From: Argopecten irradians
Taxonomy: Eukaryota > Mollusca > Bivalvia > Pectinida > Pectinidae
Direction: 5' to 3'
Length of the DNA stretch: 64,000 nt
Assembly (NCBI RefSeq): GCF_041381155.1
Contig: NC_091138.1
Coordinates: forward strand, 33,163,604-33,227,603
Below the pieces are notes generated by a model. It saw only the letters and a program-made list of their open reading frames with translations. It made no database searches and was not told the DNA's origin. The translations under genes and the position numbers were made by a program. Of this stretch, positions 1 through 64,000 are shown piece after piece. The number at the start of each line of letters is the position of its first letter. The first letter of the stretch is position 1.

Positions 1-320
1 GTATTATGTTCACACTGTATGAATTGACCTCTTGTGGCACACAGAGGTGTGCCCAGAGTGTAATAATAAAATCTGAAATCTGAGTTGGATAACAAAAACG
101 ACACTAAGTAAAATATACAGACTATTTATTGATGGTAAGCTCTAACAAAAACAAAACAAAATGGATGTTTCAACATATTTGGAAAGCCCGTATTAGAAAC
201 TTAACATTTGGTGAAAGCCATGATAAAACATTGCAAAAAATGTCATTTAGACAGTTTTACTATTTGTGGGAGGCACTTTCTGGAAATATCGTAAAACAAT
301 AGATTTTTCCTTTTCCACAT

Positions 321-670
321 AGTTTAAAGATGCTCCACCACAGTCAGAGCATAAACAATATTTGTAATTAGCACAAAAATCCACATAAAACAATTTGGTT
401 TGCTTTTGTTGTTTGTGCAATCAGTACCTCTCTCCATATTGGGCATAATGTCAAAATGTTTTTTTCAAGATGCAATTAATTAGTTTAAATAGTAAGTAGA
501 GTCTACTTTTATTCTACAGTAAAATAAGTAGCTCAAACTTTTTAATATGGCGATAATAGTGTTGAAAAGTAAGTAACTTTTGTTAATGCAGAAAAAATAC
601 TAATTCGTCTGTCACTTTTTTTCATGTATAAAAAATTACAATTCGTCGACGGTGTAGCACCTTTAAAGCT
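321..670. mobile_element. MITE with TTTAAAGATGCTCCAC termini, copy 1
   Basis: The left end AGTTTAAAGATGCTCCACC and right end GGTGTAGCACCTTTAAAGCT are inverted. Internal blocks such as ATGCAATTAATTA and GTAAGTAACTTTTGT recur in the copy at 37452-37819. Non-coding. Confidence 0.7.
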
Positions 671-884
671 CACATAGAAAGAATAACAACACAAAACCAA
701 TGTACATGTATTCCAACAATAATGAAAATACCTATGCTGTCTTTGTTTCGTCTCTTACTTCTACCAATGGTGAAAAGATCCATTATTTTCTTCTAGTTTT
801 TCACATGTTATCTATCAATAAGGACTTAGAATGCGCTACCGTCATACGAACGAAACAAAAAAAAAACAGTAGGTCTTTTCACAA

Positions 885-1127
885 CTGCTGAAAAGCCCTA
901 GCAAGAAACGAAGCAAAGCAATAGGCCTTTCGTAATTGGTAAACAAAACATATAAGTTGAATAATTAAACAATAAACATGTATATTACTTTATTGATAGT
1001 ATAAATGAAGGTACAATAAAGTAATATACATGTATATTGTTTAATTATTCATCTTATATCGGGTTTTTTTACCTATTACGAAAGGCCTGTTGCTTTGCTT
1101 CGTTTCTTGCTATGGCTTTCCAGCAAA
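885..1127. mobile_element. Long hairpin MITE
   Basis: Arms of about 100 bp: GCTGAAAAGCCCTAGCAAG, AACGAAGCAAAGCAATAGGC and AATAATTAAACAATA on the left are matched in inverse order on the right, around a loop near 1000-1018. The inner stem CAATAAAGTAATATACATGT is nearly perfect. No open frame of note. Confidence 0.75.
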
Positions 1128-1664
1128 TGGTCGTTTAACTATTTGGTGAAAGCCCAAATCAGGTGAAAGCCCAAATCATTGTGAAACAATTTTTTTTCTA
1201 CAATTAGTTAAAACCCCGTAAAAGAAGATAAATGTATATAAAACAATGGGTCTTCTCATTTTTATGGGAAAGATCCTTGTCTTTTCACCATGTGTTGGGT
1301 CGAAACCACTTAAAAGAAAACATAGGAAACCAAGAAAAATCTATAGTTTTTTCCCCGTTGGTAGAACTTTATAACTACATAATTACATAAATAAACATTA
1401 CAAGACAATGAGTCTTTACACCAATGATAGAAAGACCTTTATCAGAAACGAAACAAAAATAGCCATAATCAAAATATAAAAAACAATTTCCTACCGATGA
1501 AGACCCCTCCTCCACGACAATCGTCTGCTCCTCAGTCGCCATTCAAAATCTATCGTTATCAGACGTAAAACAAAATAAAACACTACTGGAGACAACTTTT
1601 CCGCAATAAAGATAATGTTCTAGATTTTCTTTACTTTTGTTCATCACATTTTGTATGACGCATC

Positions 1665-1695
<31 letters not shown>

Positions 1696-3667
1696 TAAAT
1701 TAAAGGTAAGTTGCCTTTTCCTTTATTCAGATACAGCACGTGATGCATCATAAGATTCGCAGACGATACAAATAAACAACCATATGATTCTGGTCACGTG
1801 TCTTAACCACGAGTGTTTGACAGGTTTTAGTCCTATTCATACATTTCGTTAATTTAAATTTATTTTAATTTATGTATATCTTATTTCTTATTCATTGAAT
1901 CATATACATATACTCAGATTGCTTGGCATCAAGCAATAACTTAGAATAACAATGAAATACATCTCTACTGCAAATATTATGCAAAGTTTTCTTTCATTTT
2001 TATTTCATGTTTTGAAGAACATGTTTACATAGTTTGCATATTTTAGCTTTAAACGTTAAATAACGCTTTGATATCATGATGCGTGCATTTTAGAGGAAAC
2101 TACATATTTAAGAAAGCCATTTAAAAGATATATATTAGCATTAGTATAAAGTGCGCAGTTGTGGATTCAATGCAATTTCATTCTAAAAACATTCAGCTCG
2201 ACGGAGTGCTCAGTCATAAAGCAACGAACAGAAATACAACATGGCATATAAAATGGTTATAACATATAGATTATTACACAGATTAATAATTAACCTTCTA
2301 TAAGTACTGTATAATTCCTTTACAATTTCCATTCTGAATAATTGAACTTCCTTAATGCTGGTAATATGAATTATAAATAAATATTTGTTTTCAGAAGAAA
2401 TGATAACCTGGTTTTCAAATGGCATTGAATGTTAACAATATTTTGGAATCTTTCCAAAGATTATAATTCCCGATACGATTTTCAAGACCTTATTTTTCAC
2501 GCTTTACGCATTCCAGGACGAATTTACCCACACTAGAGATAAAATGTCATACGATTCCTCCCATTACAACACATCACTTCACTTAACCCTTGCTATGCCT
2601 GATGGCACATAGGACATACTAGTCATCTCCATTCTCTTTGCTGTTCTTGGCAGTTTTAATTTTTTATCTCTATGATTCTTCTCCGCGTTCTCATCGGTAT
2701 CCTCGTCCCTTCTGTTGTCCACCTTAGCTATGTCATTTGTTGGTTTCTGAAGAACACTACAAAGCTATATCGATCTCAGCGAACTACATTTTAATATTAA
2801 TGTTTTAAAAAGTTTACCTACACAGCTAAATATCATACAGCTAGGAAATTATTTGGGTTTGATTTATCTCCCTTTTTATGTTATGGAGTAATCCCAGCTC
2901 TAAACCATTCAAATGGGAAATATCCGAAAAATATTTCATTAAATCATATACACTAAAATTCGCCCGTGAAATAAGTTGATTTACAGTACCATCCAATACC
3001 ATACGTCATTTCACGTTACATAATGACTACATTGCCTGTACTCCTACTTTCTGTTAAAATCACGTGAAAAGTGGACGGCTAATAATATCTTAAATATCAT
3101 GTATTATTCTTATTTAAACATCACAACACGGGTTGACTTGGCTGTATCAATGTATTCAATAGTAACACGTTCATCTGTATACTCTAAGTAAAAAATACAT
3201 AAGCACCAGTTACTTCTAACTAAACAGTGTACCGACCACTTCCGTATATATAACACCTGCTTTATAAGACAACTTTCGTAGGACACCAGCTGGTCAATTT
3301 CAATACTATTTGTCACTACCATCTTGTAGATCAATGCTGCCTTCAATCATAACATCATTATCTCGTCACTAAATGGCGGATTTTTCAAATCGCAATATGT
3401 CTGTGGAGCAAGCCGTCCATCCGTCCGTCAACATTTTTCTATTTACTCATCATAATTATGACGGTTTCCTCAGTCCATAGATATGTAAATATTGTATTTT
3501 GGGATCAAACTAAATATGACCGATAGGAATAAACAATTGAAGGTTGTTTCGATTCTCTGAATATACTGAAGGGATCTTTCTCAAATTGCATATTTAGGTT
3601 TCCCTGTGTTTCTAGTTGTAGGAAAATTTTCGATAACTGAAATTTGTCCTAACAGTTTGTACTCTAT
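1128..3667. other. Gene-free AT-rich region
   Basis: Nothing supportable beyond an (AT)n microsatellite at about 1668-1691. Short open frames here lack similarity or codon structure. Confidence 0.5.
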
Positions 3668-4079
3668 AGCCCGGTAGCTTATGTTATTCCGTGGGCTTTT
3701 CGTGATGAAGTTTGACACCATATATCAAAATGTTCAGTAGGCCACCCTCTTTCAAAAAAATGATGGTGTCAATTTTTTTGACCATGTGGAGGGGTCAAGG
3801 TCAAGGGTCAAAGGTAAATTGGTTTAGAAAAATGGCCAAAAAACTGGCGAGAGTAAGATTATATTTTCACTTTAAAAGCGACTTACTTGAATTTTCTTCT
3901 TCAATATATGCCATATGTTTAATTTATTTACTTTTGTGTGAGTTCATAATGGGAATTTTTTGAAAAAGGTCAGAAGGAGTTAAGGTCAAAGTCATACTAG
4001 CTAGTTTCTTTCATACCCAAATGAAATTAAAAAATAGTGACATCAATATTTACATATATTACGGCAAAATATTGAAAAT

Positions 4080-5150
4080 TAAGTGCAAAATGTACAAAAA
4101 TATGTAACATATGAATGATAACCTTATTACAGACGATTCATTTAAAAAAATATATCAAAATAAACCACACTAGCAACTGGTTTTATACCCTAGCAATCGA
4201 AAACCAATCTTCAGTTCGACCACAAAAAACAGACTTTTTCAAAAGTAAATATCTTGGAAACGCAACCATAGTTGGTATTGAACATCATATCAATGTTATG
4301 GCATATATCTGAGCTAAATAATCTTAAAACCAAAATCCGTAGTCAGGCATCCATTTTTTGTCAAATAACCAATCAAATGATGCTGTTACATAACTTTTCA
4401 AAAAGAATTTTAGCATGTGTTTTCCTATATTTCATATATCTTACGACAAAATATTAAAAATTAGGTGTCAAATTTACAAATATATATTACATATGGATGA
4501 GAGCCCCGTAACTGCCGATTTATTTAGAAAATTATCAAAATTAAACCACCCTAGCAACTAATTTTATACCCTTGCAACCGAAAACCAATCTTTATAAATT
4601 TCTTGGAAACGCAACCATAGTTGGTATTGAACATCATATCAATGTAATGGCATATATCTGAGCAAAAAATCTTAAAACTAAAATCCGTAGTCAGTTATCC
4701 ATTTTTTATCAAATAACCAATCAAATGATGCTGTTTTCATAACTTTTCAAAAAGAATTTTAGCATGTGTTTTCCTATATTTCATATATTTTACCTCAAAA
4801 TAATAAAATTAGGTGCTAAATTTACAAACATATATTACATATGGATGATAGCCCCAATTACAAGCGATTTATTTAGAAAATTATCAAAATTACCCCCCTA
4901 GCAACTGGTTTTATACCCTAGCAACCGAAAAGTAAATATCTTGGAAATGCAACCATAGTTGGTATTGAACATCATATCAATGTTATGGCATATATCTGAG
5001 CTAAAAAAAACTGTAAAATAAAAATCTGTAGTCAGGCAGCCATTTTTTGTCAAATTACTAATCAGAATATATGCTGTTTTCGTAACTTTTTAAAAAGGAT
5101 TTTAGCAGGTTTTTTTTCCTATATTTACTAACTTTGCTATTTCCATATAA
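4080..5150 (+). repeat. Tandem repeat, about 350-390 bp unit, three copies
   Basis: The block AGCAACTGGTTTTATACCCT recurs near 4171, 4552 and 4899, each preceded by TACATATGGATGATAGC-like sequence and followed by TAGTTGGTATTGAACATCAT. A further partial copy lies at about 5760-5870. Confidence 0.8.
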
Positions 5151-5455
5151 ACGACTTCTTCTCTGAAACTAAGCATGGGATAGCACTCATAATGCAATGG
5201 TAGCATCCTTGTAGGGTGGGGATTCAATATTGTACAAATGATGTTGCTGACCATTCTGGGGCCTGAGAGGCAGGGTCAAAAGGGATCAATTTTGTTGTTA
5301 CCTTATAAACGACTTCTTCTCTGCAACTAAGCATGGGATAACACTCATAATGCAATGGTAACATCCTTATATGGTGGGGATTTAAAATTGTACAAATAAT
5401 GGGCTGACCCACGGGGCCTTAGGCGCGGGGTCAAAAGGGTCAATTAGGCTACTAT
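5149..5455 (+). repeat. Tandem repeat, ~155 bp unit, two copies plus partial third
   Basis: ATAAACGACTTCTTCTCTG followed by AACTAAGCATGGGATA recurs at about 5149 and 5307; a diverged third copy begins near 5461. Each copy carries TGGTGGGGATTC or a close variant. Confidence 0.75.
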
Positions 5456-7854
5456 TTTCATATAAATTACTTCCTCTCTGAAACTATGTATTGGATAGCA
5501 CTCATATTCGTATGGCATCTATAGCATCATTATATGGTTGGGATTCCAAATTAAACAAATCGTGGGGGTCAATTTTGCTTTTTTTTTTTCTAATTGTAAG
5601 AGTCTTTGTGATAATTACTCAAAAAAAAAAAAAAAAAAAAAAAAAAAACGGTGAGCGATACAGTCCCTCTGGGCCTTTTGTTTTTTCCATCAATCAAAAT
5701 ATGCTGGTTTTTTTTTTTTTTTTTATTATTTTTCAAGAAAAGGATATTAGCATATTTTTACGATATTTCATATATATTATGCCAAGATATTGAAAATTAG
5801 GTGCCAAATTTACAAAAAACATATTACATATGGATGATAACACCAATACAGGCGATTTGTTTAGAATTTTTGTCCGTAACTGAGTTGATACCTTATCAAA
5901 CCCTGAAAGTATCGCACCCATGAACAATGGATGGAAAATGACAGAAAATGGAACTCTAGTGCCCGTGATGACATTGTGTCTGCTGCAATGCATACAATGT
6001 ATTAAGTTTGCTACCATTATGATAACGTGCAAAGAATACGTAACTGGCATGTCAATTTTCTAAAAAGAGTTTCAAATATTTGACAGATGGGGAAAAATAG
6101 GACACAAATCATAGTTCCAGTTTCCCGTAAAATGATCCAAAATTATCCTTGTAAACATGTTTTATGAACTCATTTCTCTGAACATATATTAAAACATTCT
6201 CTTACAAACTTATTTGTGTCTATGCAAAAAGAATAAAAGGCATTTTACTTTTAAACTTGAGTTTCTGGTTACCAAAGCCCCATTATTGCATATTTGACCA
6301 TGAGAACTTTGACCCCTAACCATGATCCTACCGCATGATCGAACAATTGACGCTCCATTTACAGATATTGTTAAATATCATTTACCAGTGAAAACAAATT
6401 GAAACCATAGCAACCAAATGTTCATCCATTATTTATACGTCCATTTTTATCTCTATTGAATGATTTGATATGTCATAATACAGACATATATAAGTTACAA
6501 TAATTGACGAAGTTTAAACATATTTAAGACAACAACTAATGAATTATTGGCCATTTTACAAAACTTGTGTATAGTGACCAGGTTACCATAGCAACTATTC
6601 TTTCGACAAATGAAAACCTGCTTGTTCATCTGCACATGCTCTTCAACATTACTGTGAAAATAAATTGATATTGGCCCAGTATTTCAAGAGTTGTCCGGAG
6701 TTATGTTGTTTGTATTTTTTATTTCAACAAATGACCTGTGTATATGTTGACCTAGTTACCATGGCAACCAACATAATGGCAAACGAAAACATGCGTGTAC
6801 ATTTACACATGGTCCTCAACATTGCTGCCAAGTTTCAATGAAGTTATTTAGTAGTAAAGAAGGTGTAACTTGAAAACATTTTTCTTGTGAAAGACAAACA
6901 GACAGACAGACAGGCAAGTCAATTCAATACATATATAAACACCCCTCTTGCCATCGAACGGGATGGGGTATAGCAATATATTGATTATATTATATTTTCA
7001 AAAGGCGTTTTTGATAAATCTGAAGTTTGTTCAATGTGTCTGAACTAACATAAAAACATTTATGAAACCGTTTTTGGGGGAAAAGACCGATTGAATACTA
7101 TTTATTAACTATTTATGTTTATAGCTAAGATCATGTTTGTTATTTAACTTGCTCTCAGTTTTCCCTAAAATTACCAAAATTGAATTGTTTTTGGTGATAT
7201 TTTGACAAAATATTTATCTAAAAGTATTATAAAACATTCCACTATACATAATTAGCATACTTGATTCTAAAATGAAATAATAGGAATTAAAAGGTGATCT
7301 ACCTTAAAACTTGAAGTTCTCGCTGCCAAAGGAGGTATTATTGCATATTTGACCATATGACATTTGACCCCTAACTTTGACCTCACTACATGTTCAAAAA
7401 AATGACACCATCATTTTTCCGAAAGAGGGTGACCTACTGAACATTTTGATATATGGTGTCAAACTTCATCAAGAAGTGCCCAAAACACGACATAAGCCAC
7501 CGAACTACTATACACATACTATATTTACGTTTGCCTTTGTTGTGACTTTTGACATATATCGACAAAATTGGAAACGACATGTGTAAACAACATTGTACTG
7601 TTATCAAATTGTAATATACAGTACGTATGTCTAGAATGTCGGTTATTGATCGTGGGCGACATTTGATTTACCTGTCACCCAAATTGTTACACACATATGG
7701 ACTGTATAATGCATTTTGGTAACAGTTCAAATGACCTTCATAAAGGCAATCACTGTAAACTGTATTACAATCTTTAATTTACGTTTATGATAGCAACGAT
7801 ACCAATAACATGTGACATCTTAAATTGCTATGTTTAGTCAGTAATCATCCATTC

Positions 7855-8079
7855 GGTTTTTGGTTTCATTAATATTAACGTCCTATTAACAGCCAGGGTC
7901 ATGTAAGGACGTGTCAGTATTGTTGGTGGAGGAAAAGACAGAGTACCCGGAGAAAAACCACCGATCAGTCGTCAGTACCTGGCAACTGCCCTACATGGGA
8001 TTCGAACCTGCATCCTAGAGGTGCAGGGCTTGTGGTAATATGTTGGGACATCTTAACCACTCGGCCACGGCGGCCCCCG
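7855..8079 (-). mobile_element. tRNA-derived SINE
   Basis: Read on the minus strand, the 5' end GGGGGCCGCCGTGGCCGAGT contains a tRNA A box (TGGCCGAGTGG at 8067-8057), and the B box GGTTCGAATCC lies at 8008-7998. The spacing and A box resemble a Ser/Leu-type tRNA. The tail carries GGTTTTTCTCCGGGTACTC and GGCTGTTAATAGGACGTTAA blocks shared with other copies here (39063, 57001). This tail type is common in mollusc genomes as I know them. Confidence 0.8.
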
Positions 8080-8508
8080 ACATCATCCATTCGTAAATAC
8101 TTTGATAACTTCTTTCGCTTCAATTCGACAGCTATAAGGCCACTGTAATTTACCATCTACATGTTACCTCTTCTTAGACACCACTATTGACTGATTACTA
8201 ACTAATTAAGGCTCATCTTGTAAAGCATCACTGTTTACGAAACTAAGCAATGTTTCAAAATAATTTCCTTGGACCTCATTAATGTCACTCAATTGTATTT
8301 CATTTATGAACTTAATGACACAAGATAATTACATGGAAACACCTTTAATGATTAACATTAATATTAACATGAAATATGACTTCCCCATGGAACATTTGCT
8401 GCAAAAGTATAATGCTTGAATTCTCTGACAATAAAAATATAGCTATAAAACTTTATAATATTTTCTATTTTAAGTTTTACTATTTTATCTATTTACCCCA
8501 TATATGTA

Positions 8509-9005
8509 TTAATTTGTTTCTTTTGGAATTGTGTAAGGAGCCAACTCATGTTCGTCCATGTCACCGTGAAAACCTGCTTCCTCTGTTTCCTCAGCTTCTA
8601 CTTCGTCTTGTTCATCGCTTTCTCCTTCTTCTGAACTTTCTGAATCTCCTGCGGAATCTTCCTCGCTACTTTCACCTTCACTGTCTTCTTCTGAAGATGA
8701 ACTTACATCAGTTACGGATTCTCCTTCTTCTTCAACTACTGGTTCGATGTCCCCAGTTTCAGTTTTGATATCTTCTTCCTGCTCCTCTTGCTCCTGCTCA
8801 TCCTCCTCCTCTTGCTCTTCCTCTTGTTCTTCTTCCGCTTCCTGTTCTTCCTCCTCATCCTGTTCTTCTTCCGCTTCCTGTTCTTCGTCCTCCTTTTGTT
8901 TCTCCTGCTCCTCATCGTCTTCATCCTCCTCCTCTTCTATCTCCTCATTTTCCTCATCTTCGAACTCTTTTTCAGGCACATCCGCTGTATCAACATCACC
9001 ACCGC
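8509..9005 (-). other. Acidic Glu/Asp/Ser-rich C-terminal domain of gene A
   Basis: The C-terminal 160 or so residues of gene A are dominated by Glu and Asp, with Gln and Lys spacers, followed by a serine block of the SSEED and SEEGESDE type. Many serines sit in S-x-E context, the known FAM20C secretory-kinase consensus, so phosphorylation and calcium binding are plausible inferences. The acidic stretch leaves the complementary strand open as long Ser/Cys or Leu frames, which are not genes. A short mixed end with the HELAPYT motif precedes the stop at 8509-8511. Confidence 0.85.
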
Positions 9006-12000
9006 TAACTGGGCCCACTGGTATATGCATATCTTCTTCGGCATACGGAAACATTACAGCAAAAGAAGGTTTTGATACCCACTGTCCTGTCCCTGGAGCA
9101 GCCTGTCCGTCTTTATTAATCATTTGTGGGGCCTCCCCTGAAGATTTTCCTATTAACATAGGCGCTGGCTGTCCGTCTTTCCCCATCATCATTTCTGGCG
9201 CTGGCGCCTCTCCTGAAGATTTCCCCATAAACATTGGCGCTGGCTGTCCGTCTTTTCCCATCATCATTACTGGCGCTGGCGCCTCTCCTGAAGATTTCCC
9301 CATAAACATTGGCGCTGGCTGTCCGTCTTTTCCCATCATCATTACTGGCGCTGGCGCCTCTCCTGAAGATTTCCCCAAAAACATTGGCGCTGGCTGTCCG
9401 TCTTTTCCCATCATCATTACTGGCGCTGGCGCCTCACCTGAAGATTTTCCTGTAAACATATGTGCTGGCTGTCCGTCTTTACTCATCATCATTTCTGGCG
9501 CTGGCGCCTCTCCTGATGATTTTCCTATAAACATAGGCGCTGGCTGTCCGTCTTTACTCATCATCATAACTGGCGCGGGCGCCTCCCCTGAAGATTTTCC
9601 CATAAACACAGGCGCTGGTTGTCCGTCTTTGCCCATCATCATTACTGGCGCTTGCGCCTCCCCTGACGATTTTCCTACAAATATTGGCGCTGGCTGTCCG
9701 TCTTTACCCATCATCATTTCTGGTGCTGGCGCCTCACCTGAAGATTTTCCGATAAACATAGGTGCTGACTGTCCGTCTTTACCCATCATCATTTCTGGCG
9801 CTGGCACCACGCCTGAAGATTTCCCGATAAACATAGGTGCTGACTGTCCGTCTTTTCCCATCATCATAACTGGCGCGGGCGCCTCTCCTGAAGATTTTCC
9901 GATAAACATAGGCGCTGCTTGTCCATCCTTACCCATCATCATCCCTGATGTCATAGCAGGCGCTAATACATGTTCTTCACCAGGCATAAAAAGCACATTC
10001 TGTCCTTGAATCATCATCATAGGAGCATTTTTGCGACCTGCCATAACGTATCCCATTTCAGACTCCTCCAGATTTTCGGTTGGTAATAAGTTGGAATCCG
10101 AGTCGAGGAATACGACAGGAGAACTTGTTTCTCGATTAAATTCTGGAAGGTGTACGATAGCTGCAGGTTCGGAGTGATCAACAAAGTCGCCGAGATCATG
10201 GAGCTCTACAACCCCTTCTTCACCTCTTGGACCAGACGGTCCAGGTAGCCCGGGGGCTCCTATCTGTCCCGGGTGGCCAACGGGACCCGCTGGTCCAGGT
10301 TCACCTGGTGCACCAGGGAGACCTGGCGCTCCTCTCCTTCCCGTATCTCCGTGGTAACCCTGACCTCCCATGGGACCTGGTACTCCAGCATATCCTTCAG
10401 GTCCTTCTGCTCCCTGTGGACCTTGCTCTCCAAGGGGTCCTTAGATTGATGATAAATAAAAAATAATCTTAGTTTGATGACCGATATTCTTCCATATTTT
10501 ATGTATTATTGAAGGAATAATAGCTGAGTGCCAATTTGGGCCCTCTGGTTGCCATGACCGATAAGCATTATTTTTTGTTTACAGATACCCGGGGGTTAGG
10601 ACATCATGATATGACGTATGATTAAGGTCAGGTCGGAGTCCCTTGTGAGTTATAGGGGGTTAAACAGAGGGGCATTTTTTTTGTCCTGTTTTGTTGGAAC
10701 CAAATTATATTTTTGAATGTTTTTTTATGAATTATAATGCATTTATATTTTAAAAATAAAACATTTTGGAAAATATAACTTAGTTTCAAAAAATAGGTCA
10801 CAATGACCTAATTTTGTAAAATGTTAATTATGTAAGAAAAAATTGTATCTGGTACCATAATTACCAGAAAAAAGTTATGTATCATATTAGATTGCATCGA
10901 ACAATACATTTTTATATTAAAAACTTGACAAAAAATATGTTGTGGATGGGATGGAATAGGGGAGGGGAGCAAGGGGGTAGGGAGGAGGAGGATATTTTTT
11001 ATATTTTAAATTTTAAAACACCAATAAATGTATTGCTATGTTCAGAAGTAAGATAAACTGACTCGAATAGTATTATTTTTCTAAAATAAAACGCATTTGA
11101 GAGAATGTAATTATATATAATACAATGCATATTTAAAACATTTACAAAATCATTATTGCATTTGAAAATTTTTATATTAAATTATTTGAGCAAGTATATG
11201 ACCCTCTGAACATAAGCAAAAACATTTATTGGTGTTTTAAAGTTTTAAAAATAAAAATCCCCCTCACCTCTCCCCCCTGCTCCCCCTTCTCAATCCTTTA
11301 TAATCCACATTATTCCTTGCCCAAGTTTATAATATGCAAATGTATTGCTCAATGCAATATAATATAATGTATATAGCATTTTGTCAGGTATATTATGGCA
11401 TCTCATGAACTTTATTCTTATATAATTGACATTTTACAAAATCAGGTCACTGTGACCTATTTTTTGACACTAAGTTATATTTTCCAAAATCTTTAGATTT
11501 TTAACATATAAATGCATTATAATTCATAAAAAATATTTCAAATATATAATTTGGTTCCAACAAAACGGGACAAAACAGAAAATTGCCCCTCCTGTTTAAC
11601 CCCCCATAACTCACAAGGGACTCCGACCTGACCTTAATCATGCGTCATATCTTAATGTCCTACCCCCCCCGGATATCTGTAAACAAAAAATAATGTTCAT
11701 CGGTCATGGCCACCAGAGGGCCCAAATTGACACTCATCCAAATTTCAAGGAAAATATCATAATAGAAAATTGTATGAATAATCCATACGTTTGATTATCA
11801 TTAGTTTTTTTTATATCCATATGTTTATCATTGAAATTTTAAATCTCATAGGATACCATAAAATAAGTTTGTGTGTGCTATTTACCTGGTGGGCCAAAAT
11901 CGCCTCGGTCGCCTTTGGTGCCTGCGGGTCCTTGCTCCCCTGGAAAGCCTGGTGCGCCCCATTCACCCACCATTCCTGGGAAGCCAGGTTCGCCTTTGCG

Positions 12001-15000
12001 ACCACGAAACCCTTGAGGACCTGGAGGGCCGTACACTCCTCTGGTACCCTGAGGCCCAATTGGGCCTTGCAATCCGGGAGCACCTGTAGGTCCAACAGGC
12101 CCCTGGTCTCCCTTGTCCCCGTCCAGACCAGCAGGGCCTTGGATTCCTTGAGGTCCAGGAGCACCGTCATCGCCTTTCTCACCGGGCTCACCTTTAATTA
12201 GAACAGATGTATTTATAAAATCAGAATAGAATATTTGTATTACTATACCGCCTATCTGCACTCAAGGTATGTGTTCCCAAAAAGTTGATTGCATAAGGTA
12301 TAATTTTACGTTCACACCAAAAGTGTATCGATTGAGTACTGTAAACCACTTTATTTTTTGCGAGAAATAATTTTTCTCGTAAATTCGCGTGAAAGGTGTA
12401 ATGTGAATTCAAATGTTTGGCGAATAATTGTAAAAACGAATTATATGAATTATACGATTGTCAGTAGGAGACCGTGATGGCGAATCTATGACATTGCGAA
12501 TATGTTGAAAATAACGATGATGCAAAAAAAAATGCATACGCGAAAATAGAGTGGATTGTCTGCCGTAGTATTTCTACTCTCCGCTAGGCTTCGCTCCTAG
12601 CGCAGTTTAGTGGAGAGAATTGGTACTAAGGCAGGTAATCCAGTCTAACGCGAAAATAAATTGTTTTACAGTAACACGAAGCAGCTGTTGTTAAAAGATA
12701 CATTTCTTTCTTAGAGTTATTTAAAGTCCAAAATAATACAAAATAATGAAGTAGTATTTGTTGACTGTAAGGCACTTTGCATATGTTGTTATCACAAAGC
12801 TTATAGCTCAAACAATACATGAAAAATACAAACAAGCAAAAGTGAAATACATTGCATGTGATGATCGTAAATTGAGCGCAAGAAGTTGGGCGACCATTTT
12901 ATCACAGATATAAGCAATAAGGTGTGTCTTTTTTTTTTAATTTACGCAAACTCGATTACCCAATGTTATACATGACATACAGTGGGTACCAATTTTACCT
13001 GGCCTTATTGTTAATAGGACGTAAATAAATATAAAAACAAACAGAATGGAAGGGAGATCACTTAAGTGGATAACTTTTTTTCCGTTTTGATACCAATATT
13101 ATATTACGTTAAAAATTTTAACAATGTCGTAAATTGACATTAACAAATAGATACGTTACAGTGTGCGTATACTAGTGTACTTCTAGTGTTGCTTTCTGCT
13201 AATCGTAATACCTGGACGATACCTGTCTAATTTCCAACATTCACCGTCAATGGGGTTTTTCTGATTTGTTTATTGCTTTTCTTTTTTAAATATCTAATCT
13301 TGACCTAATAAACAAATTAAATCAATTTTGTATTATCTTCTTTAACATATTATTATTGACTGATAAAATACATTTAATCAATATATACTTATATTTCTAA
13401 TATAATACAGACGAGACAACACAGGTAAAGGCAGGTTATGCACACGTTATTATATCTAATTAAGATGGTTAGTTTGAAACAGACTATAACTCTAATATAT
13501 CTTTGTTTGCATAAGGCAAATCAGGATACAGCTAAATTAATTACAAAAATTATAAGCCATCACTTTCATCGCAAAAATTACATGGATGATTTCACTATAC
13601 ATCCAAGAGATAAATGATTAAGTAACGATAAACATTCCTATATGTAGCGACTTACCAGTCAACCCTGCAAATCCTGGGGCTCCCCTTCTATAGTACACGC
13701 CTCGTCTCACCCGACTAACTAGTATCTCCTCTTCTTTTGCTGCAAAAACAAAAACACATCAAGATCACTAAAACGTTCCTTTAGCGAGATATTTACTTTC
13801 ACGAATTTCGCAATCCAAATGATTAACTTAATATCTATCAAACGTAAATTATAATATATTTCCATTCCGCGAAAATTAATCTCCGTGAACTTGAAACTGA
13901 AATTGCGAAATTTAACAGCAGAGAAAGAAAGTTGGTTTACAGTATAAGAGGCTCTAGAACGTTTCAGAATATTAAATACACAATGAAGCTTCAAACATCA
14001 AGCTCATGTAAATAAGAAAAGTCTCATTTAAATAAATGAAATATGAAATCGTGTCTCTTCTCCGCCATTAAATAATATTTGATTGAAAAGTAATATCAAT
14101 TTAATCTCTACTTGAATGATTTATCATCTTCCAAGCTGATATCTAAATTAAAAAATAATATATCTATTTGGGTTACCCGACCGACCGTATTTTTTTTACC
14201 CTCGACCCTATTTTTTTCCATTTTTCTACGAAAAAAAATATATAAAAGTCTGAATTTCGATCTCAGACTCCGGTTCCGGCCATTATTTTAGAGTGAAAGA
14301 CACTTAAAAAATCCTTCCGACATACCGACCCTAATTTTTTGCCAATGTAACCCTAAACAGACATTTCTTTTTGGCCTAAAACACCTTTAAACGTAATGAT
14401 TACAATACAGTATGGACCAAGACAGATGAAACTGTTGTTAACTGTATTCTGTTTGATGTTATTATATACCAGGTACATACGAACAATGTGTAAGTAAGCC
14501 ATCATTACATTTGATGACAATATATAACAAAACGTTTATACGATGTGAGTTATCGTATTCCAAAGGGAAGATTGCAGTAGATGAATGTTTAGGTACATCA
14601 TTATAATATTGCTTATGGTAAGACTTCAAAGGATTAAAACAATAACATAATTAATAGCAAGTCAATGGAGGATGAACCGATTATGTTTATATTGAAAGAT
14701 GGTTGAACCAGTTCAATCAATCGAATAATTCCGTAGGGTGAATATATCAATATTAAATCAAATAAATTGTATTATCAATGTCAGAAAATAAACATATATA
14801 CAACAAAACTTAATACATTACAAGTATTTATATTGCGTCAAAAACAAAGTTCATTTCGCATGTAGGAACCAAAATATTTACTGTAATGAATGATTTAGTA
14901 TTCTAATGAATTGATTTAGTATTCTAAAAAAACGAAAGGGAATTATTCAGCATTGATTTTGGTTTACATTGAGATTTCTGGTTAGTTCCCAAATATTTAA

Positions 15001-15911
15001 AACATATACTATTTTATTGAAAACTTCTTTTTTTCACCAGAACATGCAACGCATTATTTAAAAAATATATATATTCATTGATCATATTTAAAATTTAATT
15101 TAATCCATTCTATAACTAATAAGATGTCCATTTTATGTTAAAAAATCAGCCTTATTTTCAACGAGTTTCGGCTTATAAACATGAATCATGTTGATTTTTT
15201 AAATAAAATTGACATATTTACTTAAGTCAATACATGTAGAGTGTGCTAACATTGCATCAAATGATCCCAACATATTATTTTGTAAACAGAATTATATTTC
15301 TGCTTATTTGCTCAACAAGGCGGTCATACAAGAAAAATAAATTGGAAATACTCAAGCCTTGTTTACCACAGCTACCATCATCAACAATATGTCAATATCA
15401 AATATATTTAGGTTACAAATCTTGAATACTATAGATCTCTTTGAGGTCTAATACACTATTTCCTGTAATTGATCATGGTCAGCTAAGGTTCAGTAACGCA
15501 CGTCTACCTTGGTATAATGACATAAGCGTATAGCTGTTACTACCAGTAAAGGAAATGGAGATACCGAAGGTCACTGTCTGATAGACCTCACGTACATAAA
15601 GGACTAGAGGTCACAACACTTTCCTGCAAATGGAGATTTGGCAATTAAGTGTCTGTTTGGAAAAAAAATGACGAAGAAAAGATAAATAAAGGAGAGAAAA
15701 AAATATATATCAGTGTGTAATAGACAAGTTCACTACCTTCTTCACGCAGCACTTCTTCCCGGACGCTGCTCAGCAATTCTTCCACTTCCTTGAGTTGTCG
15801 TTCAAAATTGTCTATCAGTGTCATCAATTCATCTGACACTTTGTCCGTCTGAACACGAAATCCGACACATACTCCAAGAAAGAGCATAAAGATGAAACTA
15901 CTTATTTCCAT
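8509..15911 (-). CDS. Collagen-like gene A: secreted short-chain collagen with Met-rich repeats and acidic tail
   Basis: Four exons: 15911-15737, 13739-13656, 12191-11886 and 10439-8509. All introns are GT-AG and phase 1, giving 831 aa. Exon 1 encodes a signal peptide (about residues 1-20) and a clean heptad helix (L, I, F, L, V, L, V, V at a/d positions, about residues 29-55). Exon 2 holds the furin motif RVRR (68-71), then GVYYRR. The Gly-X-Y helix runs without interruption from residue 78 for about 63 triplets (rest of exon 2, all 34 triplets of exon 3, start of exon 4). Then follow a linker, 11 copies plus a remnant of a 25-residue Met-rich repeat, and a Glu/Ser-rich acidic tail ending IPKETN. 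Family knowledge: furin cleavage would release the coiled-coil propeptide. Function is inferred to be extracellular structural or mineral-associated. The start is the only ATG giving a signal peptide. The splicing model is read by eye, but the frame is preserved throughout. Confidence 0.85.
9075..9942 (-). repeat. 75-bp coding minisatellite, Met-rich repeats of gene A
   Basis: Eleven near-identical 75-nt units plus a degenerate twelfth lie within the last exon of gene A. Each encodes 25 residues opening MMMGKDGQ and containing [15 protein letters not shown]. Variable positions are P/A/S after GKDGQ, M/I/V before F, I/M/V/L/T after F, and V/E at the unit end. The nucleotide units are highly similar, so they have recently expanded or been homogenised. 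The last units degrade to [13 protein letters not shown]. The three consecutive methionines and regular Pro-Ala-Pro spacing suggest an extended, disordered, methionine-rich linker. Function unknown. Confidence 0.93.
10795..10809. promoter_or_regulatory. AGGTCA-N3-TGACCT palindrome (ERE-like)
   Basis: AGGTCACAATGACCT is a perfect inverted repeat of the nuclear-receptor half-site with a 3-bp spacer, the consensus spacing of an estrogen response element. It lies in the left arm of the foldback element. The match is seen directly; any receptor binding is inference. Confidence 0.5.
11444..11458. promoter_or_regulatory. AGGTCA-N3-TGACCT palindrome (ERE-like), second copy
   Basis: AGGTCACTGTGACCT is the mirror-arm counterpart of the site at 10795. 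Spacer bases differ (CTG against CAA), but both half-sites are intact in both arms. Confidence 0.5.
12337..12673. mobile_element. MITE with ACTGTAAA...TTTACAGT termini, intron 2 of gene A
   Basis: Ends are TACTGTAAACCAC and GTTTTACAGTA. Inside are TTCGCG/CGCGAA motifs typical of this family and an internal hairpin at about 12556-12645 whose arms read CTGCCGTAGTATT and, inverted, GGTACTAAGGCAGG, around a stem with a GGCTTCGCTCC loop. There is no coding capacity. Related copies lie at 13765-13948, 20599-20838 and 21060-21232; 32489-32698 is a more diverged relative. Confidence 0.7.
13765..13948. mobile_element. Partial ACTGTAAA-type MITE, intron 1 of gene A
   Basis: The right end GTTGGTTTACAGTATAAG and the internal TTTCGCAATCC and CGCGAAAATTAAT motifs match the family. 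The left terminus is not recognisable, so the copy is truncated or diverged close to exon 2. Confidence 0.55.
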
Positions 15912-16024
15912 GGTAACGGTATTGTTAAAATATACAACGGTAGAACGAGATTGTGACTACTAAAGGTAAAATGGATATTTTTGAAATAAAGTGCGATGTC
16001 GGATACTTATCTTAGTGGGAATGA

Positions 16025-16032
16025 CTTTTATA
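16025..16032 (-). promoter_or_regulatory. Candidate TATA box of gene A
   Basis: TATAAAAG is read on the minus strand about 115 nt upstream of the gene A ATG. A start about 30 nt downstream would give a 5' UTR of some 90 nt. The giant poly-A tract begins (on the plus strand) about 0.5 kb further upstream. Confidence 0.5.
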
Positions 16033-16550
16033 AGGCGGAAGAGGAATTTAGCAGAAAAGTCTCGAACATACCACACAATCTGAAGCACACATGGCTTTCC
16101 GTAATTCAGTCAATGGGCTACGGTCAACTGCAAAAATTGGTATTTAGACTTGAGACAGAATCTGATATCAATGGTTCACCGAAAAAAGATAGGCTTGGGT
16201 AATTATCTCGATAAAGTAAGATGGGAAGAATGTGCATATGTGAAGGATTCTAATCTGTTTAATTCCTTTTCTACCAATGAGTCAGTTCAATTGTGGTTGC
16301 ATTGTATGAAACATTTTGTTTGTTCAATTATCGAGAACTGATAGCAGTAAAAACTTCAATCAGCACTTAAGGCTAGATATGATTATTGGTTAAAACGCTG
16401 TCTCTAACTGAGGTAATATTACACATTGCTTGGAAAGTGTGTAAGGTTACAGTTGCCTCGACCCTTGGAATCTTGCCCGTGGATTAAAAGGTGTCGGTCC
16501 AATTAATTTGAGTGTGTTATCATTGAGATACAATGTTTATTCTTACAAAC

Positions 16551-19696
<3,146 letters not shown>

Positions 19697-20598
19697 GGTA
19701 GATTTTCTCAGCAGATTCTAATATTATATCATCTCATCCTTAGTGTCATTACGTCGCAGAGACAACGTTTTCAAGCCAGATTTTAAGGGTGATTTTAGGT
19801 CAAGGGCAAAGTATAAATATTTTGCAAGGCGAAATAAATATCTTTTCAGAAAGTTATTAAATGTATTTATATCTATCTAGTGTGTCTGTGAATACGTTGT
19901 AAGGAACTAAGATGTACTGTATAAAGATTTTCTATTTTATTAAATTTCTTAAAAAAACATTTAGTGGGTGGGTCCGCTCACTATCCTATCAAAAGTTAAA
20001 ACTTCCATGTCTGTTTTAGCATTCTATTCATTTACCTAATACCAGTAGGGCTATATTTTCCCGTATGTTTTTGCGACCATCACAAAAACCAGATTGTGTT
20101 GTACAATACCACATTCAATACAATACAGAGCATGCGCTGGTTAACATCAGACATGGAAATCTCTTTTTAACTTAATTAATGTATAGAATTTCAATGTGTA
20201 GATCTAGGTCTGTAGTCTTGCCAACCTGGTAACATTTAAGATTCTGTTTCCAAAACACTAGCTATCTGAGATAAATCATATCTTATACGAACTAACAAAC
20301 GAAGCGGATCGGACTTCAAACAATCCCAGAATGCCAGACTCCATTAGGTATCACTTTCCCACACTCGGCTTCCTCAGTATACACCTTTGCCTAATCCGAT
20401 TAAATCCGACCATGTTAAAACAGGCAACCAGGGGTGATGAGTAACTATCTTATCATTCTACAATACATCCCACTGAATCAGTAGGAAAAAAATATATTCC
20501 AAACGTTAGTTACGAGGAAACCTTTCAACCGCGAACATTCTCGCTCGCATAATATTCTTGCATGTATGAAACTATAATGTTAGAAGTTCGAAGATGTG

Positions 20599-20838
20599 TA
20601 CTGTAAATCAACTTTTTTTTTTTGGCGTCCGGTTTTTCACGCGAATTTCGCAATCCATGTAAATAGGTTTTTCTCCACGAATTAATATCTATGTATTGAT
20701 AAGAATTTCTGTTCAATTTTTGATTGAAAGAAAGTTAGTCTACAACATATCGGGAAAATAACAACGTCGCGAAATGTTTACACATACATATGCAAATCAC
20801 GAAATTAAACACTCGCGAATATATCTACGTTTACAGTA
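20599..20838. mobile_element. ACTGTAAA-type MITE
   Basis: TACTGTAAATCAAC on the left and GTTTACAGTA on the right are inverted. TTCGCAATCC and CGCGAATAT lie internally. Non-coding. Confidence 0.65.
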
Positions 20839-21059
20839 TCAGAACTAGCGGTAAAAAGGTTCAGATACTTTAAATTATTAAAGACTAAATTCACGAGCGT
20901 TTTCCTAATTCAGGAGACTGTTTTAAAGAAAGGAAACAAAAAATGTGTATATGTATTAATTTAAGTAGTACCAATTACTAATATGCACTGTTTACTGAAT
21001 GTTCAGTTAAAAAACACACAAAAAATCGGCCTGATGATCAAAATACATTTCAGTGCACT

Positions 21060-21232
21060 TACTGTAAACCAACTCGCGTAGGAGTTATACAAAATCTCCG
21101 TGAATTAACATCGTCTTAATTTATTGAATTTCCTGTCAAATTTTAAATTCGCGAATATTAATCGTCGCGAGCTTATTTTGAAATGGAAATCGCGAAATTA
21201 AGTCGCCGCGAAAGAAAGTTGATTTTACAGTG
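21060..21232. mobile_element. ACTGTAAA-type MITE
   Basis: TACTGTAAACCAAC on the left and GTTGATTTTACAGT on the right are inverted. The interior has TTCGCGAATATT and AAATCGCGAAATT. Non-coding, about 173 bp. Confidence 0.7.
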
Positions 21233-23374
21233 CGTAACCCACATCAGTTATATATGTAAGATACGTGTTTACATACATATTAGAACAGAAGCAGTTGATA
21301 TTCTTGTCAACAAGACTAGGGGTATGATTTGAAGTATTTTTTTCGAAAATGTTAAAATTCCTTTAACAATTATTATACCCAATTTATATCCATAGAAAAC
21401 TCCGGTTTTCAAGAAACCAGGTTTTTGTCCCTATGAGTAAAAATAAATATCATTTTTATATATATTTATTTTTATTCTTGTTTTTGATTATGTATATTCT
21501 TGGTGTGTTTGCTATTTTTTTTATTTATCTTCATGTTATTTTATCTGTATTTCGTATTTTATTTTATTTGGCTTAAAATGTCTAAACATATTTTTCTGTT
21601 TATTTTCATTGTTTAGATAGGCTATTTGAGATAAAACAAATTTGTGAAATAGTTAGGTATAACTCAAATAATATACATCCATATATCTTTAAGTTTTGTT
21701 TGATATTTTGGTAAACGACTATCAAGTCATCAAACAAAGAAGCAAAATAAAAAAAGGAAGTAAAATTGTAAAGAACGGCAAAAATTACAAAAATACATTT
21801 TACAAGGAGCCCACTTAAAATCAATGCCGAGACTTAAAATACAACCCTTACTGAAGGCGTTTGCGGGATGGATATCAAGTATTAAAACAGAAATACATAG
21901 TGAACCTGAAGACAGGCAGATCAAAAACGTTAGATCAAAACATAAGTGGAAGACTTCGGGTAATACCTAAAGGATAATTACAGTCAGTGACTTTGATATA
22001 ATAAAAGTTTTCTGTTACACATGGCACATAGTACTTATTATTTATCATGGTATTATTTTCTGACGGTATGAAATAATATCGAAATGGAAAGGAAAGTATT
22101 CTATATATTCTATCTAACATGTATTGATAGTCATGTTTAACATATACATGTACTAGTGTAATAACACTAGTCATATCATTAACACATTTTCAAAAAACAA
22201 TATAGATGCTTCATTTAACACAGATTTCTCTAATTCCATGCTGTTTATCAAATTATCGAAATATTGATGTCGTTGAAATATCTTAACATATAACAACAGT
22301 GGAAAAATATTCATTTTAAGGTTTAAAATTTTATAAATTGAAGAAACATAGCCATTGATATTGATATACTGAAAATAAATTATTTAGATATATTTTTATG
22401 TCTATACATGTATATTGATGATATGGATATCGAGCCTGCATCCATTAATTGTCCTTATAAATCCTAATAAACAGTGCCCAACCATATAGCGATCTCTTAT
22501 TTTTTGTACAAAGAGATTTTTTTCAGAACTTGGCCATACCCCGTGTCATTCAAAATGATTGACCTGGGCAGTGATTCATAAGATACTGCAAATATCAGAT
22601 GTAGTGTTTAAACTCAAAATTATTCTTTCAATATTTTGATGTTCACGCGTGGAATAAAAAAAAATAGTGTATCTTACTTCTGACGTATTTCAGAATACGA
22701 TGCAATTGATGAGTAAGGCTGTTTGACGGTATACAGACTTCTTATCGAGTTTGTGTTAATTAACTTTATCAGTGTACCAGACTACCTAATAAAACCTCTC
22801 AATATTAAATGTTTTCTCCTCTAGAACAACACACATTGTACCCCACCCTCCCCTACAAGAAAACAACTACATACACTATCACCAGATTTTATTTGTAGAA
22901 TGTCAATTACGTTCTCGACCTTTATTCCCACACTCTACTCTTCGTGAAGACTTCAACAACACGATGAGAAAAATGGAAAAAAAATCAAATAATATTCAAG
23001 ATGTTTGAAGTATATAAAAAGAGGCAATGAAATTTCTCAAGTAATATTTTTTTTTATATTTTCACGTCCTTGTTTGAGTAATTATTCACATGCAAAAGCC
23101 CTTTCACTACCTTATTCCACTAAACTAATATCTCTTTCATGCACTGTTTATTTATTCGAATTGACATTGAAAGTTGTCCATAAGCTGCGTATATACCTTA
23201 CAGTATGAAACATGCTATTTTTATACATTAAACTTAATATAACGTACTCGTTACGTGCAACATGACACTTCACACCAACCGAATCAATTAAGCTTTCATT
23301 ATTTTGACATTTAAATAAAACACTCCAGGAAAAAAATGTAAAAAAAAAAAAATGTTTGGAATATGAATATAGAT

Positions 23375-23660
23375 AGTCCGCTAAACCTGTCTTTATTATT
23401 AGTCTTTTTATATTTATATATAGTCAGCTCGCGTTACTACAAAACTTGAAATCATAAGACAGATTATTTGAACTACGCTACATCAGCGGCATATTTCTTG
23501 GAAGTATCGAAATAAATAAAATTCCAATGAAAAGGTACATGCCCGGTTTATGTGTACGTTCCCCGGCATAAAACGCAACATTAGAAATATACCGCTGAAG
23601 TAGCGTAGGTCAAATCCTGCAAATGGCAAAACAATATAATATAGACAGGCGTTGCGAACT
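23375..23660. mobile_element. AGTCCGCTAAACCTG-type MITE carrying a nested hairpin
   Basis: The ends are AGTCCGCTAAACCTGTCT and its diverged inverse AGTTCGCAACGCCTGTCT, matching the element at 54791-54930. A second inverted repeat (23466-23615, arms TACGCTAC and GCGGCATATTTCT against their inverse, about 33 bp) sits inside it, suggesting one small element inserted in another. Confidence 0.65.
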
Positions 23661-26176
23661 ATTCTAATTAAACTATAACTTAATTATTAAAACAAATACT
23701 GTAAATGTACACATTTTATCTTATTTCCAACTGACATAATCCCTTAAATAATCGCTCTAATTACATTGCCTGCAATTAAAGCAATTATTAAAATACACAA
23801 ATTCATCATTGCACTGACTTATTCAAAATCATTTTTACGCTTAGATTTATTTCAGCCAAAATAAAGACGTTTAAATATTCTTCATTTCTTTCTAGCAGGA
23901 AATCTGTTACATATCAGCTTAGAAATAAATTTTCCCTAAAGAATGCTAAACAAATACAATACTCATTTCAATACAGGAGAAGTAGGTTTTAAGATAACGA
24001 TGTCCTAATTGAGCCAGTGCTGGGACCTGGACAGACATGATTGATGTAGTATACAGTTACCGAACATTTTGGCACAGCTTACAGGACTGGTAATGTAACA
24101 CGTACCAGGGCATATCTGGGCAGTATAAAGTAAAACGTCTATAGCAACTTAATTACAGAATTCAAATAAACATTCGCATGGATGTGTGTCGTTTCATCTT
24201 TTGACTTGATTATATTTTTTTGTACAGGTTTATTATGTCATGACTTATTTCAATTCAAATATTGTGCTCATCAGCTGTTTCAATATGTTTAGATTCCAGA
24301 AAAAGTTTCAAGTACATGCTACAAATGTAACCTGATTTTCTTTGTAGAATGTGTATAATTACATCTTCTTTTGGACCAATGTAAAAATCAGAACAGAAAT
24401 ATATTTGATTGAGGTTAAAGGTCTCGTTAGTCTTGCGATGCTCGCAATTAGAATAGGATTGTATTTACGTATGATCAGTAGAGTAAGGCCAACGCCGGGG
24501 TTACTGTTACTACTCAACGATATCGACTGTCATCTCTATAGCAACTTCATTTTGGAATAAATCTCAAAACGTTCGTAATTTGCTCATTTTGAGCAAGTGA
24601 TACGTGTACTTGAAGCGTGAGGGGAATGATTTAGAGATGCCTTGCCATCTCTTTCTTCAAGTATTCCTTCATTCGGGTTTAGGGTTCCCAGTTAAAACGT
24701 AAAGGGAAAACAAATGGGTTTTTTTCTTCAAATAGTGAAAAATAAAACCATTACATAAATACTTAAACAACCAGGTCCACCAACTTTCTAAAGTATAAAA
24801 TTCCTTATACAACGTATTAATTCTCACCACTGGAGAATACTGATAAACCGCCAATAGATTTAGGCTTACTACAACCATAACCAGAATCATTCAATAATAA
24901 TTATATTACCGCAAGGCATTTTAATAGATATTATCAAATTCCAAGAGTTCTGTTTTAAAGTTTAGAACTTCAACATTTTCACAATGGCCCCACGAATGAA
25001 TGTTCCTTTAACATTTAAATGAAGTAGGTTAGGTATGCTATCATATTTTACAACGTGTCTACGGACGTTCACTTAATTTCATTAAGGTAAACTAACCCAA
25101 CACAAACACTGGCGAGCGTTTATGGTCAGTTGCATCCTGCCAGCGTCTGCTTTCTAGAGAGTTCATCGACTCCCAACATGTGCCTATGAACGTCACGCCC
25201 GGCTCAGTAATTGTGGTTTGATTCGCCATATGCGTCAATACCGATAGCACTGGGCTCTGCAACATTGGTGCCCAATTGTGCATGCAGAGAGGAAGATATA
25301 CAAACTAAAATTGCTTGCATGTATTGCAGATTTTTTTATTATTATTATTATTTTTTTTATTAATTCAAATTTCAATTTTAATAATAAAAGTTCAGTGATT
25401 TTTTTATAAATTCAAACGAAATAGGTAATATGTATATGCCCGATTGTATCATATGCATTTTTCATTTCATTTTAAATTATGAAGATTTTCATTCTAAACA
25501 AAAGAATTTCGAGAATATAGTTAAGTGGTTTTGAACATGTTTGATATCTAATGAATAAAAATAAAGCATATATCTTATTTATTATTTAGCCGTGAAAATT
25601 TAAACCTGATAGTTGGAGATATAATTTGCAACAGATTTCCAAAAGAAGCAGTTACAAAGAAAGTTAGATTGACAATGAAAAATATCATGGAAATAATCAA
25701 TGATGCCGTTTCCTGAAACATGTTCGCGAACACAGCATACAGCATAAAGCATGGATATAAACTTTATTCAGCCATAAACATATTTTGAACACAAATACAA
25801 CATAATAATGAAGATTTGTTTTGTTGAATTACCATACTTATAAGGCAAATAAACGATTTAATCACTATTGAACATAAAAATTAACATCCATTCAGTGAAC
25901 GACTTCTATAACAGCAGTTGTTGTATTTCCGGAATTGATGATTATTTAAGATTCATTTAGTTGACCTAACATTATTAAAAGGAAATAAATTATTTAGATA
26001 ATATCAAACTACAAAACCATTTGAAAAATTTACTATTGTATAAACTATGGCCATATCACGCTCGTTATCGGACGACTTGGCAATTTGACGTACACGAACA
26101 AGAATGCAAAGACAGCATTTCTTAGTCGGGGCAAGGTGTCTGCCAGGGAGAGTTCAGTATGCTAATTAGGGCCGGG

Positions 26177-26184
26177 TATATAAG
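26177..26184 (+). promoter_or_regulatory. TATA box of gene B
   Basis: TATATAAG in a GC-richer context lies 60 nt upstream of the gene B start codon. A start site near 26205 would give a 5' UTR of about 40 nt. Confidence 0.7.
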
Positions 26185-26243
26185 CTCGCGTCCAGCCTCA
26201 GTACCCCAGTCCTTGGCTCACTTGCAGTAAATTCTACGTCATT

Positions 26244-28382
<2,139 letters not shown>

Positions 28383-28583
28383 TAAGCGTAAATGTATTTA
28401 TTAAATAAGACATTTTGAAATTCCAATGCATTTTCATTCATTTGTTCTATTCCATCGAATTATTTGTCGGCTGGTTATAAATGTTACTTTCAAATAATTT
28501 TAGTGTTCAGGCATACCGTCCAATTGGCAACAAACTATATAAATGTGATGAAAACCATGTTATCGTTGCTCTATGGCTGAACA

Positions 28584-28589
28584 AATAAA
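28584..28589 (+). terminator. Poly(A) signal of gene B
   Basis: AATAAA lies about 200 nt after the stop codon, preceded by an AT-rich 3' UTR. It is the most likely cleavage signal, though an AT-rich region can contain it by chance. Confidence 0.55.
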
Positions 28590-28605
28590 ACACTATAAAG
28601 TATCC

Positions 28606-30550
28606 AGTCTTAATAGTCTTTCTTTACACTCAGTAAAACTCATTCAGTAGATGCTATATACCGACAGTAAGATCTAATGTACTTAAATGTATGAAATCGC
28701 AAAGAAATTACGTGTAGTATTAACATTAATTGACATTTAGATTGTTTAAGTGTATGTGGACCTGCAACGCAGAGAAGAACAACTTAACCTCGATTGATTT
28801 CTAGTATTCATATATGAAATCCAAATGATTGGAAATAATTTCATAATCAGTGATTTTGGTCATATGGCATCTATAGTACCATTGCACAAAAGCCAGTCGT
28901 TACTCCGAATATACAGGAATTCTTTGTATAAAATACCATGTAGCCGGTAATTTTCGAGGGGATCAGATTTCGAGACTTCGCTGGACAATTTTATAATCGC
29001 GATAACTAAATGCACAAAAAGCGGGTAAAAGATAACCCATGTATATTACTACGGCTATGTTGCGTTACATTCGTTAAAACCTTCACAGTTTAAGTATATA
29101 CCTCGAATTATTTGATTCATGAAATAAACGGCTATGATATTTGGATTAGCGATGGACCGGAACGTATACCGTCACGTTTGGCAGACCCGTTCTGCTTCGT
29201 TACACACAAGCAGTTGATTTCACTTCAACGTACAGTGTTTCAGAAAACCTGTTTCGACTTTCGTGTGTAAAGGGTATGTCAGCGCTTTATATTTATTGAT
29301 AACAGATAAACCTGAGATAGCGGACAATTCTTAATTAATTGAGTATTGTTTGGCTATTAACGTCATAATCAATAGTAAAGATAGATGCAATGAAGAAACA
29401 TTATATTTTGTTGCAGAATATCATTTATTTAACGGTAAATCGTTGATGCAGTGAAGTGAAAATACTACTCGGATAAATGAGAATATCGTGTCACCAGTAT
29501 GGGTTCTGTTGCACACGGTTGCTACTTAGCAAACTTTTATATATACGTGTTTTGAATTTAGTAAGTCGAAACATATTATCCGAAACAGTCTGTACAAATT
29601 ATGATAATATCAACTTAAATCAAACCGGTCAGGTTCCATCAATGATTCTTAACGTAAGTACAGATTATATAATTATACTAAAATGATGTATGTGTAATGA
29701 ATTACAGGCATTTATGAAATTATTTGTGAAATGCATTACAACGTTTATCAATATTTCACAGTGAATATGTTACAGATTGTCCTTATTTTCAGTGAAATAT
29801 ATTAAAATATAGTACTATGATAAAGTAGATGACGAATTTACTTATTTACTTTGAGTTGAGAACTGTTATGAAACCTGACCAGCGTATCTACTTACTTTAA
29901 CTATATGCATATATGTGTACTTATATTTTTTTGAAGTTGAAAAACTTATTATGAACGCTAGACTTTATATCTCCGAGTACCAGTTCGATGATTTCAGAGG
30001 AGCAGTTTTATCCATTTTAGCGTTCTGTGATAGTTTAAGGTAACCATTGTACGCATTGTGTTGTGACTGTCGCCGTATTACCAGGAATACAGTTCATTAC
30101 AAAAATCTTACGATTTTATTGTGGTAAAATTGTTAGAATTCTCGATAATTCAGAAAAAAAAAGAAAAAAAAATTGGCATTTTATGCTTTTTTATATGTAT
30201 GTATTTCGTAAACACTCAAATTATCATGTATTTATTCAAAATCCACAAAATAAACAGGTAAACCTACTTATCAGAGTAATTCTCTTTTAAATAAAAGTTT
30301 TGTACTTTGGTACTCGGTATCAAGCAAATTGACATTGAAACGAAGGGAATTTTTGAATACTGCTGCACCGGTAAGGACCCCAACAACAAAGCATTTCGAC
30401 ATAACACAGAGGGGTAAGCATTACGGCACTGGAGACGAAGATTTTGCGGTCGTGAGTCGATGTACGGTAAGAATGACCGGGATAGGAAGCATACATTTTG
30501 ATCACAATGACATGAATAATCACTCTATAAGTTATTTGGTTCACTCAATG
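28606..30550. other. Region between collagen units B and C
   Basis: AT-rich and unique. I walked through the ATGs for a signal peptide plus heptad exon ending in phase 1, as seen in A and B, and found none. No repeat family is obvious. Confidence 0.5.
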
Positions 30551-30553
30551 CTG

Positions 30554-30561
30554 TATATAAG
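30554..30561 (+). promoter_or_regulatory. Possible TATA box upstream of unit C
   Basis: TATATAAG matches the gene B box exactly and lies 153 nt upstream of the first recognisable exon of C. Only a short leader, ending near a GTACGT donor at about 30607, would fit between, and it has no signal-peptide frame. It may be coincidence. Confidence 0.25.
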
Positions 30562-30713
30562 TATACAACAGACAAAGTCAGGGAGACATCAAGTCATCCC
30601 ATGTAGGTACGTGCGAGTTTTAATTAATAAAAGATTAATAATTAAGTTCACTTTGATGACTTAATATGTAAATTTCCAATATAAATATTTGATGTATATG
30701 TACTCCCCTACAG

Positions 30714-32145
30714 AGGATGGTAAAGTAAGGAGAAAGAGACACATGTGGGTCGCCGGACCACCAGGACCCCCAGGCAGCACTGGTAAGTCCAACTAAATGC
30801 CATCTTAAAATTCTAAAATACATGTAATTCAAAATAATGTTTTGATTTCTACAACCTTTTTTCTCTCAAATGAATATGATAAATTTAATGAATGAAAAGA
30901 TCTAGTAAGTTCTGTTAAAATATGTAGGCTTTATACTTTGTTCATTCAGAATTTAATAAAAAGAACTTGAAAAATGTGTCCCTCGTGGTAATCAGTACCA
31001 ACTTCAAACAATTTTCTGGGTCTAAACAAAGCCTGGCATGCACTAAAAGTACATACACAGGAATTTCTGTTGTGAAATGACATTTTATAAAAAAAAAAAC
31101 ATAAGTGTATTTGATACCTGGTAATTTATTTTTAAGGCGAACCAGGACATCCTGGTCTTCCCGGTGCCGCTGGACCACAAGGAGAGACTGGATACCCAGG
31201 CTTTAAGGGTGAGCAAGGAGATCAGGGAGCGGGAGGCGAACAAGGAGCTCCAGGAGCGCATGGACCTCAAGGACCAAAGGGCGACCAAGGAGCACCAGGC
31301 GAGATGGGAGCTATGGGAGAGCAAGGCGAGAAGGGAGACACCGGGCCAGACGGAGAGCAAGGACAACCAGGTGAACAGGGTCAACCCGGACCAGCTGGAC
31401 CACAAGGACCTGTTGGCGAGCCAGGCCACTATGGACCACAGGGTTAGTATAAGTTGACACTGTATACCAAATGCCTGATGTCTGAACAAGTTATGTACAT
31501 CGTGTTGAGTACCATTGGGAGTACGCTCAAGAGGAATGAGGCATTTATCTTGATCAATATCTTGAATAGTATGTTTGAGCATAAATAAGACAGTTGAAAA
31601 CAAAGATTGGCAGTTCATTTTGTTGGGGTTCTTCAGCAGCTGTCTTGCGGATGAATGGATTGTCTTATTATATCCTCTACCTTAACATGTTGGTGATAGT
31701 TTTACTCTTCCTTGTCCTCCAATTAACAGATCAGTGATATAGTTTATTTAACATTCCCTCAAACGTCAGTCACGCTGTTTATTTTACTGGTCTCTTACCT
31801 TATATTTAATACTGGTAACATTTTGTCGTATGTTACTGATCTTGAATCTTTCATCCTTCAGGATACCCAGGAATGCCAGGAGAGCCAGGACATGTCGGAA
31901 TACAGGGATTCCCAGGAATGCCAGGAGAGGAAGGTCCAGCGGGACCACCCGGAGCTGTGGGTGAGGCTGGAGCCCCTGGAGCACCAGGACCCCACGGCCC
32001 ACAGGGACCAATGGGGGAGACCGGTCTCCCCGGCCGACAAGGAGTTCAGGGATACCCTGGTGCCCGTGGATCACGCGGAGCCCCGGGACAGGCATACGCT
32101 ATTAGATATAAGAGCGCGCCGGCTCCACGTACTACTAAGGGTTAA
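30714..32145 (+). CDS. Collagen-like unit C (5' exon not found)
   Basis: Three in-frame exons, 30714-30782, 31137-31442 and 31862-32145, have phase-1 GT-AG introns. The first encodes [18 protein letters not shown]: a furin motif RRKR directly before an aromatic HMW segment and the helix start. The second exon is 306 nt (34 triplets), the same size as exon 3 of gene A. The helix totals 63 uninterrupted triplets, then a 16-residue basic tail [16 protein letters not shown]. The start given is the acceptor of the first recognisable exon, not a start codon. No signal/coiled-coil exon was found upstream. C could be an alternative 3' part of gene B (exon 1 of B has the right phase), a gene with an unrecognised first exon, or a gene that has lost its 5' end. 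AATAAA motifs follow at 32148, 32159 and 32416. Confidence 0.82.
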
Positions 32146-32488
32146 ATAATAAATTTTAAATAAATCCATCACTATAGTCTGATAGAATGCTGTGTTATTT
32201 ATGGCGATAAGTTATATTCATCCCATCAGCCTAAAGTGATGGGCAATATAATATTCCAATTGTTATTCCGCGGGAGCCACGGTAGCCTGCATCATTCTAC
32301 ATCCTGATCTTAATGCAGCAAAATTGTTCATCTCATTTACATGATCTTAATTTTCAAACGATAAAAAGTGAAAGAGCGGTAATTTTTCAGGCTTGAACGG
32401 TGTTTGTGTAACACAAATAAAAATGCCTCGATACAATATACACAACTTCTTTGTTTTAATTTTAGTTTAGTTTTGATGATCCCTTTAG

Positions 32489-32698
32489 TACTGTATTACA
32501 TGAAATATTCGTGGGTACTTTGTTTCGTGGTTTGGAATTTTCAAATCATTTCATGAGTAGAAAAATTCGTGGTTTGTCGATAGAATAATGGTTTCAATGT
32601 TACGTAAAGCTTGCTTTGTTGTTTTTTATATTCGTGTTTCATGGTAATCACGAAACAATAAAATGTTCTACTCAACGAAAATTTCATGTTATACAGTA
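32489..32698. mobile_element. ACTGTA-type MITE abutting a pogo-like element
   Basis: TACTGTATTACATGAAAT on the left is inverted as ATTTCATGTTATACAGTA on the right. The interior has repeated ATTCGTGG/CGAAAAT blocks. The next element begins within 3 bp. Confidence 0.65.
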
Positions 32699-32700
32699 TA

Positions 32701-33095
32701 CAGTGACCCCTTGATAATCCGGAAACTTGAACCGCCAGCAAAAAAAATCCAGGGCCCAGTTGTTCAAAGGTGATTAGGCTAATCACAGTTTAACGACAAT
32801 TTTCAAATAAAAAAAAATCTGTTAGTGTTAATTTTACAAGATTCTATGAGATTTTAAAGAACTCTGTTCTTGGTCTACTTTCTAAGTTTAATAAAGATAT
32901 AATCATGGGTTTTGCAGTAGATAAGAAATGAAAAATTCCTATAATTAAGCTTATCACCATTTGAACAACTGAGCCCATGTTATTAAGAATTTCCTGGACT
33001 GGCTAATCCGTCTACTTAGACAATGGTCAAAGCCATTCTCCGACATCTTAATTGTATTCTGGACTATTGGCGTCCGGATTATCATTGCTCCACTG
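32701..33095. mobile_element. Non-autonomous pogo-like element
   Basis: Termini are CAGTGACCCCTTGATAATCC and, inverted, CAGTGGAGCAATGATAATCC, flanked on both sides by TA. The CAGT...ACTG ends with a TA target duplication are the hallmark of pogo/Tigger-type Tc1-mariner elements. No transposase frame. Confidence 0.75.
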
Positions 33096-33099
33096 TATA

Positions 33100-35330
33100 T
33101 AATTTTACAGACTTATAATGCAGCAAATTCAAACTACCAAAGTCCACATTGAGAAACGGATGTCTAGAATTGTGAATCCTTGATACTATATAGTCGGTCA
33201 TTATCGTAGCAAAAATATTTTTGCAACTTTGCTATTATCACAAATTTATCATCCATGAAATAATAACATATTGGCAAACCAAGTGGGCTCTCATGACCAG
33301 GTTAAATGTTTTAGAAATTCTATTATCCCAGTCAAACTCGCAAATTCTTTCCCTAGAAAAATATCGACTGTTTAATACTTAAGGAATGTGTAATAAATAA
33401 CTTCTTCAATTTATATAAAACTAATGGGCTACTGTTTTAAAGAAGCACATTTGAAACTTAATTCAATGGAATAGCTTGAATGTCAATTTCGCAAATCACA
33501 GTAGAAAACGTTAGCACATCATGCGACAGAATACCGACAACCAATTGGTGACAGAGAGACACATGATCTCCAAGTACATGATAAAGACCTGAATTAGCGC
33601 AGAATTGAACATAAATCTAGTACAGAGGATTCCGCTTCTTTGCATAGGGTATTTTCCAGAAGAAACAACCGGAGTATTCGAATGAACAATGATGACATTT
33701 TGCACCTCCGTTTGACACCTACTGATACATGTGAACTGGCAAATAGACATCGTTTCCTTCACTTGATAAATATGTACTATTATACAACTTCGTCATAAAT
33801 ATGTCCTGCACCAAGATGTCCATTTAATGGACAGACTATGAAGAATGTTTCTCTTCTAAAGGCTACTTAATCTAATCCATGTGTGTGAAACTGAGCTTTG
33901 TTTAAAAACCTAAGAAACGTAGCAATTGATACAATTTTGCTATAATATAACACACAATATGGCAAGGACACCCTTTGAAATATTTCTAGGCTGTCAAGTA
34001 AGAAATCCAAAAGGTTAATTTTCCTCAATGGAGATGCACTAATGCTATCACAGCCTTGCCGAGAGGAAAATATTTATTTATAATTTTGTCGCGTGATGAC
34101 TTTGAAGAATTGAGTTTTTTCATCCAATGACTTGGAAATCAGAGGTAATACTATGAGGCTATAGTGACCTCTCAAAAGGTCATAACAAGGTCATAATATA
34201 AATAAAGATGTATCAAATATCTATGCAAAGAGGAGTGATCAATTTATGCTTGTTTGGACCTATACTGCACACAGAACTTTGACTTAAACTAGGAATTCCG
34301 AAAGATCTACGAGTCCATGAATCGACCACTTTGAAACTCAAATGCAATTCTGGATGTTCTACATTGACATAATCTGTCATCTGTTCAGTTTCAAAATAAA
34401 TCATGCATAACTTTGGAAACAAACATAGGCAAGAAATGTGTTCATGTAGTTTCAGACCGATTACATCAGGGGATCTAATGAATGCAAACAAAATTTCTAA
34501 TATTTTGTAATCTGGACCTAGACATTTGACCTGCAACATTGAAAATACCGTTAACATACTTATTTTAGCAGTAGTTTTATTTTAGCAGTAGTTTTATTTT
34601 AGCAGTAGTTTTATTTTAGCAGTAGTTTTATTTTAGCGATTTTTCGCGCAGTCTTTGATACTCTAATTCAGGTATAATGCTAAAAAGAGTAATTCCGATA
34701 TCGAACCACCAAATTGCTCTAATTTTATGTCCTTGCTAAAAAAACACACTTTACAGTTTTTCGCATTTGTACTGCAATTTTAATGTACTACATTCAGTAC
34801 AATACATGTTCTCTTGAGTTGGATCTATGTTATCACATAAAAATGACGCCGGGATAGACAGAAGTGATAAAAGAACAAATTAAAAAGGGATTTCATTTTA
34901 CCTATTTCTATGTGACTCTTCCTACAGCTGGGTTGACTTGGTTCATTATTTACAGTTGTCTAAAGTGACTGACCTTTCACCATGGAAGGTTTCTGCAAAA
35001 TTTCAACAAATTTGGTTCAGTGGTTCTAGAGTAAGAGTCAAAATCAAAGTTATTTATCAATGCCTGACAACAAAAGGTGATTAGACTAGCTCACCATTAA
35101 GATCTAAAAAAAAGATCAGAACAAAATCAGGTTTCAACAGGAAGTTAAAAAGAAGTTTTGAAATATGACATGTTTTATATGATTCACAGAAGGTGACAAC
35201 AATAGATGGTGGCTGTAGAACTTTCTGAGCAGCAAAGTCTTTAATATATCAAGTAACCATGATTCAATTATAATAATTTATTGACATTTATAATTTTCCA
35301 CATCATGATTAGATAATGACAAATATAAAG
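33100..35330. other. Gene-free region downstream of unit C
   Basis: No gene seen. It contains an 18-bp tandem repeat (34561-34637) and diverged dispersed repeat sequence at about 34960-35120. Confidence 0.5.
34561..34637 (+). repeat. 18-bp tandem repeat, ~4 copies
   Basis: The unit TATTTTAGCAGTAGTTTT is repeated head to tail with no visible mismatch. Confidence 0.95.
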
Positions 35331-35530
35331 TACCATATTCGACCCAATAAGCGCCCATGTCCCTATAAGCGCCCCTCCCCCTTTTTGAGGCCTCAATTTC
35401 AATTGCCCAGGCATAAATAAAGACCAAAACTACATAAAACAGTGTAGATTTGCAATAATTCTGAATTATTAGCACCTGAAATTTTTATCATTTTTAAGCA
35501 CCCTGGGCGTTTATTGGGTCAAATATGGTA
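35331..35530. mobile_element. 200-bp MITE, TACCATATTCGACCCAATAA termini
   Basis: The left TACCATATTCGACCCAATA is matched by the inverse on the right (TTATTGGGTCAAATATGGTA). A second, more diverged copy lies at 47282-47525. Non-coding; lies just past the 3' end of PPAN. Confidence 0.8.
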
Positions 35531-35689
35531 ATTATATAAATCACTACTTACAATGAAAACTTCAACAAATTTACCCCGATCTTTTTACTTCAATTCTTTA
35601 AATGTGAATTTTCATTTCATTTTAAAGCTGGATTTCCTTATGGCATCCTGAACTTTGTTTTTTATTCTGTCTGTTGGTAGTTGTTTTTC

Positions 35690-35902
35690 TGTCAAACATT
35701 CCACTATTTCATTTTTTTTGGTCTTTGCCCTTGGTTTCCTATTAAATCTGTGCTTTACTTTGTATCTCTTCTTTTTTGTCACCTTACTTCAACACTGTTT
35801 TTGCATCTATCAAACATTCTGTTATTTCAATTTTTTGCCTTTGCCCTTTGGTTTCCTGTTAAATCCACGTTTTCCTTTGACTTTCTCCATTTTGTCACCT
35901 GA
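35690..35902 (-). repeat. Tandem duplication spanning the PPAN stop codon
   Basis: Two ~95-bp copies about 118 bp apart: 35808-35902 covers the last codons and stop, and 35690-35785 lies in the 3' UTR. Both contain GGAAACC, GGGCAAAG, TGAAATA and AATGTTTGA in the same order. The UTR copy is diverged and not translated. AATAAA on the minus strand at 35661-35666 may be the poly(A) signal. Confidence 0.75.
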
Positions 35903-38900
35903 CTTTGTCACTTTGTCACTCTTTGTCACTTTGTTTGTTTTTGTTTTTCCTGTAGTTTTCTGATCTACTTTCTTTTTCTTTTGTGGAGGTCCCGATGAAT
36001 CTATTTTCTTTTTCTTCTCTGGAGGTCCAGATGATTCTGAAGCCCTTCGTTTGGAACTTGTTCTAGAGAACAGGTCTGAAATATTATAGAGGTAACATAA
36101 GTAAAGCCAATTTTATGTAATGATTTAAAGGAAATGATGGCAGTCAGGCAGATAGCAAAGCTGCACTATAATACAACTTCAATGGTCATTCAGCCAGCTG
36201 AGCTAAAAATTGACATTACCGAGAGGGTATCCTTTCAGTAATTTTAGAGGAGTAGAATAATCAAATTTAATTGTCAAATTCAAAGTTTGCCACTTCTACC
36301 TACACTGATTTCTTATTGGTCCCGAAATAAAATATTATACTACGGCTATTTAACCTACATATATAATTTGAGAAAGATCCCTGGACTAATTTCGAAGAAA
36401 TAGTAGTTACAAACTCTCAAATTTCAAGATGGCTTCCTATTTATTTATTTTTGTTGTGATGACTCAGAATATGAGTTGAAACATTAAAACATTTCTCAGA
36501 ATTCAGAATTAAATGTATCTTAGTATACCATGTTTGACTGGTTTCCTTTCATATTAAAGTAATTGCCAATCTAATTAAAATCATACTTCCCCTCCACTAC
36601 GATACCCTACCCTACGCTCCAATGCAAATTAGACTTATAATTCTGCTCAACTATGATACTCTATAATACGCCCTAATACAAGATCTAACATTGCTCCGTT
36701 CGTGGTCACCTCAGCATGACCCCTATGGTTATCCAATCAGCATGTCTTTTACGAAATCTTCAGTGTGTTTGATTCTCTCGTATATACAGCAACTATCTAC
36801 ATAGTATATCCGGAGATGTTATGATTCTAGGCCCTGAGGTGACGAGGGCATTGTTATGATTCTAGTGTCGTAGTGAAGCAGAATTACAAGTCTAACTTTA
36901 ATTAGATTGAAATAATGGCCTACATGTATATGGACAGATATAAGATACCTAGCAGTATGGTGGCCAATATGATTACGAAAATTTAAAGTATCCCAAAAAA
37001 ATGATCGCCAATATATAAATGGGCAGATACTGTAAACATTGTGTTTGTGTTTCTTTTTATTCTACTACACAATAAATTTGTATATAAAAAGTTTTCATCT
37101 TTTTGGTTCCATTATCTACACAATGAAAAGTCCATGTTATAGAGTAACACTTGGTAATGCTGACCTGGTTCTGGGTCCTCTCCCACTTCCTGTCTGTAAT
37201 AATCAGCATCATCCATGTCCTCTTTATCTGCAAAATAAAAATTATCGGTAAGTGAATTTAAGTTCTGTATACCATCTCTCATGTATATTACTCAAAATAT
37301 CATATTGATACCCCATATGGTGACCATAAGGTTATGAAATTCAAAATTGTAATAAAGAATTCTTAATTTTAGTCAATACACCCTTTCTGTATAGGATAAT
37401 AAATCCCTTCCATTTTTCCCTTTTTCAAATGGAATGGTGAATAACAATGACTTTTAAAGATGCTCCATCGCCGACAGACCAAAAATGATATTCATCATTT
37501 GAACAATAATTGGTGTTTAATCGTGTATATAATAGTCTAATTAACACAAAAAAATAATATAAAATAATTTATTTTGCCTTTGGTACATGCGCATTCAGTA
37601 GTTCATTTCATATAGGATATAGTGGTACGGATTTTTTTGGGATGCAATTAATTATTTTTCATATTTTTAACTTGAAGTAAAATTAGAAGCTCAAACTTTC
37701 CAATGGTGGTAATGGTGTAAAGTAAGTAACTTTTGTAACTGAAGAAAAATACTAAATCGTCTGCTCGAGTTTTTAATAGTGAAAAAATACCATTTGTCAG
37801 CAGTGGAGCATCTTTAAGGTTGTTTTTTTTTTAAATTCATCCTTTTATGCATAGGATAATGTGGCCGATCCACTTTAGTAGAATTTGTCTTTTTCACAAG
37901 GAATGCAAAAAAAATAGTCAATGTCACTGAGCTTTGATTTTTTTTTCTTCTATTTAAGTCAATTCACCTTTTCTTTTATAGGATAATATGGTCTGTATAT
38001 CTTCAATTTTTTTTCTTTTTTTTTTTTCGCTTTTATAAGGAATGGAAAAAATAGTCCATAATAAGATGTAACACGACATACACCCTACCCTCTCTCCGAG
38101 TTACCAGGTAATTAAATATCAATTCACTACACACACAAACATATTTCATATAAAAAATAGTCCATAATAAGATGTAACATGACATACACCCTGCCCTCTC
38201 GCCGAGTTAATTAAATATCAATTCACTACACACAAATATATTACATACATATATAATGTTATTTTTTGTTTCAATTTTTCAATTAGGTTACACATACTGA
38301 ATAGCACTGAAACTTCAAAGAGGACTAGATAAATCTGGACATGTTTGATAAAAAGCTGCTGGAATTGTTCTCACCCAACACACTCGGCCTATACAGTACA
38401 CAGACACTTTAGGTTAGACACGGTTCATTAACACAGGATCTGGTAGGCAGCATACATATAGGGGTCTTCAACTAAAGGGCCATGTGTGCTGAGGTTGTGA
38501 TAAGTCTATCATACTAAGGCAAAGAGTTTACAAAGAAAAAGGCCCATTGGGCATTTAAAGTTCTAAAACATTAAAGACAAAATGATATTTTTACTAACTT
38601 ACAAACCCTTGCTGTCTGTCATTTTATCATATAGATATTCATAAAAAAAATCTTGGTTGTCCAAAAGTCTTACTTACAGGCTTTAGTACGGATATGTTTG
38701 AAATATGTGACCTTGAAATATTTGAGATGACATCAGTGTTTTTCCTGGGTAATTTGGGAAATTGCCACCTGGTGAAAATTGGGAAATTTTGTGCGATAAA
38801 AGTATACGTAGGAAATGAAAAATTGAAACGGTGTTTATGGAAATTTTGGAAAAGGTAAAAATAGACAATTATGCTTCTCTAAGAATCAAGTGTAAGAATG

Positions 38901-41900
38901 GATACTAAAATACGATGTTCAGACTTGGGATTTCCGGAATTTTTTAGTTTTGTTGCACAAAATACGCGTCAACTCACTGATTTGGGAAATTTAGACATAG
39001 ATTTGGGAAAAAATAATAAGAAATACTATTGGGAATGGGGCCTTATTTCGGCCCCAAATATATAGGCAGCAAAAACACTGGACATATTACCACAAGCCCA
39101 ACATCTTTGGAATTTGAGTTTGAATCCCATGTGCAGCAGTTTCCAGTACTGACTGCTGGTCAGTGGGGTTTTTTTTATGGGTACTCCAGTTTTCCTCCAC
39201 CAAGAAACCTGGCATGTCCCTAAATGACCTTACGTGGTCATGGGACATTAACTAATAAAACCAAACCATTAACCTTTATCCTCGTATGTCCCAATATCAT
39301 ATATGACAATTTGTCTAATTTAGTTTATTCCACTGGTAAAGTTCAGGTTCAAACTTCAAGACATATCTACCATGATTGTGCATAGCCAAGAGCAAACTAC
39401 TGGTATTAACTGACCACAGTAGACATTGCATACAGGTCACAATGATACAGCTATTCCATCTTTGATTAGAACTAGTCATCTTTGATATAAATCCAAATAT
39501 CAATGCAGGTGTTGAATGAATTATGGCTTTAAAATACAACATCTTTATACAGGAATGGTATCTAATTTCCTCCATACCTGACAGAGTTTTTCTCCCATAC
39601 TTGACAGTGTTATACCGCAGTTGTTAGGGAAAAGATAACTCTGTCTTTTACTGGGGTAGGGAAAAGACAGCTCAAGTACTAGACAATGATGTGACGTCAT
39701 CAATACATGCAGTGCTTATAGTCGGTGACATCATTACTTTTAACAAACTGTGACGTTCCTTTGATTGCTGCGCTTTGGAAAATTTTCTAAAAACTGCATT
39801 TTCATAATGTTTCGTGAAAGTATGGGAGAAAAAGAATCATACATGGGTCTATGTAAAGGAGAATGTCCGAAAGCTGTCTATTCTTTGAAATAATGGATTG
39901 GACAAGGCCGTAGGCCGAGTCCAATCCATTATTTCAAAGAATAGACAGCTTGAGGACATTCTCCTACTTAAAACATAACCCGCTCTTGCATCAACACATA
40001 GCATACTCTCGATAGATTTTGAAAGCTAACAATGCATGAGCAACCAGTCTGGAATGATATTGGACTGGTATAGGTAAGACTAGGATCAAAGTGTGTTCAA
40101 TCAACCATGACGATTTTTGGACAGGTAAAGGTAACAAATGTTATACAGTAAACCCCTCTAACTCGAACCCGGATTCCTCGAATACCCCCTATTCGTCGAA
40201 TTGGTCGTACGGTCCCGACCGTCTCTCTATATAATCTATGTAACAAAACCCCGGATAACTTGAACAGCTATTCGTCGAATACCCCTTATTCCTCGAACAG
40301 AAATATGTCCCCGTTTCATCAAATACATAGTATTTACCCATGTATTCGTCGAACAAGTGTTCGGCCCTTGAGATTATTTTACCTGTGTCACACCTGACTG
40401 CACCGACCGACATGGATAATTGCTCACGATTTTGTGTTTATACACTACTTGGCGTGTCAAGCCTTTAGGTAATGAAGAGATTAACGGTGCCATTATTACC
40501 TACCTACACGATCGCAAGTCGTTGTTTGATGCTAACTTTATTTAAATATTTCAGAAAAGGCATTAAGTTATTGATGTTTCTCTCGTAATAATCTTCACTG
40601 TAAATACTGTACGAAAATACGGAAGTTGTTGATCCGTGTTTATAAAAAGTACGCATTGTGAAATGACAAAAGAGGCGGAAGATATTGCTGACGTCCGCCT
40701 AATTATAAAGGTGTTTTTTTTTAATTTCTTTGTTAGTTTCATTCGACAGGCTAACACAATGTTATTTGCCGAAAGATGTAAACGATATCAAACGACATAT
40801 GCAAAGTACATTTTATCAGTGCGTTCTGTCTTTTCCCGTAAATTGTATTTTCTAACTAAATTTACTCGTAAATTTACTAAATAGACATCTATAAATATCA
40901 TTTCTTATGTCCGTACATTGACCTAGATGACGATAGCTTACTCTGATGTGAATGACATTTGATTTAGGGCTTTCTCGTAAGCTTTTTCAAACCCTAAATT
41001 TATGTTATTTTTTCAACTTGATATTGCTATCAATAAAAAACTTAAATAAAGAAATCCAAAATGCTGAAAGATAGGGTAATCAAAATGTCATTGCCGTGCA
41101 TTGTTTGTCATAGTTTGAAACCGGACGTTTTGACTGTCGATTGTGACCAACCTCGGATGAGTCGAATACCCCGTATTCCTCGAACTATTTACCTGGTCCC
41201 CTGCTGTTCGAGTTATAGGGGTTTTACTGTATATAGTATTTGCATGAGTATTTCATGCAATGTCGCTCTGTGACTTGCAACTGAGAGTTTTCAATTGCCC
41301 ATTTCTGAGGTGAAGTTTGAAGGGACAGCATGTCTGATTTCGATTCTAATGCGATTTTCAAAACCCAGTCAACATTTGTGGAGAAATTATCTACAGATCC
41401 TGATACCGATGCTGTTCTAAGTGATATATTAGACATGCAGGAAAATACGCAACCAAATTTTAATTTAAGAAACAGCATTTTTTCCGATATTTCTTCAGCC
41501 GACGATGAGAGTATTGTTCAATGCTCAATGGAAATGGAGAAAATGGACAGTCGTTTTAGAATTCCCTTAAACACTGTGGATCTACAGAATATGGTTGATA
41601 GTGGCAAGTCAGCAAAAACTGAGAACAAGACTCGCTGGGCTATTAACCTGTTTGCAAATTGGCAGAAGGAGCGCAAACGTGTTACGAAGAGCAAACAGTA
41701 TTCGAGTCCAATTCTGGAAATGAAAGATTCCCTCCTGAATGAAGCCCTTAGTTTCTTTATTGGTGAAGTAAGAAATGAAGCCGGCTCAGATTATAGACCA
41801 AACACCATGTATGAACTGTTAATATTGATTCAACACTATTTCCGCACCAATGGGAGATTCGTAAGCTTTTTAGACGACAAAACATTCTCCGGACTGAAAG

Positions 41901-44900
41901 CTGTTTTAGATTCTAAAATGAAGGAATTATCAAAAAAAGGAATCAATCTCCAGCGACGTCAAGCAGATATAATCACCCAAGAACAGGAGGAAAAACTGTG
42001 GACAAAAAATATTTTGGGTTCAGATAGTCAACTACTGGATACCATGATTTTCATGATAGGCTTGAATTTTGCTCTGCGAGCAGGTCAAGAACACAGGAAC
42101 TTGAGATATGGAGAACATTCTCAAATCTCAAATACTTAGAGTATACTGAAGATGTATCTAAAACAAACCGTGGCGGTATCATGCATAGAAAACTGGATCC
42201 AAAAGTTACACGGGCATATGAAAAATCAAAAGCAACCAGAGAAGTGCATCGTGAAACTGTACACAAAATTTATTGCCGCCAGGTAAGTTATAAACCATTC
42301 CCACCTCTCACTTGAAACCTGCAGTTTATTTCGTTTTTCAGTTTAATTCTAAAACGATTTAAAGTATATCATAATTATATAGCTGTAAATATTTGTTAAA
42401 ATGGTATGTTAACTCCTCCATCCTTATCACATACATATGTCACTATCCTAGATAAGTAATTATTAACTATTCTAAAAATTTGTAGTTAAATACATGGTTG
42501 AAATACATCTGCCTTTTGTTTTCAGACCTGACAACTGTAACAATGATGCCTTTTACCTCAGACCTAGGAAATACACTCAAGGAAATGTATGGTATCAGGA
42601 TGCGCCAGTTGGGGTTCACATCCTTCAGCAAACCCTAAAACGTCTATGTGAACAAGCTGGGTATCAAGGATTTTATACAAACCATTCTCTTTGCGCTACG
42701 GCTGCAACACGACTATATGGTGCCGGAATCGATGAACAATTGATTTCGGAAAAAACTGGCCACCAATCAAATGCAGTTCGTGCATACAAGCGCACTAGTG
42801 ACCAGCAGCAGTGTGACATTAGCAATATTCTTAGTGGAAATTCTAACAATGTCAAAGTTCCCAGATTGGAAAGTGCAAATGGAGGGAACACTGAAATAAA
42901 TATCGAGACCGGTGCTGTCAAGATACATGTTAAATACTATAAAGTGTTTGCTCAATATAAAAGCAAAATTGTCGGATTTAACTACATATGTGTTACTGTT
43001 GCAAATGCCATTGGATTATTAAAATATGGGTGTCCAGATTTTCGGTTTGGTTTATTTTTTCAGTTATACAAAAACTGTCCAAAAATCTAAAAATAATGGA
43101 CAGTTCGTATTAATAATGGACTGCTAACCGTAATAATAGACAGTCAGCAGTCCATTATTACATATAATGGACTGTAACAACAATGGATGATGTAATAGTT
43201 ATGTTTTAACAAGTGGACAGGGATATCTGACCAGCCAAAATCTTTCACTCGGGTTGAGATATCCCTGTCCACTTGACAGACCCATGTAAGATTCTATTAC
43301 TTGACAAGGTTAACTCGCGTTTGCCAGGGAAAATTTACTTTGTCTTTAACCTAGGTAGGGCAAAGACATCTCATACAAGCTTGACACAGATGTCATCGAT
43401 ACATGCGGAGATTATTGTCAAGGATGCCATTAATTATCAACAGTATAAAAATATTTCCTAATCTGATTTTTTTTTTTTAAATATATTGGAGAAAAATAAT
43501 CTTGCATGGTCTGTCAAGTGGACAGGGATATCTCAACTCTCGTGAAAGTATTTGGCTGGCCAACCCTGGGCAAGCCTCGGATTGACCAGCCAAAAACTTT
43601 CACAAGGGTTGAGATATCCTTGTCCACTTGACCGACCCATGTAAGATTCTATTAATCTATGAGTACATCACTTGACAGAATACTGACTTCTGATTCACTA
43701 CTATATATGCCACAATAGTACCCGCATCCTAAGGGGCTATTGAAGTTGTGTGATATTGAATATAAATCTGTTGTGATGTTACTACTGCATAATGTCATTA
43801 AATGGACCAAAATGTCAAAATGGTGGACATACTGTGATACATGGAGTGAAAACTCTCAAGTCACTTTTCTGCTAATTATAGCTTGTTCTACTTTTAATAT
43901 CTATGAAATGGATCTCATTTGAAGAATCACAAAAATTTGACGGCTTGATATACTGTGGCTATCATGCTGTGACAAGTTAAAATGATACTATTGCCCAATA
44001 GTATTGCCTTGTTATGGGATAATGACTGAAAAAGATGCGGGGCAATAGTGCCCTCTCATTCCTAAGAACCTTTAAAATGATACCTCATTCATCTTTACAT
44101 AAACACTGTACAGTCTGACCCGGATAAAATGAAATCCAGGGGACCCTATGAATTTGTTCATAATAAGCGGGTTTCAGTATAACCGGGTTGGCATTTTTGT
44201 AGGACATCTCAAGTTACTTCCCTTGTTAGACGTAGATCCGACCATCAACAACGACAACAAGAAAATCAAAACAAAATTCTATTTTAGTAAACAAATTTTG
44301 TAATCATTTGTTTTAATTTACATATTTTTTTAAAAATAAAATTGATTTCATTAAACACTTTTACAATATATTGTACCCTTGATACAGCAGTCTGTTCTCC
44401 AGTAAGCCTAATTGTCATTTTTGAATGAAATCGCTTATGCAAGATTGTCTCTTATTTGTCAACAAATTTGTTGCTGACAAATAAAACTATTGCAAGTAAG
44501 ACTGACAAAAATATTATCACTGACGTTTTGTTTTTGCTGAATGTACCTTCAAGTTGTTAGTTTAACTTAGCGATGCAGCAGTATCGTGCCTCAGCATTAG
44601 TCATGTTTTTAATTATCGTAGTCATCCTAGTCAATGTCGACGTTAGTACACAGATTTTACAATGTCGTGATCTGATAATGTTGTGGTTGTGATGACATTA
44701 TTTTCCATAGAAATGTAATTCTCTACCAAAATAACTACATTCCGAACCCATATTTTCCTAAGTTCCACCAATGGAATCACGTAATCTGGGTCATCGGGCT
44801 CGACCTCAACCCTGTCACAGCTTCTGTTTCCGTTTCGGGGTAAACTTTCAACTTTCACATGTCTCGATAATTCTACTTATTTGTTCAAAATCTCACTTAA

Positions 44901-47900
44901 TTTACTGGGTTTGATGTCACATTCCATCGCTATTTATGTTTTAGTTTTAGTCCTTGTTCCACAGCTGATAGAATGGTTTATATTTTGGTTGCGAAATTTA
45001 CTCACAACATCAAAACTCACCTGTGAACACTCATCTTTACAGTCAATTAAGTTTCCATTCATACAGGGCACAGCCCATTCTCGCCTTTGTTTACTATGTA
45101 CACTATGTCTGGCTTGGCCCACCCATGCATATCAGTCAAATGTTTACATAATATCCGGGTAAAATTAGTTGAAAAAGTGGTGACGGGGACAAAAAAGAAT
45201 TCATACAACACCAGATTTCATAGAAGCTGATTCAACTTAACCGGGAAAAAATTCATTGATTATGTGGGATTGTGTACTTGTTCATATTAAGCGGGATTTC
45301 AATATATCCGAGTTCAATATAAGTGGGTTAGACTGTATATACAGTGGAACTCGGTTAATACGAACTCGAAGGGACCAAGATAAAACTTTGAGTTATCCGA
45401 GTGTTCGAATTAAGGGAGTTCTCATGTCTACTAACGATCTCTTTACTTGGTATATATAGACTAGTTCCATGTCGTAAAATGATGTGAACAAGAGAGATGT
45501 CAAAATCGCTGATGGTAGTTGCAAAATTATAACAATAATTTGTTTTATAAGTTTTCCAAATTCGAATTATCCGAGTTCTTTAAACAAAGATAAAGAGGGA
45601 ATTCGGCCGGGACCGGCAAAGTACTTCGTATTAAGCCGGGTTGTCAAATTATCCGAGTTCGTATTAACCAAGTTCCACTGTAATATCAATATATCGGAAC
45701 CTTTAAATGTAACACTAACCTTCGTTCGCATTCTGGTCTTTTTTCATGCCAGCCAAACTCTTTTGTCGATGCTCTTCTTTCGCAGCCTCCTTTTTCCTCA
45801 CATTTTCATTCTGTATCTTTTTTCTAAGCTCTTTGAGATTCCTGAAAATCAACAAATGATTCAATTCACTAGAAAGTCTAAAAAAGATTCAATTCTAGTA
45901 AGGAAATACTCTACAAATTATGTATTGTACAAATTCCAGTTAAGAAATGGCCTACATTTTATGTAATACATGATTCTGGTAAAGGAATATCGGTCATCTA
46001 CAAATTATATGATTTAATTATGCTAATTATCTACAAATTATTGTACTGATCAAATTTGATAAGGGAATAATTTAGTTTCATGGGTAATCATCAGTAAAAA
46101 TACAGGCACAGTATTGCCAGACACAATAACAGATGTGAACAGGCAGATTTTGCAACATGGCCTCCACTTGAAATCTGCCACTGTTTATTTCTTAAACGGT
46201 TTTTGGATACATAATTGCAATGAATAAATCACATACATCTGCTATGTAGTTTTGTGTTTGCTCATTGGTCAGTTATCTGCCCTTGTAAGTAGGTATTGGT
46301 TGCAATATTTTTAGAATAGCATCATAACTTCCAGAGACATTTTCATACACAGACTTTTATGTAACAATAAAAAATAGAGCAAATTATATGTATTTGTATA
46401 CAAAAAGGAACTGGATCACGCAATACTTATTTAACTAAGTTAAGCTCTCTTAATACATAAAGTTTAAAATTTGAATAAATATGAAGCAATAAGATATGCT
46501 ATTAAATTACCTTTTATTGTCTCTCATTTTCTTTTGTTTTTTCAGTTCTTCATCTGTTTTTTTGACAAAATCGTGATACATGACGCTGCCATCACACAAG
46601 CCATCTTCTATCTTCACCAACTGTAACGTAAGTCTGGGCCCTAGTTCTGTCATCCTGTGTACAGATAATAACATGAACCATACATTAAGGCCCAATAAGC
46701 GTAACTGCGTTAATGGTCATTGTTAGGCAGCATCATATCAAGAAGTACAAGATGGATTTTACATAGCTGGTTTTTGATTCCATGTACCTGAGAACAGCCA
46801 AGAGGCCAGTCAAAAATTTGTAAAAGAAGCGACATTTGCACTGCTAAAATTGACATTAAAAATTTGACCTCATCAACACATACATTGTACATTTTTTTAT
46901 TTTGTACAAATTGTTTATCCATGGAGCTGCTGTTACCGAGTTGTTAAAGTGCTACAACACATCTCCACAAGCCCTCCACCTCAAATCCCACATGGGGAAG
47001 TTAACAGGTACTGACTATAGATCCATTGCTTCCTCAGGTTCTGTGGCCCCCCCTTCTTAAATCAGGAAATAGGACAAGCATCTACCAACCAAACTGTCAT
47101 TTTCTCTCACAATGATATTAAGAGTCTAATATGACATTGGTGATACAATACCAGAAAAATCTTGGCCCACTTAAACTGAGTGATCTTTCATTTTGTCTCA
47201 TGCATATATAGTTTGTTAGTCTGTCTTTACTCCTCAAAAATGCAGAAAATCTCAATATAACCTTTACCAATAATATACAAGTACCATGTTCAACGCAATA
47301 AGCGTCCCCGTCCCTATATAAGTGCCCCACATGCTTTTTGAGGCCTCAAGTTTACATACAATGACTTAAATACAGACTGACACTATGAAAAACCGTGAAG
47401 ATATTTTTTTTTTAATTGATTACTTGCATACTTGGTGCAATAATTTAATGAAATGTCCGTCCATTCAGTTTTCAATTTTTTAACCACCCTAGGCATTTAT
47501 TGGGTATATATATATATATATGGTATATGATTTGTGCTAGGAGTCCCAGGTGTCAAAGTGGAAGCAAAGGTGGGTTTTTTTACAATGAATGTGGGATGGC
47601 CCTGTGCTCCTACCTGATAGCACTCTTTGTGGACTTGATATTGCCTCGGCTACTTATGCTTTGCGGTAGCACAACCTCATTTTCTGGACCATCCAGTTCT
47701 GCTTCACTTTCTGATAAATTACCTCCCCTGAAAATAAGCATTGACATATATACTCCAGTTCCATAATTTATGGTTTATAATATTTCATAAAGTGTATAAT
47801 ATTTTTATCATTTAACAAGATTTGGTTTGTTTAGTTTTTTCCATTTTTGTGTAACCTAATCAAATATTTGTACTAAGAAGTACCGATTAAGAATTAGAAA

Positions 47901-50900
47901 AAAACAAAAACAATTTCACCAAATAAATGCACATATTGTATCTAATATAACAACTGGAAAGACAGGCTCTGGCATGATGATTGTTACAGGGATTATTCAT
48001 TACAGATGCAGGGCCTTGTTCAGCTAATTTATGAATGTCCTTACTTAAAGAATTTTTCACACAAATATTGATAGAAATTAGAAATCAGACATTGTCGAAA
48101 TGAGCAATAGCAATTTGAAAGTTAAATACATGAAGGATGATCAATAGGGGACAGTCGCAGCATGAAGGCTATCAATGCTAACATCAAGCCAGACCACAGT
48201 CATTTGGCTCTATAAACATATATATATATATTTATATATAATACTGTGTCAAGGTTTATAACTCAGCCGGCCATATAACACTACCCAATTTCAGAAAAAG
48301 TATGATTATTAACAAACCATATAAGATGTGACAATAGGAATACTCTCGATTGACAGCCAGATAATTTATCATTAATTTGATATATGATACAATATACATC
48401 ATGCCGTATAAATATCACAAGGTATCCAGAAACATCGGAAAACTGACTGATTTCAACTGGTCAGACACTGTGGTGTATTCCGATTAACATGCATGTGGCT
48501 AGACAAGCCTTACACTACAAAGTTGATATATTGTAAGGGAGATAACCCTGCCCATTTTAACACTTTTCAATACTCACTGTTTTATATACTCGCTGATGTC
48601 GTCAAACTTGCTCATATCTGGAACTGTTGACTTGATCAGCTTCTTAACTCCCCTTGTCATACCAACTGGTACAATTTTGATATTACTGTACAATAAATGG
48701 AAAGATCATTTCAGTTAAGAATACACAGGGAACTTGGAACCACTATTCATGAGTCGATATCAGTACAAGGGAAAGACAATCACTCATCTTTTCTCCCCCC
48801 CCCCCCCCCCCCCCGACATATTCGGGAATGTGGGATGTATACGTGAATTAGAATGGTTCCTTCAATAATTTCTGGTATTTAATTGATAAAATCTGATATA
48901 TTGTATATTTTGTTATAGTTAGATTACTTATAGATTCAGATAATATATTGATAGACTACAAGTCAGAATTAACAAGATCAATCATTAGCATGTATCATAG
49001 TAACAAGCGCAAATATGTCTTACTGTACAAAATATGCCAAAAGGAAACTTTTGTGGATCAATACTTACTAATGTCTGAATTCTATTAACTTAGTCTCTGC
49101 ATCATAACTCAGTAGTACACATCTCCTTATAGTGTTCAAGTTTACCTGAAATTAAATGAGACACATAAAATAGTAATCCCAGCTCTTTTAGTATTACACA
49201 TAATATACTTCAGGTTTCGAGTCCATCATTTAGGATTACCATACTTTGGTATACAGTGTAACTTCCCAAAACCGAACCGTCTCAAAACCGATCACCTCTA
49301 GACACTGAACATGGATGTCATGTACGGAATGAATTCCTCTTTATTAATTGTATATAAAACTTCCCAAAACCGATCCCTCCAAATTCCGAATACTGGACCG
49401 ATTTTGAGATCGGAATAGTCGAACGTAACTAAAATACACTTCTGAAAACCGGCCTTACCTGAGCTACACCGATAGATTGCACTGAGGTCTGATCAACCAA
49501 CCGTGAAATACACACATACCTGTACCATAGTTGCCGCATGCCATGTCCTGGGGCATGAATACAGGTGTGAATGCTATAGGTACAAGATAGTTATACCCGA
49601 GATGGTGGTGTAATTATTTAATCATGTCTATTGTTTAGATATTTAACGAAAGTCCACCACATGAACGCGGTTTGTTTACTGTAGGAAAACAAGCAGAGCT
49701 AGTAATAAAGAGAAAGTTTTGTATTCAAATTACACGGGTTTTTTATTTACATAAATGAAGTTGTCGGATAACATAAATTATCTGTATGAAGAAGCCGAAG
49801 CCATGTATTCTGTATGAAGAAGCCGAAGCCAGGTATTGTTTTAGAAAATGACTACCGGTATGTCATATAATGACCGGCATTGACTGTTCATCGTGTAATT
49901 AGACCATATAATTTGATACTTGACCTAACCGGAAGCGATCGGCCGTATAGAACATCCCCAAGAACATTCACGCAACTAACTAACTAAACTACGTTTATAA
50001 GCGGTAACAAAGTCAAGATTGTTTTGATTCATTCCTTTTAAACGTATGATTCTCTCTTTTGTGATAACAGTCACATCAACAATCATTATCGGTCGGTATT
50101 AACGAACACTAGGCATACATGCGGTACACTAGTGTAAAAAACGACTTCAGATCGATTAAATCTGGATCGTAATGATCAGTATTCGGTTCACTTCTCCAAA
50201 CCGAACCCTCTCTAAACCGACCAAAATTATATGCATCGACCACGATCGGTTTCGGAAGGTTCCACTCTATCATCAAACTGCTATACCATACTGTCAGTAT
50301 TAAAATTCTATATAACTCATTATTTCCTGCGCCTATTGAAAACGAAAAGATTGTGGCATATAAAATCCTTCCACAAGTTTATACATTTCATTTTGCATAG
50401 CCACAAGTGTAATATTCTCTGCATCACATCACTAATATTTATGGAAATAGGAGAAACTTAGTTTCTGTTAGTTTCTACACAGCACAGGTGAAATCATCCT
50501 CGATACTCCAGGGCTTCCGATCACTTACGATGTAGAGATCATAAGTGATCGGAAGCCCTGGAGTATCGAGGATGAGGTGAAATTGGCTTGAATGTGACAT
50601 TTTCATCATGAAAGATATTTACCTGTATGTGATGTCACACAGTGATTATGACATCATAGATACATGAAATGTCAAAACAATTTCCATTGTATATGGCTGT
50701 ATGACCTAGCTTATACCAGGCCAGTTATATGCTAAAACATTACCATTACCCTGTATTTGTGCACAATTTACTAAGATGATCATGGAAGAGCACTTACCCT
50801 ATTTACATTGATTGAAGGAAACATATTCTGAAACATTGAGGAGAGAAGCTTAGTGTGCATTTCATCACCACCAAAGTTGTTCATCACTAAAAGAGGATGG

Positions 50901-52893
50901 TACATGAATTGCTTCTGTTCCAAGTTTGGTTTCCGTAGCGACGAAATCACATCCTTACATAGACAGTAGTTGTGAATCTTGAATGTCATGGTGGGCCCCC
51001 TCGGAATTCTCACCACACGCAGATTGGTAGCGATTTCTGTTTTACTGAGCATGAGAAAATGTGTGACATTCAAAACGCCGGCAACATTCACGAAATCCTT
51101 CAATGCATTCTTCTTTCTTGCCTATAAAGAAAATACATATCAAATGTATAAATGTTGAAAAAGAATTGAAGAGAAATGATATTTCATATACATATAAAGC
51201 TGTATAAAAATTTATAAACTCTAGACTAAGTTTGGAATCTGCCACAAACAAGAATAATGCAATGCAATATTATGTATTTAACCAAAATTAAGCTGTCTGA
51301 TTCAAAGAAGCATAAAATCAAATCCTCTAACATATTGTTGACTCAGGACATGTGACCATTAACTGATGTTACACATCTACCAAAAGAAACACAGTACCTT
51401 GAGATTTCTTGCTGTGAATGGTTCCATCACATGACGCAAGTCTTTGATAAGTTGCAGGATATTTTTACCAACATGACCCCTATTGAACACAAAAGAATGG
51501 GGAGCCTTGGAATAGCAGTCTTCTTGATACTGCAGTTGCTTCTGTTTCATAGTCTTCTGACGTTTGCTCTGTAAAACAAAATGTGAGAAAATGCATTTCT
51601 GAGAACAAGTTACCTTGGACATTGATATGTTATCACATAACATGTACATGGTATGTGTGCATCTCACCAAAACACAAGAAACCTTACTCCCATTACATGA
51701 GAGTCGACTGATCAGCCGGTTTTTTATCGGACGTTATTTTGCTGTCAACTCTCATTTCCGAAGGTTTATTTCTTTGATGCAGCTTCCGATGTCAGATGAA
51801 GGCGGAAGGAAAAATGCAATAATATCAATATGTTTAGCTCTATCAGTGATAACATTGATGTGTACTTACAGTTTAGTTATTAATTATCTCATTTATCTAG
51901 TAAAACCATAACTTGAGGCCTCATAAAATAGTATTTTAGCGGATTAGATATGATGAATCATTTCCGTAACATTTTGACCTTGTTTTAAATATGGCGGCTG
52001 GTTACTACAAAAATCGTAAGGTGAAATCAAGCGGGCAGAATACAAGTGAAAGTAAATTAAAGGCAGATCAAGTGTTTTGGGGACTTTGCAATTCGTTTTT
52101 TTTTTCTCTTCTTTTTACCGGCCGTATTGCTATCAACATGAAGTTTTGTCTGGGTCATGAAAGTTTACGTTAGGAGATGTAAATATTTGTTTAAGATGGA
52201 TTTTACAGCTGATTTTTTTTCAAAATACTTAATCTATGAAAAAGAGGTAGGTATTTGACATTGATGACTATTTAAATATGATTTAAACCTTTTTATATTG
52301 TCACAATCCAAACATTGAAAATATTACCCTCAGCATCGTGTAAATGGCCTATCAGAAGGTAAAGGTTAGACACATCGCAATATTCCAAAAGTGTCTCGTT
52401 TTACTATACCACTAACATTGTTGGAGTAAAGAAACCTTAGCTCATTAGCCCCTGTAAACACATTTGAAATCTTCTGATATAGCTATAAATCATATTTTAC
52501 TTTTTCTTAACATCTTGGAATGAGTGCAAGAGCACATAATAAATACCTAATTGTACCTTATATAATTATTGGAAGTGATTCTATACTGGCTGTATTTTTT
52601 AATACTGTGTATTTGAATAAAAAGTAAAAATGTATACAGAATTATTTATTGAAGTTTGTAATTCTAGAAAATGGGTACTTGATGCTTTGACAGCAAATTT
52701 ATCAAATGCCAGTTTTTTTTAAGGAAGTTTCCATCATCTTCTAAACTAAGACATACGTTACCACTGCAAAATGCAATAACGTTTACACGACTCCAGGGCC
52801 TCTACGAAAAAATAAAATAACACTGGTGCGGTAGACTCTGGAGATCGCAGCCTAACCGCTATCGATCATACTTACTTTCTTTGGTTTACCCAT
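35822..52893 (-). CDS. PPAN: Peter pan homolog, Brix-domain ribosome biogenesis factor
   Basis: Ten exons: 52893-52876, 51568-51398, 51121-50798, 49145-49069, 48685-48578, 47727-47614, 46654-46511, 45841-45720, 37227-37165 and 36075-35822. Phases match throughout, giving 464 aa, close to vertebrate PPAN. Role from family knowledge: nucleolar factor for large-subunit (pre-60S) rRNA maturation, related to yeast Ssf1. Seen here: a Brix domain from about residue 29 to 295 with HSFVFNRG, VMEPFTARNL, RKKNALKDF, VTHFLMLSKTE, PRGPTMTFKI, MFQNMFPSINV, VNLNTIRRC, LSESEAELDG and GPRLTLQLVKIEDG; then a Lys/Glu-rich helix, an acidic ADYYRQEVGED segment, and a Lys-rich tail with two SGPPxKKKKxD repeats (probable nuclear/nucleolar targeting). 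The first exon is only 18 nt (MGKPKK). Donor of exon 9 is GTCAGC, a weak site. Intron 8 (8.5 kb) is swollen by transposons. Confidence 0.95.
37452..37819. mobile_element. MITE with TTTAAAGATGCTCCA termini, copy 2
   Basis: Ends CTTTTAAAGATGCTCCAT and AGTGGAGCATCTTTAAGG are inverted. The interior aligns with the copy at 321-670 (ATGCAATTAATTA, AGCTCAAACTTT, AAGTAAGTAACTTTTGT). Lies in the large intron of PPAN. Confidence 0.75.
38051..38255 (+). repeat. Tandem duplication, ~107 bp unit
   Basis: ATAGTCCATAATAAGATGTA begins both copies (38051 and 38158), followed by ACATACACCCT, CCGAGTTA and AATATCAATTCACTACACAC in each. A few substitutions and one short deletion separate them. Confidence 0.9.
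39063..39265 (+). mobile_element. Degenerate tRNA-derived SINE
   Basis: CATATTACCACAAGCCCAAC, then a decayed B box (GAGTTTGAATCCC), GTACTGACTGCTGGTCAGTG, GGGTACTCCAGTTTTCCTCC and a GACATTAACTAATAAAACC end follow the same order as the copy at 7855-8079 but on the plus strand. The A box is not recognisable. Confidence 0.65.
39590..39856. mobile_element. Palindrome-associated MITE core, copy 1
   Basis: Blocks TTGACAGTGTTA, GTTAGGGAAAAGATAACTCT, GGTAGGGAAAAGACA, TCATCAATACATGCAG and ACATGGGTCTATGTAA recur in diverged form in the copy at 43276-43514. It abuts the palindrome at 39857-39965. Confidence 0.55.
39857..39965. repeat. Near-perfect 109-bp palindrome
   Basis: Left arm AGGAGAATGTCC, then AGCTGTCTATTCTTTGAAA and TAATGGATTGGAC; the right arm is the inverse with a single small difference near GTCCGAAAGC/GCTTGAGGAC. 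The centre CAAGGCCGTAGGCCGAG is itself a mini-palindrome. Confidence 0.92.
40146..41229. mobile_element. 1.1 kb non-autonomous pogo-like element
   Basis: Inverted ends CAGTAAACCCCTCTAACTCG and CAGTAAAACCCCTATAACTC, flanked by TA on both sides. Inner subterminal repeats of ATTCGTCGAA and ATTCCTCGAAC type. No transposase frame survives. Located in PPAN intron 8, about 100 bp from the recombinase pseudogene. Confidence 0.8.
41330..43090 (+). pseudogene. Crypton-type (DUF3504-like) tyrosine recombinase, broken
   Basis: Exon 41330-42282 and exon 42526 to the stop ending at 43090 are joined by a GT-AG intron, antisense to PPAN in its intron 8. Family: tyrosine recombinase domain of Crypton transposons and derived host genes (ZMYM2/KIAA1958 type). 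Seen: an acidic N-terminus, a helical core-binding part (KTRWAINLFANWQKE, about residue 98), box I Arg in ALRAGQEHRNLR (Arg about 250), then YTEDVSKTNRGGIMHRKL, KCIVKLYTKF, NDAFYLRPRK, and NHSLCATAATRLY...TGHQS...VRAYKRTS with His and the Tyr nucleophile. Breaks: the original frame stops at 42137-42139. The YTEDVSK segment reads in another frame, and the original frame is regained near 42225. The box II Arg (HxLR) is Cys (TGC, one change from CGC). Probably inactive. Family call by motif, not by search. Confidence 0.8.
43210..43275. repeat. Palindrome P1, deletion derivative
   Basis: Outer arms CAAGTGGACAGGGATATCT and its inverse; the interior keeps only one half (GACCAGCCAAAATCTTTCAC) of the interior of P2 at 43515-43630. 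Confidence 0.8.
43276..43514. mobile_element. Palindrome-associated MITE core, copy 2
   Basis: Ends ACAGACCCATGTAAGATTCT and, inverted, ACAGACCATGCAAGATTATT. It is flanked by palindromes P1 and P2. Related to the copy at 39590-39856. Confidence 0.65.
43515..43630. repeat. Palindrome P2, 116 bp
   Basis: Arms of about 48 bp: CAAGTGGACAGGGATATCTC, AACTCTCGTGAAAGTATTTG, GCTGG and the inverse with few mismatches, around a loop with CCAACCCTGGGCAAGCCTCG. Confidence 0.88.
44111..45335. mobile_element. 1.2 kb non-autonomous pogo-like element
   Basis: Inverted ends CAGTCTGACCCGGATAAAAT and CAGTCTAACCCACTTATATT, TA on both sides. Subterminal TTCATAATAAGCGGG and TTCATATTAAGCGGG repeats. Short open frames inside (for example 44858-44643 minus) lack recognisable transposase motifs. 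Confidence 0.75.
45342..45680. mobile_element. 339-bp pogo-like MITE
   Basis: Ends CAGTGGAACTCGGTTAATAC and CAGTGGAACTTGGTTAATAC (inverted), TA flanks. It is separated from the preceding element only by TATATA, and ends 40 bp from PPAN exon 8. Confidence 0.85.
46927..47060 (+). mobile_element. Decayed tRNA-SINE fragment in PPAN intron 6
   Basis: GTTACCGAGTTGTTAAAGTG resembles a mutated A box; CACAAGCCCTCCACCTCAAA followed by TCCCACATGGGG resembles the B-box part of the other SINE copies. The tail is largely lost. Confidence 0.45.
47282..47525. mobile_element. TACCAT-type MITE, second copy, PPAN intron 6
   Basis: The left TACCATGTTCAACGCAATAA and TTTTTGAGGCCTCAA match 35331-35530. The right end TAGGCATTTATTGGGT is followed by an (AT)n expansion before TATGGTA. 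Confidence 0.7.
48795..48814 (+). repeat. Poly-C run of 20
   Basis: Uninterrupted cytosines in PPAN intron 4, a site where length errors are likely. Confidence 0.95.
49254..50267. mobile_element. 1.0 kb pogo-like element, PPAN intron 3
   Basis: The left end CAGTGTAACTTCCCAAAACC has a diverged inverse on the right (GGTTTCGGAAGGTTCCACTC), with subterminal CCGAACC and AAACCGA repeats at both sides. TA lies next to each end. No transposase. Confidence 0.7.
50486..50583. mobile_element. 80-bp palindromic element with 9-bp target duplication
   Basis: Perfect inverted arms (50495-50526 and its inverse ending at 50574; CATCCTCGATACTCCAGGGC onward) surround a loop of about 15 bp. AGGTGAAAT flanks both sides (50486-50494 and 50575-50583). 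Perfect arms plus a perfect 9-bp direct repeat mark a recent insertion; 9-bp duplications are typical of MULE-type transposition. Confidence 0.85.
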
Positions 52894-54790
52894 GTCTAAG
52901 CCTAATTATTATTGAAAACTTTTAACACGTGCTTCCGTGGACACCTTGCCAATTTTCCTGTGGTCTCGGTTAACCAGGCCCTTGCTCACTGTTGAAATCG
53001 TATTCATATCAAACGTCTGTTTGGCCGAGATTTGTTTTTCTCCTTTAAACAGTGCCCCCTGTCGGTGTTGTTTGGTATAAGGGATTTCCCCGATGAATTT
53101 TATAAATAGCATCGTGCACACTGATTCCTGGTCCATTTTCCAAAAATATGATATAGACGTTCACATTACAAAGTGTGTACTATAAAAAAAAAAAAAATTG
53201 TAAAACGCCTAAGATATCTGAGATCATGGCGTGTAAACTTAATATAATTGACTAGTCATCGTCTTCAAGTCAGTATTGTACACGTACTGTACTGTAAGAG
53301 TGATCTCCCTTCCATCGATTGTACGAAATTTGGTATATAGGCGTATTATTCAGTTTCCCAAAATCAGAAACATATATACATAGAGATTGGAAACTCCTTC
53401 TTTGTCTATATTGACAGGCAGAGGGACCTCCAGTTTATAGGTATTTTCCCTTGGCTAACTTCTTTTTAGTGTATTCCTTTAAACATGATATTTTTGCATC
53501 AACACAAAGTCTAAATATTATATCATGGTTTGATGTGATCAGTTTTCCCAATTGATGTTATTTAATATGATTTTTGAAAGTATTAAAATGAGCAATTTTA
53601 CCTGATTTTTCAAAAGTCAGGCATTCAAAACCGGAAGTGCAATTTGTTTTATTAATATATAAGTAAATTATTATTTTTTCTTTCCAAAATCTTACTCAAA
53701 CCATCTGAAAATTACTGAACTTTTATAACATATCAAAGTTATTCTGCTGTATTTAACTATTTAAGAGTTTATCTAAAAGCCCATAGGGACATACAGAGGT
53801 ACATCTGCCTATCGTAAAAATGGCGAAGTTGCCAATCTCTATGTATATATGTTTCTGCCAAAATATTACAAATTTATTCAGTTAACATAAATCAGTGATT
53901 CTACAAGTAAATTAGTCTACATAGATCTACAATGTATATCTTTATACTGACACAGATTTTTCAGATTCAGTAGAGTGAGATGGTCAAGTGAACACTTTAA
54001 TTATGACTATATCAGAAGAGCCTTTGAACTTTAATGGGGAAAATGAGGGGTCTTTTTCAATTTTGTATCGGATATGATTTCTGATCATCCATAGTTTATC
54101 ATAGACTTAAATGGGTAACCTTCGAGTAGATACGAGGGTGACAATCGTTCCTAAAGCTTGTTAGATATATACTGTTCTCAATAAAATAAAAATAAAATAA
54201 AAAAGGTGTGTAACCATAACCCCTAAATAATTACCCATTGATATCCAGGATGGTGAATAGCACAATATTATATCAATATTGTCATTTCTTCAATATGATT
54301 AACTTTTAGCCCGGTTAAACATTTCGCCAATCGCGGTTTTAATTATATTCCTATTATAGAAAAAAAGTTTCTCAAATTTTAGGTATAATTCTTTAGAGAA
54401 AAAGAGGCAATTTTGTAAAGTTCTGTTTGTGAAAACCATCGGAGCTAGTTTTCCCTAAAGGGATTGGTTGGTTTGGTTATATGAAATAACGAATTAGGTT
54501 CGGGTTACCTCTGTTAGCGACTTTAAAGTAACGGGTGTTTCTCCTCCTTTCTCAACACAGGCACGTTAGGGCCGACTAGTGTGAACGCAACATGTATCAG
54601 AATGATTGCGTGTCGGTTTTGATGAACTGGAGTACGGTGTATATCGCCTTGGTGACGACTTGTACTATTTTGTAGGATGTTTAGAAGAGAATTGACCTTT
54701 TTAACCAAAAATATCAATATTATTGAGGCTTTCAAGTTTTAAGCTTCAAATCAATTTGATAGAACACCGAATGCTATCTCAATATTTACA

Positions 54791-54930
54791 TAGTCCGCTA
54801 AACCTGCCTATATAATTAGGCTTTTTATTTAATATTTTTGCCCAAATATAAACTATATATTAGACAAAACAAAGAAAATGATAACAATAATAAAATAAAG
54901 CCTAATAACATAGGCAGGTTTTGCGGAGTA
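54791..54930. mobile_element. 140-bp MITE, TAGTCCGC termini
   Basis: TAGTCCGCTAAACCTGCCTA and, inverted, TACTCCGCAAAACCTGCCTA, followed in each arm by TTAGGCTTT. Same family as 23375-23660. Confidence 0.88.
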
Positions 54931-55033
54931 AATATAACCGAACTTTTAAAAATTTGCGTCCAAGAATTCCGAATGTTTTCCGAAAAATAGGCATAGTCTA
55001 AGCATAGTTTTCATACCTTAATTCCAGTTATTT

Positions 55034-55190
55034 AAGGATTAAAGTCTCTTTCTGGTGGTTCTATCGAAGGATAAAGTTGAGTAGGGTATCGATATTTGGA
55101 ATGGACCGCGAAGCGGTCCATGAAACAAATATCGATACCCTACTCACCTTTATCCTTCGATAGAACCACCAGAAAGAGACTTTAATCCTT
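55034..55190. repeat. 157-bp palindrome with nested GC hairpin
   Basis: Arms of about 66 bp begin AAGGATTAAAGTCTCTTTCT and are almost perfect. The centre is a separate short hairpin, GGACCGCGAAGCGGTCC. Confidence 0.92.
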
Positions 55191-57000
55191 ATATTTACAG
55201 TCTTAACTATTATTTTCATAGCTCAAAATTTACCCTTAATAGTGTTTATGGCATTTATAAGACTAAAATTGAATTATATCGTTTGGTTCCGACAGGCATT
55301 TCGAACAGCCACTTGAAGTGGCGGAAATTCCCGCCAATTTATCAATGAACATACCAATAAAATGAGTTCCGTCTGATGAAGCATATATCTGAGGTTTTCC
55401 CGGTATGGAACTATAAATCATTTTATTTATCTGTTGTTAAAAACACCATGGTGCAAAGCAGTTTGGTTTTAATATTTTGCTTCGTATGATTTCACACGCT
55501 TACACAATTCATAACGTGGCAGGATATTTAACGTAGTTGTGACGCGGCGTCCGATTCAAACCGCCTGAGTCAAGGAGGTGTGACAAACAGAGAGTTTCTT
55601 CAATTTTGTGATCACTTGAGTTCTACTTAATCAGTTCACGTTTGAAATTTCTTGATTACACGGATGTTTACATAGTTCCATGTCATTCTTTCCGGATTTT
55701 AGAGATTTTCAAATGTATCGGACGTCGTTTCGAGGAACATGTACAAACACAGGTAGGCCCACTACTGTAAACGTTTACTGTACCGCTCTCAAAATGTTAC
55801 CTATATTTATATTGTTGTTTTAAACACTTCAATAAATATTAGAGGTATCTATTACAAGTATTGTAAAGCTACAATTGAAGGATTCCGTTTCATTGATATT
55901 TCGAAACACCCAAACGTACATTGTGTATGTAAGTCCTACTCTCGCCGATTCACAGTAGATTCTAGATAACGTACAGGACTTGTCTGTCCGCCGAGGTGAA
56001 CAAAAATGCATTGTCGTGCTAGGTCGTTTTGGTTACACTTATCCAACTCAAATACTGACGTGTTCTGACATATCTTATCCATTCGCGTACAACCAAAGAT
56101 GTTAAAAATACGAATATAATGTAGATCTAGGCTACATGTTGTAGAGAACAACACAGACTCACAGACACACAACATGTAAACATTGCGACGTCATCGGAAT
56201 GTGCAAAACTGTACATTGTACAACATTGTTTATTTATCATACGCACGGAAGCATTGCTCAAAGAGGTACGGTAGTAACATAAACAATGTAACTTTTCTAC
56301 ATTTGTATTTACACAAGTACATGTATATGTGTTCAAACCTATTTTGATACATGTACATGTTCATCGAACGTACGTCCGGTTACTGAAAACACCAAAAGTT
56401 TCTGATTTGGACCATCATAAATTCATCCGCGCGGCTCCAAATTGCGCGTGACATACTCAATTTATCGAGAAATAAAGTTGAGTAGCCTTTGGTTGAAATC
56501 AACAGGGTTTATACTATCAATTCACCACTGACTGTAAATATTGTGTAATAAACGTTCTAATTTCAGAAAATAAAAGAATATTTCGTGGCCGGAATCAAAA
56601 TTATTTGAAGAAAATGACTATTTCTAATTCCTATTTGGCATCATGCAAAGCTGTCCTATATTATATCGCATGTAAGGTACACTATAAGACCTAGCAATAT
56701 GCGATGCAGTGTCGTTTTTAAATTATTAACTGGATGCACTAGACATCATATGACATTTGGAAAGTAGGGTAATATTCCAAGGAAATGGATTCAACAATAT
56801 TTTATCTGTCAACCATGTTGCATAATAGCCAAATGAGCTTCCTTTAAGAAAAGTCATGTAGAATCTAATAAACGGCTTAGTTATACACATGCCGTTTAAA
56901 AATGGAAAGAATTTAAGTTGCCACATTCACAATATTTCAACAAGCGTAGTTACGAAAATAAGGTTAAATCAGTTACCTTGTACCAGGTATGTGGTGTTGT

Positions 57001-57170
57001 TATAATTATCTGTCCAACATATTGGTCATTCGAAACCCAGGTGATAATGCGACATGGTTCAGTACTGAGCGTTGTCATTCGAGGTTTTGTCTGGGTTGTC
57101 CAGCTTCCCCTATCCCAAAACTTGGCATGTCCTTAAACGGCCCTGGATTTTGTTACGACGTTTAATACCT
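57001..57170 (+). mobile_element. SINE-like fragment
   Basis: CCAACATATTGGTCATTCGA, GGTTCAGTACTGAGCG, TCTGGGTTGTCCAGCTTCCC and AACTTGGCATGTCCTTAAAC follow the order of the SINE tail at 39063-39265, much diverged. Confidence 0.45.
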
Positions 57171-57460
57171 TATTTTCTGACCTCTCTCGTTTAGGCAGTT
57201 TTTTCCCCAGAAGTTTGGTGCAATAAGTTAATGACATTCAACTTTATTTTGGGGAAAAAACAATAAAAAACAAAGTAATATACGTCGATATTAATCATTA
57301 CTTTCCCATGATACACATATTGTGGATCAACAGCAAAATATTTTCCTTTTTTTTTATGTAGAACTTGAGCGTTTCCTGCTGATAATATACAGTGTTCTGA
57401 GTAGTGTAACCTGATCTGTACATTAATATGGTGTTTTTGTCATTGATGGTAAAAAACAAA

Positions 57461-59720
57461 CAAAAGACTGATAATAATGGTAACACTGTAAATATTTATT
57501 AAGTATAAAAAAGATCTTGGTGGTAGAGAAAATTATGTGAAGGGCAATATAAGAGTCTCGACTCAAGCACAAGACCTTAATTGGAACAACACCTAAAACT
57601 GCCAAAATTGTGAATGCAGAAAAATATTTCATCATTCACTGATTGGTTGTTTATGTCCAAACCAGTAAATAAAGAAATGTTTAAATACTAAATCTAGCTA
57701 TAAATTGAGTGTACAATGTCAACGTTTTTTTGTAATTAGTAGTATATGAATTGATAAGAAAAAAATCTATTGGTTGCAACTACAGCAACTTTTGGTTTCA
57801 CAACATTTTACAATAAATCATCTGTGCGCAAGTCAAAATTCCAGATGATATATATAAAGACAGGAAAATCCTGGAATCTCGCCAACATCACACACCCGAT
57901 AGAATTTCGAAATATGTTGGTATTAATTTTTATTTTTTATTTTTTTTTTATCTTGTACACATTCAAAACAGATGCTACCATAAAACAGCAATAGCTCATC
58001 ACCATACAAAACTGTCGCAGTCATAAATACTGAACAAGTGAGACATAGGAGTTTCCAATAATTTACAATGATATGGCATCTATTGTGCTATCAAAAGACA
58101 ACCTCTTAAATTTCCAAAGATTTACAGATTTTTTGTAATCACCAACATGTGCCATAACAGCATATCCCTGACATTTACAAGTTCTTTCACAGGACGACAC
58201 GACAAAAACCAGACATCAGAAGCAGCTTGTTATCACTAAACAGCTCATTCAAACGTTAACAGACGGTAATCGAAACATGAACTTTTGGAATTCTAACAAC
58301 TAATGAGCAACCAAACCACTGCCATGTTAATATAATACCCAACTAAACTTCTCCCCTATATAATATATCTTTGTTTACATGTACTATCAATGACGGGACT
58401 ATTTTTTAGGTTAGAAATATCACTAGAAATGATAAACACGTAATTAATCACAAATTGATACAAATGAATTTAGATATTTCAACAGATCAGTTTTCTTAGC
58501 TCATGCTCAGAGTTGCCTACTGTTATGGAATTAATATGGTTGTTTAGACAGTGTCAATTGAATGTAAAAAACGATTACATAAAATACAAACAAAAGAACT
58601 GATAATAATGGTAACACTGTAAATATTTATTAAGTATAAAAAAGATCTTGGTGGTAGAGAAAATTATGTGAAGGGCAATATAAGAGTCTCGACTCAAGCA
58701 CAAGACCTTAATTGGAACAACACCTAAAACTGCCAAAATTGTGAATGCAGAAAAATATTTCATCATTCACTGATTGGTTGTTTATGTCCAAACCAGTAAA
58801 TAAAGAAATGTTTAAATACTAAATCTAGCTATAAATTGAGTGTACAATGTCAACGTTTTTTTGTAATTAGTAGTATATGAATTGATAAGAAAAAAATCTA
58901 TTGGTTGCAACTACAGCAACTTTTGGTTTCACAACATTTTACAATAAATCATCTGTGCGCAAGTCAAAATTCCAGATGATATATATAAAGACAGGAAAAT
59001 CCTGGAATCTCGCCAACATCACACACCCGATAGAATTTCGAAATATGTTGGTATTAATTTTTATTTTTTATTTTTTTTTTATCTTGTACACATTCAAAAC
59101 AGATGCTACCATAAAACAGCAATAGCTCATCACCATACAAAACTGTCGCAGTCATAAATACTGAACAAGTGAGACATAGGAGTTTCCAATAATTTACAAT
59201 GATATGGCATCTATTGTGCTATCAAAAGACAACCTCTTAAATTTCCAAAGATTTACAGATTTTTTGTAATCACCAACATGTGCCATAACAGCATATCCCT
59301 GACATTTACAAGTTCTTTCACAGGACGACACGACAAAAACCAGACATCAGAAGCAGCTTGTTATCACTAAACAGCTCATTAAAACGTTAACAGACGGTAA
59401 TCGAAACATGAACTTTTGGAATTCTAACAACTAATGAGCAACCAAACCACTGCCATGTTAATATAATACCCAACTAAACTTCTCCCCTATATAATATATC
59501 TTTGTTTACATGTACTATCAATGACGGGACTATTTTTTAGGTTAGAAATATCACTAGAAATGATAAACACGTAATTAATCACAAATTGATACAAATGAAT
59601 TTAGATATTTCAACAGATCAGTTTTCTTAGCTCATGCTCAGAGTTGCTGTTATGGAATGCCAGCAACTATAGTTAAAGGGTGCACAAGCTTGTCCTATAG
59701 ACAGTGACAGCAAACAAAGA
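57461..59720. repeat. Tandem duplication, 1,131-bp period, two copies
   Basis: Copy 1 is about 57461-58591 and copy 2 about 58592-59720. Over the first 1.06 kb I see only a C/A substitution (CTCATTCAAACG against CTCATTAAAACG) and a 1-base indel. The last 70 bp or so are more diverged, with a deletion/replacement, but both end with AAAACGATTACAT. Each copy carries the same candidate poly(A) signal (see 57495). Confidence 0.95.
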
Positions 59721-62700
59721 ATGTAGAAAAAACGATTACATGTACAACAAAGGATTTCATATCTTATACTACATGCATGTTCACAGGAAAAAGTTTTTTC
59801 ATCAACAGTTAAAACTCATCAACACATATACAAAAGAAATGTTTTCATATTAACCATCAACATTCTATTATACATTTACAAAATCTCTATAGGCCTAGTA
59901 CACTTTGATTATATCAATTTTGTTTTCAAAAGACTGAAGCCTAAATTTACTGTAAAGCACACGCAAACATCTCCTTAGAGTTCAATGGCATTCACTCTCT
60001 TCACATGTTGACAATAATTTTAGTTGAAATTTAAAAACAAAAATTAATCTGAAGCAAAAAGGTGCCAAAAACCTTGAAGCTTTGCTGACATTTTGAAAAT
60101 ACAACATTTTGAATACCAAGACTAGTAAAATATCTATCATACAGCTATTAACAAAGGATATTTTGAAAACAAAATTCAATAAATAGTTTCATCAATGGAT
60201 GATCAGATGGAACCAATAAAAATACTCATTATACTTTCATAATATGAATGATTCATGCATTACATCATTATAGAATGAGTATTAAAAGAGGAACAAATAT
60301 TAAGTCTTTCTTGAACTTGAATGTTATGGACAAAAATATCAAATTGAAAGTAGAACAATGGTAGGATTTGCTCAAATCTTCAAAAAAAAAAAAAAAACTT
60401 CCTTTCACTACATAACCATACTTACATAGGAGTGTTGTGTACTCCTTATATTCTCTAAATCATGAAATCGGTACCGGTGTAAACAGATAAAGATCACGAA
60501 CCTGAACCATATTCCTCGTTTAAAAGGATACTCAGCATAAATACCAACACGTATTGCACACACAACATTTTTATCATCATACAACTCAGGTATGCTTTAA
60601 GCCAATATTAGCATTTTAAATTACAGTTGTACATCGGATGTTAGCAAATACTAATCAGGATCAGATATGTTTCATTGTTTATAAAGCAAAAGCTTATTGT
60701 GTACATTTCATTTCAATTTTCAAAATGCTAACTTGCATATATGTAATTGCGTCTGAGTAAGTTGGTATTAATTGGATATGATTTTTGTTAGTGTATCAGA
60801 CAGTGTTGATATTTCAATCTGAAATAGATTTCAGCACTAAATTATTATTTCTGTATTATGATCTCATCTTCAAATCAAGTTGACCGTTTTCTTTAAATAC
60901 AAATTTCCATGACAATTAAAACAGATAGAAATTCATTTGCTTCTGTGCATGCAATTTAAATCTAGCACCATACATGTTGGAAACAATTTTTTCTCTCTCT
61001 TCTTTTTACAATAATACTTAGTCCCAAATCTGAAGAGGATACAGGGGTTGGTTCTAGTGTCAATTCATGCATGTCCTTCTTCAAAAATATCAAAAACAGT
61101 GATGTGTTCTCAAAAACAATGAAGAATTGTTCAATGGTTTGTTCAACAACTTTCAAGAAGATGACAAATAAATCTACTAAGTATCTGGGAATGATTTGAA
61201 CGAGTTAGATGTTTCAAATAAATGAAGTTATAAAAGAATTTCAAGTACAGCTCTATCAACTGAATTGTACAGCACACTACGTCACAGATGGATAAGCTTT
61301 TTAACATGAAGTAAATGGTAAGATTAAATGGCATTGTACCCCAGTATTCAAAAGTTATATAAGCACTACAGTATTACCAAATTTGAGCAAGGTATATCAC
61401 CAACTGGAAACCAAATTATAGGATTCCTCCAATAATATAAACAATCACTCAATAAATTAGATATTTATATCGATTACTTATTGCTCTAGTTAAATTTAAA
61501 AGTTGTTATCAATATTTATACATTATAGAATATGTATAATTCTAATTCATGTCTATTATAATTTGGTATGTCACATATTTTTTCATAAGTATGCATTGTT
61601 CATACTAAATGACATTCCTAAAGAAATAAATCCAAAATTGTTCGTGATATGACAATACTGTCATTGAAGAGATTCTAAATACAACCACAAATTTGAAAGA
61701 CATCTGGTTTGTTTCAGTTTTTAACTTTTTCAAACACCAATATTTTCATGAAATCTTGATTTGAAATTTCTTCAGATGATTTTTTGTTTTAAAGGAACAT
61801 GAACTGCTGGTTATTTCAAACAAAACTACAAATATCATAACCTGGTAAATTGCTAGGACAAAAAGCCAACCAGATGTCCATATGCTGAATATGCATTATC
61901 TAGTTGCAAGTATTCCATATATTAGTTCACACACACATTTTGCGAGATACTATCTTCAAAATTTGCCTAAGCAAAAACACCCAGACACAAATATATTATC
62001 TTTAAATTAATAACATAAACAACAAAAGAAAAGTAACTAAAAGTCAACTTTCAATGGAAAATTATGACGACAACATCACATTCTAGAAGATGGATACCTC
62101 TTACTATAAAATAATTCAAGCACTCACTGGGAATAGAAAACAATATTTTATACATTTAGGATAAGTACATTAAATTGGGAGGAGAATTTCATATATGGAA
62201 ACTTAAAATCTGTATATCACTGGCAAGGGGTATATACACCACCAGCTTGATCATGGATCAACATGAGAAAGTCAACAACAGAAGTAACAACAATCCTGAT
62301 GAAGCAGATTTACCCTCCATATCAAGTGGAGGTGACTTTAAATAAATATCTCAAGAAAGAGCTATTATTTGTTCAATAACAATGCAGATCTTGTATGATC
62401 TTGATATATATTGTACATATATCTTTCGGGTCCATTTTCCCCAATCACCAGCATCAAATGCAGTATTTGCCACCATAAAATGATGCATTACAATGAATGA
62501 CAAATCTCCTCTAGGTGAACTCTATGTTTCTCTAACTTGAGGCAACACCATCTGTGCCTTGTGGTAACCTCCGTTTGTATGGGCCTGACAGCCACACGAT
62601 CCTTTCCCGGTTCATTACTACACAGATGTGTCCATAAAACCTTTCTGTTTTACTTCCGTTTCAGTGCCAGCATCATATACTGGCCGGTGTCCCGTAGAGA

Positions 62701-63291
62701 AAAATCGGTTCGACACAGAAGGTAATGCCTTGGTTAGCTCCATGTTGGCAATCCGCTTGGATTATGAACTCTTCAAATGACTTGTGATGTGCCGTCTTTC
62801 CTTCCATATTGAGTTCTTTCTGAGCAGACTGCACATGCACAATACACTTCTAGCAAAAAGCTGGCCATCTTTGTTCCTGCAAACAAGTTTTCAAGATCCG
62901 ACTTAGAAGAGACACTTCTCCACATTTGACTAGATATCTTTGTCAGGAAATGACAGAAAGCGCAGGGTTGATGTATATATTACGTGTACGAGTGTATGCA
63001 AATGTGTTAGATGATTTTTTTATGACATGACAAGTCAGGGTTTGTGCCAACCGCTGATTTAGCAGCAGACATCAGTTCACTTCCTACAAATAATCAAAAT
63101 AACAGAACATGCTCTTTCTTCTGGTTGAACCTTGACAGAATCCATCTGCTGCCAAGGTCAGGAGGGCCAGCTTTGTGCCAGAGATGCATATGCTTCCACA
63201 TACACAGCATGGTCTGACAATTGTAATAAGTTTGTTTCAGGGTCACGTGTGAACGGAGACCAGCTCAACAGAGTATCACATTGTCAGAGCT
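57465..63291 (-). other. Probable long 3' UTR of the gene at the right edge
   Basis: There is no convincing coding exon over 5.8 kb, low complexity is limited, and the candidate poly(A) signals lie only at the far end. This suggests a long 3' UTR on the minus strand. A 41-codon frame at about 62746-62620 starts MELTKALPSVSNRFFSTGH and ends FMDTSV; it could be an alternative last exon or chance. UTR status is inference from absence of other signals. Confidence 0.4.
57495..57500 (-). terminator. Candidate poly(A) signal, distal; duplicate at 58626
   Basis: AATAAA on the minus strand, with its duplicate at 58626-58631. These would give a distal and a proximal 3' end for the gene whose last exon is at 63292-63413. 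Confidence 0.4.
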
Positions 63292-63413
63292 TTAGCTTTT
63301 ATGAGAGTTGTTGACTGCATCTTTACGTGGTGGCATCCTCTCGTTCATTTTGTCTAAGCATTTAGCTTCATCAAATCCACTGATCTTATGAGAAGGTGAA
63401 AAACCACTAAGAG
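63292..63413 (-). CDS. Terminal exon of an unrecognised gene
   Basis: A strong acceptor TTTTGTTTCAG precedes 122 nt open in phase 1, encoding about 39 residues beginning [18 protein letters not shown] and containing [15 protein letters not shown], ending SHKS before TAA (63294-63292). Composition is protein-like and mostly hydrophilic. I do not recognise the family; upstream exons lie outside the window. A GT within CCACGTAAAG could be an internal donor, so the exon may be longer or alternatively spliced. Confidence 0.5.
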
Positions 63414-64000
63414 CTGAAACAAAAGAGGAACAAATATTAAAATAGAAACAACTTTCTCCATTTTACATTATAACTCTATTCATGTAGGAATTGAAAATTT
63501 GGTGATGTTAAGGACTCCATTCTTTGCTTCGATCAGTTATGAACTGCTTGGGTCATGTTTATGTCATCAGATATTAGATATAAACTAATGCCCACTTTCG
63601 TTGTTTAATGCCCAATGCTTCTTTTACCAGTAAAGGACTATATCAAAGTAGCATTAAAACAAAGCTTATATTCATCACATGAATTTAAGAAATAACAAGG
63701 ACATAGTCATTCAGATCCCCCGCCAATGGAGATATCAAAGCTGAAGTAAGTTTGATTGTGGAGACTTATGTGTATGAAAAAACCCCAGGAAAAAGGAAGT
63801 TGAGCTAAAGAAAAATGGAGTATAATTCAAGTAGAGCAGGGCTGCAATTGTTGAATCAGGTATACAGCCTTGACATTTATATTAGACTATATACACAAAG
63901 ATGGGTGGAGTTTTGCAGAGTAACATTTACCATTTACCATGATATTTTCAGCAGTTTCCATGGTAATGGAAAAAGTGCAAAAAATGAAAACCTAAAAATA

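Follow-up and report, generated by a model that had tools for sequence, protein, structure and literature searches.

Clustered short collagens with helices of 62-63 triplets and a first exon that may serve two of them

Fibrillar collagens have about 338 triplets and a C-propeptide domain, nematode cuticle collagens have interrupted helices flanked by cysteine clusters, and in mussel preCols a long helix is flanked by silk-like, elastin-like and His-rich sequences. In the available portion of PMC10538796, some cuticle collagens have N-terminal coiled coils, their cross-linking is tyrosine-based, the convertase site of DPY-17 is RVRR (the same letters as in gene A below), and the direction of helix assembly is stated as unknown; the MACIT helix is described there as folding from the N-terminus. 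For MACITs, the accessible part of PMC4678570 describes an N-terminal coiled coil that assists trimerisation, furin sites, a transmembrane domain, three COL domains, and conserved cysteines and C-terminus, and it reports that no MACIT was identified in Mollusca or Annelida. A tandem trio of novel collagens in Perna viridis is described, in the portion available of PMC7971044, as being highly expressed and possibly of importance in forming the byssus, and among the Met-rich proteins of Pinctada fucata some from nacre and prisms have a Glu- or Asp-rich region (PMC7591529, available in part). No description of the collagen set reported here was found in the open-licence PMC literature, to the extent that its text was available.

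The window (the whole stretch of DNA that was analysed, 64 kb) contains three neighbouring collagen units: gene A on the minus strand, and gene B and unit C on the plus strand. Counted on the spliced models, their uninterrupted Gly-X-Y runs comprise 63, 62 and 63 triplets, and all internal exon borders are GT-AG and in phase 1, which bears out what an earlier note had claimed of these helices; the 306-nt middle exon that it attributed to both A and C was also recovered (exon 3 of each, within a triplet layout of 3+34+26 common to the two). The features are as follows.

8509..10439, minus strand: gene A exon 4, 26 triplets and a 565-aa tail
11886..12191, minus strand: gene A exon 3, 306 nt, 34 triplets
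13656..13739, minus strand: gene A exon 2, convertase site RVRR (13702-13713), GVYYRR and the first 3 triplets
15737..15911, minus strand: gene A exon 1, coding for a signal-like stretch and a coiled-coil prodomain whose best heptad run is at 15750-15815
26177..26183, plus strand: TATA-like box of gene B
26244..26388, plus strand: gene B exon 1, coding for a signal-like stretch and a coiled-coil prodomain whose heptads are at 26313-26378
27239..27298, plus strand: conserved intronic stretch before gene B exon 2 (z 6.1, 0/200 shuffles)
27299..27397, plus strand: gene B exon 2, acidic linker, RMKR (27328-27339), a 10-residue N-telopeptide and the first 3 triplets
27724..28382, plus strand: gene B exon 3, 59 more triplets (62 in total), Tyr/Lys/Pro tail with YQPA repeats, stop
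30714..30782, plus strand: unit C exon 2, phase-1 acceptor, RRKR (30728-30739), HMWVA and the first 3 triplets
31137..31442, plus strand: unit C exon 3, 306 nt, 34 triplets
31862..32145, plus strand: unit C exon 4, 26 triplets (63 in total), 16-residue tail, stop

A tandem pair paralogous to B and C, here called B' and C', was identified on another contig (C6), with 63 triplets in each chain. The idea of a constant helix with variable tails holds as far as it describes a constrained length with freer ends, also in this old second copy: the five modelled helices (A, B, C, B' and C') count 63, 62, 63, 63 and 63 triplets, and the tails range from 16 to 565 residues. A dibasic convertase site of the form R-X-K/R-R precedes the helix in five of the five chains, at a spacing of 5-10 residues. 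Each chain has one COL domain and no Cys downstream of the signal region, the only cysteines, residue 15 of A and residue 4 of B', lying within the signal-like stretch. Exons of all five exceed the curated cut-off of Pfam Collagen (PF01391; 108 bits for B vs a cut-off of 27.2), and no further Pfam family scored above cut-off in the whole of B or in the pieces of A that were scanned (the first 96 aa and the first 207 aa of the tail). The N-termini of A, B and B' consist of a signal-like stretch (a hydrophobic N-terminus that reads as a signal peptide) followed by a heptad coiled coil, the heptad score of which was matched by 6, 1 and 1 of 5000 shuffles, respectively. AlphaFold2 models the N-terminal part of A as a single continuous helix (residues 2-57, mean pLDDT 96) and that of B as helix 3-17, a break and helix 21-45. 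Such a heptad core fits dimers as well as trimers; the PDB search with the prodomain returned no relative (best E 0.45), and the match to Pfam Trimer_CC (E 0.08) falls below that family's cut-off.

The tail of A repeats a unit of about 25 aa with MMM(G/S)KDGQ 11 times (at about 9127-9942; Met makes up 16% of the repeat region) and ends in 170 aa that are 40% Glu (at about 8512-9021), B carries the YQPA repeats, and the short basic tail of C has four K/R and zero D/E; each had been described correctly. To call the three tails unrelated was nevertheless wrong for the B-type and C-type chains, since B', C and C' have YKSAPAP letter for letter; B itself has only a looser version of 12 residues. 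Judged by these motifs, the tails of B and C are related, and that of A alone stands apart. In genome searches the Met repeat of A gave 19 matches, two of which are A itself; the other 17, at 24-49% identity and led by C7:2401995-2402546 with E 9e-10 and 27% identity, probably reflect Met-rich composition. The A prodomain retrieved two matches, both A's own exons, and no paralogue, the B prodomain retrieved four, namely two exons each of B and B' (the C6 paralogue being 66% identical over query residues 1-50), and neither prodomain retrieved the other. The survey of further family members covered 20 inspected genome regions, from 150 of 728 candidates that were scored. The pair B'-C' accounts for two of them (L008, L009); reading of the Gly-X-Y runs, rather than of full gene models, revealed no such layout in the other 18, among which L018 and L019 gave zero runs under the filter used.

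In-register homology connects the helices of B, B', C and C', the unshifted alignment ranking first among 51 shifts (permutation p ~0.001 and 0.0005). X/Y identity between B-type and C-type is 0.24-0.31, and alignment without gaps fits C/C' throughout and B/B' up to the last triplet. Helix dN/dS is 0.25 for B/B' and 0.13 for C/C' (dS 1.2 and 2.0), ratios that are rough because dS is near or at saturation. In the Gly codons of C/C', GG is kept in 63 of 63 and the third base differs in 34 of 63, and at a dN/dS of about 0.13 this helix is under purifying selection. A recent duplication was rejected as the source of the equal lengths, because dS exceeds 1. For A, in-register homology to the other helices was not detectable over the 51 shifts and permutations (rank 6 of 51, p 0.12; p 0.06 vs C and C' alone); A and C have an in-register X/Y identity of 0.198 vs a shifted mean of 0.151 and maximum of 0.221, and are not clearly alike beyond the Gly frame despite their same exon layout. 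The earlier note had gone from same length to heterotrimers or in-register co-assembly. What explains the equal length first is the shared ancestry of B, B', C and C', together with selection against helix indels; length alone is not evidence for heterotrimers, which are possible. That common descent is the whole explanation, with no meaning for assembly, agrees with the in-register homology of these four helices, but we consider it unlikely: the duplications are old and the tails diverse in length, yet no internal helix gap is found in B/B' or C/C', and A retains 3+34+26 with almost no sequence similarity left.

The search for a start, signal or first exon belonging to C or C' themselves covered the B-C intergenic region, the DNA upstream of B and the B introns, and gave none. 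The translated comparisons between the two copies (plus-strand frames of at least 20 codons, 10 shuffles each) gave a best C5-C6 match in the B-C intergenic region of 19.2 bits vs 16.2-21.2 in shuffles, 20.8 bits upstream of B (shuffles 20.0-25.8), and 15.0 and 10.0 bits in the B introns, within their shuffle ranges; exon 1, as positive control in the same comparison, reached 79.3 bits. Signal-like ORFs with a phase-1 donor number one in the C5 intergenic region and three in that of C6, and the 10-residue best match overlaps one of the C6 candidates and none of C5. Exon 1 of both B and B' ends in phase 1 on G, and when joined to exon 2 of C or C' it continues in frame, with Glu at the junction. 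Conservation with the C6 copy was observed in the 150 bp before the B ATG (z 7.2, 0/200 shuffles), in the intronic stretch before B exon 2 (which may be a branch/pyrimidine tract or a splicing control) and in the B 3'UTR (z 4.9); none was seen in the 60 bp past the B exon 1 donor (z 0.2), in two blocks before C exon 2 (z -0.1 and 1.8) or in the C 3'UTR (z -0.7). A looser both-strand DNA comparison gave at least one 41-bp match (83%) just past the B stop, in the B 3'UTR, and the matches listed include short ones to a C6 minisatellite.

The AT-rich region before C exon 2 contains TATATAA 160 bp upstream, and four TATA-like matches lie at -352 to -548 before C' exon 2 in the C6 copy. A strong-looking donor was seen downstream of the TATATAA. 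A promoter of C's own at this position was rejected (the exon would be only ATG-TAG, with no signal peptide, and is unconserved in C6).

Our inference is that B exon 1 is also spliced to C, which would act as an alternative 3' module. Three independent genes, as proposed in the earlier note, are not supported, because C apparently lacks a first exon and the tails of B and C are related. The locus might thus be a cassette, in which one promoter and one signal/coiled-coil exon serve two equal-length collagen modules by alternative splicing and place the same prodomain on different rods, mixable in register before convertase cleavage, an arrangement that both copies, on separate chromosomes, would have retained since they duplicated long ago; we give this about an even chance. 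In its favour, the B promoter, the stretch before exon 2 and the 3'UTR are conserved and the DNA before C is not; against it, the stretch after the B exon 1 donor is unconserved and a short divergent first exon of C can escape detection. Moreover, B terminates at a 3' end of its own ahead of C, so that C would need poly(A) read-through and skipping of B exons 2-3.

Such a small divergent signal exon, located between B and C or still further upstream, would make C a separate gene, and A, B and C merely three adjacent short collagen genes. Gene A does have its own exon 1, prodomains can diverge as far as those of A and B, and the TATATAA and the four signal-like ORFs offer candidates; yet no translated match rose above shuffles in any of the three regions compared, the best one touches no C5 candidate, and conservation lies at the B promoter rather than before C exon 2, so that we hold a separate gene to be possible but doubtful. 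The missing signal exon could also mean that C is a copy in decay, with its first exon gone and secretion lost. This is very improbable, given that the open frame, splice sites, convertase site and all 63 Gly codons have stayed intact in both C and C' since the old duplication, at the low dN/dS of the helix.

In the model favoured here, A, B and C would be short non-fibrillar collagens that are secreted and whose folding starts at the N-terminus, and B and C would form one transcription unit in which B exon 1 is joined to B exons 2-3 in one product and to C exons 2-4 in the other. Together with the signal peptide, a coiled coil three to four heptads long, as suggested by the heptads and helix prediction for A and B, would bring the chains together as trimers, and the triple helix would then zip toward the C-terminus. 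At the usual rise per residue a rod of 62-63 triplets is about 54 nm long. The order of signal, coiled coil and convertase site predicts N-terminal trimerisation and then cleavage, in which a furin-type convertase would cut at R-X-K/R-R and release a rod with short aromatic N-ends and specialised C-tails. The Tyr/Lys/Pro-rich and basic tails of B and C are likely to support oxidative or Tyr-based cross-linking, and the Met-rich and polyacidic tail of A would likely serve as a protein scaffold with Ca2+ or mineral contact. An exon 1 common to both chains would mean an identical trimerising prodomain, permitting B and C to mix in register. Taken as a whole (secreted rods folding from the N-terminus, cleavage, cross-linking tails, and B exon 1 spliced to B or C modules), this model is one that we are moderately inclined to accept.

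How collagens choose partners and register is a general question. If the model is true, the same removable trimerisation tag on two equal-length rods would be a simple natural answer and a ready design for engineered materials; by borrowing the secretion-and-assembly exon of B, C would allow the assembly of different rods in matching register. Exon sharing can be tested thanks to the conserved B/C pair.

The described systems each share part of this organisation. Nematode cuticle collagens (DPY-17, SQT-3) likewise have an N-terminal signal peptide or transmembrane segment and a dibasic convertase site before Gly-X-Y; in the chains reported here the dibasic site N-terminal to the helix is present, but the Cys clusters and helix interruptions are absent, the helix being one uninterrupted run with no Cys after the signal region. 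MACIT collagens (XIII, XXIII, XXV and C. elegans COL-99) resemble them in the N-terminal coiled coil and furin site, a combination that holds for A, B and B' (with structure models for A and B) and for C and C' only if they use a B-type exon 1, and differ in domain number and cysteines from these chains, which have a single COL domain and no Cys after the signal region. Compared with fibrillar collagens the helix is far shorter and the scanned B and A pieces contain no C-propeptide family. Mussel byssal collagens (Col-D, Col-NG, Col-P) and the P. viridis trio (pvir_s00096.g4-g6) are alike in being clustered collagen genes; unlike in mytilid preCols, silk- or elastin-like blocks and His-rich ends are absent from the tails as read by eye, and orthology with the P. 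viridis trio is only a lead. The insoluble shell and ligament proteins of P. fucata (NU-5 and others) share a Met-rich region with the A tail, but A joins it to a helix of 63 triplets and no Gly-X-Y is described for them in the available portion of PMC7591529; if organism and tissue fit, gene A would connect collagen with the insoluble Met-rich proteins reported from the shell and ligament of molluscs.

The source genome (846 Mb, 1508 contigs) holds the window as C5:33163604-33227603. Models of A, B, C and of B' and C', tandem paralogues of B and C on contig C6, were built from sequence. The window contains three collagen units (A, B and C, the last without a recognised exon 1), in which internal exon borders are phase 1 and GT-AG. 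In the spliced models the Gly-X-Y helix is unbroken, with 63 triplets in A and C and 62 in B, and the triplet counts and coordinates of the earlier note were correct. Searching the source genome with the prodomain encoded by B exons 1 and 2 gave four matches, of which two are B's own exons and the others lie on C6.

Modelled exons of the five collagen units
Window 15737-15911, 13656-13739, 11886-12191, 8509-10439, minus strand: gene A, sequence model
Window 26244-26388, 27299-27397, 27724-28382, plus strand: gene B, sequence model
Window 30714-30782, 31137-31442, 31862-32145, plus strand: unit C, sequence model
C6:11882411-11882555, 11883407-11883505, 11884871-11885508, same strand as C': B', modelled
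C6:11889892-11889960, 11890166-11890471, 11891355-11891650, same strand as B': C', modelled

Between A and B lies a 3.1-kb near-pure poly-A tract with sparse C interruptions (window 16562-19693), which may have arisen in assembly or sequencing. At window 41330-43090, two ORFs carry QRICH1 and DUF3504 domains, along with a phage-integrase match below cut-off, and may represent a mobile element or gene of tyrosine-recombinase type. Interspersed repeats at window 37454-37819 and 7899-8077 have several copies near the C6 locus (74-88% identity).

C' sits 4.4 kb downstream of B' on the same strand and has the same exon sizes as C (exon 2, 69 nt; exon 3, 306 nt). B' and C' both have 63 triplets, and helices of 62 or 63 triplets were found in all five modelled chains. 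A, C and C' share the triplet split 3+34+26; B (3+59) and B' (3+60) have the two-exon layout that loss of the 34/26 intron would produce, and the best-fitting place for the triplet absent from B is the C-terminal end of its helix, with a tie among positions 60-62. The 99 kb surrounding B'-C' contained no other run of at least five triplets, hence no gene A, and the A prodomain matched nothing in the genome besides A. In the genome-wide survey for collagens, 150 of the 728 candidates were scored, and further members may exist. Other loci (whole-genome coordinates, prefix G000) include two very long collagen exons, with Gly-X-Y matches inside an open frame of 2372 aa (C10:6670044-6677039) and one of 1486 aa (C10:6610959-6612659), and collagen-repeat arrays of period 162 nt (54 aa) with equal scores at C10:22942300-22946400 and on contig C412, which may be an unplaced copy of the C10 array. 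The block C2:30773200-30824504, with short interrupted GQKG-type collagens in copies 42-47 kb apart and near-identical by eye, is a recent duplication or a haplotype duplication.

Within the helix, identity at the X and Y positions is 54% for B against B' and 56% for C against C', but 24-31% when a B-type chain is compared with a C-type one. Of 51 shifts tried between B-type and C-type helices, the in-register alignment ranked first (p 0.001 by permutation for B and 0.0005 for B'). The A helix in register ranked 6 of 51 against the four others (p 0.12; p 0.06 against C and C' alone). Helix dS is near or at saturation (B/B' 1.2, C/C' 2.0), with dN/dS of 0.25 and 0.13, respectively, to be read accordingly; when restricted to X and Y codons, dN/dS of B/B' is 0.28 and dS of C/C' is beyond measure. 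The first two bases of Gly codons changed in 0 of 63 (C/C') and 0 of 62 (B/B'), the third base in 34 and 31. From these values and the Gly-codon pattern, B and C have both been translated and retained over a long time. The helices align without gaps over 62 (B/B') and 63 (C/C') triplets, while the tails (A 565, B 42, B' 32, C 16 and C' 20 residues) varied freely.

At the N-terminus, A, B and B' each have a hydrophobic signal-like stretch and a heptad run 22 residues long, in which all 7 core positions are hydrophobic (score matched by 6/5000, 1/5000 and 1/5000 shuffles, respectively). AlphaFold2 without alignment predicted a helix at 21-45 of B exon 1 and a single helix at 2-57 of A exon 1 (mean pLDDT 96), which is weak support because single helices are easily predicted; B 24-41 matched Trimer_CC below cut-off (E 0.08). 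Exon 2 of all five chains carries an R-X-K/R-R motif, a putative convertase site, 5-10 residues ahead of the first Gly (RVRR in A, RMKR in B, RRKR in C and B', RKKR in C'), followed in each by an aromatic N-telopeptide; no Cys was found in the five chains beyond the signal-like stretch. The tails of the B-type and C-type chains are basic: they contain Tyr, Lys and Pro but lack Asp and Glu. They are related, as YKSAPAP occurs exactly in B', C and C'. In A, the tail comprises 11 Met-rich units and a terminal segment of 170 aa, 40% of which are Glu. A 308-aa open frame at C7:2401995-2402546 (G000), weakly like this Met repeat (E 9e-10, 27% identity), is possibly another Met-rich repeat protein.

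The first recognised exon of C and of C' has a phase-1 acceptor, and the search upstream found no usable start for either. Given the age of the pair duplication and the selection acting on the C helices, C must obtain a signal peptide from some source if its secretion follows the pattern of other collagens. The simplest source would be B exon 1. A single G ends exon 1 of B and B', exon 2 opens AG in C and AA in C', and in both copies the join gives Glu, with the prodomain in frame with the convertase site. That C has its own, undetected first exon appears rather unlikely. Translated matching of the B-C intergenic regions (2331 bp in C5, 4383 bp in C6; 10 shuffles) gave at best 19.2 bits over 10 residues, inside the shuffle range (16.2-21.2), and the same method gave 79.3 bits for B exon 1 as positive control. 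Best matches upstream of B (20.8 bits; shuffles 20.0-25.8) and in the B introns (15.0 and 10.0 bits, each inside the range of its own shuffles) likewise did not exceed the shuffles. When signal-like ORFs with a phase-1 donor were sought under looser criteria, C5 yielded one candidate and C6 three; the 19.2-bit match, which overlaps one C6 candidate and none in C5, was counted as noise. Between C5 and C6, the 150-bp B promoter (z 7.2), the 60 bp ahead of B exon 2 (z 6.1) and the B 3'UTR (z 4.9) are conserved (each 0/200 shuffles); no conservation was seen in the 60 bp ahead of C exon 2 (z -0.1, 107/200), the next 100 bp upstream (z 1.8, 12/200), the C 3'UTR (z -0.7, 146/200) or the 60 bp downstream of B exon 1 (z 0.2, 94/200).

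The chains probably trimerise via their N-terminal coiled coils, after which the helix of 62-63 triplets would zip from N to C and a convertase would cut off the coiled coil; the freed rods would probably be cross-linked, B and C via Tyr/Lys ends and A via its Met-rich and acidic tail. Shared use of exon 1 would give B and C identical prodomains and would make B/C mixing in register possible.

Our literature search found no description of this A/B/C set. Excerpts from earlier work report three tandem, highly expressed novel collagen genes in the green mussel (PMC7971044), a possible lead for orthology; Met-rich insoluble proteins in Pinctada shell and ligament (PMC7591529); trypsin-based proteomics that failed to identify collagen in Pinctada byssus (PMC4597212); and, for three mollusc genomes, no collagen combining VWA and triple-helix repeats (PMC5597905). 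In the portions consulted, MACIT collagens are described as folding from the N-terminus, N-terminal convertase cleavage has precedents in MACIT and nematode cuticle collagens, the folding direction of the latter is stated as unknown (PMC4678570, PMC10538796), and no MACITs are identified in molluscs (PMC4678570). Although A, B and C lack the Cys and multi-COL features of cuticle collagens and MACITs, their architecture is similar to that of both.
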